From a virus, in the IMG/VR virus record IMGVR_UViG_3300044641_005939, positions 1-64,000 of that record: 64,000 nt of DNA, one strand, 5' to 3'. Below are positions 1 through 64,000 of this stretch, in pieces. How positions within the stretch are numbered: position 1 is the first letter of the stretch; every line of letters starts with the position of its first letter. Under the pieces are notes generated by a model. That model was not told where the DNA came from and searched no databases. It worked only from the letters and a program-made list of their open reading frames with translations. The position numbers and the translations under genes are program-made.

Positions 1-2
1 AT

Positions 3-2207
3 ACGTCAGAGCCTAATGGTCTAGAAATTAGCTTTGCTGTAAAGCAGCACGATTTCCAAGAGTTTAGTGATAAGTCTAAGAGAATTTTTCACTACTTTAG
101 AATGAAGCCTATTATTGAAGGTGGCCTTCATAAGAATCTTCAAGACCACAAATATAGTAATACCAATATTGTTATTAGTGGTGACGGGTGGAGAGTTTGC
201 CGACTTAATAATGATACCCAATACTATCCCAATAGTTATCATCGTATTGATAGTGGCGTGATCGCTATCATGGGGAATATTGCATACCCTGTGCAAACAG
301 CACAGATTATTGGTCAGGACAAAGAGGAAATGCCGGACCATATTCAGAAGTGGAATAGAGCTTTCCAAAAGGCAGATATTGATAGCTGGAAAAGCTTTGT
401 TAGCGAAATTATCAACTCTGGTCTTTATCTTGAACTCGACTTTGGTATTGGCGAACTGGAAATGGACGTTTCCAGAGAAGGATTGCAGTATACTAAAGAT
501 GTTATTAAAGCACTGCGTAAAAAGACTCAAGAGATTTATCTTGAGATGAAGGAAGAATTTTCTAAGAAGATTCAAGCTGCAAAGACCAAGGTAGAAGCTA
601 TCACTCTATATTATACCATGAATGAACTTGCTGGCGGTTGGGGCGTTGGTGCATCATGGACAGATTCTAAGGGCAAAGATCATTCTATTAATTCTGGAAA
701 TGATCTGGAATATAAAATTCCGGCTGGCAAGAGTCTGTACGTTTTTAATTATAAGACCTCTGGCTTTAGGTCACGCCGAATGGTTGCTCTTACAGACAAG
801 ATTCACCATGAGACATTAACAGGTAAAGGCTATAATTACTGGAATAATAATAAGAAGTCTGGTAAAATGGCTTTCTTTGTGTGTGATGTTAAGGGTGAGG
901 AAACCGCAAAGAAGATTCTTACCAAATATTTTAATCAAAACGACTGCTTCGCTTATATGATGATTGATACTAAAGATCATACTAAGAGTAGTGAAGGTTT
1001 TGATAAACTGATTGAAGATATTGGTTCTGAAAATATTCTCAAGGTTTCAGATTACAAACATCTTACCCAACATACTGGTCCGCGTAAAACCAGCACTACA
1101 AATAGTCGAGGTAGTGTTAGCGATCAAGATGTATTTTTCATCTATGGACACGATAAGGATAGCAAGGGTATTACGAACCCTTACAACGATGCTACGTTTC
1201 TTAAAATGCTTACAGAAGATCAGTTGGAAGATTTTCTAGAAGAAGATGAGATCGTCTATGTTCCTATGCTACGTTATAAAACAGAAGCAGATAGTGGTTG
1301 TCCAGAAATTGGTAGTATTTCTCGCACCTTTAGTGATGCTGGATTAAATACTATAGTCAAGGATTTGATTGGTAATAATAAGATTTATGCTATCAAGAGT
1401 GCTTTTATCAAAAAGCTTCAGAATGATGGTTATAATATGATTAGCTTTAATGATTTCTTCAAGCGTCAGCTAAGAGTTGTGGCAGATAAGCACTTTACAA
1501 AACTGTCCTCTTTTAATGGTCTTGTAGAATCTTGCAAGAAAGATTTTTCTAACCAAGAAGAACAGGCAACATACAGATACTATAATTTTGGTTCAACGGA
1601 AAAGCAATTTCTATTCCATATACTTAATATCTTTGGGCTAGACTATGCCAAGTTTATTAAAAATAAGGATATGGTGGATATTTTGAATAAGACTATGATT
1701 ACAGAATTTTTTGCTAGAACTATGAATGATCATTCTTTTAGAATTGCAAAGTTTAATCAAGCAGATTATTTTGATCATATCTCAGATATTATGAAAGACT
1801 TTGGCATGGATACTGTTGATCCTAAAGATATTCGATCTGCAAATATTGCATATAATACTTTAGTTAATCTAATTAGTGGTTGTCTATATGTTGGGACTAA
1901 TGCTGATGAAGCTACCAAGTATCTCAAGATTATTCGTGGGGATTCTACTGGTAATCTGAAAACGTGGACAATAAAGGAACTTAGAGAAACCCTTAAAAAG
2001 CATATTGATCAGAATCCTATGATCAAGTTTATTATGGGAACTAATCAGGTTTCTGGTGATTTGGTTGATCTAAATAAGAAGAATCCTATTATGCAACTTG
2101 ATGATCGTCAGTCTTATTATAATAATAATGGTAAGATCTGGATGGTTCAAATGAGCGAGGAGAATATTGACCTGTTTAAAATTCAGTTGAGTAGTCTTAT
2201 CAAGTAG
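3..2207 (+). CDS. rIIA: rIIA-like protein, 5' end outside window
   Basis: The reading frame is open from the first full codon, so the gene starts upstream; the ATG at 102 is internal. The edge-encoded stretch contains EISFAVKQHDFQEF, followed by a segment around SREGLQYTKD, both typical of T4 rIIA-type proteins. Family knowledge: rIIA has an N-terminal GHKL (Hsp90-like) ATPase fold, which would lie mostly off the left edge, and acts with rIIB at the membrane in phage lysis timing and superinfection or exclusion phenotypes. The next gene is rIIB-like, which supports the call. The exact role in this phage is inferred. Confidence 0.8.
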   Translation, partial: TSEPNGLEISFAVKQHDFQEFSDKSKRIFHYFRMKPIIEGGLHKNLQDHKYSNTNIVISGDGWRVCRLNNDTQYYPNSYHRIDSGVIAIMGNIAYPVQTAQIIGQDKEEMPDHIQKWNRAFQKADIDSWKSFVSEIINSGLYLELDFGIGELEMDVSREGLQYTKDVIKALRKKTQEIYLEMKEEFSKKIQAAKTKVEAITLYYTMNELAGGWGVGASWTDSKGKDHSINSGNDLEYKIPAGKSLYVFNYKTSGFRSRRMVALTDKIHHETLTGKGYNYWNNNKKSGKMAFFVCDVKGEETAKKILTKYFNQNDCFAYMMIDTKDHTKSSEGFDKLIEDIGSENILKVSDYKHLTQHTGPRKTSTTNSRGSVSDQDVFFIYGHDKDSKGITNPYNDATFLKMLTEDQLEDFLEEDEIVYVPMLRYKTEADSGCPEIGSISRTFSDAGLNTIVKDLIGNNKIYAIKSAFIKKLQNDGYNMISFNDFFKRQLRVVADKHFTKLSSFNGLVESCKKDFSNQEEQATYRYYNFGSTEKQFLFHILNIFGLDYAKFIKNKDMVDILNKTMITEFFARTMNDHSFRIAKFNQADYFDHISDIMKDFGMDTVDPKDIRSANIAYNTLVNLISGCLYVGTNADEATKYLKIIRGDSTGNLKTWTIKELRETLKKHIDQNPMIKFIMGTNQVSGDLVDLNKKNPIMQLDDRQSYYNNNGKIWMVQMSEENIDLFKIQLSSLIK

Positions 2208-2228
2208 TCTGGAATTTCTCAAGACCCC

Positions 2229-2256
2229 TTGACAGACTTGACGATTAGTGTAAAAT
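2229..2256 (+). promoter_or_regulatory. sigma70-like promoter for rIIB
   Basis: TTGACA at 2229-2234 and TAAAAT at 2251-2256 are separated by exactly 16 bp in the rIIA-rIIB gap. Transcription would start near 2263, leaving a short leader with an SD site before rIIB. It belongs to a set of six promoters in this window with the same spacer length. Confidence 0.7.
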
Positions 2257-2302
2257 AGCAGTATCGTGAGTGTTAAACCTTAAAAAATTAGGAGTTTGGA
2301 TT

Positions 2303-3172
2303 ATGGCTGTTCCATTTATGTTTGTTGACGGTAATCTTACCTTGGTGCTAAACAACAAGAGTTATCAAGTGTTGCCCGATCATATTAATTACAAGATGAT
2401 TCTGGAGGTTCTGCCCACAGCAACAGAGACAGAACTGCTAGATATTGTGGATGTTGAAAAGGCTGTTGCAACTTTTAGCGATGGTCTTGTTGAGATTAAG
2501 AATGGTCAGGTTACTTATGAGGGTGAACCTGTTCATGGTAGTATCAGCAAGAGAATTCTGGAATTTATGAGCAAGGGATTGCCCTTTCAGCCTCTTGTGA
2601 ATTTTCTGAATAATCTTATGGAAAATCCTAGTATGCAGAGTCAAAAGGAACTTTATGATTTCCTTGAGCATGAGCATCTGCCTATTACTGAGGACGGTCA
2701 TTTCCTAGCTTATAAGGCTGTTCGCAGTGATTACAAGGATAAGTATCGTGGAGTATTTGACAATAGTGTTGGTCAGGTAGTTACGATGCAACGAGCAAAA
2801 GTTGATGATAATCGTGCTAGGGGTTGTTCTGATGGGCTTCATGCTGGTGCATTGAACTATGTTGCTGGTTATGGTAGCCTAGAATCTGGTGATAAGATTG
2901 TTATTGTTAAGATTAATCCAAAGGACGTTGTTAGTGTTCCTAGTGATTGTAATTATGAGAAGCTTCGTACCTGCCGATATGAAGTAGTCGGAGAGTATCA
3001 GGGTGAATTGCTCAAGCCTCTTTATTCATCTAATTTTGATGATTATGAGACTGAGGACGAGGACGATTATGATCGTGAGTATAGCTGGGCATGGAACGAT
3101 GAAGAAGATTTGGACGATGATTACGAAGAAGATGATCTTGATGAGGATGAAGATTATAACGATCAGTATTGA
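2303..3172 (+). CDS. rIIB: rIIB-like protein
   Basis: Probable partner of rIIA. The sequence has the rIIB core: a helical middle (FLNNLMENPS), then LAYKAVRSDYKDKYRGVFDN, a KVDDNRARGCSDGLH segment and a GDKIVIVKINPKDVVSVPSD region. The C-terminal 40 residues are an extreme Asp/Glu-rich tail with Tyr. I chose ATG 2303 because GGAG lies at 2291-2294; an upstream in-frame GTG at 2270 has no ribosome site and sits close to the inferred transcription start. Length is 289 aa. The acidic tail is not part of the T4 protein as I know it and may be an interaction surface (inference). Confidence 0.85.
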   Translation: MAVPFMFVDGNLTLVLNNKSYQVLPDHINYKMILEVLPTATETELLDIVDVEKAVATFSDGLVEIKNGQVTYEGEPVHGSISKRILEFMSKGLPFQPLVNFLNNLMENPSMQSQKELYDFLEHEHLPITEDGHFLAYKAVRSDYKDKYRGVFDNSVGQVVTMQRAKVDDNRARGCSDGLHAGALNYVAGYGSLESGDKIVIVKINPKDVVSVPSDCNYEKLRTCRYEVVGEYQGELLKPLYSSNFDDYETEDEDDYDREYSWAWNDEEDLDDDYEEDDLDEDEDYNDQY

Positions 3173-3182
3173 TAATCAACAG

Positions 3183-3265
3183 AAAGTGGAGTCTGGCGAC
3201 TAAAGATATTAGCCTCTAGCTATAAAGCATACGCTAATTGAGAGGGTTCGATTCCCTCCCACATT
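3183..3265 (+). ncRNA. tRNA-like element, possibly degenerate class II tRNA
   Basis: A clean T-arm is visible: a 5-bp GAGGG/CCCTC stem at 3242-3246 and 3254-3258 around the loop TTCGATT. AAAGTGG (3183-3189) can pair with CCACATT (3259-3265) with one A-A mismatch. A short AGC/GCT hairpin fits a variable arm. The D-arm (3 bp) and anticodon arm (3 clear pairs, C at position 33, possible anticodon UCU) are poor. It could be a decayed tRNA or another structured RNA. No CCA is encoded. Confidence 0.3.
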
Positions 3266-3282
3266 TTATATAAGGATAAACC

Positions 3283-3648
3283 ATGCACGAATCGTATAAT
3301 GAAGATGACTACTACGAAGATGATTATGATGATACTCATAACTACTCTGATGATCAACCGAACTGGACTAAGTTTTATTTTACATTTGATGTAAACAATT
3401 ATGCTTTGTCTAATTGGATAAAAGATGTTTATGGTGATCTTAATAATATAAGTGGTTTTCCAATTAAGAATATAGATTGGTCTTCATTTTATGTTGGTAA
3501 TAATAAATATCAAGAAGCTGTCTGGAAGAATAAGTATTTTATACATGACGAGTTGGATGCCGAATATAAAAACCATCTAAAACATAATGCTGTTCATTTT
3601 ATTCAACAGCCTCTATATTATAAGAGTATGTTTGATATTTTAAACTGA
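3283..3648 (+). CDS. hypothetical acidic protein
   Basis: 121 aa, not recognised. The first 25 residues are almost all Asp, Glu, Tyr and Asn; the rest is rich in aromatic residues and predicted soluble. AAGGA lies just upstream of the ATG. It follows the tRNA-like element and is the first of a run of short tightly packed genes leading to the RuvB gene. The N-terminal acidic tract resembles the acidic tail of the rIIB-like protein upstream in composition, not clearly in sequence. Confidence 0.65.
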   Translation: MHESYNEDDYYEDDYDDTHNYSDDQPNWTKFYFTFDVNNYALSNWIKDVYGDLNNISGFPIKNIDWSSFYVGNNKYQEAVWKNKYFIHDELDAEYKNHLKHNAVHFIQQPLYYKSMFDILN

Positions 3649-3658
3649 GGATAATCTA

Positions 3659-4087
3659 ATGAAAAATAGATGGTATGTTATCAAGGATTTAAACGAATTC
3701 ATTGAATACGCTAGAAGTCTTGTTTTTAAATATTTTGGAGAAACCAATCAAGAGCAAACAGATGACTTGTCTATGGTAATATGCTCTCTTTCTAATGATG
3801 AAAAACTAGAGATGGATAGAGTAATCTCTAGAGAAGAATGTGATATTATAGCTAAACAGCATATCAAAACAAAGATCAATAATAAAACTAAAAGAGTCAA
3901 ACATTACATTACAGATACTATCTTGCAAGAAATGCTAGAGTCTTTTAACGATAGAATGGTTAGTAATATTCTTAATAAATTAGTGAACGACGGATACTTG
4001 GAAAGTGCGTTTGATGAAAAATCTAATGACTTTATTTTTTGGGTGGTAGATAAAAATGAAAACAAAGAATCGCCAGAAACCGATTGA
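3659..4087 (+). CDS. hypothetical protein, possible winged helix
   Basis: 142 aa. No family recognised with certainty. The C-terminal part (about residues 85-130: MLESFNDRMVSNILNKLVND followed by GYLESAF and a short strand pair) has the helix-helix-strand-strand pattern of a winged helix, as in proteins that end with a duplex-binding domain. It overlaps the next gene by 32 bp, so translation is probably coupled to the zinc-ribbon/RuvA-like gene. Function is unknown. Confidence 0.65.
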   Translation: MKNRWYVIKDLNEFIEYARSLVFKYFGETNQEQTDDLSMVICSLSNDEKLEMDRVISREECDIIAKQHIKTKINNKTKRVKHYITDTILQEMLESFNDRMVSNILNKLVNDGYLESAFDEKSNDFIFWVVDKNENKESPETD

Positions 4088-4451
4088 GTTTGATATACAT
4101 TTAAAATATCCTTGTAAAAAATGTTATCAGCATCATTGGTTATCATATAAAGAAGCTGGTACAAAAAACTTCAAAATTGTTTGTGATTGTGGACACACTT
4201 TCAAAGTAAAAAGAGTAATAAAGTTTTTATTGCTCTATGAAAAACCACAAGCCCAACAGGTTACAGCACCTAAAGAATTAACAGTACAAACAATCCCAAC
4301 AGAACTACTAGACAAATCTATTAAGCTTTTAATAGGATATGGTTTCACTAAGAGCGAAGCGAACAGCTTAATACAGGACTCTTATTCTAAAAATCCAACT
4401 GAAGATTTTGCATTATTGGTTAAACAAGTTTTATCATCATTGAGGAGTTAG
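4056..4451 (+). CDS. zinc ribbon plus RuvA domain III-like protein
   Basis: 131 aa in two parts. Residues 20-45 hold CxxC (C20, C23) and CxC (C43, C45), a zinc ribbon. Residues 82-131, with LLIGYGFTKSEANSLIQ and a final helix FALLVKQVLSSL, match the three-helix C-terminal domain of RuvA, whose known role is to bind RuvB and regulate its ATPase. The RuvA tetramerisation and HhH junction-binding domains are absent. The gene sits 1 bp before a RuvB gene. I infer that the zinc ribbon recruits DNA or a partner and domain III docks RuvB. The RuvA match is by eye. Confidence 0.65.
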   Translation: MKTKNRQKPIEFDIHLKYPCKKCYQHHWLSYKEAGTKNFKIVCDCGHTFKVKRVIKFLLLYEKPQAQQVTAPKELTVQTIPTELLDKSIKLLIGYGFTKSEANSLIQDSYSKNPTEDFALLVKQVLSSLRS

Positions 4452-4452
4452 T

Positions 4453-5352
4453 ATGTCAAATATTATTAGACCATCAAAATTTACTGATATAATTGGTCAA
4501 TCAGAAGTCATCAATCGCCTAAAGATCGTGACGCATGGCTGTTTAAACTCTAGCGGCACGATGCCTCATATTTTAATAGACGGCCCTCCCGGCCTTGGTA
4601 AAACGACCATAGCCAGTGCCATAGCCACCGAACTGAACGTCAACTTACACACCATCAACGCTGCGAATATCAGAAGCATTAAGAACATTCTACCATATCT
4701 TATGGGTATTGCACCCAGATCCGTATTGTTTATTGATGAAATTCATAGACTTACTAAAATTGTAGAAGAATTTCTTTATCCTGTTATGGAAGATTTTGTG
4801 CTAAACATAACAGTGGAAGATAAGCCAGAGACTATTGATCTTCCTGTGTTTACTATTATTGGTGCTACTACTAGTGGTGGTAGTCTAAGCCAACCATTCT
4901 ATGATAGGTTTACAATTAAAGAACATTTATCTTTTTATACCCACGATGATCTAGCTAAACTAGCCGGATTGAACGCCAAAAAGCTTGGACTAATGCTTTC
5001 GGATAGTGATCTTTTAGAAATAGCTAAAAGAAGTAAAGGAACGCCAAGAATCTTGAACGCCAGACTACAATGGTATAAAAACTATAAGTCTTTCTATAAA
5101 GATAAAGTAGTAGAAGTAGATGAAGTTTTTAATAGTCAGGGTATTGATAGTATGGGTCTTGATGTTTATGATAGAACATACTTAGAGGTTTTGAAAAAGG
5201 CTAAAGGTAATGCTTTAGGTTTAAAAAGTATTTCATCTCTTACTGGTATAGCTATTGAAACCATCGAGAATAGTATTGAGCCGTATCTAATCCGAAAAGG
5301 TTTTGTGCAAAGAACCCAGAAGGGTAGGGTCATAGGAGATATGAAAGAATGA
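4453..5352 (+). CDS. ruvB: RuvB-like Holliday junction branch-migration ATPase
   Basis: 299 aa, close to bacterial RuvB length. AAA+ motifs in order: GPPGLGKT (44-51, Walker A), FIDEIH (93-98, Walker B), GATT (137-140, sensor 1), arginine finger R152 in YDRF, GTPR (196-199, sensor 2), and a C-terminal winged helix ending EPYLIRKGFVQRTQKGR. EEFLYPVMEDF is a RuvB signature, which separates it from clamp-loader subunits. Family role: hexameric motor that drives branch migration at four-way junctions, normally with RuvA. The preceding gene supplies a RuvA domain III. SD GAGGAG precedes the ATG. No RuvC is evident in the window. Confidence 0.9.
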   Translation: MSNIIRPSKFTDIIGQSEVINRLKIVTHGCLNSSGTMPHILIDGPPGLGKTTIASAIATELNVNLHTINAANIRSIKNILPYLMGIAPRSVLFIDEIHRLTKIVEEFLYPVMEDFVLNITVEDKPETIDLPVFTIIGATTSGGSLSQPFYDRFTIKEHLSFYTHDDLAKLAGLNAKKLGLMLSDSDLLEIAKRSKGTPRILNARLQWYKNYKSFYKDKVVEVDEVFNSQGIDSMGLDVYDRTYLEVLKKAKGNALGLKSISSLTGIAIETIENSIEPYLIRKGFVQRTQKGRVIGDMKE

Positions 5353-5720
5353 GAATATTATTTCTAGTGTTTTGTTTTATTATGGCAAATCCTATAAGTT
5401 ATGCTCAAGATAATCCACTAATAGTTTATGATTTATTAGATGCTATTGCTATGAGCGAAGAATCTAATAAGCCAATACTGGCGATCTTTACTGCTGACTG
5501 GTGTAAGTATTGCCATATTATGAAGAACGATATACTTACTAATAATGTTGGCAAAGGAATGATTGTGGCGTATATTGATATTGACAAACATCCAGACGTA
5601 GCAAAAGAATATATGGTTAGAACAATTCCCGATTATTTTATAATGAAAGACCGGATCGAAATCAAAAGACAAGTAGGATATAATAATTACCAAAAATTTG
5701 CACGGTGGTTTAATGAGTAA
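5349..5720 (+). CDS. exported thioredoxin-like protein
   Basis: 123 aa. Residues 1-19 form a signal peptide ending SYAQ. The mature part is a thioredoxin fold with WCKYC at 51-55 (redox Cys 52 and 55) and the conserved cis-proline region TIPDYF. Likely a periplasmic or cell-surface disulfide/thiol protein of the DsbD-C/thioredoxin_7 kind. It overlaps the RuvB gene by 4 bp (ATGA), so the operon continues. A role in folding exported, cysteine-containing phage proteins is inferred. Confidence 0.8.
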   Translation: MRILFLVFCFIMANPISYAQDNPLIVYDLLDAIAMSEESNKPILAIFTADWCKYCHIMKNDILTNNVGKGMIVAYIDIDKHPDVAKEYMVRTIPDYFIMKDRIEIKRQVGYNNYQKFARWFNE

Positions 5721-6024
5721 TGAATCAGTTTTAATTATTATATTGCTATTATTAAATATATTTTCTTTTATTATTGGCTTTATTCTGGGTAAAATTGGGC
5801 CAATGCTTGGTGTATTTAGTAATAGTTCAGAAAAACCGGATTCTTTTTTTAAGACTAATAATACAACTAAAAGAAAACCAGCAATAGATATTGATGAAAC
5901 TAAATATGTGGTTGATATTAGTACAAAAGGATTAGAAAAAAAATACGATAGTCTGGGTGAAGTGAAACAATCTTCAGATAATATTCAAAATTCTGTTAAT
6001 AAATTAAAAAATATGAAAGGTTAA
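5713..6024 (+). CDS. small single-pass membrane protein
   Basis: About 103 aa from ATG 5713, which overlaps the thioredoxin stop; GGTGG lies upstream. An N-terminal hydrophobic segment (residues 5-30, rich in I, L, F) is followed by a hydrophilic, Lys- and Ser-rich tail with a probable coiled-coil end. Not recognised. Its place between an exported thioredoxin and an actin-like ATPase makes it a candidate membrane anchor for the filament protein, but this is inference only. Confidence 0.65.
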   Translation: MSNESVLIIILLLLNIFSFIIGFILGKIGPMLGVFSNSSEKPDSFFKTNNTTKRKPAIDIDETKYVVDISTKGLEKKYDSLGEVKQSSDNIQNSVNKLKNMKG

Positions 6025-6028
6025 TCAT

Positions 6029-7027
6029 ATGGTAGGCTTAGACGTAGGAACAAGTTTTATAGTTTTATCAAAAGAAAATAATGAAACACTAACCTATAAA
6101 GACTTTAGAGATGCTTTCTATATTATTAAGCCAACCACGCCAGTAGCTACCAAAATGATAGAAAAAGGATTGCAGGGCAAAGTTTTTATTAAGGATTCTG
6201 ATGGCTCTTTTATTCTTTTGGGTAAAGATGCTATTGAAAAAGCTATTGAAAGAAATGATACCGCTAAAAGACCAATGTTTAAAGGCGTGGTATCCGCTAA
6301 AGAAAAAGACGCAAAAAGAATTTTAGCTTTTATCTTAAAGGAAGTAGTCGGCACAGCTTCGGAGCCAAGTGAAAAATTGGTATTCTGTGTTCCTGCACAA
6401 CCAGTAGATCAAGAGGATGAAGATTTTGATGTTGGATATCATGAGGATGTTGTCAAAACCATACTAAGTGAGTGTGGCTATGATGCTAAAGCAATAAATG
6501 AAGCCGAGGCTTTATGCTATGCTGAACTTGATACTGAAGACTATACTGGTATAGCTATTAGTTGTGGTGCTGGTATGACTAATGTTTGTGTTATGCTTAA
6601 TGGTGAACCGGTAATTGTATTCAGCACAACAAAGAGTGGAGACTGGGTTGATAGAATGAGTGCAGTAGCTACTGGACAACCAGATAGTGTTGTACAAGCT
6701 GAGAAAGAAGGTGGTGGATTTGTTATAGGCGAACCTAATGATAGTCCGATACTGTCTGCTGTGTCATCTTATTATGAAAGACTAATTGACTATACAACCA
6801 AGCAACTAGCTGCTGCCTTAACTGATCACAAGTCTTTACCAAAATTTAAAAACCCACTAAGCATAGTGGTTGCTGGTGGCACATCACAAGCACAAGGATA
6901 TATCAGTCATTTTACTCAAAAGTTAAAAGACAATAATTTTCCATTAAATATTAAAGAAGTCAGACACGCAAACGATCCCCTTCATGCTGTTGCTAAGGGA
7001 TGTTTGATAGCTGCTAAAGTGCTATAA
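6029..7027 (+). CDS. actin/Hsp70-superfamily ATPase (ParM/MreB-like)
   Basis: 332 aa with the actin-fold signatures: phosphate-1 GLDVGTSF (3-10), connect-1 NEAEALCYAEL, phosphate-2 AISCGAGMTNVCV and adenosine motif IVVAGGTSQAQGY. Length and motif order fit a ParM/Alp/MreB-type polymerising ATPase better than a full DnaK, because the substrate-binding domain is missing. Known phage members position DNA or replication sites; whether this one polymerises cannot be read from sequence. It lies 4 bp after a membrane protein and its stop overlaps the next start by 1 bp. Confidence 0.75.
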   Translation: MVGLDVGTSFIVLSKENNETLTYKDFRDAFYIIKPTTPVATKMIEKGLQGKVFIKDSDGSFILLGKDAIEKAIERNDTAKRPMFKGVVSAKEKDAKRILAFILKEVVGTASEPSEKLVFCVPAQPVDQEDEDFDVGYHEDVVKTILSECGYDAKAINEAEALCYAELDTEDYTGIAISCGAGMTNVCVMLNGEPVIVFSTTKSGDWVDRMSAVATGQPDSVVQAEKEGGGFVIGEPNDSPILSAVSSYYERLIDYTTKQLAAALTDHKSLPKFKNPLSIVVAGGTSQAQGYISHFTQKLKDNNFPLNIKEVRHANDPLHAVAKGCLIAAKVL

Positions 7028-7953
7028 TGATCAGAAGAAAAAAAGATCTAATATCATTATTCCCATATACAAGACAAGATCTATATGGACTTAGCACATC
7101 TAGTCCACAAATGATTGGTTGGGAAATAGAAAAATTTGATATAATAAAAAGATGGAGATATTCTCAGGGAGAGGATATTGTTGTTGCTGTTATAGATAGT
7201 GGATGCGACCTAAACCATGATGATTTAAAAGATAATCTAATAGATGGTAAAAATTTTGTTGATAAGAATAAACCACCTATGGATGATAATTCTCACGGCA
7301 CTCATGTTGCTAGTACAATAGCAGCTTCTAATAATGGTTATGGTATGGTTGGCGTTGCCCCAAAGGCCAAGATTATGCCTGTTAAAGCCCTTGATGGTTC
7401 GGGCAGTGGTAATTTAAAAAACCTCGTAGAAGCTATAATTTGGGCCTCTGATAGCGTTGCAGACATCATCACCATGAGTCTAGGATCACCAGTCAGATCC
7501 AAAGAAATTCAAAATGCTATTAATTATGGTGCAGAAAGAGGGAAGTTATTTTTCTGTGCTGCTGGTAATTCTGGTGAAAATAGCCCTATTTGTTTTCCTG
7601 CTGCTTGTGATAATACTGTATCTGTTGGGGCTGTTGATAGTGATTTGAATAGAACTAATTTTACTTGTTCTGGTAATGAATTAGATTTTTTATGTCCTGG
7701 CGCTAATATATTAGGGTGTATACCCGGCAATGGTTATGCTACTATGAGTGGAACCAGTATGGCTAACCCATTTGCTGTTGGTTGTGCTGCTCTTTATATG
7801 TCTTTTTTAAAGAAACAGAACATAACTAAAAATTATTCAGAATACGTTGAGGATTTCAGTAAATTCGCAAAACCGCTACAAAACACAAAGTATCATAATA
7901 AAAAATATCAGGGATATGGTATACTATACCCAATAGAAACCGAAAAATTATAA
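7027..7953 (+). CDS. subtilisin-like serine protease (S8), no signal peptide
   Basis: 308 aa. Complete catalytic triad: D57 in VIDSG, H90 in HGTHVA, S244 in GTSMA; oxyanion Asn 181 in AAGNSG. There is no signal peptide and only about 50 residues before the catalytic core, so a classical inhibitor propeptide is absent and the enzyme probably acts in the host cytoplasm or inside virions. Overlap by one base with the actin-like gene suggests coupled translation. The substrate is unknown; virion maturation or host-protein cleavage are possibilities. Confidence 0.88.
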   Translation: MIRRKKDLISLFPYTRQDLYGLSTSSPQMIGWEIEKFDIIKRWRYSQGEDIVVAVIDSGCDLNHDDLKDNLIDGKNFVDKNKPPMDDNSHGTHVASTIAASNNGYGMVGVAPKAKIMPVKALDGSGSGNLKNLVEAIIWASDSVADIITMSLGSPVRSKEIQNAINYGAERGKLFFCAAGNSGENSPICFPAACDNTVSVGAVDSDLNRTNFTCSGNELDFLCPGANILGCIPGNGYATMSGTSMANPFAVGCAALYMSFLKKQNITKNYSEYVEDFSKFAKPLQNTKYHNKKYQGYGILYPIETEKL

Positions 7954-7990
7954 ATTAGTGTATAATATTAGGTTATACTAATTTTATTTC
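7952..7990 (+). terminator. possible AT-rich terminator hairpin
   Basis: AAATTAGT...ATAA (7952-7965) pairs with TTATACTAATTT (7973-7984), 12 bp with a 2-nt bulge and a 7-nt loop, followed by a T-rich run. It directly follows the subtilisin stop. The stem has few G-C pairs, so strength is doubtful. Confidence 0.35.
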
Positions 7991-8006
7991 TATAAAGGAA
8001 TACACT

Positions 8007-8747
8007 ATGAAACTAATAGTGATTATTCTTATATCTGTTCTATCAAGCGTTGTTTGGGCTGGAACTATAGACCCAAGAACAGATGACAACAAATATCTGG
8101 AATATGCTCAAGATTTCATCTATATAGGTCAAATTTTAGGAGTTAATAGCGAGAATCTAGAATATATGGCTTCTGGTGTTGTTATAAAACCAAACTTTAT
8201 ACTAACAGCAGCACATGTTGTGGATAATATTAAAACTTGTAAAATAAAAGTAGGAGATAAAGAATTCCCAATAACAAAAATAATGTATCAAAAAGAGTAT
8301 AGTCAGAACAAAGTTGGGTACTATGATATTGCTATTGGTTATTCAGAAGAGAGAATAGAATTAAATTTTTATCCAGAACTATATTCTAAAAAAGATGAGG
8401 TAGGTAAATTGTGTTGTATGGCTGGGTTTGGTTTTACTGGAACTTTTAATACTGGTGCAGTTAAGTCTGATAATAGAAGAAGAGCAGGATCTAATATAGT
8501 TGATTATATTGATAGACATCTTTTAATTTGCAGTCCATCAATATCTAATAATCGTACTAGTCTAGAGTTTTTGATAGCCAGCGGGGATAGTGGCGGAGGA
8601 CTATTTATAGATGGAAAATTAGCTGGAATAAATTCTTGCGTTATGGCTGCTAATGGATCTCCAAAATCTGACTATAAAACAGAGAGTGGACACACTAGGA
8701 TTAGCGAGAGTCTGGAGTGGATACTAGAGAATACAAAAGATAAATAG
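8007..8747 (+). CDS. exported trypsin-like serine protease (S1)
   Basis: 246 aa. Residues 1-18 are a signal peptide (hydrophobic core, VWAG cleavage region). Chymotrypsin-fold triad: H70 in TAAHVV, D107 in YYDIAIG, S195 in ASGDSGGGLF. Several cysteines in the mature part could form disulfides, which fits the exported thioredoxin nearby. AAAGGA precedes the ATG. The protease would act in the periplasm, outside the cell or in the virion. Two unrelated serine proteases in consecutive genes is unusual for a phage. The target is unknown. Confidence 0.85.
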   Translation: MKLIVIILISVLSSVVWAGTIDPRTDDNKYLEYAQDFIYIGQILGVNSENLEYMASGVVIKPNFILTAAHVVDNIKTCKIKVGDKEFPITKIMYQKEYSQNKVGYYDIAIGYSEERIELNFYPELYSKKDEVGKLCCMAGFGFTGTFNTGAVKSDNRRRAGSNIVDYIDRHLLICSPSISNNRTSLEFLIASGDSGGGLFIDGKLAGINSCVMAANGSPKSDYKTESGHTRISESLEWILENTKDK

Positions 8748-8826
8748 ATATTATAACCATGTTCTCTGCATAACATATAGTATGAATTTCTACTCAACGC
8801 AAGATAAAAATTTTTTATCAAATTCC

Positions 8827-8854
8827 TTGACCTCGTATAAAAACTGGCTATACT
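8827..8854 (+). promoter_or_regulatory. sigma70-like promoter
   Basis: TTGACC (8827-8832), 16-bp spacer, TATACT (8849-8854), in the 137-bp gap after the trypsin-like gene. A start near 8861 gives a short leader to the small gene at 8885. The rest of the gap holds only an A/T hairpin (8803-8819) that could end upstream transcription. Confidence 0.65.
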
Positions 8855-8884
8855 AAGAACATAGTCCTAACATTTGAGAAAAGT

Positions 8885-9067
8885 ATGTCCGAACCAGAAA
8901 ACAAAAAAGATTTAAGACGGCAAAAATTGGCTGATAAAAGTTACAAGAAACAGACTCTTTCTGAAGAACAGAGATTTTTGTCTAAATCAAAAAAACAACT
9001 CAAAAAGAAAATAGAAGATATCAAAGCAGACGAGCTGTGGGAAGATTGGGAAAATGAAATATATTGA
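8885..9067 (+). CDS. hypothetical small charged protein
   Basis: 60 aa, very rich in Lys and Glu, probably a single long helix or coiled coil (EEQRFLSKSKKQLKKKIED). Not recognised. It is the first gene after the 8827 promoter and overlaps the next gene by 14 bp, so the three small genes up to 9516 form an operon. Confidence 0.6.
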   Translation: MSEPENKKDLRRQKLADKSYKKQTLSEEQRFLSKSKKQLKKKIEDIKADELWEDWENEIY

Positions 9068-9293
9068 AGAATTATCTAGTGGCGATTGCTTTGAATACGA
9101 TTCTAGAAAGTTTTTGTTAACTTCTGATTTTCGTAAAAATGGATTTAGATTAGCATATTCGCTAACTGATGGCTTTGCTTCTTGGATGAATAGTCAGACT
9201 ATTGTTGATATCCTACCAATTTATTGTTTAGATAAAGATAATAATATTACTCCAATAAAAGAAACCCCCAAAAATGACAATATTTCTAAATAA
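9054..9293 (+). CDS. small conserved-type phage protein
   Basis: 79 aa. Starts IEELSSGDCFEYD, a pattern of a small beta-rich domain (SGDCF...F.LTSDF...G.R). The 60-aa protein at 47493 begins with a similar pattern (FQDLEVGAVFNYDSLEYVKI), so the two may share a fold. Function unknown. Overlaps its neighbours on both sides, consistent with coupled translation. Confidence 0.6.
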   Translation: MKYIEELSSGDCFEYDSRKFLLTSDFRKNGFRLAYSLTDGFASWMNSQTIVDILPIYCLDKDNNITPIKETPKNDNISK

Positions 9294-9516
9294 AATTGTT
9301 ACATTTGTTGTATCTCTATTTAATCATATTAAACGAGGTTCTCCAAAGAGCAGTCAAAAATTAATCAATCAGAGATATGATATTTGCTTACTATGTAGTG
9401 AGTTTATTGTTGAACGCTCTGAGTGTAATGTTTGTGGTTGTAATATTAATAATAAAAAAATCCTTCTTAATAAACTAGCATGGGCAGATCAACATTGCCC
9501 ACTTAAAAAATGGTAA
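9274..9516 (+). CDS. small zinc-binding protein with C-terminal Cys cluster
   Basis: 80 aa. The second half has CLLCSEF, CNVCGCNI and a final HCPLKKW, enough Cys/His for one or two zinc sites. The pattern (C..C, C..CGC, K, CP...W at the end) recurs in small phage proteins I have seen next to glycan or DNA genes, but I cannot give a function. The N-terminus is hydrophobic for about 15 residues (KIVTFVVSLF). An AAATGGT/ACCATTT inverted repeat overlaps the end of the gene. Confidence 0.6.
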   Translation: MTIFLNKIVTFVVSLFNHIKRGSPKSSQKLINQRYDICLLCSEFIVERSECNVCGCNINNKKILLNKLAWADQHCPLKKW

Positions 9517-9536
9517 TGCTCTAACAACCATTTATC

Positions 9537-9564
9537 TTGACTAGAATTTCACCACACATATGAT
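9537..9564 (+). promoter_or_regulatory. sigma70-like promoter for macro-domain gene
   Basis: TTGACT (9537-9542), 16-bp spacer, TATGAT (9559-9564). The -10 box overlaps an upstream in-frame ATG at 9560, which therefore cannot be in the transcript, and decides the start of the next gene at 9581. Confidence 0.65.
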
Positions 9565-9580
9565 ATTTATGGAGGACACT

Positions 9581-10129
9581 ATGAAAACTATTGTTAAAAA
9601 AAATAATATTCCATTAATTAATGGAGATTTATTCTACTACATTAATAGCTATATTAATCAAGGGAATAATGGATCTAGCATCATAGTCCCACACGTTTGT
9701 AATAACATTAATTCTTTTGGTGCTGGATTTGCTGGTGCTGTAGCAAAACATTATCCTAGCGTAAAAGAAAATTATCATCTGCTAGGAAATAGTTTTCTTA
9801 AAAATAATCTCGGATATACCCAATTTGTTGAAGTTGCAAAAGATAAAACATATGGACATAAATTAATTTTTGCTAATATGGTCGCCCAGAATAGTATAAT
9901 ATCCAAAAACAACAACAGACCACTGAATTATCTAGCACTGGCTAAGAGCATGGTTAATGTAAATAAATACATAAAATCTAATTTTGATAATGACAGTAAA
10001 GTACAAATTCACGCTCCAAAATTTGGTTGTGGATTGGCTGGAGGTAACTGGAATTTTATAGAAAATCTTATAGAAGATATATGGACAGATATTGACGTAA
10101 CAATATATACCTATGGTACAACAAAATGA
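9581..10129 (+). CDS. macro-domain ADP-ribose hydrolase-like protein
   Basis: 182 aa, a single macro domain. Seen: IIVPHVCNN (34-42), GAGFAGA (47-53), and a late GCGLAGGNW phosphate loop. The pattern resembles TARG1/Poa1p/DarG-type macro domains, which remove ADP-ribose from proteins or DNA bases or hydrolyse ADP-ribose-1''-phosphate. GGAGG at 9571-9575 fixes the start at 9581; a longer reading from 9560 would begin inside the -10 box. The gene precedes the glycan island and overlaps it by 4 bp. A role in reversing ADP-ribosylating defence (DarT-like) is inference. Confidence 0.8.
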   Translation: MKTIVKKNNIPLINGDLFYYINSYINQGNNGSSIIVPHVCNNINSFGAGFAGAVAKHYPSVKENYHLLGNSFLKNNLGYTQFVEVAKDKTYGHKLIFANMVAQNSIISKNNNRPLNYLALAKSMVNVNKYIKSNFDNDSKVQIHAPKFGCGLAGGNWNFIENLIEDIWTDIDVTIYTYGTTK

Positions 10130-10923
10130 AAAAGGCTATCTGCTCCATATTTGATAGTAAATATTTCTCTCAAGGTAGACACGCCTTAGAGTCTGCTAAA
10201 AGACATAATCCATCGCACACAACAGTGCTACTAACAGATAATGTTGATAATAAGATAGCCGATATACAATTAACACCTAAAGATATAGGTCTTCCCGAAG
10301 AAAATTGGCTAACAGTTGGTAGAGTAGCAATTGTAGAATTCTTATTACAAAATTTAAATTTTGATACTACAATTTTTATAGATGGCGACACATTTATATA
10401 TAATTCATTTGATAATTTACAGTATGAAGCTGAAAATAATAATATGGTTGTTATCCCACACATAACCAAACCTATACCAAATGATAATCATGGACCTCAA
10501 AATAGAACTATTAGTTTATCTGGTAATTATAATACTGGAGTTTGGGGTGCTTCAAAAGGAGGTTTATCATTTATAAAATGGTGGAGAGAACAAACACTAT
10601 TATTTCCAATATTAAGGCCAGATTGGGGTTTTGTTAATGAGCAAGGATGGCTAAGATTTGTTGGTGATTTTGAAGAAAAAACAAAAATATTTAGACATCC
10701 AGGATATAATGTAGCATATTGGAATATTAAACAAAGATTTGTTGAATATAATAATGACTCTCTATTTATAGATGGAGAAAAATTATGTATTATGCATTTT
10801 TCAGGTTTGAATAGAGATATAGATCCACACACTATGTCTGTGTTTCAAGATAGATTTTTTCTTCACGACGACGATATAGTGTATAAAATATACAAAGACT
10901 ATTATGATCTTATATGGACCTAA
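10126..10923 (+). CDS. GT8-like glycosyltransferase (GT-A fold)
   Basis: 265 aa. N-terminal KAICSIFDSKYFSQGRHALE is the Rossmann-like start of a nucleotide-sugar transferase. The metal-binding DxD appears as IFIDGDTFIYNSF, with a later N...GVWGASKG acceptor segment and a C-terminal CIMHFSG with a metal-ligand His, as in GT8. First glycosyltransferase of the island; overlaps the macro-domain gene by 4 bp. Donor and acceptor cannot be read from the sequence. Confidence 0.7.
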   Translation: MKKAICSIFDSKYFSQGRHALESAKRHNPSHTTVLLTDNVDNKIADIQLTPKDIGLPEENWLTVGRVAIVEFLLQNLNFDTTIFIDGDTFIYNSFDNLQYEAENNNMVVIPHITKPIPNDNHGPQNRTISLSGNYNTGVWGASKGGLSFIKWWREQTLLFPILRPDWGFVNEQGWLRFVGDFEEKTKIFRHPGYNVAYWNIKQRFVEYNNDSLFIDGEKLCIMHFSGLNRDIDPHTMSVFQDRFFLHDDDIVYKIYKDYYDLIWT

Positions 10924-10927
10924 AATA

Positions 10928-11875
10928 ATGAAAAAAATAGTATATATTACTGGATGTCTTGGCTTTATTGGATCATATATAACCAGACTGTGTTTAGAAA
11001 AAGGTTGGTATGTAAAAGGTGTTGATAAAATAACATACGCTGCAAATACTGATTTATTAGATGAGTTTCGTAAATATCCTAATTTTTCTTTCGTTCATTG
11101 TGATATTAATGATTTAAAATTTTTATATGATTGTGATTATGTAATAAATACCGCAGCAGAAACTCATGTTGGTAATTCTATTGTCAATAGTGATGATTTT
11201 ATAAAATCAAACATTGATGGAGTACACAATCTACTAAAACTCATACAAAACTATAGACAGGAAAATTCTAACAAACCAATACTATTGCATATTAGTACAG
11301 ATGAAGTGTATGGGGATATTAATAATGGCGCTCACTCAGAAAGTGACATACTCAAACCTTCTAACCCGTATTCAGCAACAAAAGCTGCCGCAGATATGTT
11401 GATATTAGCTTGGAATAGAACATATCAGATTCCATTTTTAATTGCTAGGCCAACAAATAACTATGGTATAGGACAGTATATAGAAAAATTAATTCCTAAA
11501 ACTTGTAAATATATTTTATTGAATCGTAAAATACCTTTACATAATAATGGAACACCTATTAGAAATTGGCTACATGCTGAAGATACAGCATTTGCAATTA
11601 TTACTCTAATAGAATCAGGCTCGAAAAATGAGATATATAATATATGCGGAGGATTTGAACAGTCTAATATGGAAACTGTTAAGGATATCTTAAAAATATA
11701 TGGTATACAAAATATTGATCAACATATTGACTTATCGTTTAATAGAAATGGACAAGATATTAGATATTCATTAGATGATTCAAAAATAAAACAATTAGGA
11801 TGGCAACCTAAGAAAATTTTTCATCAAGAATTGTCAAAAATCGTAAACTATTATAATAATAAATTTATATGGTAA
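10928..11875 (+). CDS. rmlB: dTDP-glucose 4,6-dehydratase-like (RmlB family)
   Basis: About 315 aa extended SDR. NAD-binding GCLGFIGSY at the N-terminus, catalytic STDEVYGD (T, D, E), and NPYSATKAAADML with the YxxxK pair. RPTNNYGIGQYIEKLIP and HNNGTPIRNWLHAEDTA are close to RmlB. Reaction: dTDP-glucose to dTDP-4-keto-6-deoxyglucose, the entry to 6-deoxy and 3,6-dideoxy sugars. No glucose-1-phosphate thymidylyltransferase is present, so the nucleotide sugar would come from the host. ATG 10928 is preferred to ATG 10904, which lies inside the previous gene and has no ribosome site. Confidence 0.85.
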   Translation: MKKIVYITGCLGFIGSYITRLCLEKGWYVKGVDKITYAANTDLLDEFRKYPNFSFVHCDINDLKFLYDCDYVINTAAETHVGNSIVNSDDFIKSNIDGVHNLLKLIQNYRQENSNKPILLHISTDEVYGDINNGAHSESDILKPSNPYSATKAAADMLILAWNRTYQIPFLIARPTNNYGIGQYIEKLIPKTCKYILLNRKIPLHNNGTPIRNWLHAEDTAFAIITLIESGSKNEIYNICGGFEQSNMETVKDILKIYGIQNIDQHIDLSFNRNGQDIRYSLDDSKIKQLGWQPKKIFHQELSKIVNYYNNKFIW

Positions 11876-12162
11876 TATATATAGATATTGATGATACAAT
11901 ATGTAATAGTCCTAATAAACCTGACTATACTAATAGTACTCCTATATTAGAAAATATAGAAAAAGCTAATAAATTATATGATCAAGGCAATACCATCATT
12001 TATTGGACTGCTAGGGGAACAGTTAGTGGTATTGATTGGAAAGATATAACATTAAATCAATTCAAAACTTGGGGAGTTAAATATCACGATATTAAATTTG
12101 GTAAACCATATTATGATTTATTTATTGATGATAAAAATATTAATACGAAGGATTGGATATGA
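11869..12162 (+). CDS. HAD-superfamily phosphatase-like protein
   Basis: 97 aa, short for a HAD. Motif I is DIDDT (residues 5-9), motif II is WTARGT, motif IV is DLFIDDK. The cap domain is absent. Such minimal HADs occur in capsule and LPS loci, where they dephosphorylate sugar phosphates. It is placed directly before a NeuB-like synthase, whose product is usually a 9-phosphate or free acid, so a matching phosphatase role is plausible. It overlaps both neighbours (7 bp and 4 bp). Confidence 0.7.
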   Translation: MVIYIDIDDTICNSPNKPDYTNSTPILENIEKANKLYDQGNTIIYWTARGTVSGIDWKDITLNQFKTWGVKYHDIKFGKPYYDLFIDDKNINTKDWI

Positions 12163-13235
12163 ATACAAACAATATATTTACTAATTTATTTATATTAGAG
12201 TTAGCTAATAACCATTGGGGATCAATAAAAAGAGGTAAACAAATTATTAAAGAGTTCTCTAAAATTGTTAAGGATAACAATATAAGAGCATCTATAAAAC
12301 TACAATTCCGTGATGTTGATAGTTTCATACATAAAGATTTTAAACCCAAAACGGTTAAGAATTTGGATAACTTACCAAAAAGACAAAGATATATAGAAAA
12401 AACAAATTCAACCAAATTATCTGAAAATGAATTTGCTGAATTAGTATCCTATATAAAGCAGAATGATTGTATTCCTATGGCTACTGCTTTTGATGAACCC
12501 TCAGTGGATCTTTGTGTGAAATTTGATATGCCAATTATTAAAATTGCTAGCTCAGATATAAATGACTGGATGTTATTACAAAAAATTGCATCAACACACA
12601 AACCAGTTATATTGTCCACCGGTGGAGCGAATGAGAAGCAGATAGATGATGCCGTTAAATTTTTTAGTAATAGAAGCATTGATATTGCTCTTAATCATTG
12701 CGTATCAAAATATCCAACAGAAGATAATGAATTAGAATTAGATCAAATAGATTATCTTAAAAATAAATATCCTGAATTAACTATAGGATTTTCAACACAC
12801 GAATATAATGATTGGCACTCCTCTATGCTAATATCTTATGCTAAAGGAGCAAGAACTTGGGAAAGACATATTGATATACCATATCCAAATAATCATGTAC
12901 AAAAAAATATTTCCCTATACTGTTCTCTCCCTCATCAGATAGATGAATGGTTCAAAGCTTTCCATACTGCACAAAAAATGTGTGGTACTTCATATAATGA
13001 AAGACGTACTATAGATAAGAAAGAAATAGAATATTTAGAATCTTTATATCGAGGACTATATGTTAGAAAAAATATAAAGAAAGGTCACAAAATAACATTA
13101 GAAGATCTATATAGCGCAATACCTTATCAAAAAGAAATAAATCAATTGTCTTCTAGAAATTTTATACAAAAAGATTGCATCGCTAAAAACAATCTAACGA
13201 AAGATGATCCACTAACAAAAAATGATATAGAATAA
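12159..13235 (+). CDS. NeuB/SpsE-like nonulosonic acid synthase
   Basis: 358 aa. TIM-barrel NeuB features: FILELANNHWGS at the start, IKIASSDINDW, PVILSTGGAN, HCVSKYPT, IGFSTHEYND. The last 60 residues form a SAF (antifreeze-like) domain (RGLYVRKNIKKGHKITLEDL). The family condenses phosphoenolpyruvate with a hexosamine to make sialic, legionaminic or pseudaminic acid. ATG 12159 overlaps the HAD stop as ATGA and has GAAGGA upstream. No CMP-sugar synthetase is evident in the island, so activation of the product would need a host or distant enzyme. Confidence 0.82.
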   Translation: MNTNNIFTNLFILELANNHWGSIKRGKQIIKEFSKIVKDNNIRASIKLQFRDVDSFIHKDFKPKTVKNLDNLPKRQRYIEKTNSTKLSENEFAELVSYIKQNDCIPMATAFDEPSVDLCVKFDMPIIKIASSDINDWMLLQKIASTHKPVILSTGGANEKQIDDAVKFFSNRSIDIALNHCVSKYPTEDNELELDQIDYLKNKYPELTIGFSTHEYNDWHSSMLISYAKGARTWERHIDIPYPNNHVQKNISLYCSLPHQIDEWFKAFHTAQKMCGTSYNERRTIDKKEIEYLESLYRGLYVRKNIKKGHKITLEDLYSAIPYQKEINQLSSRNFIQKDCIAKNNLTKDDPLTKNDIE

Positions 13236-14974
13236 TGAAAGTTTCTGATTTAGTATTTGATTTTATAGCAGATCAAGGAATAGATACTGTTTTTACCGTT
13301 TCTGGTGGAGGCTGTATGCATCTTATAGATTCATTAGGTAAAAACAAAAGATTAAAATATATATGTAATCATCATGAACAGGCTTGTTCTATAGCAGCAG
13401 AAGGATATTATAGGACAAAACATCTTCCTGGGTGTGTTTTAGTTACAACAGGACCGGGAGGAACAAATGCGCTGACAGGCGTATTGTGTGCTTTTCAAGA
13501 CTCCATACCCATGATAATAATATCTGGTCAAGTTCCCACCAATCAATTAAGTAAAAATACTGGATGTCGGCAAATTGGACAGCAAGAATTTAATATAGTT
13601 GATACGGTAAAACAGATGGTTAAATATTCTGTATTAGTTAATGATCCAAAGAAAATATTATATGAGCTTCAAAAAGCACATCATATTGCGGTTTCTGGAA
13701 GACCAGGTCCGGTATGGATTGATATACCTTTAGATATCCAAAGCTCATTTATAGATATTAGTAATATTAAACAATATCAGATTCCAATATTATATAGTAT
13801 GTATGATAATTTAAATAATATCTTATATTTAGATATATTTAAAAAACAGCTTGCTCAATCTAAAAAACCAATAATAGTTATAGGAGGAGGAATAAAAGCT
13901 TCAAACACTATTCAATCTCTTAGAAACTTTCTAGAAAAAACCAACATACCAGTGATGTCCGGACCACATTCCGCTGTAGATATCATTAATAATAGTTATC
14001 CATATTATGCTGGTCGTTTTGGATTATTAGGACAAAAGACATCTAATCATTTAATCCAAGAAAGCGATTTTATTATTTCTCTAGGTTCTCGTCTAAATCC
14101 TAAAATGATTGGTTATGATAGTTTACAATTTGCTCCATACGCAAATAAATTTGTGATAGATATAGACAAGAACGAATTGAAAAAATTGAATCTATGCAAA
14201 ACCACCTTTAAATGGAATATTGATTTAAAAGTATTTTTTAATCTATTATCTGATAAAATAGAAAAACCTAACATTGAAGATTGGCAAGATTATATTCTAG
14301 AAGAAAGATCTAAAGAAACTCTAGTATTACAAAAACACAGAGATATAAAAAAATATGTAAGCACATATGTATTTGTAGAAAAATTACAACAATACTTAAA
14401 AGACGATAGCATTATTGTAACGAGCGATGGAACAGCACACGTTGTTCCATTAAAAACTATGATACTAAGAGATAACCAACAGTTATTTAGTAATGAAGGA
14501 ACAGCGCCAATGGGATATGGATTACCAGCCTCTATAGGAGCATATTATGGTTCTAAAAAACCTATTATTTGTATTGAAGGAGATGGCAGTATAATGATGA
14601 ATTTACAAGAATTAGAAACAATACAGTACCACAAACTACCTATTAAAATTTTTATTTTAAATAATAATGGATATTTATCTATTAAATTAACACAAAATTC
14701 TTTTTTTAATGGACATTTAGTAGCTAGTAATATTTCTAGTGGTGTATCGTTGCCATCATATAAAAAAATTGCCAAATCCTTTAATTTTGAATATTATAGT
14801 ATAAGATCAAATAAATATTTAAATCGTCAATTAAAACAGATATTTAAAAATAATCGACCATGTATAATTGAAGTTTTTACAGACCCAAACGAGCAACATG
14901 AACCTAAAGTTAAAGCAAAAGGAATAGATGTTGATGGTAAAATTATTCCTGGAAATCTAATAGATATTAATTAA
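13235..14974 (+). CDS. TPP-dependent enzyme, AHAS/YerE-like
   Basis: 579 aa, typical length for the acetohydroxyacid-synthase family. E48 in NHHEQACSIAAEGY activates the cofactor; TTGPGGTNALTG is the next family block; a GDGS-27-NNNGY metal/TPP site lies near residue 448. In sugar clusters such enzymes include YerE, which transfers a two-carbon unit from pyruvate to CDP-3,6-dideoxy-4-ketoglucose to make yersiniose. The neighbouring PLP enzyme is of the 3-dehydratase type that would make the matching acceptor, so a branched-sugar role is more likely than isoleucine/valine synthesis. The exact substrate is inferred. Confidence 0.78.
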   Translation: MKVSDLVFDFIADQGIDTVFTVSGGGCMHLIDSLGKNKRLKYICNHHEQACSIAAEGYYRTKHLPGCVLVTTGPGGTNALTGVLCAFQDSIPMIIISGQVPTNQLSKNTGCRQIGQQEFNIVDTVKQMVKYSVLVNDPKKILYELQKAHHIAVSGRPGPVWIDIPLDIQSSFIDISNIKQYQIPILYSMYDNLNNILYLDIFKKQLAQSKKPIIVIGGGIKASNTIQSLRNFLEKTNIPVMSGPHSAVDIINNSYPYYAGRFGLLGQKTSNHLIQESDFIISLGSRLNPKMIGYDSLQFAPYANKFVIDIDKNELKKLNLCKTTFKWNIDLKVFFNLLSDKIEKPNIEDWQDYILEERSKETLVLQKHRDIKKYVSTYVFVEKLQQYLKDDSIIVTSDGTAHVVPLKTMILRDNQQLFSNEGTAPMGYGLPASIGAYYGSKKPIICIEGDGSIMMNLQELETIQYHKLPIKIFILNNNGYLSIKLTQNSFFNGHLVASNISSGVSLPSYKKIAKSFNFEYYSIRSNKYLNRQLKQIFKNNRPCIIEVFTDPNEQHEPKVKAKGIDVDGKIIPGNLIDIN

Positions 14975-14994
14975 TTATAAGATGAGGTAAATTT

Positions 14995-15519
14995 ATGCAT
15001 AAATTAGATAACGAGAACTCAAAAGAACATTGGAAATTTGTAAATGTAAATAATAAAACTGTATTAGATCTTGGCTGCGGGAGATGGAATCGTGTTGAAA
15101 GAGTAGAAGATACATGGCTTACTACACCAGAATATTTTATTTCTAAAGGAGCATCTAAAGTAATCGGAGTAGATATTGATCCATCAGAAATAGATTGGTT
15201 TAGCAATAAAATTACAGTGGATAATAGATATGAATTTATATTATATGCTATCAATTCTAGTAATGATCTTAAATTATTATATGAAAAATATAGACCAAAC
15301 TGTGTAAAATTTGATATAGAAACAGCAGAGCGCACACTGTTTGATCTTGATATAGAATATATTCGTAGTGTTGAGGAATATTATATAGAAACACATGGAG
15401 CGGACCTGTATAATCAGTTTATTGACTTTTTACCAAAACAAGGATACAATATAACCGAACAGATAGATTTGACACACACAAATGGATACTGCAAAGTTAT
15501 ATTTGCTACAAGAATATGA
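14995..15519 (+). CDS. SAM-dependent methyltransferase-like protein
   Basis: 174 aa. Motif I VLDLGCGRWN (near residue 23) and VIGVDIDPSE match the SAM-binding site of class I methyltransferases; the C-terminal half (VKFDIETAERTLF, YIETHGADLYNQFIDFLPKQ) resembles FkbM-type enzymes. GATGAGGT provides the ribosome site. In this island it could O- or C-methylate a sugar, but protein targets are not excluded. Confidence 0.68.
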   Translation: MHKLDNENSKEHWKFVNVNNKTVLDLGCGRWNRVERVEDTWLTTPEYFISKGASKVIGVDIDPSEIDWFSNKITVDNRYEFILYAINSSNDLKLLYEKYRPNCVKFDIETAERTLFDLDIEYIRSVEEYYIETHGADLYNQFIDFLPKQGYNITEQIDLTHTNGYCKVIFATRI

Positions 15520-16322
15520 ATATTTTATTGACTGGTAGCAATGGATATATTGGATCTAATATTATTAGATATTTAGGTAATATATACAATATTACAACAA
15601 TAAATAGACAAACATTTGATCTTAGAAATTATGAACATACAAAACAATGGTTTTCTGGATTAAATAGTAATATTTATTTCGATGCAGTTATACATACGGC
15701 AATTGTGGGCGGAAATAGATTAAGATCAGATGATTCTTCTATTTTGGATGATAATATTAGAATGTATTTGAATTTATTAAATCATCGTCATTATTTTAAA
15801 AAATTTATAAATATTGGATCTGGGGCTGAACGCACAATGTCAGACTCTTTCTATGGACTAAGCAAGAAAATAATTTCATCCTCAATATCTGATAAATTAA
15901 ATTTTTATAATTTAAGAATTTATGCTGTGTTTGATGATAGGGAAAATATTCGTAGATTTATTAAGTCTAATATACAAAGATATTTAAATAAAGAAAATTT
16001 AGTTATACATCAAAATAAGTTTATGGACTTTATATATTTTCCAGATTTTATTAGTATACTTAATAAATATTTAAAATTTAATAATATTCCTAAAAATATA
16101 GATTGTGTTTATAAAGAAAAACATACATTATTAGATATAGCCAAAATAATTAATAGATTAGATTGTTATTCTACTAACATAGAAATACAAAATAATAACA
16201 ATGATATTGATTATATTGGAGAGTATAATAATATAAATATAGATTTTATAGGATTGGAACAGGGAATAATAAAAACATATAGAGAAATAAAAAATGAAAA
16301 AAATATGGTATGCCCCCAATAA
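15516..16322 (+). CDS. NAD-dependent sugar epimerase/reductase-like protein
   Basis: 268 aa SDR. NILLTGSNGYIGSNIIRYL is the Rossmann NAD(P) site; VIHTAIVGG and a YGLSKKI (YxxxK) site follow. The domain order fits RmlD or GDP-fucose-synthase-like reductases, with low conservation. It would reduce or epimerise a 4-keto sugar made by the upstream dehydratase. It overlaps its neighbours by 4 and 29 bp. Confidence 0.7.
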   Translation: MNILLTGSNGYIGSNIIRYLGNIYNITTINRQTFDLRNYEHTKQWFSGLNSNIYFDAVIHTAIVGGNRLRSDDSSILDDNIRMYLNLLNHRHYFKKFINIGSGAERTMSDSFYGLSKKIISSSISDKLNFYNLRIYAVFDDRENIRRFIKSNIQRYLNKENLVIHQNKFMDFIYFPDFISILNKYLKFNNIPKNIDCVYKEKHTLLDIAKIINRLDCYSTNIEIQNNNNDIDYIGEYNNINIDFIGLEQGIIKTYREIKNEKNMVCPQ

Positions 16323-17445
16323 ATTTGAATCTTATGGTCAAGAGGAAATAAATGCTGTAAATCAATGTTTACAAGACGGTTGGTTGGCAGGATTTGGTCC
16401 AAAATCAATTGAGTTTGAGGAAAAAATATCTGAGATATTTGGTAAAAAATATGGCGTATTCGTTAATTCTGGTTCCTCCGCATGTTTGTTGGCTCTTGCT
16501 AGTTTGCAGCTTGAAAAAGGAACTAAAATATTAACTCCTGCTTGCACATTTTCAACCACAGTAGCTCCAATGATTCAACTTGGATTAGAACCTGTTTTTT
16601 GCGATGTTGAATTAACAACATATGTTCCATCGGTGCCACAAATTATAGAAAAAATAAATGATTCTATAAAAGTTGTAATGCTTCCTAATCTTATTGGTAA
16701 TAAACCAGACTGGAAAAAACTTAAAGAAGAATTAGTTAAAATTGGAAGAGAAGACATAGTATTAATAGAAGATTCAGCAGATACTATTACTAATACCATA
16801 GAAACAGACATATCTACTACTAGTTTTTATGCTAGCCATATTATAACTGCTGGTGGTTCCGGTGGGATGGTAATGTTCAATAATTTAAAATTAAAAAATA
16901 CTTGTTTGAATCTAAGAGATTGGGGTAGAATTGGAGATAATTCTGAAATTATGAGCGATAGATTTAATCACAGCGTTGATGGCATACCATATGATCATAA
17001 ATTTTTATATGGATTTCTTGGTTACAATATGAAAAGTAGTGAAATGAATGCTGCTTTTGGATTGATCCAACTGCAAAGATTTGAGACTTTCAAACAAATA
17101 CGACGAGATAATATTGAAAGATACTTAAAAAATTTAGAAGATTGCGAAGAGCTTATTCTACCTAATGATAGTATAAAACCAAATTGGTTAGCTATACCAT
17201 TACAGTGTGATAATAGATATGAATTACTTAATTATTTAGAAGCTAATAATATCCAAACTAGAGTTACTTTTGCTGGCAACATAACAAGACATCCGATATA
17301 CAGACAATATCTTGAAGAATTTAAAAATTCCGATACCATAATGAAAAATGGATTTTTATTAGGCTCTCATCATGGAATGAATATACAAGATGTGGATTAT
17401 GTCACTAATAATATTATAAAATTTTTTACAGATAAAATAAAATGA
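16294..17445 (+). CDS. PLP enzyme of DegT family, ColD/RfbH-like 3-dehydratase type
   Basis: 383 aa. DegT/DnrJ fold: GVFVNSGSSACLLAL, D160 in IEDSAD for the PLP nitrogen. The usual Schiff-base Lys is replaced by H182 in SFYASHIITAGGSGGMV. This Lys-to-His change defines ColD (GDP-4-keto-6-deoxymannose 3-dehydratase) and RfbH (CDP-hexulose 3-dehydratase, E1). LRDWGR and PYDHKF..GFLGYNMKSSEM also match that clade. The cysteine set that binds [2Fe-2S] in RfbH, between those two motifs, is missing, so ColD-like chemistry is favoured. Predicted product: a 3-deoxy-4-keto sugar. Confidence 0.8.
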   Translation: MKKIWYAPNKFESYGQEEINAVNQCLQDGWLAGFGPKSIEFEEKISEIFGKKYGVFVNSGSSACLLALASLQLEKGTKILTPACTFSTTVAPMIQLGLEPVFCDVELTTYVPSVPQIIEKINDSIKVVMLPNLIGNKPDWKKLKEELVKIGREDIVLIEDSADTITNTIETDISTTSFYASHIITAGGSGGMVMFNNLKLKNTCLNLRDWGRIGDNSEIMSDRFNHSVDGIPYDHKFLYGFLGYNMKSSEMNAAFGLIQLQRFETFKQIRRDNIERYLKNLEDCEELILPNDSIKPNWLAIPLQCDNRYELLNYLEANNIQTRVTFAGNITRHPIYRQYLEEFKNSDTIMKNGFLLGSHHGMNIQDVDYVTNNIIKFFTDKIK

Positions 17446-18635
17446 CAAATCTATATAGATTATCTATTCATAGGTCTGTTTCTTTTTTAAGAAATCAAAC
17501 AAATTATCATTTAATATCAGATTACAACCATAGATTTGGAGAACCTGATCAATTTGATATTAATAGTTTTTATAGTTATTATACAAATTTTGATATCAAT
17601 TTTTATAAAAATAAATATAATTTACAAAATAAATCAGAAATTGAAATCTTAAATCATTATCATAATATTGGAATTAAAAATAAATTATTATATAATAATA
17701 AAATTAAAATAGTAATATATACTCCTCCACTAGATGATTTATGTGGTGGTGTTCAAGTTTTACACAATCTTGCAAAAAGCATCAACGATTTGAATCATCC
17801 AGAAATATATGCGTTATTATGCACATATGATCATAGTAGATATCAGAATAATTTTTGTAATTCTTTTGTAAATCCTCATCAAGTTGATGATCATACGGTT
17901 GTCATATATCCAGAAGTTATTACTGGAAATCCATTAAATGCTAAACACGTTATAAGATGGGTATTACTAGATCTTGGTTTTGAAACACAAACCAATCATT
18001 ATGAACATTGGGATAGTAATGATATAGTTTATCACTGGGAACCCCATCCACATAAACACTCGAAACAGCTTGTAAATTTATGGATCAATCCGAAAATTAC
18101 AGCACTATTAAATGAAAATATAAATTATGAGACTAAAAGGCGAGAGTTAACGAATTGTTTTTTATTTAAAAAAGTAATATTTTGTCCTGGAAAATTTCAT
18201 AAAAATATAAAATATATGCATAATAATTTTGATATTTCTTTAGATAATAAAAATATAGATGATATAATTAATATTATGAAAATATCTAATAAATTTTATT
18301 GTTATGATCCCAATACTTTCTATAGCATACTAGCTCCACTATTAGGATGTATAACAGTATTACATCCAATAGAAGGAAAATCTAAAAAAGAATATTTTGA
18401 ATCTAGAATCAACGCAAAAAATAATTTTACTTTTGATTATGGCATAGCCTACGGCGATTCTGATGAAGAAATAAATAGAGCACACGAAACTGTGCAACTA
18501 GCTAAAGATAAATTTAATAAATGGATATTATTATATAAAAATGATACATTATCATTATTAAATGATATATTTAAATTAATTAATAATGAAAAACTCAACA
18601 ATACTGTTGAAGCAATATATATAAATCAATCATGA
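17442..18635 (+). CDS. glycosyltransferase-like protein (GT-B, uncertain)
   Basis: 397 aa. After about 90 residues of poorly conserved, Asn/Tyr-rich sequence, IKIVIYTPPLDDLCGGVQVLHNLA matches the start of a GT-B glycosyltransferase (the GG nucleotide loop). The C-terminal half (CYDPNTFYSILAPLLGCITVL) fits a donor-binding domain with low conservation. Extremely A+T-rich. It is coupled to the neighbours by ATGA overlaps. A family number cannot be given. Confidence 0.55.
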   Translation: MTNLYRLSIHRSVSFLRNQTNYHLISDYNHRFGEPDQFDINSFYSYYTNFDINFYKNKYNLQNKSEIEILNHYHNIGIKNKLLYNNKIKIVIYTPPLDDLCGGVQVLHNLAKSINDLNHPEIYALLCTYDHSRYQNNFCNSFVNPHQVDDHTVVIYPEVITGNPLNAKHVIRWVLLDLGFETQTNHYEHWDSNDIVYHWEPHPHKHSKQLVNLWINPKITALLNENINYETKRRELTNCFLFKKVIFCPGKFHKNIKYMHNNFDISLDNKNIDDIINIMKISNKFYCYDPNTFYSILAPLLGCITVLHPIEGKSKKEYFESRINAKNNFTFDYGIAYGDSDEEINRAHETVQLAKDKFNKWILLYKNDTLSLLNDIFKLINNEKLNNTVEAIYINQS

Positions 18636-19519
18636 GCTACATATCTATTCATCCAGATTATTTAATTAAGGAAGGTTTTGCTACATTAATGTCTCATTAT
18701 GCATTGATGTACTGTATCCATAAGGACTGTAATATTATTCCTGCAATTTTAGATATTAATTTTGATAATAAAAATATTCATACTACTATGAAATTTTTTA
18801 ATAAAAATTTTAATCAACCCATACTATATCATAAAGATGTTTTTTTGAATTTTGATAGTATTTTTGAATTTTTACCTGAAGATAAAATAAAACACATAAA
18901 ATGGCATTATATGAATTTAAGTAATTTATCTTATGAAAACATATTATTATATATTAATAATCATTATAATATTGATATTATGTGTCATTGGAATATTCAT
19001 CATGATTTAATTATTAAATATATAGATGATATTATTAATATTTTATTTAAATTTAAAAATTCTTTTATAAATGAATGCCGGACATTATTACCAATAACAG
19101 ATAAAGAAATAGTTGGGATAAGCGTAAGAACAGAATATAAAAATAGCACACACCCACATAAATATTTGGAATACGAATATTATTATAATGCGATAAAGCA
19201 TTTTAATCCAAATTCGATATTTTTGATTTTTAGTGATAATATAGCAGAGTGTAGGGATTTGTTTAAAGATTTAGAATTAAAATACAATATTCAATATACT
19301 AATCCAATGATGAGCGCTACTGGATTATGTTTACTATCTATGTGTGATCATATAATTAATACAAATAGTAGTTTTAGTTATTGGGCATCGCTATTAAATA
19401 AAAATACTAATAAAAAAATAATATGTCATCCAGAATTTATAGATTATAAAAAAAATCCAAGATTAGCTCAATATATAAATTATAAGTGGTATCCTAAAAA
19501 CTGGACAGCAATAACATGA
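18632..19519 (+). CDS. GT11 fucosyltransferase-like protein, altered HxRRxD motif
   Basis: 295 aa. The C-terminal SMCDHIINTNSSFSYWASLL closely follows the GT11 alpha-1,2-fucosyltransferase motif CKHNIIANSSFSWW. The FLIFSDNIAECRDLF block also fits. The GDP-binding HVRRGDY motif is changed to ISVRTEYKN, keeping one Arg. The donor could therefore be altered or the enzyme weak. The region is among the most A+T-rich in the window (18721-18780 has 11 G/C of 60). Confidence 0.65.
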   Translation: MSYISIHPDYLIKEGFATLMSHYALMYCIHKDCNIIPAILDINFDNKNIHTTMKFFNKNFNQPILYHKDVFLNFDSIFEFLPEDKIKHIKWHYMNLSNLSYENILLYINNHYNIDIMCHWNIHHDLIIKYIDDIINILFKFKNSFINECRTLLPITDKEIVGISVRTEYKNSTHPHKYLEYEYYYNAIKHFNPNSIFLIFSDNIAECRDLFKDLELKYNIQYTNPMMSATGLCLLSMCDHIINTNSSFSYWASLLNKNTNKKIICHPEFIDYKKNPRLAQYINYKWYPKNWTAIT

Positions 19520-19590
19520 TAAACTATAAAAATCTATTCGTTATTCAAGATCAATATAAAGATGGGTATAATCAAAAAATTAAACCATGA
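19516..19590 (+). CDS. possible 24-aa ORF between glycosyltransferases
   Basis: An ATGA overlap joins this short frame (ATG 19516, stop 19588-19590) to the previous gene. The peptide MINYKNLFVIQDQYKDGYNQ plus four residues has no recognised feature. It may be a real small protein, a remnant of a gene, or chance. Its stop lies beside a GAGG that is 14 nt before the next ATG. Confidence 0.25.
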   Translation: MINYKNLFVIQDQYKDGYNQKIKP

Positions 19591-19605
19591 GGAAATTACA
19601 TTCAT

Positions 19606-20478
19606 ATGCTTCAACAAAAACAAAACATTAATAATATTTTACCAGTAGATCCATCTTATACTACTATTTATCTTGACAAGATTGATAAGGGCAAAGAACT
19701 TTTATTAAAATCAAATGTAGTGGTTGCTGGTTTGTGCAGAAATCTCGGACATTGTATTAAAAATAATTTATTGAAAATTATTCAAATTTTAGATCATAAT
19801 TGTTTAGACTATAAGATTGTATTATTTGAAAACGACTCAACAGATAATACCATAAATGAAATTTTATCTTTAAAAAATCATAATATTATTTTATTATCAC
19901 AAAACTATAATAGGCCTCAATTTGGTACAGGTAAGGACAAAGAAAGAATTAATGCACTAGCAGAATATAGAAACATAATTAAAGAACATATAAAAATAAA
20001 CTATTCCAATTTTGATTTCACTATTATCATGGATATGGATTTTATAGATATCAGCAATACTGGATTTTTTAATAGTTTTGGTTGGTTAAAAGAATATCCT
20101 AATATTGATGCTATGTCTGGAAATAGTTTTGAAATTAAAGACATATTTAATACTTCTGAACTAACGCTTTGGAATTATGATTCTTGGGCTTTTCGTGGTT
20201 CTTGGTGGGATGATCTACAAGGCAAAAAACTTACTGAACACTACAATAATTATAATAGGATGTTGTGGTTCGGTCTTTGGATATTGCCCGTTGGATCAAG
20301 ACCAATAAGTGTGAATAGTGCCTTTGGTGGTATGTGCATATATAAGACCAAACACTACACATCTGGTCAATATGCCTCATATGATTGTGAACATGTCACA
20401 TTTCATTATGATATATCTAATAAAAATCCTGGTTTTGCTCTGTGTTTGAATCCTTCTCAAGTAATGTTAATGTCTTGA
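19606..20478 (+). CDS. Cap59/GT69-like GT-A glycosyltransferase
   Basis: 290 aa. VVVAGLCRNLGHCIKNNLLK followed by VLFENDSTDNT is the fold start seen in CAP59-type mannosyltransferases (R/N near the nucleotide, ENDS.D.T). MDMDF is the metal-binding DxD. A late FGGMCIYK segment fits an acceptor loop. The start is uncertain because the upstream GAGG is rather far. It is the last gene of the first glycan island. Confidence 0.65.
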   Translation: MLQQKQNINNILPVDPSYTTIYLDKIDKGKELLLKSNVVVAGLCRNLGHCIKNNLLKIIQILDHNCLDYKIVLFENDSTDNTINEILSLKNHNIILLSQNYNRPQFGTGKDKERINALAEYRNIIKEHIKINYSNFDFTIIMDMDFIDISNTGFFNSFGWLKEYPNIDAMSGNSFEIKDIFNTSELTLWNYDSWAFRGSWWDDLQGKKLTEHYNNYNRMLWFGLWILPVGSRPISVNSAFGGMCIYKTKHYTSGQYASYDCEHVTFHYDISNKNPGFALCLNPSQVMLMS

Positions 20479-20502
20479 CAGAGGATGCTCTAGATATACA
20501 AT
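20475..20502 (+). promoter_or_regulatory. sigma70-like promoter, leaderless transcript
   Basis: TTGACA (20475-20480), 16-bp spacer, TACAAT (20497-20502). The -35 overlaps the stop codon of the upstream glycosyltransferase. Only 7 nt separate the -10 from the ATG at 20510, so transcription should begin at or next to the start codon. Confidence 0.65.
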
Positions 20503-20509
20503 AACTTGT

Positions 20510-20644
20510 ATGAAAACCATTCTTATCGTCTGCGCTTTGTTCGGCTTGTATCATGGATATGACACTCTAAGAAAAACCAGGGCTGGTATTTATCCTGGAA
20601 TTAAGCCATCAAAAAATCTTTTTTCTTTTCTCTTTTTGGATTAA
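20510..20644 (+). CDS. 44-aa hydrophobic peptide, probably leaderless
   Basis: ATG 20510 to TAA 20644. The N-terminus MKTILIVCALFGLYHGYDTL is a signal-anchor-like hydrophobic stretch, followed by a basic segment and an aromatic end (LFSFLFLD). There is no SD site; the promoter -10 ends 7 nt upstream. It ends 3 nt before the next ATG. Not recognised; could be a small membrane peptide. Confidence 0.55.
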   Translation: MKTILIVCALFGLYHGYDTLRKTRAGIYPGIKPSKNLFSFLFLD

Positions 20645-20647
20645 TAA

Positions 20648-21181
20648 ATGCTACACAGACTGAAAAATCAAAGAGTATATCTGGCTGGTGCTATGGATAG
20701 GGTTAAAGATAGAGGCGCAACATGGAGAGATAATATAACTCCATTTCTAGAACAATTAGATGTTATAGTTTTTAATCCTATTAGAAAACCAACGGATATT
20801 GGTTTAGAAGATGTTGATACTCACAATATTAAGCTTAAACTCAAGTCTAAAAAAAGATACGACGAGTTAACATCTATGATGAAAACTATTCGTTCTGTAG
20901 ATCTTAGGCTTGTAGACATTAGCGATTTTTTAATTGTGAACCTAGATCTTGATACTCATCCATGTGGGACATTAGAAGAAATATTTCTAGCTAATAGAGA
21001 AAAAAAGCCTATTATAGTACATATGGAACAAGGTAAAGAGAATACCCCAGATTGGCTATTTGGCACAATTCCTCATCAAATGATTTTTTCAACATGGGAT
21101 GAGATTAAAGCATATCTTATTCATATAGATACTTCAGAAAATATTGATACCCATAAAAGATGGTATTTTTTTTCGGTGTAA
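20648..21181 (+). CDS. nucleoside 2-deoxyribosyltransferase-like protein
   Basis: 177 aa. VYLAGAMDR at residues 10-18 and DLRLVDISDFLIVNLD followed by HPCGTLEEIFLANREKKPI match the nucleoside 2-deoxyribosyltransferase fold (SLOG/NDT), with the nucleophilic Glu in TLEEI. Such enzymes exchange or hydrolyse bases on deoxynucleosides. It sits beside GMP reductase, so purine salvage or protection of a modified nucleotide pool is plausible. Substrate is not readable. Confidence 0.72.
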   Translation: MLHRLKNQRVYLAGAMDRVKDRGATWRDNITPFLEQLDVIVFNPIRKPTDIGLEDVDTHNIKLKLKSKKRYDELTSMMKTIRSVDLRLVDISDFLIVNLDLDTHPCGTLEEIFLANREKKPIIVHMEQGKENTPDWLFGTIPHQMIFSTWDEIKAYLIHIDTSENIDTHKRWYFFSV

Positions 21182-21185
21182 TCAA

Positions 21186-21389
21186 ATGCCAAAATACTAC
21201 GTCTCTTCTGGACAAATGAAATTTATTATTGATAGTGCAGATGAGATTAGTGCTATTTTAGCCACATTTAAACACTACAAAGGAAAAGGCAAAATGCCAG
21301 CACCAACAATTTGCGTTAGCGAAAATGGTTTTGACCATTCTGAAAACTTAACTTGTTATGATACAGACCAATATATGAAACAGGCTTAG
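21186..21389 (+). CDS. small conserved-type phage protein
   Basis: 67 aa from ATG 21186. The sequence starts PKYYVSSGQMKFIIDSADE. No domain recognised; compact beta-alpha composition. A longer reading from 21144 would lie within the previous gene and starts with a weaker codon context. It is packed tightly against GMP reductase, 1 bp away. Confidence 0.6.
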   Translation: MPKYYVSSGQMKFIIDSADEISAILATFKHYKGKGKMPAPTICVSENGFDHSENLTCYDTDQYMKQA

Positions 21390-21390
21390 T

Positions 21391-22491
21391 ATGCAAAAAA
21401 TAATTAATGAAACTAAATTAGATTTTGACGATGTTCTCATAGTTCCACAAAGATCTACTCTAACTAGTAGATCAGATATAGAACTTGAAAGGACGTTTTT
21501 CTTCTATCATTCTCCTAGAAAATGGCATGGAATACCTATAATCTGTGCCAATATGAGTTTTTGCTCATTTGAAATGGCTAAACAATTAGCATCTCATAAA
21601 ATGATAGCTTGTTTACATAAATATCATTCAATAGAAAATTTAATAGATTATTTCACCAATAATATACAAAATATAGACTATACTTTTATTTCAATAGGAT
21701 ATAAAAAAAATGAACTAGAGAGTTTAATAAAATTTAAAGAACAAACAAGATTACAACCAAATATATGTATTGATGTTCCCAATGGACACATGGATGTTTT
21801 TGTTCGTTACTGCAAAAAGGTAAGGGAAAATTTTCCTGAGTCTATTATTATTGCAGGTAATGTTACTAACACATCATCAACTCAAGAACTGATTATATAT
21901 GGTGGTGTGGATATTGTTAAGGTCGGCATAGGAGGAGGTTCCGCTTGTACGACTCGCTTTTTAACTGGCTGTGGTTTACCTCAATTATCTTGTTGCTTAG
22001 AAAATTCTTATGTTTCTCATGGTCTACAAAATGGTCCCAAAAAATTGGGTCTAATTTGCTCTGATGGTGGTCACAAAAATGTTGGAGATGTATGTAAAGC
22101 ATTGTGTGCTGGATCCGATTTTGTTATGCTTGGAGGATATTTTGCTGGTAGTGATCCATGTGAAGGAGAGTGGGAATTAGGAGGAGATTATTCCACAACA
22201 GTTGGATCCGACAGAAAAACTAAAGGCAGATTCACATACTATGGTATGAGTACACATCATTCACAAGATATTTTTGAAGACGGTAAAAAAAATTATAGAG
22301 CAAGCGAGGGAACCAAAATAACTGTTCAATACAAAGGCTCTTTGGAGCATGTTGTGCAAGAACTTCTTGGAGGAATACGATCTTGCTGTTGCTATATTGG
22401 AGCTAATTCTGTAAAACATATGTCAAGATGTGGACAATTTTCTAAAGTAAATCAAATACATTCTAATAAAAATCCAATTTTCGGAGTATGA
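21391..22491 (+). CDS. guaC: GMP reductase (GuaC-like)
   Basis: 366 aa IMPDH/GMPR-family TIM barrel. DFDDVLIVPQRSTLTSRSDI is the family start. GVDIVKVGIGGGSACTTR carries the catalytic Cys at residue 186. The C-terminus (LLGGIRSCCCYIGANS, then NPIFGV) is the GMPR ending, and there is no CBS domain as in IMPDH. Reaction: GMP + NADPH to IMP + ammonia. In a phage this would shift host purines away from GMP. It is grouped with a deoxyribosyltransferase-like protein. Phage GuaC is uncommon in my experience. Confidence 0.85.
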   Translation: MQKIINETKLDFDDVLIVPQRSTLTSRSDIELERTFFFYHSPRKWHGIPIICANMSFCSFEMAKQLASHKMIACLHKYHSIENLIDYFTNNIQNIDYTFISIGYKKNELESLIKFKEQTRLQPNICIDVPNGHMDVFVRYCKKVRENFPESIIIAGNVTNTSSTQELIIYGGVDIVKVGIGGGSACTTRFLTGCGLPQLSCCLENSYVSHGLQNGPKKLGLICSDGGHKNVGDVCKALCAGSDFVMLGGYFAGSDPCEGEWELGGDYSTTVGSDRKTKGRFTYYGMSTHHSQDIFEDGKKNYRASEGTKITVQYKGSLEHVVQELLGGIRSCCCYIGANSVKHMSRCGQFSKVNQIHSNKNPIFGV

Positions 22492-22497
22492 TCAAAA

Positions 22498-23616
22498 ATG
22501 AAAAATCTAAATCTTAATTGTCCAATTAATAGCACTGGATATGGTATAACTTCCTTAAATATTGTTAAGGGGCTGTATACTAAACCAGATACTAAATTAT
22601 CATTATTTCCTATTGGCAATAATATAGAGATAAATTCAGAACAAGACAAGGCTATTATTCAAGAAGTTCTTACTAATAGTAATGATTTCGACTACAATGC
22701 ACCATGCTTAAAAATTTGGCACCAGCACGATCTATCTCAAAGAGTTGGTAATGGTCATTACTATGTCTTTCCATTTTTCGAGGTTGATAGATTAACAGAT
22801 AGAGAAAAACACCATCTTAATTATGCTGACTATATTTTTGTGGCATCTTCTTGGGCTAAACAGGTATTATTAAATAATGATATTATTAAACCAATATATG
22901 TTGCTCCGCTAGGTGTTGATACTACTATTTTTCAGTCTCCAAATAAGATTAAAGTAGAAAAAGATAATTATGTGTTTTTTCATATTGGCAAATGGGAACT
23001 TAGAAAATCTCAAGATGTTTTATTAAAAGCTTTTGATAGTGCTTTTACAGAAAAAGATAATGTTGAATTAAGATTATTACCATTTAATCCATTCTTATCT
23101 GAAGAAGAACACAATCAGTGGCTAAATCTAGTAGAAAGCTGTAAGCTAAAAGATAAAATTAAAATCTTTAATAGACTACCAACCCAGTATCATCTGGCAG
23201 AATTTATTGATGATAGTGATTGTGGGGTATTTATTTCTAGGGCAGAAGGCTGGAATAATGAAATTTTAGAAGCTATGGCATTAAATAAACCAATTATAGC
23301 AACAAATTATTCAGCACACACCGAATACTGCAATGATAAAAACTGCTATTTGGTAAATGTAAACGAGTTAGAAGCAGCAAATGACGGAAAATGGTTCAAT
23401 GGTCATGGTAAATGGGCTAAATTATCCAATAATGAATTAGACCAAACTATCAATTACATGAAATTTGTGTATTCTAATTCTATAGACACAAATCCAGAAG
23501 GTCTGTTAACTGCTCAAAAATATTCTTGGAATCAAACCACCAATATTATAACCGAAAATTTACTTAGGAATAATAGTTATCATGCCAATACCAAAAAGAA
23601 ACCAAAACGAAGATAA
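22498..23616 (+). CDS. GT4-like glycosyltransferase (GT-B)
   Basis: 372 aa. PINSTGYGITSLNIVKGL forms the N-domain glycine loop; FFHIGKWELRKSQDVLLKAF opens the C-domain; RAEGWNNEILEAMALNKPII has the EX7E motif of GT4 enzymes. Complete and likely active. It is separated from the first island by the nucleotide genes and is followed by a head-like gene that overlaps by 35 bp. Confidence 0.8.
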   Translation: MKNLNLNCPINSTGYGITSLNIVKGLYTKPDTKLSLFPIGNNIEINSEQDKAIIQEVLTNSNDFDYNAPCLKIWHQHDLSQRVGNGHYYVFPFFEVDRLTDREKHHLNYADYIFVASSWAKQVLLNNDIIKPIYVAPLGVDTTIFQSPNKIKVEKDNYVFFHIGKWELRKSQDVLLKAFDSAFTEKDNVELRLLPFNPFLSEEEHNQWLNLVESCKLKDKIKIFNRLPTQYHLAEFIDDSDCGVFISRAEGWNNEILEAMALNKPIIATNYSAHTEYCNDKNCYLVNVNELEAANDGKWFNGHGKWAKLSNNELDQTINYMKFVYSNSIDTNPEGLLTAQKYSWNQTTNIITENLLRNNSYHANTKKKPKRR

Positions 23617-24247
23617 TCAAAAATTTGTATCTCGCTGTATGGGCAACGAGACAATGAAAAAAGAATATCCAGATTCTAAGCAGAGAGTAGCTATTTGTTT
23701 AGGGCAAACAAAAAAATCCAAATCTAGTCTATTAGAGAATGTTTTAGATATTCTTGGTTTTACTTTTGCTATTAATGATTGTGAAGAATGTGGCAGTGTT
23801 GAGGAAGTTACATCTTCCAATCTTATAGTACCACAGGAACAAGACTATGTTGATTTTGGTGAGGACACAGAAGAAGTAGAATTACCAACTCAAGCCAAGT
23901 ATGAATATATAGATCCTGTAACTTATGAAGTATATTATTTTGAGAAAAAGGGCAACTATAAAAAAGATGGTCGATATCTAAGGTATGATGGTGAAGCCAA
24001 AGGAGCCGAATACCAAGGTAGGAAAGTAACACTAAACAAACCATTTAGAACGTCTGATGGTCCTAAAAAATTTGCTGTGTATACCAAAAATGAAAGTGGT
24101 AATGTGGTGATCGTAAGGTTTGGTGATCCTAATATGAAAATTAAAAAAAATATTCCATCAAGACGCAAAAGCTTTAGAGCAAGACACAACTGCGATAATC
24201 CCGGCCCTAAATGGAAGGCTCGTTATTGGTCTTGCAAAGCGTGGTAA
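23582..24247 (+). CDS. head-associated-type phage protein with Cys C-terminus
   Basis: 221 aa. The N-terminus (EDNQKFVSRCMGNETM, then KEYPDSKQRVAICLGQ) is a pattern I know from phage prohead core or protease regions. The C-terminus (FGDPNMKIKKNIPSRRKSFR, then ARHNC and KARYWSC) is a conserved phage module found as a separate domain. The middle is acidic and low in conservation. Virion assembly is plausible, but the function is not established here. Confidence 0.6.
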   Translation: MPIPKRNQNEDNQKFVSRCMGNETMKKEYPDSKQRVAICLGQTKKSKSSLLENVLDILGFTFAINDCEECGSVEEVTSSNLIVPQEQDYVDFGEDTEEVELPTQAKYEYIDPVTYEVYYFEKKGNYKKDGRYLRYDGEAKGAEYQGRKVTLNKPFRTSDGPKKFAVYTKNESGNVVIVRFGDPNMKIKKNIPSRRKSFRARHNCDNPGPKWKARYWSCKAW

Positions 24248-24264
24248 CTAAGGAGACTATGATC

Positions 24265-24792
24265 ATGACAGAAGATAAATCAATTGATCAACTTTTAGAA
24301 TCAACAGCAGAAGTAGAAGTAGAAACAAATACAACTAATCCTGTTATTGAACTATTAAAACAATCACTAAATATTCACTGGGAACAAACCTTAGCACTAA
24401 CAGCACAAGCTGAACATCTTGATAGATGGGGTTATAAAAAACTAGCCGCAACTATTAAAGAAGATGCTAAACAAGAGCATGAACACGCTTCTGTAAATCT
24501 CCAGAGACTAGAATTTTTTGATGCTGATGCACAACCTATCACGGTTACACCACCAGTATGGCAGAGACACGATGTGGTGGCCATGATTCAGTATAATTTA
24601 GTTTCTGTTAGAAAAGCAGCTGATGCTGAAAGACAAACTATTCTAGCTGCTAGATCGACTGGTGATGAAATTACAGCAAATATTATGATACCACTACTAA
24701 AAGGTTCTGAAGATGGTATCATTCTTTATACTAGTTTTCTAAAATTGATAGAACAAATGGGTCTAGACAACTTCCTAAGCATACAGGTGTAA
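24265..24792 (+). CDS. bacterioferritin-like protein with altered ligands
   Basis: About 175 aa four-helix ferritin. HWEQ in helix A, KQEHEHA (ExxH) in helix B and the end MGLDNFLSIQV match bacterioferritin (GLxNYLxxQ). The haem-ligand Met that sits between the ExxH pair in bacterioferritin is His here. The helix-D ExxH reads SEDGII, so that diiron His is missing. Iron storage, DNA protection or a purely structural role are all possible. AGGAG at 24251-24255 could also serve ATG 24259, so the start is uncertain by two codons. Confidence 0.72.
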   Translation: MTEDKSIDQLLESTAEVEVETNTTNPVIELLKQSLNIHWEQTLALTAQAEHLDRWGYKKLAATIKEDAKQEHEHASVNLQRLEFFDADAQPITVTPPVWQRHDVVAMIQYNLVSVRKAADAERQTILAARSTGDEITANIMIPLLKGSEDGIILYTSFLKLIEQMGLDNFLSIQV

Positions 24793-24794
24793 AT

Positions 24795-25220
24795 ATGTAC
24801 AGAATATATGATATCCTAAATAGTATTACCAAATCTATATCTAGTGAGGATGAAACCCCGGAAATGGAAATGCAAGAATATAAAGAAGATTTTTATGAAA
24901 TGAGTGTTGGCTCATTAAGAGCAATTATGCAACATAGTCAGAACATACTGGAGTCCCTTGAGAATCCAAGTGTTAAAGAAAATTTGACAGAAAGCTGGCT
25001 ACAGGGTAAGATTGCGGTTACAGAGGATTATATGAGAACAATCCACGATTTTATCATGTATGTCTCTGATTCTGACGATACATCAGAAGGCGCCTCAAAA
25101 CCTGGACTTTGGGATAATATTCGTAAAAAGAAGGAAAGAGAAGGAAAGAAATATCGTCCAGCTAAACCTGGAGATAAAGATAGGCCAGATCCCGACCAAT
25201 GGAAAAAGCTAACCAAATAG
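24795..25220 (+). CDS. hypothetical phage protein with basic C-terminal tail
   Basis: 141 aa. A helical first half (SVGSLRAIMQHSQNILESL, then WLQGKIAVTEDYMRTIHDF) is followed by GLWDNIRKKKEREGKKYRPA. A GLWxNI...K..R tail of this kind is common at the end of small phage proteins, but I do not know its function. The gene lies with the head-like and bacterioferritin-like genes and overlaps the next gene by 22 bp. Confidence 0.6.
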   Translation: MYRIYDILNSITKSISSEDETPEMEMQEYKEDFYEMSVGSLRAIMQHSQNILESLENPSVKENLTESWLQGKIAVTEDYMRTIHDFIMYVSDSDDTSEGASKPGLWDNIRKKKEREGKKYRPAKPGDKDRPDPDQWKKLTK

Positions 25221-25555
25221 AAAATGCTGCGGCAGACGATAAGCAACAATATTTGCTGTGGCTTATTCAAAGGATGCTTTATAAGTATGGAGAACCTAAG
25301 GGATTAGTTAAGCCCTTATATGATATTATAGAATCTTTAAAGCCTAAACCATACTCCTTAGATATTCTAGAGTCAGATTTGGATAGAATTATCGCAAAAT
25401 ATTATATGGATTTTAATTTGGATTCTTCTGAAGATTCAAATATAGGATTTTCTGAAGATCAACGAAAGGAATTAAGACAATGTATTAAGTCATTAGTAGC
25501 AGATGTGATCAATAAAAATATTCCCAAGGACAACATTATAAAGGATAAAGTATAA
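25199..25555 (+). CDS. hypothetical helical protein upstream of sigma factor
   Basis: 118 aa, not recognised. Mostly helical, with a positive N-terminal half (YLLWLIQRMLYKYGEPKGL) and an acidic C-terminal half. It ends 2 bp before the sigma factor gene and may be co-translated with it. An anti-sigma or sigma-partner role is only a guess from position. Confidence 0.6.
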   Translation: MEKANQIENAAADDKQQYLLWLIQRMLYKYGEPKGLVKPLYDIIESLKPKPYSLDILESDLDRIIAKYYMDFNLDSSEDSNIGFSEDQRKELRQCIKSLVADVINKNIPKDNIIKDKV

Positions 25556-25557
25556 AA

Positions 25558-26220
25558 ATGTTACTACAATTAAATGGTATCGGTAATCAGAAAATAGCAT
25601 ACAAAGACCACAAGGATATAGAGTTCGATAGTCTGCATGAGTATATTCTATTAGCAAAAAAGTCTATTTCTAAATTTTCTAATCAGTTCTATCAGGGACT
25701 AGCCACAAAAATGCTCAAGGACGAGGATGCTATTTCTTCTATAGCTAACGCTATTATGATGGCAGACTGGCGATGGGATAATGACTACAAAAACACTAAA
25801 GGCACTAAGAAGACAAAATATTCATACAGAAACCAGTGTGCTTTGTGGGCCATTCAAACCTATGTTTCTAAGAACCATAAGAAAAACAAGAAATTTAAAC
25901 AAGTTTATTCTTTGGACCATGTTCTAGAATCAAATGATGAATCTACTACAGCACATTCTTTCATAGAAGATTTTAGAAGCATATCCCCAGAAGATCAAAT
26001 TATCAACAAGGAAGAAAAAGAACAACTCAGCTCACTAATTGAGAACCTTCTTTCTCTAGACTGTTTGACAGCTAGACAAAAAGACTATATTAGACTATAT
26101 TACTTTGAGTCGTATACCTTTGATAAAATCGGTAAAAAATATGGCATCACTAGAGAAGCTGTGCGTCAAGGATTAAACAAGGCTATTGAAACCATTAAGG
26201 AAATGGCAAATGTCAAGTGA
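25558..26220 (+). CDS. sigma70-family factor, T4 gp55-type
   Basis: 220 aa. The N-terminal half is a reduced region 2 (NAIMMADWRWDNDYKN, then YRNQCALWAIQTYVSK). The C-terminal half has region 4 with a helix-turn-helix: LTARQKDYIRLYYFESYTFD, KIGKKYGITREAVRQGLNKA. Region 1.1 and most of region 3 are absent, as in phage late sigma factors. It probably directs host RNA polymerase to late promoters, which in T4 are TATAAATA-like. The TATAAAAT at 28824, upstream of a probable virion gene, is one possible target. Confidence 0.85.
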   Translation: MLLQLNGIGNQKIAYKDHKDIEFDSLHEYILLAKKSISKFSNQFYQGLATKMLKDEDAISSIANAIMMADWRWDNDYKNTKGTKKTKYSYRNQCALWAIQTYVSKNHKKNKKFKQVYSLDHVLESNDESTTAHSFIEDFRSISPEDQIINKEEKEQLSSLIENLLSLDCLTARQKDYIRLYYFESYTFDKIGKKYGITREAVRQGLNKAIETIKEMANVK

Positions 26221-26608
26221 ACAATTTTTCAAAGTCAATATCAACGCTGTGGTCTTTGCCACAGATATTCCTAATAATAAAAAATATATTTTATCAACAA
26301 AGGATACTGATCTTGAATTTCCACATTTAATCTTAGATATAGATAAGTTGTCTTCATTAAATTCCGTTTTAGTAAATTATTTAAAGCAGTATGTTTTTGT
26401 TAGTGATCTAGAACTATTGCCACAAATTATTAATTTGCACTCATCGGACATTAAAAATGAAGATCAAACTCCAACACTAAATGTTATTTATGGTTTTATT
26501 GTTAATTATACGAATAGCATCAATAATTGTTATTGGATAGAGTTTGATTATTTAAAACCTATTCAGTATAGCAATCTTATTTTTGAGGTTATACAAAAAC
26601 TAAAGTAA
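26210..26608 (+). CDS. hypothetical protein
   Basis: 132 aa from ATG 26210, overlapping the sigma gene by 11 bp. The sequence VNINAVVFATDIPNNKKYIL then LILDIDKLSSLNSVL is reminiscent of a Nudix-like beta-strand start, but no Nudix box is present. Function unknown. Overlap suggests translation is coupled to the sigma factor. Confidence 0.6.
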   Translation: MSSEQFFKVNINAVVFATDIPNNKKYILSTKDTDLEFPHLILDIDKLSSLNSVLVNYLKQYVFVSDLELLPQIINLHSSDIKNEDQTPTLNVIYGFIVNYTNSINNCYWIEFDYLKPIQYSNLIFEVIQKLK

Positions 26609-26609
26609 T

Positions 26610-26984
26610 ATGTATAATTTTATTAAAAATTTATTTAGTAAAAAACCATCTTTAGAATCCTCTACCAATAAAAAAGAAAACAGTATAACTTTTTTTATTG
26701 ATGATGATGATAAACTCAAGATAAGAATATTTATCGATGATACATCACCAAAATCATCAGAGTATTTTGGATTTTTATTGTATCTAATTAATGAGGGCTA
26801 TTATGTTCAATCTATATTAGATACCTTATTTGAAATGTCTGAGGCTTATCCGGATTATGGGGTTTTTATTAGTAGTGTTATTCAAGAATGGTCTAAAAAG
26901 ATAAAAGACGAACCAGAATATAAAGGTGAACAACATAAACCAATCATTGGGGCGTCTCAGTTTTACAATCATCTTGGAAAGTAG
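26610..26984 (+). CDS. hypothetical protein
   Basis: 124 aa. It has a Lys/Ser-rich N-terminus, then a compact helical domain (EYFGFLLYLINEGYYVQSIL, EAYPDYGVFISSVI). Not recognised. No SD is visible before ATG 26610, so it may depend on coupling with the gene ending at 26608. Confidence 0.58.
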   Translation: MYNFIKNLFSKKPSLESSTNKKENSITFFIDDDDKLKIRIFIDDTSPKSSEYFGFLLYLINEGYYVQSILDTLFEMSEAYPDYGVFISSVIQEWSKKIKDEPEYKGEQHKPIIGASQFYNHLGK

Positions 26985-27007
26985 TCAAAATAATACTAAT
27001 ATATAAT

Positions 27008-27481
27008 ATGACAAGCAATAAACCACTAATAGTTTGGGAAAAATGGATTGACCCATTTGGTCATGATTCTGACGAATCTGCGTGGACAGACTATAATAAT
27101 GAAAATCACACTATTCTCGATGAAATAGAAAACGCAGACGAGGAGGATGAAGATTACCCACACAAGAAAATTATTAAAAATACATCAAAACCAATCAAAG
27201 TTATCGCTTCACCACTAGGACTAATTCCTTACAATGAGCATACTGCTTCTGGTAAAATTTTTAATTTTTGGATTGGTCATGCAAATTTTAATATATCCCC
27301 CTTTATAAAAAATATTATTGAAGAAACAAATGGAGTAGAAATTTTAGATATATTTACTAGATATAGATTCAGAATAGCTGTTGGTAAATGTTTTAATGAT
27401 TCAGAAACGATGAAACTCATTAACGATAAAGTATATACTGCACTAGAGGAAATGAATGGTCAATCAGAACACACTACATGA
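27008..27481 (+). CDS. hypothetical conserved-type phage protein
   Basis: 157 aa. Residues 1-50 are acidic (WIDPFGHDSDESAW, NADEEDEDYPH). The second half (IASPLGLIPYNEHTASGKIF, NFWIGHANFN) looks like a folded domain of a family present in other large phages near ClpP-like genes, but I cannot name it. Overlaps the protease gene by 26 bp. Confidence 0.6.
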   Translation: MTSNKPLIVWEKWIDPFGHDSDESAWTDYNNENHTILDEIENADEEDEDYPHKKIIKNTSKPIKVIASPLGLIPYNEHTASGKIFNFWIGHANFNISPFIKNIIEETNGVEILDIFTRYRFRIAVGKCFNDSETMKLINDKVYTALEEMNGQSEHTT

Positions 27482-28127
27482 TATTCATAACTATAATATT
27501 GATATAGATAATAGAGAAATCTATTTACATTCATACCTAGTAGACTCCGAAGAAGAGGGTGGGGTTGATTATAGATCAGCAGTAATTCTTGAAAAAAATC
27601 TTAGATATCTAGATACTGTTTCATTAGACCCAATTCTAATACACATGCATCTTCCCGGTGGAAATTGGCAAGATTGTTTAGGGATGTTTGATACTATAAA
27701 GTTTTGTAAGTCTAAAATTATTATACTGGCCTATGCTAAAGCAGAATCTTGTAGTGGTGTTTTGCTACAGTCTGCTGATCTAAGAATTTTAATGCCAAAT
27801 ACTAATGTAATGATTCATTATGGTTCATTTACATTAGATGGCGAACACAGTAAAGCTGCTGCTAGCTCAGTAAAGTGGAACGAGCAAGAGTGCGATAAGA
27901 TGGTTGATATATTCACAGAAAGGTGTATGTATAGCAGTATTGCAAAAGAGAAGAATTGGAAAAAGATGATGGCTAAAAAGCATATTGTTTCACAACTAGC
28001 AAGTAAGTGTGATTGGATTCTAACATCAGAAGAAGCTGTTAATTATGGTTTTGCCGATGGTATTCTTGGAACTAAAAAATATCCCAACATTGATTATGTA
28101 AAAAATTTAATGAAAAAATCTAAATAA
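27456..28127 (+). CDS. ClpP-like serine protease
   Basis: 223 aa. ClpP/crotonase fold: ILIHMHLPGG precedes the nucleophile region AESCSGVLLQSADLRILMPN, giving Ser in SCSG; the His is in MIHYGSF; the Asp is in KCDWILTSEEAVNYGFADG, aligned with the ClpP Asp. The triad is therefore complete. Phage ClpP-like enzymes can serve as prohead proteases or act with Clp ATPases. The gene lies between sigma and virion-like genes, which favours head maturation. No other prohead protease is evident in the window. Confidence 0.75.
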   Translation: MVNQNTLHDIHNYNIDIDNREIYLHSYLVDSEEEGGVDYRSAVILEKNLRYLDTVSLDPILIHMHLPGGNWQDCLGMFDTIKFCKSKIIILAYAKAESCSGVLLQSADLRILMPNTNVMIHYGSFTLDGEHSKAAASSVKWNEQECDKMVDIFTERCMYSSIAKEKNWKKMMAKKHIVSQLASKCDWILTSEEAVNYGFADGILGTKKYPNIDYVKNLMKKSK

Positions 28128-28128
28128 A

Positions 28129-28803
28129 ATGTACATTGATTTTGCTATTATTGATACTGAAATAAATGAAACATCAGCTAAAAATCTTATAAATGAAATC
28201 GTTAGTTATCCAGTTAATAGTATAACAGTCCCATATTATTTAGTTAAGCCTATTAAAAATCTAGTACCAGATAAAATAGTAGTATCTTGTTTAATAGATT
28301 ATCCATTAGGTATTTCTGATCCTAAAACTAGAAAGTGTGCTATTGAGCAGGCTATAAAAGCTGGGGCAACGGCATTAGATCTGGTTATGCCACAAAATTT
28401 AGCAGCTAATAGGAAGTATGACAAGATTAGGGATGATGTAAAAGTTTCTGTGGATTTATGTAAAGCCAATAATATTGAACCAAGATATATACTAGAATAT
28501 CGTGTTTTCGACCATCATTGTTTAAAAAAAATTTGCGAAATTTTTGAAACACATAACGTAACCCACGTCTATCCTTCTACGGGATACTTTCTAGATAATT
28601 TAGCCGATAATATATTAGCCTCTATATTTTTATATCAAAATTCTAAAGATCTTAAAGTTGTATGTACGGGAAACACATGGACAGAGAAACATTTTGAAAC
28701 TATGGTTAAATCTGGCCTATTTGGATATAGGACAACATCCATACACAGCTTAAAAAACTTCTTGATATTCAATTCTATAAACAAAAATAAAAACGGTGTA
28801 TGA
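28129..28803 (+). CDS. DeoC-fold protein lacking the catalytic lysines
   Basis: 224 aa TIM barrel. VSCLIDYPLGISDPKTRKCA followed by AIKAGATALDLVMP is clearly DeoC-like (2-deoxyribose-5-phosphate aldolase). The Schiff-base Lys in VKTSTGF is replaced: the segment reads HVYPSTGYF. The second Lys of GFKPAGG is also lost (VVCTGNTW). Aldolase activity is therefore unlikely; binding of a deoxyribose phosphate or another reaction is possible. It is one base downstream of the ClpP-like gene. Confidence 0.75.
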   Translation: MYIDFAIIDTEINETSAKNLINEIVSYPVNSITVPYYLVKPIKNLVPDKIVVSCLIDYPLGISDPKTRKCAIEQAIKAGATALDLVMPQNLAANRKYDKIRDDVKVSVDLCKANNIEPRYILEYRVFDHHCLKKICEIFETHNVTHVYPSTGYFLDNLADNILASIFLYQNSKDLKVVCTGNTWTEKHFETMVKSGLFGYRTTSIHSLKNFLIFNSINKNKNGV

Positions 28804-28851
28804 TTAATCAGTTCACACCAATCTATAAAATTTTTATTATGGAGTTTATAA

Positions 28852-29451
28852 ATGGCAACATCAAATTATGCTGGCACTCAACCATATGCTGGTAAAGCAA
28901 CAGACGGCACAAATATTAATGCTGGTGAATATGGTCAATATACCACAGCTAATAACAATGGTGGCACAATTCGTGCTAATGGTTCAGTTAGTTCTGGCGT
29001 TGTAAATAGTGTTAAGACTGTTCGTCCAGTTGTAACAACTTTTGGTTCCACAGTAATAGAGAATTCTGTTACAGAAAAAGATTATGCTGGCAAAGCAATA
29101 AGTGGTGGTACATTTGCCCACAATCATGTTAAACCAATTTCTAGTCTAATTACTGATGAACTTGCTGGTGTTTCTACAAATGTTATCAAAACACCAGGTA
29201 ATGATGGAGATACAATTCGTGGCATCAATAGTCTAGTTACTCTAAGAACACGCAGATTCACAACCGCTATTAGAGCTAACAAGTATAACAGAGTTACTGG
29301 TGCTTTTGATGAGAATTTCCCAGTTGTTGCAACAGATAGCCTTGCATCCGACACAGCAGCAGCAGTCACAAGAAGTTCACCCGGTAAACTAGTATTCCTT
29401 ACTGGCAAACCAGCACCAACTTCTCAAAACTATGCATCAAAAACTAATTAA
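28852..29451 (+). CDS. probable virion protein with YAGKA repeats
   Basis: 199 aa, with Ala, Gly, Thr, Asn and Ser bias and no cysteine. Short repeats occur at both ends: NYAGTQPYAGKATDG, DYAGKAISGGTF, NYASKTN. This composition is typical of phage structural or decoration proteins with beta structure. GGAG lies 8 nt before the ATG. TATAAAAT at 28824-28831 could be a late-type promoter box. A strong terminator follows, so this is probably a highly expressed, separately transcribed gene. Confidence 0.6.
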   Translation: MATSNYAGTQPYAGKATDGTNINAGEYGQYTTANNNGGTIRANGSVSSGVVNSVKTVRPVVTTFGSTVIENSVTEKDYAGKAISGGTFAHNHVKPISSLITDELAGVSTNVIKTPGNDGDTIRGINSLVTLRTRRFTTAIRANKYNRVTGAFDENFPVVATDSLASDTAAAVTRSSPGKLVFLTGKPAPTSQNYASKTN

Positions 29452-29493
29452 TGATATTTATATAATTTAGAATTTAGAGGGCATTTACAGAAT

Positions 29494-29530
29494 AAAGCCA
29501 TCATACTATCAAAGTATTGGTGGCTTTTTT
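29494..29530 (+). terminator. rho-independent terminator
   Basis: AAAGCCATCATACT (29494 on) pairs with AGTATTGGTGGCTTT with one bulge around a 5-nt loop, followed by a six-T run to 29530. It is the clearest terminator in the window and ends the virion-like gene at 29451. Confidence 0.85.
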
Positions 29531-29547
29531 CTTTGATGTATTTAACT

Positions 29548-29868
29548 ATGTCAGAAACTATTATTCATTTCTGGGAAAATATAGCAACCACAAGCATTGG
29601 TATTATCGTAACAATGCTAGGATTCTGGGTGGCGATAGGAAAAAATATGGTTACAAAAAATGAGGTGGCACAACTTATTAAAAACGAAAGCCCCTACCTT
29701 CAAGACCGTCAATTTATTATGGAAAGATTAGCTATTAATAAGGAAACACAAGCTGCTTTTGCTAATGCTTTACAGCGTAACACAGAAGTTATGACAGAAC
29801 TAAAAATACAAATAGCAACACTAGGAAAAACCCTAGAAGCACTAGAAGATAGAATTGAACATAAATAA
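29548..29868 (+). CDS. membrane protein with coiled-coil tail
   Basis: About 106 aa. A transmembrane helix near the N-terminus (TSIGIIVTMLGFWVAIG) is followed by a charged coiled-coil (ELKIQIATLGKTLEALEDRI). No SD is obvious; ATG 29536 is an alternative. First of a run of small membrane proteins after the terminator. This layout resembles holin or spanin cassettes, but the assignment is not certain. Confidence 0.6.
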   Translation: MSETIIHFWENIATTSIGIIVTMLGFWVAIGKNMVTKNEVAQLIKNESPYLQDRQFIMERLAINKETQAAFANALQRNTEVMTELKIQIATLGKTLEALEDRIEHK

Positions 29869-29918
29869 TTGGGTGTATAATATTATATATCTATACATAA
29901 CAGACGAGAGAATAATAA

Positions 29919-30278
29919 ATGATTAAACCCGGATATCGTACCAGTGAATTTTGGTTTACTCTAGTTAGTTTTTTATTTAGTGGACTATATCTGTTAGGCT
30001 TATTAGATAGTAATACTCAAAAAGAAGATTTAATTCAAGAAACTACCAAAGGACTAGAAGCTACTATACTTATAATTGGGCAACTTACGGTTTTATTTAA
30101 ATATATCAATGGAAGAACAAAACTAAAACAAACTTGGTGGAGTACAGCAACAGAAGACGAAAGAAAAGAAGCAAATATTAAAAATAGAGGTAAAAAAAAT
30201 GTCAACAAGCATAGAACAAATAAAACTAGAAGCAGAAAAACTAACCAACCAAACCAAAGAATCTCTGAAAACAGTTAA
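29919..30278 (+). CDS. small membrane protein, holin-like
   Basis: 119 aa. MIKPGYRTSEFWFTLVSFLF with a second hydrophobic helix (ATILIIGQLTVLFKYI) gives two membrane spans, then a long basic tail. The two-helix start GYxTSEFW is seen in small phage membrane proteins annotated as holins. A -10-like TATAAT at 29876 with TTGAAC 15 bp away precedes it. The C-terminus overlaps the next gene by 80 bp, the largest overlap here. Confidence 0.6.
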   Translation: MIKPGYRTSEFWFTLVSFLFSGLYLLGLLDSNTQKEDLIQETTKGLEATILIIGQLTVLFKYINGRTKLKQTWWSTATEDERKEANIKNRGKKNVNKHRTNKTRSRKTNQPNQRISENS

Positions 30279-30627
30279 GATTATTGCACTAGCACAAGCG
30301 TGGAAAATTCTACAGCTAGTGGTAGCCGCTATAATTCAGATTATAGAAGAAATTGGTGCAGACTTAAGTAGTCCAGAAAAGAAATTATTAGCTATGGATT
30401 GTGTATCTAAATTTTATGATAGTGTTTTCTTAGTAATAGATGTTCCCTTTGTTCCTAATATGGTTGAACCTATAATACATAAGCATGTGAAATCTATACT
30501 TATGATATTGGTCAGCTCAACAATTGATGCTATGGTAACCACTTTTAGAAATGCTGGTGTTTTTGTTGATCCAAGCGCTAAAGTAAATTCTATTCTAGAT
30601 GTTATTCCAAAGGTTTCAGAAAAATAA
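30199..30627 (+). CDS. hypothetical membrane-associated protein
   Basis: 142 aa. GAGG lies 8 nt before ATG 30199. Hydrophobic segments occur near residues 28-50 (KIIALAQAWKILQLVVAAII) and 95-115 (SILMILVSSTIDAMVTTF). Not recognised. It begins within the basic tail region of the upstream membrane protein in a different frame. Confidence 0.58.
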   Translation: MSTSIEQIKLEAEKLTNQTKESLKTVKIIALAQAWKILQLVVAAIIQIIEEIGADLSSPEKKLLAMDCVSKFYDSVFLVIDVPFVPNMVEPIIHKHVKSILMILVSSTIDAMVTTFRNAGVFVDPSAKVNSILDVIPKVSEK

Positions 30628-30639
30628 AGGTTTATTAAA

Positions 30640-31014
30640 ATGAATATAACAGAAAGTTTCGATCAATTTAGTAGTCGTATGAGCGGAATGGACTTAGCTC
30701 TTTATGCTGGTGTTGGTTTGGTTCTATGGGTTTTATTTAAAGATAAATTAAGTCCAGTACAAAAACTGTTAACTGATTTATTTAATAAATTTAATGTCTC
30801 TAATTCTAAATTACCAGTAGTTGAGGTTCCAAAGATTACTCCAGTGACAACGCCATCATCACAAACAGATGATACTTTCTTTAAGTTGGTAGTCTCTTGG
30901 AAGCAAACCAGAGACTTGGCAGAAAAAAGTAACTGTGTAGAAGCTATTAAGGTTGCTGATCAAATGTTTCCATTCTTATCTCCCAATGTTTGTAAAAAAG
31001 AGGAAAAGGTATGA
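30640..31014 (+). CDS. hypothetical membrane protein
   Basis: 124 aa. A single transmembrane helix (ALYAGVGLVLWVLF) about 20 residues in, then a Pro/Thr-rich linker and a C-terminal domain with two Cys (NCVEAIKV, NVCKK). Orientation and function unknown. Its stop overlaps the next ATG. Confidence 0.6.
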   Translation: MNITESFDQFSSRMSGMDLALYAGVGLVLWVLFKDKLSPVQKLLTDLFNKFNVSNSKLPVVEVPKITPVTTPSSQTDDTFFKLVVSWKQTRDLAEKSNCVEAIKVADQMFPFLSPNVCKKEEKV

Positions 31015-31511
31015 TGAAGTCTACTAAAAATTTGTTATTAGTTTTAGCGGTTATTTTAATTCTTCTTGGCTTGTTTAAGCCAGATCTATCTTTTTTAACT
31101 CCTACTATAAATCCTAATAATGTTGATGTGGTCGAATTAGTTGCTCCAACAGACGAGGCTGTAAAAAAAGAAACCGACGATGTTGTGCTTTTATTGAAAA
31201 ATGCAAAAGCAGATAAATCGGACTTGGTAAGACTTCGTGATCTATGCTTAGATCTGGGGCGATTGGTAGAGCTTGATGGAGAAAATGAAGTAATTAAAAA
31301 TACTGAAGAAATTCGTCAAGCAAATAGTTTATCTGGTGCAATGTTAAGACTGGATGTTAAGGGTAAATATGCTAACTTAGCCAAAGAATCTCAAGATGTT
31401 ATTGTAGCATCCATAGGTGATGATCATATTAATTTATCCAAAGAACTTAGACCCAAAGCAGTTGCAGGATTTAATGCTCTGGCTTGGGCTTATAATGAGG
31501 CTAGCAAATAA
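31011..31511 (+). CDS. hypothetical membrane-anchored protein
   Basis: 166 aa. A signal anchor (NLLLVLAVILILLGLF) is followed by an acidic helical domain. No lipobox is visible. The C-terminal domain (RLRDLCLDLGRLVELDGENE and LSGAMLRLDVKGKY) is not recognised. It overlaps the papain-like gene by 1 bp. It may help hold that protease at the membrane (inference from position). Confidence 0.6.
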   Translation: MMKSTKNLLLVLAVILILLGLFKPDLSFLTPTINPNNVDVVELVAPTDEAVKKETDDVVLLLKNAKADKSDLVRLRDLCLDLGRLVELDGENEVIKNTEEIRQANSLSGAMLRLDVKGKYANLAKESQDVIVASIGDDHINLSKELRPKAVAGFNALAWAYNEASK

Positions 31512-32434
31512 TGGCAAGATTAACACCACAAGACTGGTATAATAAATACAGAGAAGGATACGAAGGCGCCCGTTGGTCACAGCATGAATTTGATCATCTT
31601 ATGGAAACTTTAAAATATCCATATTTCGGTGATGCTAGTTCTAAAATTACTAACAGCGGTAAGGGAAAACTAAGCGTACCTTATAAGTCTGTATTAAAAT
31701 TTGATAAGAAGCCTTATGAAGAAAGACAAGTTACTGGGGATTGTGTAAGCCATGGTACTAGAAATGCTTGTGATATTAGTAGAGCAGTAGAGATTGATAT
31801 TGGCGGTGAAAGAGAGGGGTGGGTAGCAAGAGGGGCAACAGAAGCTATTTATGGTGCTCGTGGATGGAGCGGCCAAGGGATGACAGGAAGTAAAGCTGCT
31901 GAATTTGTAAATAAAATAGGCGGCATTCTTGTTAGAAAAAATTATAAGGGAGTTATAGACCTAAGTAAATATAATGGAATGTTAGGTGCTGGTTGGGGAG
32001 GCAGAGGAGTGCCTGATGCTGTTTTAGATCTTGCTAATGATCATCAAATTAGAACAGTATCATTAATTCAAAGTGTTGAAGAAGCTAGAGATGCGCTTGC
32101 TAATGGTTATGGTATAGCAGTATGTTCTAATTATGGTTTTAGTAATAAAAGAGATAGCAAGGGTTTTTCTAAAACTAGCGGTAGTTGGGCGCATTGTATG
32201 GCTTGGATAGCGTGTGATGATACTAATGGAGATACAGCATTTTTAGTACAAAATAGTTGGGGTAAATGGAATGATGGAGGTCATCCGGGTTGGGGTCCGG
32301 TGCCAGATGGGTCATTTTTAATTCATAGTGATGTGGCAGAAGGTATGATCAAACAGAATGCCACATATGCTTTTAGCAACTTTAATGGATTTCCTGTTCA
32401 AAAATTACCAGATTATGGGTTCGATTATCTATAA
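31511..32434 (+). CDS. papain-like cysteine protease (C1 fold)
   Basis: 307 aa. QVTGDCVSHGT supplies the Cys, SGSWAHCMAWIACDD the His, and VQNSWGKWNDGGHPGWG the Asn, all in C1-family context (GDC.SHG, NSWG). There is no signal peptide and no clear propeptide. Such enzymes are rare in phages. Roles could be virion maturation, host-protein cleavage, or amidase-like lysis activity, since C1 folds can act on peptidoglycan peptides. Lies among small membrane proteins. Confidence 0.8.
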   Translation: MARLTPQDWYNKYREGYEGARWSQHEFDHLMETLKYPYFGDASSKITNSGKGKLSVPYKSVLKFDKKPYEERQVTGDCVSHGTRNACDISRAVEIDIGGEREGWVARGATEAIYGARGWSGQGMTGSKAAEFVNKIGGILVRKNYKGVIDLSKYNGMLGAGWGGRGVPDAVLDLANDHQIRTVSLIQSVEEARDALANGYGIAVCSNYGFSNKRDSKGFSKTSGSWAHCMAWIACDDTNGDTAFLVQNSWGKWNDGGHPGWGPVPDGSFLIHSDVAEGMIKQNATYAFSNFNGFPVQKLPDYGFDYL

Positions 32435-32443
32435 AGGTGTATA

Positions 32444-32617
32444 ATGAGATTATTAGATAGAATTGCTCTACAAAGACTTATTAGTACTGTATTGGGGTTT
32501 ATATTAGTCTTAGTAAAAATGGTTATGCCTCATCCAACTGAGGTAGATGAAGAAGAAGATACTCCAAAACCTAAACCAAGAAAAAGAAAACGTATTTTTC
32601 CAAAAATCTTACCATGA
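32444..32617 (+). CDS. 57-aa single-pass membrane protein
   Basis: ATG 32444 with AAAGGTG upstream; TGA overlaps the next ATG as ATGA (32614-32617). One hydrophobic helix (LISTVLGFILVLVKMVM), then an acidic patch and a basic tail with KPRKRKR. Not recognised. Its place between the papain-like protease and the next membrane gene and its coupling make it likely real. Confidence 0.6.
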   Translation: MRLLDRIALQRLISTVLGFILVLVKMVMPHPTEVDEEEDTPKPKPRKRKRIFPKILP

Positions 32618-32880
32618 ATAAAATTATATCTTTACTACTAGTGTCTTCTCTGTTTATTGCAGCATCTCCTTATCATGGCTCAACCACAGGCGCTGTTACC
32701 TTGGCTGGAGCTATTATTAAAGCTAAACATACTGATAATGTAAAAAAATATAAAAGAAAAGATTGTCCGGTATGTAAGGGTAAGGGTTGGTATATGAGTG
32801 GTGATGGAATATCTAAAGTAAATTGTGGATACTGTGAACCAGAAAGTGGTGATATAACAGTACATCTTCGTAGCAAATAA
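32614..32880 (+). CDS. exported protein with DnaJ-type zinc motif
   Basis: 88 aa. Signal peptide (IISLLLVSSLFIAAS), then CPVCKGKGWYMSGDG and CGYCEP: two CxxC with a GKGW that resembles one DnaJ zinc-binding unit. An exported zinc or thiol protein is likely. The function is unknown. Confidence 0.6.
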   Translation: MNKIISLLLVSSLFIAASPYHGSTTGAVTLAGAIIKAKHTDNVKKYKRKDCPVCKGKGWYMSGDGISKVNCGYCEPESGDITVHLRSK

Positions 32881-32894
32881 GAGACTATAACACA

Positions 32895-33296
32895 ATGAAT
32901 GATCACGATAAAGAAAAATTAAAAGCTTTAGCTATTAAAATTCTTAACAAAACTACCATATCGCAAGATGAAAAATTTGGTAGTGTTATAGCCATACTCA
33001 TGATTATTAGTATTGTTCTTACTTTAGTCAGAGTATTACAAGAATGTAATAAAAATAAATTATCAAAAGATTGTGCTGCTCAAGATAAGTATAATCTATA
33101 TGGATCTAATATTAAGGAATATAGCCTCCGTCGTGGATGGTTTACCAAAATGAGAATTAAAAAGGTATTGCGTCGTGAACTATCCAAAGAAGACTATCAA
33201 AAATATAGCTTTGAACTTCTAAACGCAATATTAGATACTGGAGAAAAGGTCACGGAGGATGAAATTATTACCTTAGTGGAGAATGCAAATGTTTAA
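32895..33296 (+). CDS. hypothetical membrane protein
   Basis: 133 aa. One transmembrane helix (VIAILMIISIVLTLVRVL) at residues 31-48 separates a short basic N-terminus from a charged C-terminal domain (RRGWFTKMRIKKVLRRELSK). Unrecognised. Overlaps the next gene by 8 bp. Confidence 0.6.
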   Translation: MNDHDKEKLKALAIKILNKTTISQDEKFGSVIAILMIISIVLTLVRVLQECNKNKLSKDCAAQDKYNLYGSNIKEYSLRRGWFTKMRIKKVLRRELSKEDYQKYSFELLNAILDTGEKVTEDEIITLVENANV

Positions 33297-33537
33297 TATT
33301 TTAGTATGGTGTGTTTATGGTTTGTTTGTTGGTTCTATAGCTAAAAGCATAGTACCAGGAGAAGAAAATTTTGGTTTTGTTAAAACTATAGCATTAGGTG
33401 TGGCTGGATCGTATATGGGTGGTGCTATACTTTATATGTTAGGTCAATACAACGCTGTCTCTCCAGCAGGAGTTGTGATGGGTGTTGCTGGTGGTGTTCT
33501 AGCACTAGTGTTGTACAACAAGCTCACAACAAAATAA
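33289..33537 (+). CDS. GlsB/YeaQ/YmgE-type small membrane protein
   Basis: 82 aa from ATG 33289 (GGAG 33278-33281, 7 nt spacing; ATG 33283 is too close). Three hydrophobic helices with the family pattern GLFVGSIAKSIVPGE, GVAGSYMGG and a final GVAGGVLALVLY. The bacterial family is a stress-linked membrane protein of unclear mechanism. It closes the membrane-protein cassette. Confidence 0.65.
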   Translation: MFNILVWCVYGLFVGSIAKSIVPGEENFGFVKTIALGVAGSYMGGAILYMLGQYNAVSPAGVVMGVAGGVLALVLYNKLTTK

Positions 33538-33540
33538 TTC

Positions 33541-33568
33541 TTGACCATTTCGCCACAGTCGCTATAAT
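33541..33568 (+). promoter_or_regulatory. sigma70-like promoter, leaderless transcript
   Basis: TTGACC (33541-33546), 16-bp spacer, TATAAT (33563-33568). The ATG of the dCMP deaminase gene is at 33575, only 6 nt after the -10, so the transcript probably starts at or next to that codon. Confidence 0.75.
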
Positions 33569-33574
33569 AGTTCC

Positions 33575-34042
33575 ATGAGACCATCGTGGAATAATTATTT
33601 TTTAGGCTTGGCTAAGGTTGTTTCTCAACGTAGTCATGATATGCAAACACAGCATGGTTGCATTATCACCGATTCCCACAATAGAATACTTGGTGTGGGA
33701 TATAACGGCTTCCCAAGAGGATTAGACGATTCGTTGTTACCAAAAACTAGACCAGAAAAATATCCATGGATGATTCATGCTGAACGTAATGCTCTTTCTA
33801 ATTGTGTTGTAAGACCAGATAATGGTATAGCATATGTTACAGGTCAATCCTGCAATGATTGTATCATGGCTTTGTGGCAAGAGGGTGTTACTAGGGTTAT
33901 AATGTCAAATAATCATGGTACACATCTTTTTGATGAAGATGCTCAAAAAAGATTTGATATTTTTGTATCAATGAGTGGTATAAAAATTGAAAGAATAGAT
34001 GCTGATCTTTCTTGGCTCAAGGATTTGAGTGGTGTATTATGA
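33575..34042 (+). CDS. dCMP/cytidylate deaminase
   Basis: 155 aa zinc deaminase. HAERNALSNC (His-Ala-Glu) and SCNDCIMALWQEGV (CxxC) give the zinc site; WNNYFLGLAKVVSQRSHD at the start is normal for the family and supports this start codon. Converts dCMP to dUMP for dTMP synthesis. No SD is present; the promoter -10 ends 6 nt upstream, so the mRNA looks leaderless. It overlaps the next small gene by 4 bp. Confidence 0.85.
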   Translation: MRPSWNNYFLGLAKVVSQRSHDMQTQHGCIITDSHNRILGVGYNGFPRGLDDSLLPKTRPEKYPWMIHAERNALSNCVVRPDNGIAYVTGQSCNDCIMALWQEGVTRVIMSNNHGTHLFDEDAQKRFDIFVSMSGIKIERIDADLSWLKDLSGVL

Positions 34043-34173
34043 ATATATGTTTTTATATAAGTGTTTGTTTCTATATTTATAGCCAAATGATTGGCGATAC
34101 AACAATGCAAAATCATTCGTTTCAATCACTAGTTGTATTAGGATTACTCTTTCTCGTCTTAAACAGGAGATAA
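34039..34173 (+). CDS. possible 44-aa membrane peptide
   Basis: ATGA overlap with the deaminase stop (34039-34042) and TAA 34171-34173, 1 nt before the reductase ATG. Hydrophobic segments at both ends (CFYISVCFYIY, LVVLGLLFLVL). Not recognised. Tight coupling argues for translation, but the sequence could also be a spacer that carries the AGGAG for the reductase. Confidence 0.4.
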   Translation: MNICFYISVCFYIYSQMIGDTTMQNHSFQSLVVLGLLFLVLNRR

Positions 34174-34174
34174 A

Positions 34175-36367
34175 ATGTCGGCTCTACAAGAACTACAGAA
34201 TTATACATTTGTTAGTAAATATGCTCGCTGGTTGGAAAACAAACAACGTAGAGAAACATGGAAAGAGGCGGTTGAACGAGTCAAGAATATGATGCATGAG
34301 AAATATGCCAACGATAATATCTCTGAAGAGATTAATTGGGCATACGATATGATGTATAAGAAAAAAGTTCTGGGATCTCAAAGAGCATTACAGTTTGGTG
34401 GAGAACCAATTCTAAAACGTCACGCTAAAATATATAATTGCACAAGTTCCTACTGTGATAGACTACGCTTTTTTCAAGAGTGCTTCTGGTTATTGTTGTG
34501 TGGTAGTGGTACTGGATTTAGTGTACAAAAGCATCACGTTTCAAAACTACCATCTTTAGAACACGAACCAGTAGAAGGCGAAGGCACTAAATATATTATT
34601 GATGATAGTATTGAGGGGTGGGCTGATGCTCTTGGAGTTCTTTTAAGTTCTTATTTCAGCAAACCGATTGAAGAATTTAAAATGTACAAAAATACCCATG
34701 TGGTATTTGATTATTCTAACATCAGACCAAAAGGATCATCACTAGCTTCTGGTGTTGGTAAAGCCCCAGGATATGAGCCATTAGCTAATGGTTTAGAAAA
34801 GATCAGAGCATTGTTAGATCGCTGTGTAAAGAATGAACAAAAGAAACTGCGTCCTATTGATGCTTACGATATTGTTATGCACAGTAGTGATGCTGTGTTG
34901 TCTGGTGGTGTTCGTAGAAGTGCGTCTTTAGCACTATTTAGTCCAGACGATGAAGAAATGGCTAAGGCTAAAACTGGTAACTGGTATATTGATAATCCAC
35001 AAAGAGCCAGAAGTAATAATTCAGCACTATTACTCAAAGAGGAAACCACCTTTGAACAATTTGAAACATTAATGCAGTCAGTTAAAGAATTCGGAGAGCC
35101 AGGATTTATCTGGAGTGAATCTACAGAAATGATTTTTAATCCTTGTGTTGAAATTGGTATGTGGCCTATTGATGAACAGTCTGGTAAGTCTGGGTGGCAA
35201 GGATGTAATCTATCCACCATCAATTGCTCCAGCGTAACAGACGAAGAAGATTTTTATGAAAGGTGTCGTGCAGCAGCCATAATAGGTACTCTACAAGCTG
35301 GTTTTACAAAGTTGGACTATTTGGGAGAAATCAGCGAAAGAATTTTCCAAAGAGAAGCCCTTTTAGGGGTATCTTTAACTGGCACAATGGAGAAGCACGA
35401 GTTAATACTTTCAGAAAAAGTTCTCACCAAGGGTGCCAAGATTGCTGTGGAAATAAACAAAAAGATAGCAGAAAAAATTAATATTAATCAGGCAGCAAGA
35501 GTTACTTGCTTAAAGCCAGAAGGAACATCTTCTAGTATGTTAGGAACGAGTTCGGGTATTCACCCACATCATGCTAAAAGATATATTCGCCACGTACAGG
35601 CCAATGTTTTAGAGGCTCCCTATCAGCACTTTAAAAAATTAAACCCTCAAGCCTGTGAGAAATCGTCGTGGTCTGCTAACAACACAGACGAGGTTGTTAA
35701 ATTTCCTATAGAGGTTCCAGACGGTGCAAAGCTTAGAAACCAATTACCAGCAGTAGAAATGCTTAAAGTTGTAAAAGAGACTCAAAAGAATTGGGTAAGT
35801 TCTGGTAAAAACAGAGCATTATGCACTCAAGATTATCTAAGCCACAATGTTAGTAATACTGTAACAGTCAAGCCAGATGAATGGGAAGATGTTACAAAGT
35901 TTATTTATGATAATCGTAAATATTTTGCTGGTATTAGTTTAATACCTCAAAGTGGCGATAAGGATTATCCACAAGCACCATTTACTACTGTTTACACTAG
36001 TCGTGAGATAGTCAAGGAATACGGTGATGCTGCATTATGGTGTTCTGGACTAATAGAACTAGCACTAAATGCTTTTAATAGTAACCTGTGGTCCGCTTGC
36101 GACTATACCACTTTAAATCAAGCTAAAGATACTGATAGTCAAGATAAACTATTATTTATCACTAAAATGAAAAATTTTGCTGGTAAATATTTTGATGGTG
36201 ATATTAAACGTCTAACATACTGCATGAAAGATGTTTATAACTGGAAACTTTACTGTGACCTGTTTAATAGCTTTAAAAAAGTTGATTATACGCAACTGTC
36301 TGAGGTTGAGGATAACACGACAGGAATAGAGGAAATTAGTTGCGCTGGCGGTGCATGTCTAATTTAA
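34175..36367 (+). CDS. nrdJ: class II adenosylcobalamin-dependent ribonucleotide reductase
   Basis: 730 aa single-chain enzyme of the Lactobacillus RTPR type. Early GSGTGFSVQKHHVS and CNLSTINCSS match the active-site region; the last residues CAGGACLI hold the redox Cys pair. No NrdB or NrdD/G partner is present. Reduces ribonucleoside triphosphates using adenosyl-B12, independent of oxygen. The SD is AGGAG inside the end of the upstream ORF. With dCMP deaminase and dNMP kinase it supplies dNTPs. The phage depends on host cobalamin; no B12 riboswitch was seen. Confidence 0.88.
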   Translation: MSALQELQNYTFVSKYARWLENKQRRETWKEAVERVKNMMHEKYANDNISEEINWAYDMMYKKKVLGSQRALQFGGEPILKRHAKIYNCTSSYCDRLRFFQECFWLLLCGSGTGFSVQKHHVSKLPSLEHEPVEGEGTKYIIDDSIEGWADALGVLLSSYFSKPIEEFKMYKNTHVVFDYSNIRPKGSSLASGVGKAPGYEPLANGLEKIRALLDRCVKNEQKKLRPIDAYDIVMHSSDAVLSGGVRRSASLALFSPDDEEMAKAKTGNWYIDNPQRARSNNSALLLKEETTFEQFETLMQSVKEFGEPGFIWSESTEMIFNPCVEIGMWPIDEQSGKSGWQGCNLSTINCSSVTDEEDFYERCRAAAIIGTLQAGFTKLDYLGEISERIFQREALLGVSLTGTMEKHELILSEKVLTKGAKIAVEINKKIAEKININQAARVTCLKPEGTSSSMLGTSSGIHPHHAKRYIRHVQANVLEAPYQHFKKLNPQACEKSSWSANNTDEVVKFPIEVPDGAKLRNQLPAVEMLKVVKETQKNWVSSGKNRALCTQDYLSHNVSNTVTVKPDEWEDVTKFIYDNRKYFAGISLIPQSGDKDYPQAPFTTVYTSREIVKEYGDAALWCSGLIELALNAFNSNLWSACDYTTLNQAKDTDSQDKLLFITKMKNFAGKYFDGDIKRLTYCMKDVYNWKLYCDLFNSFKKVDYTQLSEVEDNTTGIEEISCAGGACLI

Positions 36368-36391
36368 TCCACTATTCATAAAGGGTATTCC

Positions 36392-37117
36392 TTGAGAAAA
36401 AATAAAAACATCAAAAAAAGAAATAAGACTATAAATGCTACAGACAAGATCGTTGTTCCTGAAATCTATAGAAATAGATTAAAACCAAGAACAGAAAATC
36501 AAAGACAATTTATTATTAGTGCTGCTGAAAACAGTATTACTTTTTGTCAGGGTGTTGCTGGGTCTGGTAAAACCCATATCGCTATTGGTATGGCTATTGA
36601 ATATTTATTAGAAGAAAAAGTTAAAAAGATTATTATTACCAGACCAGTAGTAGAGAGTGGAGAAAAAATAGGCTATTTACCGGGAACAGCAGAGGAGAAA
36701 CTTCATCCTTATTTGCTGCCCCTAATAGATGAAATTAATCATTTTATATCCCCAGCACTATATGCTAGTTTAAAATTAAATAATAAAATAGAAGTTGTAC
36801 CATTAGGATTAATGAGAGGTCGTAATTTTCACAATGCATTTATTGTTGCTGATGAATGTCAGAACGCATCATACGATCAATTGAAAATGTTGTTGACAAG
36901 ACTAGGAAACAACAGTAAAATGATACTAACTGGTGATGTTAGTCAGTCTGACCTTCATCGTCATTTGAGGGGTGGTTTTTTTTCAATGATAGAAGCTCTT
37001 AGTGGCCTTAATGGAATTGGTATTTCTAAATTGGAATCATCTGATATTGTAAGAAATCCAATTATAGGTAAAATTTTAGGACGATTAGATTCTTACGAAG
37101 ATGAATCACAAAAATAG
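36392..37117 (+). CDS. phoH: PhoH-like ATPase, TTG start
   Basis: 241 aa. GVAGSGKT (54-61, Walker A), IVADECQNAS (Walker B), and ILTGDVSQSD. PhoH proteins are RNA-helicase-like P-loop ATPases, very common in phages, with an unsettled role. AAGGG at 36381 lies 6 nt before TTG 36392, and no ATG lies near the N-terminus, so TTG is the likely start. Overlaps the HNH gene by 17 bp. Confidence 0.8.
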   Translation: MRKNKNIKKRNKTINATDKIVVPEIYRNRLKPRTENQRQFIISAAENSITFCQGVAGSGKTHIAIGMAIEYLLEEKVKKIIITRPVVESGEKIGYLPGTAEEKLHPYLLPLIDEINHFISPALYASLKLNNKIEVVPLGLMRGRNFHNAFIVADECQNASYDQLKMLLTRLGNNSKMILTGDVSQSDLHRHLRGGFFSMIEALSGLNGIGISKLESSDIVRNPIIGKILGRLDSYEDESQK

Positions 37118-37682
37118 TAAATGCTTAATACTAAATTCTGACTACACCCCATTAGGTATAATTAGCTGGAAAAGAGCTATGGTGTGGTCTATTAAATATC
37201 AAGATAGTAGTTATGGTATAGAAATCATTGATTTTTATAAAAATGACCATATCTTGGGTACTAATAATAAAAAATATCCGATACCATCAGTAGCTAAAAC
37301 TCTTAACTATTTAAGGATGAGAGATGATTATGTAAAGTTCTCTAGGAAAAATTTATTTATTAGAGATAATCATAGCTGTCAATATTGTGGTATAACGCCG
37401 GGTGTCAATCACTTAACATACGATCATGTTATTCCCAAATCAAAATGGCACCATAAAAATGGATCCCCAACATCTTGGACCAATATAGTTACAGCTTGTC
37501 AACAGTGTAACAGAAAAAAGGGCAATAGAACCCCAAAAGAAGCCAATTTAAAACTAAAAACCCTACCATCAATTCCTAAAAAACACCCGAAGTACTTGCC
37601 TATCACCCACCATCTCGTTAAGATAAGATCAGAGATACCAGTAGAGTGGTCAATCTATCTTCCAGAATCTTATTATTCCTGA
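37101..37682 (+). CDS. HNH endonuclease
   Basis: 193 aa. The C-terminal half carries NHSCQYCG, YDHVIPKSKWH and ACQQCNRKKGNRTP: an HNH motif with a zinc-binding CxxC...CxxC. The N-terminal half is a beta-rich domain also present in bacterial HNH proteins (LNSDYTPLGIISWKRAMVW). It could be a housekeeping phage nuclease or a homing enzyme next to phoH. There is no intron or intein sign. Confidence 0.8.
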   Translation: MNHKNSKCLILNSDYTPLGIISWKRAMVWSIKYQDSSYGIEIIDFYKNDHILGTNNKKYPIPSVAKTLNYLRMRDDYVKFSRKNLFIRDNHSCQYCGITPGVNHLTYDHVIPKSKWHHKNGSPTSWTNIVTACQQCNRKKGNRTPKEANLKLKTLPSIPKKHPKYLPITHHLVKIRSEIPVEWSIYLPESYYS

Positions 37683-37686
37683 TATA

Positions 37687-38034
37687 ATGCCAACATATTC
37701 TTATTTTTGCGAACATTGTAATAAAGAATTTGAACTATTCTTTTATATCAAAGATTATCAGCCAACACCAAAATGTAGTGAGTGCAAGAAAAAGTCTATT
37801 AGACAATATGTTAAAGACGTATCAACCCTCAATGCTTCGGTTAGAAAAGCCGATAACGAACTCAAAACTATAGGCGACTTAGCAAAGAGAAACTCTGAAA
37901 GAATGAGTAGTGATGAAAAAACACATCTTTATATGAAACACAATTCTTATAAGGAAGATAAGATAGAAGAAAAACCATTACCTCAAGGAATGTCAAGAAT
38001 TAAGAAGGGATCAAAGACTATATGGCCAAACTAG
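37687..38034 (+). CDS. FmdB-type zinc-ribbon protein
   Basis: 115 aa. MPTYSYFCEHCNKEFELFF with a second pair CSECKKKS is the FmdB zinc ribbon. The rest is helical and basic. Such proteins are often put beside transcription or replication genes; their role is unknown. Overlaps the next gene by 13 bp. Confidence 0.65.
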   Translation: MPTYSYFCEHCNKEFELFFYIKDYQPTPKCSECKKKSIRQYVKDVSTLNASVRKADNELKTIGDLAKRNSERMSSDEKTHLYMKHNSYKEDKIEEKPLPQGMSRIKKGSKTIWPN

Positions 38035-38420
38035 ATTCTGATCAATCATTTATTTTTCACCAAAAGAATGTTGAAGATACCAAAAGAGAAATTGAGTATT
38101 TTACTATCTTGGGCGACCATGAATTCTTAGACAGAGATAATAAGCCACGAGCCAAAACAGAAGGCAAGTCTGTTGTTGCAAAAAGTATACAAACAGACAG
38201 CTATCCTAAAAAGTATTATATTAAGGTTGGTACTCATGGTAAAATCTTTAATCCAATTGGCTTATTTAGTGAAGGACACAACACAAAATTTCTATCCAAA
38301 ATTGGCAGAAAGCAATGGGAGTTTAAAGAGGTAAACCAAAAGGTCTTTGATATGTATATAAACTTTTTAAGCACTAAAAATATTGCATGGTTAACCAACG
38401 CAGAAAGAGAGATGCAGTAA
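38022..38420 (+). CDS. hypothetical protein in replication operon
   Basis: 132 aa, not recognised. Ends with a structured segment (KQWEFKEVNQKVFDMYINFL). It is placed between the zinc-ribbon gene and RecA. The stop TAA at 38418-38420 overlaps the next ATG by one base. Confidence 0.6.
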   Translation: MAKLDSDQSFIFHQKNVEDTKREIEYFTILGDHEFLDRDNKPRAKTEGKSVVAKSIQTDSYPKKYYIKVGTHGKIFNPIGLFSEGHNTKFLSKIGRKQWEFKEVNQKVFDMYINFLSTKNIAWLTNAEREMQ

Positions 38421-38737
38421 TGGCTAAAATATCTAATACAAAAAAATATGCTATTCTTTATCTTCATGAGTCTCAAAAGAAATCGGTAGAAGATATATCA
38501 AAAGAACTAAAGATTACCAAAGCGGTTGTGAATAGTGTTATCGAGCCAACTAAAACAATTGAAAAAGAAGATAAAACAAAGAATGTTATGATTAGACAAA
38601 CAGCAGGAAAGAAGAGTAATACGGTTAGTATTATGACTCATGCTGCTTCTCAAATATCAGATGAACATATTAAAAATATGTCAAACACCACACCGGATAC
38701 AAGTAGTTTTATTTTTCGTCCCAGATCAACTAAATAA
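38420..38737 (+). CDS. small HTH-like protein
   Basis: 105 aa from ATG 38420. The N-terminal 45 residues (LHESQKKSVEDISKELKITK, AVVNSVIE) have a helix-turn-helix pattern of the sigma-70 region 4/MarR kind, followed by a Lys/Thr-rich tail. Possible transcription regulator. This frame also opens upstream at 38387, but that part lies inside the previous gene. Confidence 0.55.
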   Translation: MAKISNTKKYAILYLHESQKKSVEDISKELKITKAVVNSVIEPTKTIEKEDKTKNVMIRQTAGKKSNTVSIMTHAASQISDEHIKNMSNTTPDTSSFIFRPRSTK

Positions 38738-38743
38738 TTGGTA

Positions 38744-39166
38744 ATGAATAAAAAACAATATCCTTCTAAGTATTCTAACGGCAAAAATGTTTCTGCCGCT
38801 CAGTATATTACTGAAATCATATGCGAGAATAAAGCCAAGCAGGATGGTAAAGATTTGCATTATCGTTTTTGGGTAACTCCAGAGTGGGATAAATATTATA
38901 GAAATCAAATATCATCAGCCCACGCACTGCTCAAGAAATATTCTGATATAGCAATTGTTAAAAGCTTGAAGAACCCTAAAGCCTCAAGAATCTATTCTCT
39001 GCGAGCGCCACACCTTATAGCTATCATAGAGCAAGAACAAAAGCTTTTGGATCAGCAGAATACTGAACTATCGATTAAGCTAGAGCGTCCAGAAAATATT
39101 TCTTTCAATAAGAATACCACAAAAAAATCAAATAGTATTATTTCTAAATTAAAGGATCTAGAATGA
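38744..39166 (+). CDS. hypothetical protein upstream of recA
   Basis: 140 aa from ATG 38744. Pattern WVTPEWDKYYRNQISSAHAL, then KSLKNPKASRIYSLRAPHL suggests a mixed helix domain with a coiled coil near the end. Overlaps recA by 4 bp. Could be a recombination mediator by position; no UvsY signature is visible. Confidence 0.6.
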   Translation: MNKKQYPSKYSNGKNVSAAQYITEIICENKAKQDGKDLHYRFWVTPEWDKYYRNQISSAHALLKKYSDIAIVKSLKNPKASRIYSLRAPHLIAIIEQEQKLLDQQNTELSIKLERPENISFNKNTTKKSNSIISKLKDLE

Positions 39167-40176
39167 CTCTCAAAGAAGATGTAGTGAAAACTTTTGGTGA
39201 CGATATTATATTAAATGGTAATGCTATTGTAGATAGAAAAAGTGTTATTATTCCGGTTAGTCCATCTTTAGATATAGTTTTAAATGGAGGCATACCAGAA
39301 GGTAGCTTTGTGGTATTGACAGGACAACCAAAGTGTGGTAAAACAACAACCTCGTTGGACTTTGCTGCAACAGCACAAAAGCCACAATATCAAGGTAGTC
39401 TTAAAGAACCAAGAGAAGTGTACTACCTCAACATTGAAGGTCGATTGAAAAAAAGAGATTTAGAAGGCATACCGGGATTAGATCTTAATAAGTTTCATGT
39501 AATTGGTTCTCAACAAGGTAAAATCTTACACGCCGAAGAATATCTTCAAATTGGTGAAAAAATTATCAATGAAGTTCCTGGGTGTGTTGTGATTATAGAT
39601 TCATATTCAGCATTATGTACTGAAGCAGAAATTACATCTGAAATGGATAAGATGCAAAGAGCAGATGGTGCGAAACTTTTAGCTAAATTTTGTCGTAAGG
39701 TTGCTAATGTTATTCCTGTAAATAAAAATATTGTTATTGGTATTACTCACTTAATGGGTAATCCAACAGGATATGGTGCAGAGTTTAAGGAGAAAAGTGG
39801 TCAGGCTATTGCGTATCAAACAGATATTAAGTTAAGGGCCAAAACATTCAAGCCTTGGCTACTTAGTGCCGATAGTACTCAAATTGGACAAGAGATTGAG
39901 TGGCAAGTAATCTGCTCCGCATTGGGACCACCGGGAGGTAATATTACTAGCTATATTAGATATGGTCAGGGTGTTGACAAATACATGGAAGCTATCACAC
40001 TAGCATCTGATATGGGTATTATTCATAAGGGTGGTGCTTGGTATACTCTAACAGCCTTACCAGACAAGCCTAAATTTCAAGGAGCAGAAAAGGTAAGACA
40101 ATATTTATTAGAAAATGAACAGGCTTATGTAGATCTGGTTAAAAATATTAAGGATACTATGGGCATCAAATGTTAA
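39163..40176 (+). CDS. recA: RecA/UvsX-like recombinase
   Basis: 337 aa. Walker A GQPKCGKT (54-61), Walker B VVIIDSYSALC, then GITHLMGNPTGYGAEFKEKS in the L1/L2 region. Shorter than bacterial RecA (about 350) and without its C-terminal acidic tail. Strand exchange for phage recombination, linked to a Vsr-like nuclease directly downstream (7-bp overlap). Confidence 0.85.
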   Translation: MTLKEDVVKTFGDDIILNGNAIVDRKSVIIPVSPSLDIVLNGGIPEGSFVVLTGQPKCGKTTTSLDFAATAQKPQYQGSLKEPREVYYLNIEGRLKKRDLEGIPGLDLNKFHVIGSQQGKILHAEEYLQIGEKIINEVPGCVVIIDSYSALCTEAEITSEMDKMQRADGAKLLAKFCRKVANVIPVNKNIVIGITHLMGNPTGYGAEFKEKSGQAIAYQTDIKLRAKTFKPWLLSADSTQIGQEIEWQVICSALGPPGGNITSYIRYGQGVDKYMEAITLASDMGIIHKGGAWYTLTALPDKPKFQGAEKVRQYLLENEQAYVDLVKNIKDTMGIKC

Positions 40177-40577
40177 TTAAAGACTTAGATGGTGGTTCTC
40201 ATAATTGGTTATTAACTGGTAATATGGCTAAGGGTAAAATTACAAATAAATCTTCTTTACACCTACAGGCCAGACCGTTGATTGCAAGAGTATATCCTAC
40301 ACTACAAATTTTAGAAGAAGTTCCAATTCCACTCAGAAAAAATGAGACACTATATTTAGATTTTTATATACCATTAAAAAAGGCTTGTTTTGAGGTTCAT
40401 GGCGAACAGCACTATAAGTTTGTTCCATTTTATCATAATAATGTATTAAACTTTCTTAAGGCTCAAAAGAGAGACAAAGAAAAACAAGAATGGTGTGAAT
40501 TAAATAATATTAAGTATATAGTATTAGACTATAACGAATTAGCAGACGTATGGCTGGAAAGGATAAAAAATGGTTAA
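40170..40577 (+). CDS. Vsr-like PD-(D/E)XK endonuclease
   Basis: 135 aa. LYLDFYIPLKKACFEVHGEQ followed by H is the DUF559/Vsr-type core: Asp in LDF, Glu in FEV, and HGEQH. Ends with YIVLDYNE, as in that fold. Probably nicks or cleaves at specific or mismatched sites during recombination or replication. In the recA operon, overlapping neighbours by 7-8 bp. Confidence 0.7.
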   Translation: MLIKDLDGGSHNWLLTGNMAKGKITNKSSLHLQARPLIARVYPTLQILEEVPIPLRKNETLYLDFYIPLKKACFEVHGEQHYKFVPFYHNNVLNFLKAQKRDKEKQEWCELNNIKYIVLDYNELADVWLERIKNG

Positions 40578-41058
40578 AACATCAAAAGAAGAAATCAAAT
40601 ATTGGGATGATGTTCTAGATGAATATGAACTGTCTATCGGATTACCGTCTTACAAAGATGATAGTATGTCATCGGAAGAATTAAATGGATATCTAACCAT
40701 GAATAGAGATGTTCTTGAAAAACTAGGTCCAGAAGATTGTGCTCAAATAGCATATAGATTAGCACAGTATTCCTTTCATATTCAAAGAACAATTAATAGA
40801 GAATTAGCCAGATATAATTGGGCAGAAGAAACTATTAGGGAGACTATTGCTGACGAAATTAATAATTATAAAGGCTATGGATACGTTGAAAAGGCTGGTC
40901 AAGCTATTAAACATAATGACAAAGCTCAATCTTTGAATAGTATAAAGAAATATGCTAAACAAAGGAGCGATAGATTGTCCTATTTAGCTAATGGTATAAA
41001 AAATTTATCAGACATTATATTATCGGTACAAAAAACAAAGGTGAAGCATGGCTCTTGA
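40570..41058 (+). CDS. hypothetical helical protein in replication operon
   Basis: 162 aa, largely helical (LAQYSFHIQRTINRELARYN, then ETIADEINNYKG). Not recognised. Conserved-looking and placed between the Vsr-like nuclease and DnaB regions. UvsY or helicase-loader roles are possible by position only. Confidence 0.6.
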   Translation: MVKTSKEEIKYWDDVLDEYELSIGLPSYKDDSMSSEELNGYLTMNRDVLEKLGPEDCAQIAYRLAQYSFHIQRTINRELARYNWAEETIRETIADEINNYKGYGYVEKAGQAIKHNDKAQSLNSIKKYAKQRSDRLSYLANGIKNLSDIILSVQKTKVKHGS

Positions 41059-41425
41059 TAATGATGATATTCAGCAGCTAATAACTCTGCTACAAAAATT
41101 AGTTGTTAATAGTTCAGACAATAGTACTGATGAGCCTGTTGTTAAAAAAACTAGAAAACCTAAAACCAAAAACAAGAATACTTCACAGCCTACCAAAAAG
41201 AAATTTATCAATAAGTTCAATGATATGCCAGAAATGAATATGTTTAAGGAAGATGTTGCTATTGATAAAAAACTACAGAAGGGTCCACCAACACCAAGAA
41301 ACAGGCCGTTTTCTTTTGTAAAAGTTCAGTGTCGTGTTTGTGGAAAAAGTGATGAGGTTCCAGAAACTTTGGTTGAGACTATTGATAGATACAAGTGCAA
41401 TAAGTGTGCGACAGGAGCAGGCTGA
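41048..41425 (+). CDS. small zinc-ribbon protein
   Basis: 125 aa. A Lys/Thr-rich disordered N-terminal half, then VQCRVCGKSDEVPETLVE and YKCNKC give a zinc ribbon at the end. Could bind DNA or single-stranded nucleic acid. The AGGAG for the helicase lies in its last codons. Confidence 0.6.
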   Translation: MALDNDDIQQLITLLQKLVVNSSDNSTDEPVVKKTRKPKTKNKNTSQPTKKKFINKFNDMPEMNMFKEDVAIDKKLQKGPPTPRNRPFSFVKVQCRVCGKSDEVPETLVETIDRYKCNKCATGAG

Positions 41426-42876
41426 TGATTTTATGTGATTCCGCAGCAGAAAGAGCTGTTTTAGCTGGTATTTGTACATATGGTGATAGTGCATATTTGG
41501 ATGTTGCCGATATATTGCAGGATTCTTCTTTTACTATTGATAGCAATGCTATTATTTTTAAGTGTTTAAGAACATTATGCGAAAGACAACAAGCAAAAAT
41601 TGATATTGCTTCTATTTATTCTGTAGCACAAGAACTTGAACTTTCTCATATTCTATCTAAAAAAGAAGAGGCTCAACATCTCAAGGCTATAATGGATTTT
41701 CCAGTTAGTCTAGAGAATGTAAGAAAATTTGCAGCTAAAATTAGAAAGCTGGAAATTGCCAGACTACTAAGAAAACAACTAGAGAATACTCAAGACAAGA
41801 TATTAGAAGTAACCGGGAATGAACCCATATCTTCTATCATCGGTATTGCTGAAGATAGTATTTTCAATTTCACATCACTGCTTAATGATAGTGATAGCGG
41901 TCCAGAACAAATTGGATCGTCACTAGATGAATATATTAAACAACTAGAAGAAAATAAAATTGATCAAGTTGGTATTCCTACTGGATTCCCCATTTATGAT
42001 CAGGCTATTGGTGGAGGCTTAAGAAAAGGAACTATTAATGTCATTGGAGCAAGACCCAAAACTGGTAAAACTCTACTATCAGATAATATGGGTAGGAATA
42101 TAGCTGCTCTCGGCATTCCTGTATTAAATATGGATACTGAGATGAATAAAGAAGATCATATTCATAGACTTTTAGCTATGATGACAGAGATAGAAATTAA
42201 TGCTATTGAAACTGGCAAGTTTGCAGAATCGCCAGATAAAAAGAATAAAATATCAAAAGCTGTTGAATCCCTAAAAGCTACAAAGCTATATCACAAAAGT
42301 ATTGCTGGTAAGCCGTTTGAAGATCAACTAGCTATTATGCGTAGGTGGTTAGTTAAAGAAGTAGGATTAAATGATGATGGCACAGCTAAGGATTGTGTCA
42401 TTTTTTATGATTATCTCAAGCTTATGGATAGTGCTGGTATGAATCAGGATCTGAAAGAGTATCAGGTTTTAGGCTTTATGATGACCAGTTTACATAACTT
42501 TGCTGTGAGATACAAGGTTCCTATTGTGGCTTTCATACAGTTGAATAGAGATGGTATTACAAAGGAAAGCACAGATTCTGCGAGTGGTTCTGACAGAATC
42601 ATTTGGTTGTGTAGTAACTTTAGTATCTTTAAGCGTAAGAGCGACGAAGAAATAGCAGAAGATGGATCAGAAAATGGAAACAGAAAACTATTGCCACTTA
42701 TTAGTCGGCATGGTGGTGGTTTGGACGATAATGACTATATTAATTGTAACATGAAGGGCTGGTGTGCTAAAATTATAGAAGGTAAAACACACCTAGAAAT
42801 TAAAAACAATCTCAAATCTAGTGACGAAGGCTTTGTTGTAGACGATGAAGACAATGACCAAATCCCGTTTGAATGA
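41425..42876 (+). CDS. dnaB: DnaB-like replicative helicase
   Basis: 483 aa from ATG 41425 (AGGAG 41413-41417). N-terminal helical domain starting with the DnaB-like SAAERAVLAG; RecA-like motor with ARPKTGKT (209-216), NMDTEMNKEDHIHRLLAMMT, CVIFYDYLKLM, and FIQLNRD. Hexameric 5'-3' helicase of the replication fork. Followed by primase with a 32-bp overlap, a pairing seen in many phages. Confidence 0.88.
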   Translation: MILCDSAAERAVLAGICTYGDSAYLDVADILQDSSFTIDSNAIIFKCLRTLCERQQAKIDIASIYSVAQELELSHILSKKEEAQHLKAIMDFPVSLENVRKFAAKIRKLEIARLLRKQLENTQDKILEVTGNEPISSIIGIAEDSIFNFTSLLNDSDSGPEQIGSSLDEYIKQLEENKIDQVGIPTGFPIYDQAIGGGLRKGTINVIGARPKTGKTLLSDNMGRNIAALGIPVLNMDTEMNKEDHIHRLLAMMTEIEINAIETGKFAESPDKKNKISKAVESLKATKLYHKSIAGKPFEDQLAIMRRWLVKEVGLNDDGTAKDCVIFYDYLKLMDSAGMNQDLKEYQVLGFMMTSLHNFAVRYKVPIVAFIQLNRDGITKESTDSASGSDRIIWLCSNFSIFKRKSDEEIAEDGSENGNRKLLPLISRHGGGLDDNDYINCNMKGWCAKIIEGKTHLEIKNNLKSSDEGFVVDDEDNDQIPFE

Positions 42877-43996
42877 TCAGCTAAAGTTAAAGATAGTCTG
42901 TGATGAGGTGTGTGATAATATTGAATCATTATTATCTATACTAAATCTAGAATATAAATTTAACCATAAGATGATTACAATGGCGTGTCCCATTCATGGT
43001 GGAGATAATCTCTCCGCACTTAACCTATATCCAGAGGGCGAAAGCTATCGTGGTAATTGGAAGTGTAGAACTCATGGATGTGAAAAAACATTTAAAGGTT
43101 CAGTAATAGGTTTTATTAGAGGAGTATTATCGAGTCAAAAATATGGCTGGGAAAAACCAGGAGATGATACCTGTTCTTTTCAAGAAGCTGTAAACTTTGC
43201 TACAAGTTTTATTAATAAAGATATTAGCGACATCAAAATATCTAAAATAGACAGAGAAAAGAAACAATTTACAAGCGTTATAAATTATTTGCAACCAGAC
43301 AATACTCCTCAACAACACGAGGTAACACGCAAGCAGATTGTTAAATCTTTAAGTATTCCAGCACAGTATTATCTAGACAGAAATTACTCATCGGATATTC
43401 TAGTAAAATATGATGTTGGTTTGTGCGATAAAATTGGTAAAGAAATGTATAATAGAATAGTGGTACCAATATATAATATGGAATATACCCATATGGTTGG
43501 TTGTACCGGCAGAAGCATTTTTGAAAAATGTTCACAATGTAAAGGCCACCACAGCCCAACAGATTCTTGTCCAACACCAGATGATATATGGAAGCACTGC
43601 AAATGGAAACACAATTATGAGTTCAAAAGCCAAAACCACCTATATAATTTCTGGTTTGCTAAAGAATTCATACTAAAAACACACACAGCTATTATAGTAG
43701 AAAGTCCGGGAAATGTTTGGAGACTAGAAGAAAGCGGTATTCACAATAGTGTGGGTATTTTTGGATCTTCCCTAAGCGATAGACAAAAGATATTATTAGA
43801 CTCGTCTGGCGCTATGAATCTGATTATATTAACTGATAATGATGAGGCTGGTCGTAAAGCAGCAGAACAGATTAAAGCCAAATGTCAAAACACATACAGA
43901 ATATTTATACCACAAATCAATAAGTCAGATATTGGTGAAATGACCGTGGAAGAAATTAATAAAGAAATTAAACCATATTTAGAAAGTATAGTATGA
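42845..43996 (+). CDS. DnaG-type primase (zinc finger plus Toprim)
   Basis: 383 aa. Zinc-binding domain: MACPIHGGDNLSALN, CRTHGCEKTF. Toprim: AIIVESPGNVWRLEES (Glu), ILTDNDEAGRKAAEQI (DxD). A second set of Cys (CSQCKGHHSPTDSC) lies between, which is an insertion. Synthesises RNA primers at the fork with the helicase encoded just before. ATG 42854 is an alternative start. Confidence 0.82.
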   Translation: MKTMTKSRLNDQLKLKIVCDEVCDNIESLLSILNLEYKFNHKMITMACPIHGGDNLSALNLYPEGESYRGNWKCRTHGCEKTFKGSVIGFIRGVLSSQKYGWEKPGDDTCSFQEAVNFATSFINKDISDIKISKIDREKKQFTSVINYLQPDNTPQQHEVTRKQIVKSLSIPAQYYLDRNYSSDILVKYDVGLCDKIGKEMYNRIVVPIYNMEYTHMVGCTGRSIFEKCSQCKGHHSPTDSCPTPDDIWKHCKWKHNYEFKSQNHLYNFWFAKEFILKTHTAIIVESPGNVWRLEESGIHNSVGIFGSSLSDRQKILLDSSGAMNLIILTDNDEAGRKAAEQIKAKCQNTYRIFIPQINKSDIGEMTVEEINKEIKPYLESIV

Positions 43997-44583
43997 CTCA
44001 GATTATTGCTTTTGCTGGACGTAAACAGTCTGGTAAAACCACCTGTTCAGAATTTGTTACTAAATATCTGAATGGTACGGTGAAGCCATTCAATAGTACC
44101 AAAATATATAATTTTGCTGATCCTCTAAAAAAAGATATTTGTATGAATATTTTAAACATGAGTGAACAACAATGTTATGGAACAGATGATGATAAGAATA
44201 CTACAACAGAGTGTTATCTTGATGGTAAACAACTAACAGCCAGAGAAGTAATGCAATATGTTGGCACTAACTTTTTTCGTAAGATGAAACACGATGTTTG
44301 GTCTTCTGCTACTATTAACAAGATTAAGCTAGAAAATCCCGGCTTTGCTATTATTGCAGATTGTAGGTTTCCTAATGAGGTTGAGGCGATACGAAATGCT
44401 GGTGGTTTAATTATTAAGCTTACCAGAAATCCATATCATTCTGATCATGAGAGCGAAATAGCATTAGACCCTCAGAACTATGATCATAATAATTTTGATC
44501 TAGTGGTGGATAATGCACAGATGTCTATACCAGAACAAAATCTTGTGATTCAAACATTTCTACAACAAAAAGGTTTTATTTAA
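43993..44583 (+). CDS. deoxynucleoside monophosphate kinase
   Basis: 196 aa P-loop kinase of T4 gene 1 type. GRKQSGKT at 9-16, KIYNFADPLKKDI, LTAREVMQYVGT, and the late IIADCRFPNEVEAI. Phosphorylates dNMPs for dNTP synthesis; it would follow dCMP deaminase/host thymidylate synthase. Overlaps primase by 4 bp and the next gene by 1 bp. Confidence 0.85.
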   Translation: MTQIIAFAGRKQSGKTTCSEFVTKYLNGTVKPFNSTKIYNFADPLKKDICMNILNMSEQQCYGTDDDKNTTTECYLDGKQLTAREVMQYVGTNFFRKMKHDVWSSATINKIKLENPGFAIIADCRFPNEVEAIRNAGGLIIKLTRNPYHSDHESEIALDPQNYDHNNFDLVVDNAQMSIPEQNLVIQTFLQQKGFI

Positions 44584-45626
44584 TGATTATTACTTATCTA
44601 AGGAGTAGTTCATACGGCACCCACTCAATGTGTGCTCAACAATATTTTCTTGAGTATAATCTTGGAATAAGATCTCCATCTAATCAAAAGGCCGATAAAG
44701 GAACTATTGTTCATAAGGTATTAGAAATATTAGCCTATATTAAACTGTCTATTCAAAATAATGAAAAACATTATAATGATGATATTGTTGGTAAAATTAG
44801 TGTGGACAAATATAGTATAGACAAGATTACTGAAAGGGTTTATAATCATTATTCTGGTCAGTTTAAACATCACAATTGGACACCTAAAGATTTTAAAGAT
44901 TGCCGCCTGTGGGTGGATAAAGCGATAACAGAACACAATGCCACCTTCGATCCACGAAATAGGGAGATACTCCAACCAGAACAGCGTTTTGATATTGTTA
45001 TCAACAAACCTTGGGCTTATTATAAGTATCAAACTAAAAATGAAAATCTAGAGGGCTATTTGGCCATTAAAGGAACCATAGATTTAATCACTAAGGTTAA
45101 TGATAATACTATCGAGATAGTGGACTGGAAAACTGGTCGCAGATTAGATTGGGCCACTGGTCAAGAAAAAACATTAGCTAAACTACAAAACGACCCTCAA
45201 CTCAGAATATATCATTATGCTGTAAGCCAATTATATCCAGATATGGATCATATTATGTTTACTATTAATTTTATTAATGATGGTGGTGCTTTTACGGTGT
45301 CTTATGATAAGAGCGATCTTTCAAAAACAGAGGATATGATTAGGCAAAAATTTGAAACTATTAAAAATACACAAGTACCACAACTTAACAAGAGTTGGAA
45401 ATGTACAAAGTTGTGTCATTTTGGTAAAACAACATTTGAGAATAGTCATGTATTACCAATAGTCGAATATAGAGATAATCAGATTTGTACAAATGGTAGC
45501 ACGATGACCAAGTGTGAACAAATTAAACATGATATACAACTCAAAGGAATAGAAAACGTAGTTGACCAGTATACAGCTCCTGGTTATACTGTAGGAAAGT
45601 ACAAGGCACCCGGAAGTTCAGAATGA
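44583..45626 (+). CDS. Cas4/RecB-like PD-(D/E)XK exonuclease
   Basis: 347 aa. SSSYGTHSMCAQQYFLEYNL at the N-terminus is the RecB-nuclease/Cas4 motif; KGTIDLITK with IVDWKTGRRLD carries GxxD and (D/E)xK. A C-terminal Cys pair (CTKLCHF) plus the N-terminal and late Cys could bind an Fe-S cluster as in Cas4. Single-strand exonuclease in recombination. Overlaps the polymerase gene by 4 bp. Confidence 0.8.
   Translation: MIITYLRSSSYGTHSMCAQQYFLEYNLGIRSPSNQKADKGTIVHKVLEILAYIKLSIQNNEKHYNDDIVGKISVDKYSIDKITERVYNHYSGQFKHHNWTPKDFKDCRLWVDKAITEHNATFDPRNREILQPEQRFDIVINKPWAYYKYQTKNENLEGYLAIKGTIDLITKVNDNTIEIVDWKTGRRLDWATGQEKTLAKLQNDPQLRIYHYAVSQLYPDMDHIMFTINFINDGGAFTVSYDKSDLSKTEDMIRQKFETIKNTQVPQLNKSWKCTKLCHFGKTTFENSHVLPIVEYRDNQICTNGSTMTKCEQIKHDIQLKGIENVVDQYTAPGYTVGKYKAPGSSE
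45562..45590 (+). promoter_or_regulatory. possible promoter before polymerase genes
   Basis: TTGACC (45562-45567), 17-bp spacer, TATACT (45585-45590), inside the end of the exonuclease gene and 33 bp before the polymerase ATG. The spacer differs from the 16 bp of the six intergenic promoters, and it is intragenic, so it may be chance. Confidence 0.3.
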
Positions 45627-47503
45627 ATTATATTCCACTACATTGCCATTCTATGTTTTCATTATTGGATGGCTTGTCTCAACCTAAACAAATTGCTAAT
45701 AGATGTAAGGAAATTGGCGCAACAGCATGTGCATTAACAGATCACGGTAATATTGCTGGTGCAATTAAATTTTATTCCGCAATGAAGCAAGCTGGAATTA
45801 AACCAATTCTAGGTTGTGAACTATATGTCTGTGATCAAGATCCTACTATACAAGAAAAAGAAAATAGAAATTTAAGTCATTTTATTGTTTTAGCAAAAAA
45901 TTATAAGGGCTGGAAAGATCTTATCAAGATAGTCTCAGAGTCTAATAGACCAGACTATTATTACCATAAACCCAGATTAGATCTAAAAACTATTGGAAAA
46001 TTAAATAGTGGTAATCTTCTAGCTATTACCGGCCATCTAGGTTCAACATTAGCAGACACTATTCTGGATAATTATCAGTTAAAATCTAACTGGAAAGAAT
46101 TGGGTATATCCCATATCAATTATCTAAAAACTATATTCAATAGTCAAGTCTTTTTAGAAGCCCAGCTAATGGATTCAGAAGGTCTTCCTGTGCAAAAAAT
46201 ACTCACAGAAGCTATTAGAGAATTGGGTAAAGAAACTAATACATATGTTATATGCACCCCAGATGCTCATTATTGTAGAAAAGAAGATGCTATAGATCAA
46301 AGAATCCTACTATGTAATAATCTTAAAACTACATTTCAAGATATAAGTAGGAAAATTAGTAATGATGAAGATGTTCCAATGGGATGTTTTTTTACATCAG
46401 ATAACTATCATATTCCTTCACAGGAAGAAATACAACAGTGGCATACCGAAACAGAAATAAAAAATACTAATTTTGTAGCTAATCTTATTGAAGAATTTGA
46501 TATTCTTAGTAAGCCACAATTGCCTCCGTTTGATTGTCCAACTGGTTTTGATCAAGATGAATATTTGAGAGAACTATGTAGGCATGGGTGGAGAGATAAA
46601 ATTGCTAATAAAATTCCAAAAGAAAATCAACAGCCATATTTAGATCGTATCAAATATGAACTAGAAGTTTTGCAGGGTGCTGGGTTGTCTAGTTATTTTC
46701 TTATTGTTCAAGATATTGTAAATTATGTTAGGGCAAATAACTGGCTACCTGGACCCGGTAGAGGTAGTGCTGCTGGTTGTTTGGTATCATATTTAATTGG
46801 TATTACTAGTATTGATCCTATAAAATATAATCTATTCTTTGATAGATTTTACAATTCTGGACGAAATACAAAAGATCATATCTCCATGCCAGATATTGAT
46901 GTGGACGTTCCTATCAACAAACGGGAAGAGATAATTCAATATATTAAAAATAAATATGGTCATGATAAAGTATCTCAAATGATTACCTTTAATACTATTA
47001 AGGGCAGAGGAGCATTAAAAGATGTACTAAGAGTATATGGTAATATATCTTTTGATGAAATGAATAGAATTACAAAAAATATTCCTGATGAAGCCAAGAT
47101 TGCGGACGAATTACAGGAAATGAAAGAAGAAACCGGCGAAGCCTCAATTATACGTTGGGCATTAGAGAATAATGCGGACAAACTCAAAGAATGGTGCTAT
47201 ATTGATGATAATGGAGAATTACAAGGCCCCTTGGCAAAGCGCTTTGAACAGGCTATTAGACTAGAAGGAACCAAATCAAATCAGAGCAAGCACGCGGCTG
47301 GTATTTGTATTAGTTCTCAGCCTCTCAAAGAGGTTTGTCCAATGGTTTATGATTCTAAGAACTATCAATTAATCGCTGGTATGGAAATGCAAGACTTAGA
47401 AAGTATTGGTATTATCAAATTTGATATTTTAGGTATTGCATATTTAGATAAAATTATGTTAATTAAAGATCTTTTAATTCAAGGAGTAAGCAATGTCAGT
47501 TAA
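45623..47503 (+). CDS. dnaE: DNA polymerase III alpha, N-terminal half (PHP and palm)
   Basis: 626 aa. PHP domain: LHCHSMFSLLDG and ALTDHGNIAGA. Polymerase palm: GRGSAAG (379-385), PDIDVD with catalytic D424 and D426, KHAAGIC, and the third Asp D601 in IKFDILG. All three catalytic aspartates of the C-family are here. The chain stops 25 residues after D601, exactly before the fingers. No intein motif or frameshift is visible at the end. The fingers to OB half is encoded 853 bp downstream. The two proteins must join to form an active polymerase (inference). Confidence 0.9.
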   Translation: MNYIPLHCHSMFSLLDGLSQPKQIANRCKEIGATACALTDHGNIAGAIKFYSAMKQAGIKPILGCELYVCDQDPTIQEKENRNLSHFIVLAKNYKGWKDLIKIVSESNRPDYYYHKPRLDLKTIGKLNSGNLLAITGHLGSTLADTILDNYQLKSNWKELGISHINYLKTIFNSQVFLEAQLMDSEGLPVQKILTEAIRELGKETNTYVICTPDAHYCRKEDAIDQRILLCNNLKTTFQDISRKISNDEDVPMGCFFTSDNYHIPSQEEIQQWHTETEIKNTNFVANLIEEFDILSKPQLPPFDCPTGFDQDEYLRELCRHGWRDKIANKIPKENQQPYLDRIKYELEVLQGAGLSSYFLIVQDIVNYVRANNWLPGPGRGSAAGCLVSYLIGITSIDPIKYNLFFDRFYNSGRNTKDHISMPDIDVDVPINKREEIIQYIKNKYGHDKVSQMITFNTIKGRGALKDVLRVYGNISFDEMNRITKNIPDEAKIADELQEMKEETGEASIIRWALENNADKLKEWCYIDDNGELQGPLAKRFEQAIRLEGTKSNQSKHAAGICISSQPLKEVCPMVYDSKNYQLIAGMEMQDLESIGIIKFDILGIAYLDKIMLIKDLLIQGVSNVS

Positions 47504-47675
47504 AAAGTTTCAAGATTTAGAAGTTGGTGCTGTATTTAATTACGATAGTTTAGAGTATGTTAAAATCAATCCAGAAAAGGTTAGCTGCTGTAGGTCGGTT
47601 AACGCCTCTCAGGTTACTGATCCTACTAAGAGAACTATGGTAAAGCCAGACCAAGAGGTTTCGGTTGATGAATAA
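47493..47675 (+). CDS. 60-aa protein between polymerase halves
   Basis: FQDLEVGAVFNYDSLEYVKI is a small beta-rich start, similar in pattern to the 79-aa protein at 9054. Two Cys (SCCRS). It overlaps the end of the polymerase N-half by 11 bp, with AAGGAG inside that gene as ribosome site. Could be a structural helper for the split replicase or an unrelated small protein. Confidence 0.6.
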   Translation: MSVKKFQDLEVGAVFNYDSLEYVKINPEKVSCCRSVNASQVTDPTKRTMVKPDQEVSVDE

Positions 47676-48363
47676 TAATAAAATTTGCGTTTTTGATTTT
47701 GAGACAGACGGCTCTAATCCGAGAGAATGTAGTCCTGTTCAAATTGCGGCTATTATGATTGATCCCGTAAGATTAGAGGTAATTGAAGGGTCTGAATTTA
47801 ATATTAACTTTAAGCCAGAAGTTTTAGAAGGTAATGATAGCTATAAATATGAAACAGATATTTTAAGTTTTCATTCTAAGGTTCGTGGTTGTAGTCAAGA
47901 AGATATTCTAGAGTCTTGGAAAAAATTTCCAAAACAAGAACATTCTTGGAATTTATTTGTTAACTATTTAGATAAATATCATTCAAGAACATCTAAGAAA
48001 AGTCAGTTTAGTGCGCCCATAGCTGCTGGATATAATATTTATAGGTTCGACCTACCAATTATTGATAGACTTAGTGTTAAATACGGTAATGTGAATAAGG
48101 AAAATAAAACAGATTTATTCTATCCAAGAGACGTAATTGATGGTATGAATCTAGTGTTTTATTGGTTTGAAAATAATACAGACTTAAAGAATTTCACACT
48201 GGATACTGTGAGAGATTACTTTGGTTTGTCCAAAGAGGGCGCACACGATGCCCTTAAAGATGTTAAGGATACTGCTCAATTGATCATTCGTTTTATGAAG
48301 TTACACAGAACTTTGAGTCAAAAAATTCAATTTAGGAACGCATTTTTAAAAGACAATGTCTAA
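47668..48363 (+). CDS. dnaQ: DnaQ-like DEDDh 3'-5' exonuclease
   Basis: 231 aa from ATG 47668. ExoI: VFDFETDG with D10 and E12; ExoII: GYNIYRFDLPIIDRL; ExoIII: GAHDALKDVKDTA (H and D). All DEDDh residues are visible. Proofreading exonuclease for the polymerase. It sits between the two halves of the polymerase and overlaps the C-half gene by 8 bp, so the three proteins are made together. Confidence 0.88.
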   Translation: MNNNKICVFDFETDGSNPRECSPVQIAAIMIDPVRLEVIEGSEFNINFKPEVLEGNDSYKYETDILSFHSKVRGCSQEDILESWKKFPKQEHSWNLFVNYLDKYHSRTSKKSQFSAPIAAGYNIYRFDLPIIDRLSVKYGNVNKENKTDLFYPRDVIDGMNLVFYWFENNTDLKNFTLDTVRDYFGLSKEGAHDALKDVKDTAQLIIRFMKLHRTLSQKIQFRNAFLKDNV

Positions 48364-49972
48364 AAAATTTCAATATTCTTGTGGGTGTGGTTTTGATATT
48401 CTAGAAGACGATAAAGATAAAAAAATTTATTTTGATTCTTCTATAGAAAATATCAATCTTGATTGTGCCAGAACCTGGGCTTTAATATCTGATGGAAATA
48501 CCAAGGGATGTTTTCAATTAGAGTCCAGACTCGGTCGTTCAATGGCTAAAAAATTAAAACCAGAAAATATAGAACAATTATCAGCACTCATTAGTATTAT
48601 GAGGCCGGGTTGTTTGGAAGCTATTAGAGATGGTAAAACTGTCTCTAGTCATTATATTGATAAAAAGAATGGTTTAGAGAGTGTAGATTATTTTCACGAG
48701 TCTCTAAGACCCATATTAGAAAATACATATGGGGAAATGGTTTATCAAGAGCAGGCTATGGAAATTACTAAGGCTATAGCTGGATTCAATTTGCAAGAAG
48801 CTGATATGTTAAGAAAAGCTATCGGTAAGAAAAAGCCAGAAGAAATGGCTAAAGTTAAGTCTAAATTTTTAGAGGGTTCTAACAAACTAGGTATTGTTAC
48901 CAATGAAGAAGCTGAACAAATTTTTAGTTGGGTAGAAAAATCTCAAAGATATTCTTTTAATAAGTCCCACTCTGTTAGCTATGCTATTAATGCGTATTTA
49001 TCAGCATATGCCAAAGCGCATTTTCCAAGGATATTTTTCGCATCCTATCTCCGTTTTGCAAAAGACAAAATAGACCCTCAAGCAGAGATCAAAGAATTAG
49101 TTCAAAACGCAAACGAGATGGATGTTACAGTCCACACGCCCGACTTGAGAAACTTAAATGAATTTTTCATTTTAAAAGATAATAAGATTTATTTCGGTAT
49201 AACAGATATTAAGGGTGTTGGTGCTTCTGTATTTGAAAAACTCAAACAGATATCATCCACAATTGATTTTAATAATCTAACTTGGCTTAAACTACTATTT
49301 AATGTTTTAAATAATGTTAATTCTACAGCAGCAAAAGCTTTGATTCAAAGTGGGGCCACTAATTTTATTAAAATGACACGAAATGAAATGTTGTTTGAAT
49401 ATAATCTTATTAGTGGTTTAACTAAGAAGGAATCTCAATATATTATAGATAATCTAGATAGGTTTAAAAGCCTATCAGAAGGTTTGAATAGTGTATTAAC
49501 TATGCCAAGAATTAATAAGAACCGTAAAACGATTGTAGAAGATCTTTTAAGATCACTAATTAATCCTCCTCACTCTTTAGAAGATACAGCAGAGTGGTTG
49601 GCGGACTCAGAGGATTCTTTATTAGGTTGCTCTATCACATGTTCAAAGATAGATATGTATGATATTAGTATGACTAATATTACATGTAGAGAACTTAAAA
49701 CAACAGCGTCTACAAACAATTTAATTCTGGGCGGAGAAATAGATTTCATTAATGTTACAAAAACAAAAAGTGGAAAAAATCCTGGAACAGAAATGGCGTT
49801 TGTTACAATGACAGACACAACAGGCTCTGTTGACTCAATAGTTTTCTTTCCTGACAAATATAAAGAATATAAAAATCTTTTATTCACTGGAAATATTATT
49901 ATTGTTAAGGGAGCTAAGTCAAAGAGTGGAGATGGGTTGATTGTAGAAAAAGCCTATATCGCAAAAACTTGA
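48356..49972 (+). CDS. dnaE: DNA polymerase III alpha, C-terminal half (fingers, HhH, OB)
   Basis: 538 aa. The first 35 residues are extra, with YSCGCGFDI and LDC that could bind zinc. Fingers start at ISDGNTKGCFQLES, followed by LSALISIMRPGC, MVYQEQAME, FNLQEADMLRKAIGKKK and FNKSHSVSYAI. HhH around ITDIKGVGASVFEKL. OB fold near residues 440-530 (GGEIDFINVTKTKSG, VDSIVFFPD). The catalytic Asp residues are on the other chain. I saw no clear QxxLF-type clamp motif. The order after the fingers is intact. Confidence 0.9.
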   Translation: MSKKFQYSCGCGFDILEDDKDKKIYFDSSIENINLDCARTWALISDGNTKGCFQLESRLGRSMAKKLKPENIEQLSALISIMRPGCLEAIRDGKTVSSHYIDKKNGLESVDYFHESLRPILENTYGEMVYQEQAMEITKAIAGFNLQEADMLRKAIGKKKPEEMAKVKSKFLEGSNKLGIVTNEEAEQIFSWVEKSQRYSFNKSHSVSYAINAYLSAYAKAHFPRIFFASYLRFAKDKIDPQAEIKELVQNANEMDVTVHTPDLRNLNEFFILKDNKIYFGITDIKGVGASVFEKLKQISSTIDFNNLTWLKLLFNVLNNVNSTAAKALIQSGATNFIKMTRNEMLFEYNLISGLTKKESQYIIDNLDRFKSLSEGLNSVLTMPRINKNRKTIVEDLLRSLINPPHSLEDTAEWLADSEDSLLGCSITCSKIDMYDISMTNITCRELKTTASTNNLILGGEIDFINVTKTKSGKNPGTEMAFVTMTDTTGSVDSIVFFPDKYKEYKNLLFTGNIIIVKGAKSKSGDGLIVEKAYIAKT

Positions 49973-49996
49973 CATTCACGGGCCGTTGTTTATAAT
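49969..49996 (+). promoter_or_regulatory. consensus sigma70 promoter for ssb
   Basis: TTGACA (49969-49974), 16-bp spacer, TATAAT (49991-49996): both boxes are perfect consensus. The -35 overlaps the polymerase stop codon. A start near 50003 gives a 37-nt leader with AAGGAG before ssb. Confidence 0.85.
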
Positions 49997-50039
49997 ATGT
50001 TACGTTGGTATTGGAATTTAACTTTAAAGGAGCGCAAGT

Positions 50040-50411
50040 ATGAATATTGTTATGTTAAGAGGCAATCTAGCTAGGGATCCTGAATTAAGAGTTATTAACA
50101 CTGGCGATAAGCAAACATCAGTTGTTAATTTTACAGTTGCTACTTCTCGTGAGTTTACAAAGGCTAATGGCTCACAAGATAAGGTAACATCTTTTATTCA
50201 GTGCGAAGCATGGGACAGTGGTGCCGAGGCTATTGCTTCTTCTTTTAAGAAGGGTGATCTGGTTATGGTCGAGGGTTCTCTCCGCAATGATAGCTGGGAG
50301 AAGGATGGAGTTAAGCACAGCACATTGAAGGTGCGTGTCAATAACTTTGGTAAGATTATCAAGACCCGTCGTTCTGATAAAACCCAGGAACCAGAGACTG
50401 TATCGTTCTAA
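50040..50411 (+). CDS. ssb: single-stranded DNA-binding protein
   Basis: 123 aa OB-fold SSB: NIVMLRGNLARDPELRV at the start, VVNFTVATSREF, FIQCEAWDSGAEAIASSFKK, GDLVMVEGSLRNDSW. The usual acidic DDxPF-like tail is replaced by QEPETVSF. Coats ssDNA at the fork. Own strong promoter and terminator, so highly expressed, separate from the polymerase operon. Confidence 0.88.
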   Translation: MNIVMLRGNLARDPELRVINTGDKQTSVVNFTVATSREFTKANGSQDKVTSFIQCEAWDSGAEAIASSFKKGDLVMVEGSLRNDSWEKDGVKHSTLKVRVNNFGKIIKTRRSDKTQEPETVSF

Positions 50412-50444
50412 TTTACATTATCCTCATTACAGAGATAGGATGAG

Positions 50445-50483
50445 TCTCTAGGGTCGCAAGGCCCTAGAGATTCTTCTTATCCT
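50445..50483 (+). terminator. ssb terminator hairpin
   Basis: TCTCTAGGG (50445-50453) and CCCTAGAGA (50462-50470) form a perfect 9-bp stem around an 8-nt loop, then TTCTTCTTATCCTC, a pyrimidine run rather than a pure T run. Follows the ssb stop by 33 bp. Confidence 0.7.
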
Positions 50484-50497
50484 CTCTTATCTTCTTT

Positions 50498-52141
50498 ATG
50501 AAAAAAAGACTACTAATTGCTAATGATTCCAGTTTTTTAGATACTGGATATGGAATTTATGGAAGAGAATTAATTTCTAGACTACATAAGTCTGGTAAAT
50601 ATGAAGTAGCAGAATTAGGTTGCTATGCTGAAAAAGATCATCCTAAAACTAAATCTATTCCATGGAAATTCTACCCTAATGCTGTAAATGTTGCTGATAA
50701 GAGGTTTGACCAATACAGATCTAACAATATAAATCAGTTTGGCCTATGGAGATTCAATAGGGTTTTAGTAGATTTTAAACCACACATTGTGTTTGATATT
50801 CGTGACTATTGGATGTATGCTTATCAAGAAACTAGTCCATATAAAAAATATTTTCACTGGGTTATTATGCCCACCACAGACTCGGCACCACCTAAAACAG
50901 AGTGGCTGTATACTTTTGCTAATGCTGATCTTATCGTGCCATATACTCAGTGGGCATATAAAGTATTATCACAAACCTGTGGTAGTAATATTAATCTTTT
51001 CCCTAAAATTGCTAATGCTGGTATAAACCCATCAGAATTCTTTCCTATAGAGAATAAGCAATCGCACCAGCAGAAATATTTTGGTAAGGATGTTTCTATT
51101 GTTGGTGTTGTTATGAGAAACCAAAGACGCAAGCTATTAGCAGATATGATGATGGCTTATCGTAAATATCTAGAAGCACTAAAGCTTTCTAACAATATTG
51201 AACTATATAATAAGAGCCATCTCTATTTGCACACATCTTATCCAGAAGATAATGGCTGGGATTTACCCAGCTTGCTACTAGAGTTTAATTTACTGGATAA
51301 AACGTATTTTACCTACACATGCAAACAATGCAACTCATTCTTTCCTGCAAAATTTCAAACATCTGTTACAACTTGCAAAAATTGTAAGCAAAAAAGTGCT
51401 GCTATCGCCAATCCAAACAATGGAGTTAATACGAGTCAGCTTAATGAAATTTATAATCTATTTGATCTGTTTGTTCAATATGCCATCTGCGAAGGATTTG
51501 GTATGCCTCAAGTAGAAGCTGCTGCTTGTGGATTACAGATAGCTTCTGTTGATTATAGTGCTATGACAGAAATTGTAGAGAATCTTCATGGTTATAAAAT
51601 ACCATTAGTTACTCTATTTAGAGAAATGGAAACCAATGCTGATAGAGCATTACCAGATAATGATGCTACTAGTAAAATTATTTATAATCATATGGTGAAT
51701 ATATCGCCAGAACAAAAACTAGCTAATAGTAAAATTATAAGAGAAAAATGTTTAGAACAATATACATGGGATGCTGTATATAATGTTTGGGATGAGTGTT
51801 TTGATTCTATTGATATTAGAAAAAAACCATCATGGGATACACCAGACTTAAATATCACGAACCATACCTCTGTTAAAGTACCAAAAGATTTAGATCAAGC
51901 AGAATTTATAGAGTTTATTTGTACTAATGTTATTAATTCACCAGAATTATTAAAAACAGCCCATACACAGTGCTTAATTAGAGATAGTGTAAGTGGTATT
52001 GTTGCTAGAAATGGAACTCTTTCTAGTCTTAATAAACAGCAAATTATTGAAATTCTAGAAGGACATATGAATAATAAAATTGTTTGTGAAAAAATGAGAA
52101 CACAACCTAACACTCTAATTAAAGAAGATTTTATACCATGA
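50498..52141 (+). CDS. GT4-like glycosyltransferase with zinc ribbon insertion
   Basis: 547 aa. N-domain start RLLIANDSSFLDTGYGIYGR; donor domain with YAICEGFGMPQVEAAACGLQ, EX7E motif present. Between about residues 269 and 290 lies TCKQCNSFFPAKF and TTCKNCKQKS, a CxxC...CxxC zinc ribbon inserted in the sugar-binding half, unusual for GT4. The last 90 residues form an added helical domain. No SD is seen; start ATG 50498 is after a pyrimidine-rich stretch. Confidence 0.78.
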   Translation: MKKRLLIANDSSFLDTGYGIYGRELISRLHKSGKYEVAELGCYAEKDHPKTKSIPWKFYPNAVNVADKRFDQYRSNNINQFGLWRFNRVLVDFKPHIVFDIRDYWMYAYQETSPYKKYFHWVIMPTTDSAPPKTEWLYTFANADLIVPYTQWAYKVLSQTCGSNINLFPKIANAGINPSEFFPIENKQSHQQKYFGKDVSIVGVVMRNQRRKLLADMMMAYRKYLEALKLSNNIELYNKSHLYLHTSYPEDNGWDLPSLLLEFNLLDKTYFTYTCKQCNSFFPAKFQTSVTTCKNCKQKSAAIANPNNGVNTSQLNEIYNLFDLFVQYAICEGFGMPQVEAAACGLQIASVDYSAMTEIVENLHGYKIPLVTLFREMETNADRALPDNDATSKIIYNHMVNISPEQKLANSKIIREKCLEQYTWDAVYNVWDECFDSIDIRKKPSWDTPDLNITNHTSVKVPKDLDQAEFIEFICTNVINSPELLKTAHTQCLIRDSVSGIVARNGTLSSLNKQQIIEILEGHMNNKIVCEKMRTQPNTLIKEDFIP

Positions 52142-52893
52142 ATATTAACACCATTCACACACCTTGTAAAAACTGTGTTTTTGCATTATATGAAGATAAA
52201 ACACAAACTGGTTGTGGTTTAAATTATATTTCTAAATATAAAGAACATGATAATGTACAAATTTTAGAGGCTTATGATAATGAAAAAGAATTCTATATTA
52301 TCAATAATAAAAAATGTATTGGATATAGAGAACCAAAATGGTTTAATCAATTTGATATGGTAAATGCTAGTTTAGAGGAGAAGATTCAAAAATATAAAGA
52401 GACCAACTCACTACAATATTTATTAGTAATAGAACTCAAAAATATTAATATTGATCAGTTTTCTAGTTTATGCTATCAAATAGCCAACCTTGCTATAAAA
52501 CCACAGAAAATAATTTTTATTAGACATATCGATGAAAAACTATCTTTTCCTTATGATTCTATTCAAAATATATTTGAGCAAACAAAACTTGGTATACCTT
52601 GGAGAATTCAGACAATGATTGACGCAGAGTGGTCGTATCATGATACTCTCCACAATATTATAACTATCAATGCTAAATATCGCTTTATCTGTGCAATCAA
52701 TGAATATTCTGAGGATCTTAATAATATATTATCTATGGGCAATAGTATAGTCCATGATGATTTAGACCAATTTGTGGTATTGACTAATAATGAGAAAACT
52801 TGTATTCTGTTTAGTAGTCTTGTATATAGATATAGTATCATGCATGATAAAACAAATATTCTTTCTAACGCAGATTCTTATACAATCGTATGA
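52138..52893 (+). CDS. hypothetical protein with N-terminal four-Cys domain
   Basis: 251 aa. TPCKNCVFALYEDKTQTGCG and a later KKCIGYRE give four Cys in about 60 residues, a pattern for zinc or Fe-S binding. The rest looks like a degenerate GT-A or NTP-transferase domain (LQYLLVIELKNINIDQFSSL). It is coupled to the upstream glycosyltransferase by an ATGA overlap and is probably an accessory of the sugar system. Confidence 0.6.
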   Translation: MNINTIHTPCKNCVFALYEDKTQTGCGLNYISKYKEHDNVQILEAYDNEKEFYIINNKKCIGYREPKWFNQFDMVNASLEEKIQKYKETNSLQYLLVIELKNINIDQFSSLCYQIANLAIKPQKIIFIRHIDEKLSFPYDSIQNIFEQTKLGIPWRIQTMIDAEWSYHDTLHNIITINAKYRFICAINEYSEDLNNILSMGNSIVHDDLDQFVVLTNNEKTCILFSSLVYRYSIMHDKTNILSNADSYTIV

Positions 52894-53522
52894 ACTTTAT
52901 TATTCTGGGTGATAAGTTTCAAAAGAGAATGAAGTCTCGTGGTTGTGTGGGACTAATTACCGTTAATAATAAAAGTATTATACAACACCAGTATGATAGT
53001 ATTAAAAAATGTTTTCCATCTTCTAATATTATCTATGTATATGGATTCGAGAACAGAAAATTTAATAGCTTTATAGATAAGAACAATATTAAAAATAATA
53101 TATACAGTGTTTATAATGAATATTACGACACATATAATCAAGGATATTCTTTAAATTTAGTTAAAGAGTTTTTCAACAAAGAGTGCTTTATTCTTTTAGG
53201 AGATAATATTCTTAATTATAAAATTTTTCATAATTTTAAAAATCATAATTCTCAGGTTTTTATTAATGTAAAACAAAAAAATGCTTTAGGCTGTGTTATT
53301 AATCATAATCGTATTAATAATATTTCATATGATTTAGATAACTATATTTCAGATATTTATTATCTCTCTAGTAAACATGCTTTACTATTACAAAAATTAA
53401 TTGAAAGTCCCAAACATTACAACTATTTTTTATTTGAACTTATTAATAAGCTTATAGATGGTAATGAAACTATTCAGCCATTTTATATTAATCAAAAACA
53501 ACTACTCATAAACGGTGCTTAA
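52890..53522 (+). CDS. nucleotidyltransferase-like protein (degenerate)
   Basis: 210 aa. MNFIILGDKFQKRMKSRGCV resembles the start of sugar-nucleotide pyrophosphorylases (ILAAGxGxRM...K), with IIQHQYDSIKKCFP and CFILLGDNI following the same fold. The GxGxR loop is not intact, so catalysis is doubtful. Coupled by ATGA to the upstream gene. Confidence 0.55.
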   Translation: MNFIILGDKFQKRMKSRGCVGLITVNNKSIIQHQYDSIKKCFPSSNIIYVYGFENRKFNSFIDKNNIKNNIYSVYNEYYDTYNQGYSLNLVKEFFNKECFILLGDNILNYKIFHNFKNHNSQVFINVKQKNALGCVINHNRINNISYDLDNYISDIYYLSSKHALLLQKLIESPKHYNYFLFELINKLIDGNETIQPFYINQKQLLINGA

Positions 53523-53523
53523 T

Positions 53524-53910
53524 ATGATACCAAAAACATACTCAGTATTTAGCGACAGTCTAATAGAAGATAAAAGCCTAATATTAGAAATTAAAAATTT
53601 TATAAACCACAACTATCCTTATTCAGATTTTACTGTATTTTCTAGTGCTAACAATACTAGTCAATATATAGAATTTGCTATATTAGTATCTTTTTATTTG
53701 AGATTTTTTAATGGCGATGTTGTCTTCTTACATATAGATGACTATTATGCTCATAAAGACCACATATTGGGTAGGCCAATTTTATATCTTGACTCAAATA
53801 ATATGGAACAGGTGGACAGAAACTCTATTAAAGGATGCGATATTTTAACCCGATCACAGGATAATAAACTAATTATTATTAATAACAATGAACTACAACA
53901 AACTATCTGA
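53524..53910 (+). CDS. hypothetical protein
   Basis: 128 aa from ATG 53524. A Rossmann-like pattern (FAILVSFYLRFFNGDVVFLH IDD split by a strand) and a late ILTRSQDNKLIIINN. Not recognised. It is in the sugar-gene operon and its end overlaps the nuclease gene by 23 bp. Confidence 0.55.
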   Translation: MIPKTYSVFSDSLIEDKSLILEIKNFINHNYPYSDFTVFSSANNTSQYIEFAILVSFYLRFFNGDVVFLHIDDYYAHKDHILGRPILYLDSNNMEQVDRNSIKGCDILTRSQDNKLIIINNNELQQTI

Positions 53911-54679
53911 TAAACAAAAACAAGATCTTTTACACAAAGAGTATGAGATAAACAATAAAAGCTTCAGAGATATAGCAGACTCTTGTGGCACATATGCTAA
54001 TAAGGTGCGTAGAGATGCTATTAGGTTTAATATAAAGATTAAAGATAAGAGCGAGGCCCAAAAGAATGCACTAGCCAGCGGCAAGATAAAACACCCAACA
54101 GAGGGCAAAACTAGATCTCAAGAGATTAAAGATAAGATTGGATTATCTGTTATGAATTCGTGGGATAATCTTGATGAATCTACCAGACAATCAAGAAAAG
54201 ATACTGCAAGAAAAAATTGGGAAAACTTATCCGATGATACTAAAAGTAACATTCTGCATGAGGCTAATTTAGCAGTAAGGAGAGCTAGTAAAACTGGGTC
54301 TAAGCTAGAGCTATTTTTGTTTGATAAGTTGCTCAACGATGGTTATCGCGTTGATTTTCATAAAGAGCAATCTCTACTAAATACCAAGTTGCAGATTGAC
54401 CTTTTTCTTCCTACTATGAATGTGGCTATTGAAGTAGATGGTCCTTCTCATTTTGAACCTGTGTGGGGCAAAGACGCTTTGAAAAGAAATAAGGGTTATG
54501 ATGATAAAAAGAGTGGACTAATTCTTGGCAAAGGTTTAGTTTTAATTAGAGTTAAACAAACTAGAGATTTTTCTAAATCTAGAGCATCTGTCATCTATAA
54601 CACACTCAAAGACCATCTTGAACAAATTGCAAATAAATTTCCAGACAGTAATAACAGGACTATTAATATAGGAGACTAA
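53888..54679 (+). CDS. PD-(D/E)XK endonuclease with HTH and NUMOD-like linker
   Basis: 263 aa. N-terminal HTH (KSFRDIADSCGTYANKVRRD), a middle with GKTRSQEIKDKIGLS that resembles NUMOD3, then a PD-(D/E)XK core: LQIDLFLPTMNVAIEVDGPS, ending in IRVKQTR. Architecture is like a free-standing homing endonuclease or a DUF559 nuclease. It interrupts the sugar-gene run, which fits a mobile origin, but a housekeeping role cannot be excluded. Confidence 0.7.
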   Translation: MNYNKLSDKQKQDLLHKEYEINNKSFRDIADSCGTYANKVRRDAIRFNIKIKDKSEAQKNALASGKIKHPTEGKTRSQEIKDKIGLSVMNSWDNLDESTRQSRKDTARKNWENLSDDTKSNILHEANLAVRRASKTGSKLELFLFDKLLNDGYRVDFHKEQSLLNTKLQIDLFLPTMNVAIEVDGPSHFEPVWGKDALKRNKGYDDKKSGLILGKGLVLIRVKQTRDFSKSRASVIYNTLKDHLEQIANKFPDSNNRTINIGD

Positions 54680-54680
54680 A

Positions 54681-55418
54681 ATGGGCAGACCAAAGAAGGA
54701 AAATACTGAAAGTGTTAATGAAACAGTGGGTGTAGAAGTCGAGGTCAAGCTGAATTCTGTTACACCCAATGATCTGGAATGGACTGATCATGTGCTATCT
54801 TTATTAAGTGATGATGAAAAGATATCTGGTAATCCAACAACGGACGGCTTAAGAAGAATTTTTGAGACAGCACTGAACTGCACAATAATTTCCGCTGAAC
54901 CTAATGTGGTCCAATCACCAACAGTAGACAACGAAAGACGAGCCACCGTTGTTTATTCTATAGCCTATGTTTTAAATGATGAGCCAAATGACTCACTGGT
55001 TAAACAAAGGGTTGTGGCTGGTGCTGCTGACGTTTATTGGGGTAATTGTGACAAAGTATTTAGAAATCACCCTGTTGCTGTTGCAGAAACAAGGGCTGAA
55101 GGTAGAGCATTAAGAAAAGGCCTTAAACTTAGGAAAGTGGTCACGGCTGATGAGATAGCAAAAGATATTGATACTAGTCATTTAGAAGAAAATAATATTG
55201 GAAAAATAAATAGTACCCAAATTAATTTTTTTGATGTGTTTGGTAAAAGACTCAATATAAATATTATTAAGTTATTGGCTAACCTTGCTATTGATAGTAA
55301 AAATATCTATAATATATCATATGATGATGCGGTTAAAACAATAACCACACTATCTGAGTATCAACACAATAATAATATTCCACAAGATATTATTGGTTAC
55401 GACCCCAACTGGAAATAG
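54681..55418 (+). CDS. conserved-type phage protein, possible ssDNA-annealing protein
   Basis: 245 aa. The middle (VVYSIAYVLND, AAHD-like VAGAADVYWGN, then HPVAVAETRAEGRALRKGL) has the pattern A.TRA.GRALR seen in Rad52/Sak-type annealing proteins and related phage families. N-terminal GRPKKEN is disordered and charged. Recombination function is plausible because a nuclease precedes it and a zinc-ribbon protein follows. Low certainty. Confidence 0.5.
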   Translation: MGRPKKENTESVNETVGVEVEVKLNSVTPNDLEWTDHVLSLLSDDEKISGNPTTDGLRRIFETALNCTIISAEPNVVQSPTVDNERRATVVYSIAYVLNDEPNDSLVKQRVVAGAADVYWGNCDKVFRNHPVAVAETRAEGRALRKGLKLRKVVTADEIAKDIDTSHLEENNIGKINSTQINFFDVFGKRLNINIIKLLANLAIDSKNIYNISYDDAVKTITTLSEYQHNNNIPQDIIGYDPNWK

Positions 55419-55425
55419 GTGAAAC

Positions 55426-55749
55426 ATGAAATTAAAGTATAAGGTTAATGACAAGCTTGAATTTGAATTAGAGGGCGATGGTCAAAAAGAAGTTTTTAAA
55501 GAACTAGCATTAATCCAAGAGATTTTTGGAGAAGAAAAATGTGGCTTGTGTGGTAGTAGTAATTTAAAGTTTGTGGTTCGTAACGTAGAGGGTAATGATT
55601 ATTATGAGCTACGCTGTGCTGATTGTGGTGCTATATTAGCATTTGGTCAGCACAAGAAAGGTGGAACATTATTTCCTAAGAGAAAAGACGATAGTGGAAA
55701 TTATCTACCAAATAAGGGTTGGCATAAATGGGTAAAGAATAATGACTAA
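55426..55749 (+). CDS. zinc-ribbon protein
   Basis: 107 aa. KCGLCGSSNLKFVVRNVEGN and LRCADCGAILAF form a CxxC...CxxC zinc ribbon; the end has YLPNKGWHKW. Widespread in large phages in my experience, often near recombination genes, role unknown. Overlaps the next gene by 8 bp. Confidence 0.65.
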   Translation: MKLKYKVNDKLEFELEGDGQKEVFKELALIQEIFGEEKCGLCGSSNLKFVVRNVEGNDYYELRCADCGAILAFGQHKKGGTLFPKRKDDSGNYLPNKGWHKWVKNND

Positions 55750-56827
55750 TCTATACAAAAAAGACAATAAATTAGTTATCGCTATAGATAAGAAATCAGA
55801 ATCTGAATCTGCTGAACCACGATTGTCTATTGATGATTTTCTTTGTTGTGGTCCAACAGCTTGGAGAATAAGGAAAAGCGACGACTATAGCTATACAAAT
55901 ACTCCTTCTGGAGTAGGAACACACCATTGTGATAGTACAAATTTTCAACAATTATATGGAACAGCACAAAGATCATTGGAGAGAGTACAAAGAAAAGTAT
56001 TATCTAACATACCAAGAAAGATAACATTTGAAAGTGTTGATCACGAATTTGAAGATGGGATAAATAACGAATACTGGTGTCATATGCCAGATCATCCTGA
56101 TAAAAAAATATATTTGGAAATGGATTTTCTTGAAGGGCCGTGTTTTCCAGAAAATAGGAGTGAAACGCAAGGAGGAGTAACCAAAACATGCACAAGAATT
56201 TCACCAGACTATCTAGTTGGAAATGATGGAAAACTAAAATTAAATACATCCGCCACCTACTCATATACTGTAAAAAAAACATTAAATAGTGGTGGCGTTA
56301 TACCTGGTCTAGATGACTCGGAATGTGCTGGTGATGAAAATTTATCTTGTACTTTAATTAAAGCTAAAACTGTAAAATATAATATAACACGCACAAGATC
56401 CGAGAATGGAACACTATCATGTTGTGCTATTAATGGAGTCATTGAACAAGAAGAATCAAAGAGTGGCTATGTTGTATGTCCTCAAGACGCATCTTCAGAG
56501 GATGCTATTGTTGGAGATACTGCCCATGATGATGCAGAAAACATATATAGGCAAACAGAATGGACCGAAAAATTAATATTAGAAGTATTGATACTTGATA
56601 GAGATGGCAATAATGATATTTGGGTTCCCGTATTAACATCTGGTGGAGAACTAGAATTTTGTGAAACAACATATGCTAAAAAATGTTGGTCTAAGGCACC
56701 ACCGAGTAATCCACGAAATAATACTATAAATATTGGGGCAAGTCCGGGAGATACACCATATTGTGATGATAATGAAATAGAGGAAGATTATCTTAGCGAC
56801 CCACCACCATGCCTCACATCTGACTAA
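55742..56827 (+). CDS. cysteine-rich protein, paralogue 1
   Basis: 361 aa with 15 Cys, not recognised. A CCGPTAWRIRK element near residue 35, then IPRKITFESVDHEFEDGINN, MDFLEGPCFPENR, and a middle beta-rich region. The protein encoded next (56837) follows the same order: CCCGGRWRIS, VPRIVDVLG, NEFKDGVNQEY, LDFIPICFPAN. So they are tandem paralogues. There is no signal peptide. High Cys and acidic content suggest an extracellular or virion part with disulfides or metal sites, but this is inferred. Confidence 0.7.
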   Translation: MTNLYKKDNKLVIAIDKKSESESAEPRLSIDDFLCCGPTAWRIRKSDDYSYTNTPSGVGTHHCDSTNFQQLYGTAQRSLERVQRKVLSNIPRKITFESVDHEFEDGINNEYWCHMPDHPDKKIYLEMDFLEGPCFPENRSETQGGVTKTCTRISPDYLVGNDGKLKLNTSATYSYTVKKTLNSGGVIPGLDDSECAGDENLSCTLIKAKTVKYNITRTRSENGTLSCCAINGVIEQEESKSGYVVCPQDASSEDAIVGDTAHDDAENIYRQTEWTEKLILEVLILDRDGNNDIWVPVLTSGGELEFCETTYAKKCWSKAPPSNPRNNTINIGASPGDTPYCDDNEIEEDYLSDPPPCLTSD

Positions 56828-56836
56828 TTAAATAAT

Positions 56837-57952
56837 ATGAGTCCAATCTTTATACAAAATGGTAAAATATTAATATCTGGTGATAAACTGCGTGGTTGCT
56901 GTTGTGGAGGACGTTGGAGAATATCAGCTGTTAAAATAAACGCATTCGGGTGCGACGAAGAAGAAAAAGGTGAATCTATTGATTTTAACGGCGGCGCTGG
57001 TACTACTAAGAATTGGGCGGAAGGAATCATTGGGGGAGGTTTGAACGGAGAAATAGAAATTTGTAGTGCTGGTGTTAGTCAACCAACATATGTTGGTGAT
57101 ATTATAGGGCCAATAACAATAGATGGTATAGAATATTATGAGCTTAAAGATGTTCCACGAATCGTTGATGTTCTTGGTTGGATAAATGAGTTTAAAGACG
57201 GAGTGAATCAGGAGTATCCGAATCCTTGTGATAATGACACTTTTTTACTTTTAGACTTTATACCCATATGTTTTCCTGCCAATAAAACCGTAGTAGATGG
57301 TGATATTGTTAAAAGTTATAGAAGAATATTTCCACAATCAGAATTGGAAATAAATGAAAATCCTATATATGAGTTTACATCAACAGTACAGGGTAACGAA
57401 GGATCAACAGGAGCAGAAGCTGTCGTACCAAATGGATGTGAAGATAGAAGCGATCTTAAAGCTTCAATTACTAGACAAAAAAAAGTACAATATACTATAC
57501 AAAAAAATGAGGACGGAACTTGTTGTTTAACAAATCCTGTTCCTGTTTTATATCCACCATTACCAGGGGAGAACGAAAATCGTGCTGAGAATATTATTTG
57601 TACAGTATCTTGTTGTGAGGGTGGGGAAACTTCCGAAAACACCCCAATAAAAACTTTTTGGGAAATACACATGAAACTACAAGTTTTGTGTTCAAACGAA
57701 ACAGTGTGGCGGGATCTAACTAATCCCACAGAATTAACAGCACCAACAAGCGAATCGGAGCCTGGAACTGGTGATCCTGGAGTTGGAGAAGAAGACGATT
57801 CCAGTTGGAAAATAGCTATTTGTCGTACCTGTAATAGACCGTGCTATATAGAATGTACAGATGAAAATGAACCAGATGAGACTGCTATTAAAGCTAATTT
57901 AGATTTACCACCATTCCTAGATATGGATGAAGCATCAATATGTCCAGAATAA
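56837..57952 (+). CDS. cysteine-rich protein, paralogue 2
   Basis: 371 aa with 19 Cys. Shares the block order of the 55742 protein (CCG...WRI, PR, EF.DG.N.EY, LDF...CFP). C-terminal extra domain with AICRTCNRPCYIECTDE, a zinc-finger-like four-Cys cluster, absent in paralogue 1. Acidic linker rich in Glu, Ser, Pro and Gly before it. Followed directly by a glycosyltransferase (13-bp overlap), so the pair may be the acceptor of, or a partner for, the sugar genes. Confidence 0.7.
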   Translation: MSPIFIQNGKILISGDKLRGCCCGGRWRISAVKINAFGCDEEEKGESIDFNGGAGTTKNWAEGIIGGGLNGEIEICSAGVSQPTYVGDIIGPITIDGIEYYELKDVPRIVDVLGWINEFKDGVNQEYPNPCDNDTFLLLDFIPICFPANKTVVDGDIVKSYRRIFPQSELEINENPIYEFTSTVQGNEGSTGAEAVVPNGCEDRSDLKASITRQKKVQYTIQKNEDGTCCLTNPVPVLYPPLPGENENRAENIICTVSCCEGGETSENTPIKTFWEIHMKLQVLCSNETVWRDLTNPTELTAPTSESEPGTGDPGVGEEDDSSWKIAICRTCNRPCYIECTDENEPDETAIKANLDLPPFLDMDEASICPE

Positions 57953-59562
57953 CTTTCGTTACAGGAATATGGGATCTTGGTCGGGGAGATGCAAAAGAGG
58001 GCTGGGCCAGATCTTTTGAGCATTATATTAATAATTTTATTAATCTATTAATAGAGATGAAGGATCATAATCTTATTATTTTTATTGATCCATCATTAGA
58101 AAATTTGGTTTGGCAACACAGAAAGCAACATAACACTAGAATATATCATCATACTAAACAAGATTTTAAACAAAACTTTTTTCCATTTTTTGAGCAAGTA
58201 CAAAGTATAAGAAATAATCCAGAATGGTACAATAGAGTTGGATGGTTAAAAGATAGTGCTCAAGGATCATTAGAGTATTATAATCCAATGGTTATGAGCA
58301 AGATGTTCTTGCTGCATAATGCTAAAATCTTTAATCCGTTTGATACTGACTATTTTTTCTGGATAGATGGCGGCATCACAAATACTTTAAGTTTAGGATA
58401 TTTTCAAGATAATACTATTATTGAGAAAATCCAATCATTAGCCGAAAAATTCTTGTTCGTTTGTTTTCCATATGAAACAGATAGTGAGATTCATGGATTT
58501 TGTATCAATGGCATGAAAAAGTTTGCCAAATCAGATACTGTTAATAGGGTGGCTCGTGGTGGATTTTTTGGTGGTCATAAAGACCATATCTCTGCTGCTA
58601 ATGACACATATTATCATCTATTAAATGATTCTTTAAATAGTGGATACATGGGAACAGAAGAAAGTATTTTTACCATAATGACCTATTTAGATAGTGATAA
58701 ATATCGCTATGAAATGATTAATGGTGATGGTCTTATTTATGCTTTTTTTGAAAATCTAAAAAATAAAAATTTTAAAAGTAAATCTACAAATACTGTTAAT
58801 CTTTATATTAATACATATAATTCACCAGAACAGCTACAAATGGTTTTAGATTCTTTTGAAAAATATGAGCCAGACCTATTAGAAAAAACTAATAAAATAT
58901 TAATAAATAATTCTATTAATAATGACCTATTTCCTAAATATGATCTTATCTCGTCTAAGTATAATTTTACAGAAATACGGCGTGGTAATATTGGTATCTG
59001 TGGTGGGCGACAATTGAGTGCGGAACACTTTAATGAATCGTCTGCTGATTATATGTTATTTTTTGAAGATGATATGTTGATTGATTATGAGGGTGAGTGT
59101 GCTTTTGGTTTTAGAAAAAGAGCTGATAAATTATTTAGTAAAATTTTAAGTATCATGAACAAAGAAAAATATGATTTTCTAAAATTAAGTTTTAGTGAAT
59201 TTTATGGCCATAATGGAGAGCAGTGGAGCTGGCACAATGTTCCAGAGAAACAAAGACTAGAGTATTTTGGACCAATAGATCATAAACCACCAACACTATA
59301 TAATAATATAAAAACATTAGATGGTTTGCCCTATGCAGATGGAGAGGTTTACTATTGTAATTGGCCCCATATTATTAATAGAGAGGGTAATCAGAAAATG
59401 TTTCTGGATACTAAATGGGCCTATCCTTATGAGCAAACATGGATGAGCCACATATACACTCTCACCAAACAAAAGAAAATTAAGTCTGGTATATTATTAT
59501 CTAGTCCCATAACCCATAACAGAACACACCACTATCATGCAAGCGAAAGAAAAGAAAACTAA
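57940..59562 (+). CDS. HtrL/YibB-like and GT2-like fusion glycosyltransferase
   Basis: 540 aa in two parts. Residues 1-260: ITFVTGIWDLGRGDAKEGWA and DYFFWIDGGIT follow the HtrL_YibB family (predicted glycosyltransferases). Residues 280-540: VNLYINTYNSPEQLQMVLDS and YMLFFEDDMLIDYE follow a GT2-like fold with the DDM metal site. A double enzyme could add two sugars in turn. It overlaps the GT60-like gene by 26 bp. Confidence 0.72.
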   Translation: MSRITFVTGIWDLGRGDAKEGWARSFEHYINNFINLLIEMKDHNLIIFIDPSLENLVWQHRKQHNTRIYHHTKQDFKQNFFPFFEQVQSIRNNPEWYNRVGWLKDSAQGSLEYYNPMVMSKMFLLHNAKIFNPFDTDYFFWIDGGITNTLSLGYFQDNTIIEKIQSLAEKFLFVCFPYETDSEIHGFCINGMKKFAKSDTVNRVARGGFFGGHKDHISAANDTYYHLLNDSLNSGYMGTEESIFTIMTYLDSDKYRYEMINGDGLIYAFFENLKNKNFKSKSTNTVNLYINTYNSPEQLQMVLDSFEKYEPDLLEKTNKILINNSINNDLFPKYDLISSKYNFTEIRRGNIGICGGRQLSAEHFNESSADYMLFFEDDMLIDYEGECAFGFRKRADKLFSKILSIMNKEKYDFLKLSFSEFYGHNGEQWSWHNVPEKQRLEYFGPIDHKPPTLYNNIKTLDGLPYADGEVYYCNWPHIINREGNQKMFLDTKWAYPYEQTWMSHIYTLTKQKKIKSGILLSSPITHNRTHHYHASERKEN

Positions 59563-60811
59563 AACTATCTTTATACAAATAGCATCATATAGAGATCCAC
59601 AACTTATACCAACAATAGAGGATGCTATTAATAAGGCTAAATACCCAGACAGATTAAGGTTTGGCATATCTTGGCAACACTGTGAAAGTGATAGCTGGGA
59701 TAATATGGATAAGTATAAATATGATAGTAGATTTAAAATTATAGATATAGATTATCAAGATGCTCAGGGTGTTTGCTGGGCTAGAAACCTACTGCAAAAT
59801 TTATATCAAGGTGAAGACTATACATTACAACTAGATAGTCATCATAGATTTGTTCAAAATTGGGATATGATCCTAATAGATATGCTTACTGAACTACAAA
59901 ACGATGGTTATCCTAAACCATTAATAACATCTTATATTCCTAGTTTTGATCCAGATAATGATCCAGAAGCTAGAGTTAATGAACCGTGGAAAATGACTTT
60001 TGATAGATTTATTCCAGAGGGGGCTGTGTTTTTTTTACCAGCAGGACTGAATTCTGCTATTGAGAATATTAATAAACCAATTCCTGGACGATTCTATAGC
60101 GCTCATTTTGCTTTTACTCTTGGCTCTTTTTCCAAAGAAGTTCAACATGATCCAAACTATTATTTTCATGGTGAAGAAATTAGTGTGGCCGTTAGAGCGT
60201 TTACGCATGGCTATGATATATTCTATCCTCATAAAGTAATATGTTGGCATGAATATACAAGGAAGGGTAGAAGTAAACAGTGGGATGATGTTAAATCATG
60301 GGTAGACAAAAATAATATCTGCCATGATAGAAATAGAAAGCTTTTTGGTATGGATAATGTTACGAACGATATTAATTTTGGACGATATGGTTTTGGTACA
60401 GCTCGGAGTTTGGGTGATTATGAAAAATATGCAGGATTAAAATTTTCTAAAAGAGCTATTACACAAGATGTTGTGGATCACAAACCACCAAATCTTGATA
60501 ATATGAAGATCTCAGATGAAGACTTTAATAATAGTCTATTATATATCTTTAAGCACTGTATTGATATTGGCTATAATCAAGTACCAGAGAAGGATTACGA
60601 TGTTTGGGCAGTCGCATTTAAAGACGGCGACGGTAATGAAATGTATAGACAAGATGCTACTCCAGAGGAAATACAGCAAATGAAAAATGATCCCGACGGA
60701 TATTGTAAAGTGTGGAGAACTTTCAATACAGAAAAGGTGCCGTCTAGCTGGATAGTGTGGCCCCATAGTAAAAGTAAAGGATGGTCAGAACCAATTACTG
60801 GTAAAATTTAA
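59537..60811 (+). CDS. GT60-like GlcNAc transferase
   Basis: 424 aa. TIFIQIASYRDPQLIPTIED and FGISWQHCES are the start of the GlcNAc (GT60, Skp1-GnT1) family; LQLDSHHRF has the metal-binding DxH form. HGEEISVAVRAFTHGYDIFY and HEYTRKGR complete the core. A C-terminal 90-residue domain (DVWAVAFKDGDGNEMYR, then VWPHSKSKGW) is extra. The known eukaryotic enzyme adds GlcNAc to hydroxyproline in Skp1; here the acceptor is unknown. Its stop overlaps the stop of the minus-strand gene. Confidence 0.8.
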   Translation: MQAKEKKTKTIFIQIASYRDPQLIPTIEDAINKAKYPDRLRFGISWQHCESDSWDNMDKYKYDSRFKIIDIDYQDAQGVCWARNLLQNLYQGEDYTLQLDSHHRFVQNWDMILIDMLTELQNDGYPKPLITSYIPSFDPDNDPEARVNEPWKMTFDRFIPEGAVFFLPAGLNSAIENINKPIPGRFYSAHFAFTLGSFSKEVQHDPNYYFHGEEISVAVRAFTHGYDIFYPHKVICWHEYTRKGRSKQWDDVKSWVDKNNICHDRNRKLFGMDNVTNDINFGRYGFGTARSLGDYEKYAGLKFSKRAITQDVVDHKPPNLDNMKISDEDFNNSLLYIFKHCIDIGYNQVPEKDYDVWAVAFKDGDGNEMYRQDATPEEIQQMKNDPDGYCKVWRTFNTEKVPSSWIVWPHSKSKGWSEPITGKI

Positions 60812-61479
60812 TTTATATATTTTCTTAATGGCGAAATATTTGTTCCGCCATTTCCATGAAACAAAAATGGAATAGTATTAAATGTTTTATTGATGATCGT
60901 ATTATCTGAAAAAATAAAATCATCAATATTCATATCTGCATGTACCCTACCATTAAATAAGGTTTGAAATACTTCACAAGTATAATCTAATGTTATATAT
61001 TCTGGATGATTTAAGAAAAAATTAGTAAATACCCTTTGATTCATAGATCCTTTTATTGATGATAATGTTTCGCCTATAATATACTTTAATAATTTTACTG
61101 TTCCAAAATATCCACCACCATTTAAAAATTTCCATTTACTATAAGGAATGTGATCAGGATATAGTGCGGATAAGTGGCCGTCGGGAAAACAATTGGTTTC
61201 TGCACCGAATACTACTTTGGTAAGATCAAACTTATCTCTTATTTTTTTTTCTATTAGATTCTTATTACATCCATTAAGGGGTAGAACATCATAAGTGTCT
61301 GTAACTAATACGAGTTCATTATCCGATAAATTTTTGATGTATTCGTTAATACTATGGGTGCCACAATAACCCTCCCAATCAAATGGAACATACATTGGCA
61401 ACAAACATAGGTCAATTTTTTCTTGTAATAATTTAACATTTCCGTGATTATTGTCTGTGGCACAGCCTATAATATGCAT
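60808..61479 (-). CDS. PLOD-like (collagen-lysine) glycosyltransferase
   Basis: 223 aa. LVLVTDTYDVLPLNG with D61 and D64 is the metal site; VVFGAETNCFPDGHLSALYP, then KFLNGGGYFGTVKLL and a late ITLDYTCEVFQTLF follow the glycosyltransferase domain of procollagen-lysine modifying PLOD proteins, known also in mimivirus. Those enzymes glycosylate hydroxylysine. No lysyl hydroxylase domain and no Gly-X-Y repeats are in the window, so the acceptor is unknown. One of only two minus-strand genes; convergent with the GT60-like gene by a 4-bp overlap. Confidence 0.75.
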   Translation of the reverse strand: MHIIGCATDNNHGNVKLLQEKIDLCLLPMYVPFDWEGYCGTHSINEYIKNLSDNELVLVTDTYDVLPLNGCNKNLIEKKIRDKFDLTKVVFGAETNCFPDGHLSALYPDHIPYSKWKFLNGGGYFGTVKLLKYIIGETLSSIKGSMNQRVFTNFFLNHPEYITLDYTCEVFQTLFNGRVHADMNIDDFIFSDNTIINKTFNTIPFLFHGNGGTNISPLRKYIN

Positions 61480-61482
61480 TAT

Positions 61483-62151
61483 TTACTCCCATACAAATGA
61501 ATTTGGGTGTCTTCCGTCCCAATTATTATATATGGGACCAATATGATCAACGTCTGGACTTATACACTTACGACAGGCAAATCTATTTGAAAATTCACAA
61601 TCGTAGTATGAAGCATTTTTAAATTCAAATAAATATTGAGAATTATAAAATAAATTTGATTTGTGAAATAATTGAAAGAATCCTATAAAATTACATGATC
61701 CTTGAGCATATATACTGTTATTGTAGTCACTCATATTATTATAAATTCTTCTACCACAACCATATAAACAATTGATATTTTTATCTTTATCATTCATATT
61801 TATAAAGCTCTCTAACGGGCTATTCCCCCTGCTGTCTTTCACGTTATCTATAATACAATCGGCATCCAATAAAAGAATATATTCAAAATCTTGCTTATCA
61901 GTTTGTATAATATCTTTTCTAAATAATGTATTAATAGCCCTTGCTTTATTAAACGGCTTATTCTCATGATAAAATTCATCAGTAATAAAATATTTTATAT
62001 TATTATCTTGACAAAAATTTTTAGTTGCCACATCTTTTGAGTCTGTTATTATATAATAGTAATGATTTTTAAATAATTCTTTATTTTTTTCAAAACAAAA
62101 CGATAAGTAATCTATATAATTAACACAAACTGTTATAATTAAAATTTTCAT
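61483..62151 (-). CDS. GT-A glycosyltransferase-like protein
   Basis: 222 aa. MKILIITVCVNYIDYLSF at the start and YILLLDADCIID (DxD) near the middle, then a Cys-rich part (FACRKCISPDVDHIGP). The fold is GT-A, family unclear. Transcribed before the PLOD-like gene on the minus strand, 3 bp apart, so the two form one operon. AGGAG lies upstream, rather far (12 nt). Confidence 0.65.
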   Translation of the reverse strand: MKILIITVCVNYIDYLSFCFEKNKELFKNHYYYIITDSKDVATKNFCQDNNIKYFITDEFYHENKPFNKARAINTLFRKDIIQTDKQDFEYILLLDADCIIDNVKDSRGNSPLESFINMNDKDKNINCLYGCGRRIYNNMSDYNNSIYAQGSCNFIGFFQLFHKSNLFYNSQYLFEFKNASYYDCEFSNRFACRKCISPDVDHIGPIYNNWDGRHPNSFVWE

Positions 62152-62198
62152 TTTTTATAAAATCTCCTTATTGAATAAATACACTTAAATTAATTTTT

Positions 62199-62903
62199 AT
62201 GATTAATAATATTAATGAATATATTAAATCTTGGGATAATGTATTTTGTGAACAGCATGTGGTCAATTTAGTAGAACAAATCTATATTAAAATTATAAAC
62301 TATTATGGTGACCAAACACCAATATATTTTATTGATATTGGTGCTAATGTTGGTAAAGTATATGATTTGTTATCTAAAAAAATATCCATACAGCAAACAT
62401 ATATGTTTGAAGCCAATCATGGATTATATCATTATTTAATAGAAAAATATAATAATAAAGATAGTATCAAAATTTATCATAATGCTATTGGTCTCGATAA
62501 TAAAATGGTATATTTTGATGAATCTTCTATGGACTATCAAATAGATAATAATTGTGAAACATTAAATTTTGGTCTTTCCAAGATCACCAATAGTCCCACA
62601 AATAGAACGGTAGAAAGCTTACCAATATCTCAGTTCTTAAATAATAATAACTACCTATATAATAAGCCGTGTTTTATTAAAATTGATACTGAAAATTTTG
62701 ATTATCAAATTTTATCTGACCTCGTAACTGTAATTGATCTATTTAAACAAAAACCTCTCATAGAATTTGAAAACAATTATTTTTGTGATGGTTACGATAG
62801 TACTTGGGCGCAAAATATTGTTGATCAATATGTAGCAAAAGGGTACGAAAAACTGATAGTAGCAAGAGATATGGGGGATGGTATTTTACAACCAATATTA
62901 TGA
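62199..62903 (+). CDS. FkbM-family methyltransferase
   Basis: 234 aa. FIDIGANVGKVYDLL is the SAM site of the FkbM family, MFEANHGLYHYLI the acidic loop, and CFIKIDTENFDYQIL the FkbM signature. O-methylates sugars or glycolipids in known members. It starts the divergent + strand unit after the inverted pair; the 47-bp gap is A/T-rich, and I see no convincing promoter in it. Confidence 0.8.
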   Translation: MINNINEYIKSWDNVFCEQHVVNLVEQIYIKIINYYGDQTPIYFIDIGANVGKVYDLLSKKISIQQTYMFEANHGLYHYLIEKYNNKDSIKIYHNAIGLDNKMVYFDESSMDYQIDNNCETLNFGLSKITNSPTNRTVESLPISQFLNNNNYLYNKPCFIKIDTENFDYQILSDLVTVIDLFKQKPLIEFENNYFCDGYDSTWAQNIVDQYVAKGYEKLIVARDMGDGILQPIL

Positions 62904-63907
62904 ATAATTTGACCATAAGACACACATTTAGAAATTTGGGAGACGATACATGCAAATACTATGCTACATCTTTTTTTATTAAATTATTTGATAAACTAAA
63001 AATCTTATATCCGGATATTGTTTTTGATATTGATGAATGTAAACAATATGAGTCTATGGGATATGGGGCATTATGTAGCTGTATGCATTTATCTATTCTA
63101 AATCCGTCTAACAATAAATATATTCTAGTATCCTTATTTGATAATTGGAAATATCATTTTAATAAGGTGTTGGGTTGGGATCCTGATAATATGGTTCAAT
63201 TTTTTTATGCTGGATCTTTTGATTTTTTAGATTTTTATGCTTATAAATCATTTATATCTTATAATAAAGACTATGTTTTTCCCAACCATATTCATAAAAC
63301 TTATCAGCAGTTTTTTTATATACCATGTTATGATTGTTTATATAATGAATTAAAAGATCTATTCAGTAATAGATCAAACAGGCAACTTGATCCTAGTTTA
63401 TTCTTTAGAGGATATTTATGGGATAGTAGAAAATTGATGTTAAACAATATTGCAGATGCTGAGGATATTGTTATAATTGATAAAAATACAGATACAAATA
63501 ATTTAAACTATAATCAATTTGTAAAAGAACTAAGTGGATATAAAGCGTCTCTAAGCTTGCCCGGTGGAACTAATATATGTCATAGAGACATAGAGAGTTT
63601 TGCTGTTGGAACACCAGTATTTCGCCCACTACTAACAACAAACTATCCTGATCCACTATTACCAAACTATCATTATATGTGTTTTTATGGTATGTGCGAT
63701 TATAGCGATGATCATAATCCCACATTCTTATCATATAAAGATTTTCAAGAACATTTATTATATTGGTGGAATAAATTAAAAAACAATAATGAATATTTAG
63801 ACTATATATCACACAATGCAAGAAATTGGTTTGAACAACATTGTACAATGGACAATAATATAGAATATGTATTATCTAAAATAAATATGGAGGCTTTAAA
63901 TGGTTGA
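62900..63907 (+). CDS. GT90-like glycosyltransferase
   Basis: 335 aa. RGYLWDSRKLMLNNI and ASLSLPGGTNICHRDIESFA followed by VGTPVFRP resemble the CAP10/LpsA (GT90) or exostosin-like donor site. The N-terminal half (TIRHTFRNLGDDTCKYYATS) is unusual. It overlaps both neighbours (4 bp and 8 bp). Confidence 0.68.
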   Translation: MNNLTIRHTFRNLGDDTCKYYATSFFIKLFDKLKILYPDIVFDIDECKQYESMGYGALCSCMHLSILNPSNNKYILVSLFDNWKYHFNKVLGWDPDNMVQFFYAGSFDFLDFYAYKSFISYNKDYVFPNHIHKTYQQFFYIPCYDCLYNELKDLFSNRSNRQLDPSLFFRGYLWDSRKLMLNNIADAEDIVIIDKNTDTNNLNYNQFVKELSGYKASLSLPGGTNICHRDIESFAVGTPVFRPLLTTNYPDPLLPNYHYMCFYGMCDYSDDHNPTFLSYKDFQEHLLYWWNKLKNNNEYLDYISHNARNWFEQHCTMDNNIEYVLSKINMEALNG

Positions 63908-64000
63908 AGGTGGTTTCGCATACAAATGCTTGTTTATGGCGCAGCACCCGGATGCTGAGAAAGTATTTACAACATTCCTCTCATCTGTTAAACCTAGTCA
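63900..64000 (+). CDS. partial gene running off the right edge
   Basis: ATG 63900 with GGAGG at 63889-63893; the frame stays open to the end. The visible 33 residues begin MVEGGFAYKCLFMAQHPDAE and are too few to identify. It overlaps the upstream glycosyltransferase by 8 bp, consistent with the same operon. Confidence 0.55.
   Translation, partial: MVEGGFAYKCLFMAQHPDAEKVFTTFLSSVKPS

What the first reader, a model, noticed from the sequence alone, without database searches (positions are those of the whole stretch)
45623..49972. Split DNA polymerase III alpha with a proofreading exonuclease between its halves
Seen: the first gene carries PHP and palm with all three catalytic Asp (D424, D426, D601) and stops 25 residues after D601. 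The second carries fingers, HhH and OB. A 60-aa gene and a DEDDh exonuclease lie between, all overlapping by 8-11 bp. Known: cyanobacterial DnaE is split by an intein, at a different point; here no intein motif is visible. The second half has a new Cys-containing N-terminus that may be the joining surface. Inference: a four-gene replicase assembled without splicing, with polymerase and exonuclease made in equal amounts.
Basis: partly seen in the sequence, partly recalled or inferred. Interest (0 to 1): 0.85.

Follow-up and report, generated by a model that had tools for sequence, protein, structure and literature searches.

The report
Phage DNA polymerase in two pieces
A widespread group of uncultured phages makes its main DNA-copying enzyme as two separate proteins with a proofreading-enzyme gene between their genes, and the pattern held in all 179 related versions examined, so it is an old and working arrangement rather than a broken gene.

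Summary
A DnaE-type polymerase (C family) is cut at the palm/fingers boundary: window 45623-47503 carries PHP, palm and thumb, and 48356-49972 carries fingers, HhH and OB. The halves match complementary parts of one model (TIGR00594 1-571 and 577-1022). A DEDDh exonuclease lies between them. All 179 distinct relatives with N, X and C present keep the order N-half, exonuclease, C-half, none fused. They form one clade (SH-aLRT 100, quick trees) apart from intact DnaEs. N, X and C are under strong purifying selection (dN/dS 0.07-0.09), with polymerase and exonuclease catalytic residues invariant. No intein or intron was detected at the junction, although inteins occur elsewhere in the same genes of some relatives. 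Thirteen records had no family A or B polymerase. Two reader inferences fail. The 60-aa gene is a variable passenger, so this is not a four-gene enzyme. Equal dosage is unsupported: in some relatives kilobases of other genes separate exonuclease and C-half. The Cys hairpin is absent in some lineages. Best reading: separate subunits assemble without splicing. Precedents exist (T4-like gp43A/B, Mth PolB, a minimal split Pol III alpha in jumbo phages). New variant of a known kind; assembly is inferred.

The parts
45623..47503 (+). Pol III alpha N-half (626 aa): PHP domain with putative metal ligands H7 H9 D16 H41 E66 H86 H138 D214 H216; palm with catalytic D424 D426 D601; thumb
   Evidence: Pfam/PHROG/NCBIfam (TIGR00594 1-571); aligns to E. 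coli DnaE up to residue 563-564; 104/104 palm Asp; dN/dS 0.066
47493..47675 (+). 60-aa small beta-barrel protein (F..L.VG..F..NG..Y.K....SCC..NA); lineage-specific passenger gene
   Evidence: model pLDDT 94.8; BFVD neighbours are uncharacterised small phage proteins incl. N4 gp21; recognised in 111 of 179 relatives; dN/dS 0.25
47665..48363 (+). DEDDh 3'-5' exonuclease (D11 E13 D129 H194 D199), DnaQ-like proofreading subunit; ATG start alternative at 47668
   Evidence: RNase_T PF00929, PHROG 192 'DNA polymerase exonuclease subunit'; invariant residues; between the halves in all 179 relatives scored; dN/dS 0.07
48356..49972 (+). Pol III alpha C-half (538 aa): N-terminal CGC hairpin, fingers, HhH, OB fold; no tau-binding C-terminal domain recognised
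   Evidence: Pfam/NCBIfam (TIGR00594 577-1022; PRK05673 581-1052 of 1146); AF2 pLDDT 88.5; the 18 PDB matches at E<=0.001 are Pol III alpha or PolC entries; dN/dS 0.089
48356..48433 (+). 26-aa N-terminal extension of the C-half with CGC motif (beta-hairpin)
   Evidence: CGC in 141/148 distinct C-halves, absent in L057-type and L348-type lineages; strands 12-18 and 21-25 in the model
44583..45626 (+). PD-(D/E)XK/Cas4-like exonuclease gene, overlaps the N-half start by 4 bp (same replication cluster)
41404..43996 (+). DnaB-like helicase (41404-42876) and Toprim primase (42845-43996), same cluster
50040..50411 (+). single-strand DNA-binding protein downstream of the C-half

Best explanation
The locus encodes one C-family replicative polymerase as two separately translated subunits, N (PHP-palm-thumb) and C (fingers-HhH-OB), plus a DnaQ-like exonuclease X from a gene between them. 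N and C are inferred to dock non-covalently across the natural palm/fingers boundary to rebuild the active site and DNA channel, with X as the proofreading subunit. The split is ancestral to the phage lineage and is not repaired by splicing. The likely origin is insertion of DNA (a homing element or a gene cassette) into a single dnaE in an ancestor, followed by loss of the mobile part and fixation of the two-piece enzyme; the origin is not shown.
For: Shown: complementary match of the halves to one model (TIGR00594 1-571 / 577-1022) and to E. coli DnaE (up to 563-564 / from 585). 179 distinct relatives in order N-X-C, 0 fused. One clade, SH-aLRT 100, apart from intact phage and bacterial DnaEs (quick trees). 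dN/dS 0.066-0.089 for N, X, C and correlated N-X-C distances r 0.78-0.84. Catalytic residues invariant. No intein model in the window, while the same libraries find inteins inside N or C genes of L003, L013, L038, L041, L348, a positive control. No intron-like RNA at gathering or relaxed threshold. No family A or B polymerase found in 13 records. Kilobases of other genes between X and C in some relatives argue against frameshift or read-through rejoining. Precedent for reassembly: split gp43A/B of Aeromonas phage 25 co-purify with polymerase activity, and split NrdA of Aeh1 is functional (PMC2988022).
Against: No physical evidence: binding of N, X and C was not modelled (no complex prediction available) or assayed. 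The 13-14 large records are of unknown completeness, so a further polymerase outside them is not excluded. RNA trans-splicing with an unrecognised intron is not strictly excluded.
Confidence: 0.85

Rival explanations
1. The two halves are joined after translation or transcription: by an unrecognised split intein or by RNA trans-splicing, giving one polypeptide.
For: Split inteins with an ORF between the pieces interrupt N at residue 381/382 in L003, L009, L011, L013 and C in L348, so trans-joining machinery occurs in this gene family.
Against: No intein motif at the N/C junction in the window; N ends about 25 residues after D601 and C has only a short extension before its DnaE-like sequence; no intron family hit; other genes of up to 3.9 kb lie between the pieces in some relatives.
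Confidence: 0.06
2. The split polymerase is a decaying or accessory enzyme and the phage replicates with another polymerase (its own or the host's).
For: Jumbo phages of group 2.2 carry a minimal split Pol III alpha beside a family B replicase (PMC7824862); the records here are not known to be complete.
Against: dN/dS 0.07-0.09, all catalytic residues conserved; no family A or B polymerase in 13 records up to 233 kb; neighbours are helicase, primase, SSB, and a clamp-loader-like ATPase is in all 13 records.
Confidence: 0.07
3. X is an obligatory bridge: N and C assemble only when X is present, so proofreading and polymerization are structurally tied. (A refinement of the best explanation, not exclusive of it.)
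For: X lies between N and C in all 179 relatives scored; it is retained in a lineage that lost the PHP metal ligands.
Against: Conserved order is also expected for an ordinary operon; the known epsilon-binding site of DnaE is on the PHP domain (PMC3919608), which lies wholly in N.
Confidence: 0.12
4. Sequencing or assembly artefact of an intact dnaE.
For: Fragmented polymerase genes in databases can be frameshifts or assembly errors (PMC3919608).
Against: 179 distinct relatives from many metagenomes; an exonuclease gene lies inside the cut.
Confidence: 0.01

Closest known systems
T4-like phage gp43A/gp43B (Aeromonas phages 25, 44RR), split family B polymerase
   Same: Replicative phage polymerase in two polypeptides without splicing; for phage 25 the pieces co-purify with polymerase activity (PMC2988022)
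   Different: Family B, described there for a few phages; the interruption is a seg-type homing endonuclease or an untranslated spacer, not a proofreading gene
Split minimal Pol III alpha of group 2.2 jumbo phages (PMC7824862)
   Same: C-family catalytic alpha module in two standalone proteins, predicted to reconstitute
   Different: Described as lacking other Pol III domains, encoded by distant genes, and accompanied by a family B polymerase; here full PHP/palm/thumb + fingers/HhH/OB, one cluster, no other polymerase found in 13 records. The two were not compared by sequence here
Rossellomorea phage phiT1 (PV767480) split DnaE
   Same: Cut at the same palm/fingers boundary, 573 + 469 aa, with a 49-aa ORF between
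   Different: No exonuclease between; groups with an intact Bacillus-phage DnaE, so an independent split on these trees
Actinophage split DnaE (Gordonia phages Sienna and Suzy, Mycobacterium phage Aikoy, Microbacterium phage Chivey)
   Same: Two adjacent DnaE-like genes, with a small ORF between in Sienna and Aikoy
   Different: First piece only about 318-345 aa, so cut roughly after PHP rather than after palm
Cyanobacterial split DnaE intein
   Same: DnaE from two genes
   Different: Joined by a split intein, at a different point; no intein found here
Methanothermobacter thermautotrophicus PolB
   Same: Replicative polymerase encoded by two polypeptides (PMC7776575)
   Different: Family B, archaeal; no exonuclease gene inserted (own knowledge)

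Membership tests
C-family (Pol III alpha / DnaE) DNA polymerase | pol-beta-type palm with three catalytic Asp (E. coli D401, D403, D555) | tested here: met
   D424, D426, D601 in 104/104
C-family (Pol III alpha / DnaE) DNA polymerase | PHP, palm/thumb, fingers, HhH, OB in that order | tested here: met
   distributed over two ORFs; tau-binding C-terminal domain not recognised
PolC | DEDDh exonuclease inserted in the PHP domain of the same polypeptide | tested here: not met
   Exonuclease is a separate ORF between palm and fingers; PolC models match far more weakly than DnaE models
Split intein DnaE (cyanobacterial type) | N-intein on first half, C-intein on second half | tested here: not met
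   No TIGR01445 or Intein_splicing hit in the window; positive control in relatives
Split replicase assembled without splicing | two separate ORFs universal in the sampled clade, no intact copy found | tested here: met
   (records of unknown completeness)
Split replicase assembled without splicing | physical association and polymerase activity of the two halves | not testable with these tools
   No complex prediction or assay available
DnaQ/epsilon DEDDh proofreading exonuclease | D-E-D-H-D active site | tested here: met
   D11 E13 D129 H194 D199
DnaQ/epsilon DEDDh proofreading exonuclease | binds polymerase alpha | not testable with these tools
   No complex prediction or assay available
Proofreading-type PHP domain | nine metal ligands | tested here: met
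   H7 H9 D16 H41 E66 H86 H138 D214 H216 in the window; D16, H41, E66, H86, H138, H216 are 103-104 of 104, H7/H9 are H in 86 of 104 rows (many of the others are gaps or start differently), D214 checked on fewer rows; largely lost in the L348 lineage. Position 138 is His where my recollection of other DnaEs is Cys

The most novel reading that the evidence does not exclude
A natural C-family replicase of three subunits in which the proofreading exonuclease is also an assembly factor holding palm-half and finger-half together, so the polymerase becomes active only with its proofreader bound; fixed across a whole uncultured phage lineage.
Probability: 0.12. Interest if true: 0.85.

Novelty: new variant of a known kind. 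Interest (0 to 1): 0.62.

Why it matters
In the papers I could search, unspliced split replicative polymerases are described for family B (T4-like phages, Methanothermobacter), and for C-family only a minimal form beside a family B enzyme in jumbo phages. Here a full C-family polymerase, the only one recognised in 13 records of these phages, has been in two pieces long enough for the lineage to split into deep branches (N-half identity down to about 35%). It offers a natural cut point for a split Pol III alpha (useful for engineering a conditional polymerase), bears on how homing or intein invasion turns genes into multi-subunit enzymes, and warns annotators that these DnaE 'fragments' are real.

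Tried and rejected
1) Artefact or pseudogene: rejected, 179 distinct relatives. 2) Intein at the junction: no hit. 3) Intron: no Rfam hit. 4) The 60-aa gene as a general replicase subunit: rejected, because its type is not recognised in 68 of 179. 6) Pseudomonas phage Y1 and the Salmonella AFYI record as split relatives: both hits are intact, chromosome-like DnaE. 7) PF02916 clamp search: no hit but its control did not ring, so uninformative. 8) PMC3201878 (which I believed to be a survey of viral replicases) is not held.

Full report
Check of the observation. The window is part of a 69.5-kb IMG/VR virus record. The four overlapping ORFs are as described. Pfam, PHROGs and NCBIfam place PHP and palm/thumb in 45623-47503, a DEDDh exonuclease in 47665-48363, and fingers, HhH and OB in 48356-49972. 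The halves are complementary: the N-half matches TIGR00594 positions 1-571, the C-half 577-1022; against E. coli DnaE the N-half aligns to residue 563-564 and the C-half from 585. Thus little or nothing of the core is missing or duplicated and the cut falls at the palm/fingers boundary.

Distribution. tblastn in 50,697 phage records gives no hit of 60% identity or more, but IMG/VR holds many relatives. Profile searches over all fetched viral loci gave 179 distinct X proteins with N and C nearby, in the order N-X-C in all, and no fused form in this clade. The fused polymerases found (L350, L351, L353, L413-L417) are distant (31% identity or less). Trees of N+C put the split sequences in one clade (SH-aLRT 100) apart from bacterial and phage intact DnaEs, with phiT1, cut at the same boundary, elsewhere (quick searches without bootstrap; the branch joining phiT1 to an intact Bacillus-phage DnaE has support 90-91). 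So on these trees the split happened at least twice at this boundary.

Constraint. Median dN/dS is 0.066 (N), 0.07 (X), 0.089 (C), 0.25 (S); pairwise distances of N, X and C correlate at 0.78-0.84 (shared ancestry alone gives such a correlation, so it shows co-inheritance, not contact). Palm Asp residues and exonuclease residues are invariant. The PHP metal ligands are retained in the window's lineage and largely replaced in the L348 lineage, where X is kept.

The small gene. S is a confident small beta barrel resembling uncharacterised small phage proteins. It is recognised in 111 of 179; elsewhere the N-X interval holds a 70-aa ORF, zinc-ribbon-like ORFs, a UDG-family gene, an HNH-like ORF (by eye), or nothing. 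It is therefore not a general subunit.

Mobile elements. Relatives carry a split intein at N residue 381/382 with an ORF between the intein pieces (L003, L009, L011, L013, L041), an in-frame intein in C (L038, L041; L190 similar), and a split intein in C of L348. These interruptions are sporadic, while the N/C split is universal in the sample and has no intein. Genes such as ThyX or a nucleotidyltransferase-like gene lie between X and C in some relatives. This supports, without proving, an origin by insertion.

Replisome context. Helicase, primase, Cas4-like nuclease and SSB genes flank the cassette. UvsX, RNR, rIIA/rIIB and a clamp-loader-like ATPase are in the window, and the clamp-loader match is in all 13 records tested (this profile also rings in all 14 control genomes, so it is not specific to phages). 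No family A or B polymerase and no beta-clamp (PF02767) was found in those 13 records; completeness is unknown.

Structure. The C-half model (pLDDT 88.5) matches DnaE/PolC entries; TM-scores normalised by the query are 0.34-0.67 for the 18 significant matches. The N-terminal CGC hairpin is predicted at block pLDDT 76-82. Its absence in two lineages argues against an essential joining surface.

Literature. Split gp43A/B and NrdA (PMC2988022); Mth PolB (PMC7776575); split minimal Pol III alpha in jumbo phages (PMC7824862); split family A polymerase in MEP401 phages (PMC10580990); C-family survey (PMC3919608). Five paper searches aimed at split polymerases brought up no report of this clade in the passages I read; subscription journals are mostly not held.

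Shown: sequence, universality in the sampled clade, constraint, absence of detected inteins or introns. Inferred: non-covalent assembly, proofreading role of X, origin.

Noticed in passing
L003, L009, L011, L013, L041 (N gene); L348 (C gene): Split inteins (TIGR01445 hits in L003, L013, L348) interrupt polymerase genes at residue 381/382 of N and after RYAFNK of C, with an ORF between the intein pieces; L348 is thus a polymerase in three pieces, one junction spliced and one not.
   Followed up: partly
L038, L041, L190 C-half: In-frame intein inside the C-half: Intein_splicing PF14890 in L038, TIGR01445 in L038 and L041, intein-containing-protein model hits in L190.
   Followed up: partly
L348, L366, L375, L388, L389, L394, L398, L404: Lineage with N of about 525-535 aa that has lost nearly all PHP metal ligands but keeps the separate DEDDh exonuclease.
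   Followed up: partly
L094 (Lokiarchaeota MAG), L093 (Flavobacteriales MAG): Contigs of this phage lineage sit in cellular MAGs; possible host hints or binning errors.
   Followed up: no
window 37101-37682: HNH endonuclease gene next to a PhoH-like gene.
   Followed up: no
window 102-3172, 4453-5352, 39163-40176: T4-like rIIA, rIIB, clamp-loader-like ATPase and UvsX genes in a phage with a C-family polymerase.
   Followed up: partly
window 10904-11875, 16294-17445, 21391-23616, 50498-52141, 59537-60811: Sugar-epimerase, aminotransferase, dehydrogenase and glycosyltransferase genes, probably glycan synthesis (50498-52141 judged glycosyltransferase-like by eye only).
   Followed up: no
OQ572403.1 (phage Y1), AFYI01000001.1: Phage-collection records that appear to contain bacterial chromosomal DNA around an intact dnaE.
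   Followed up: no
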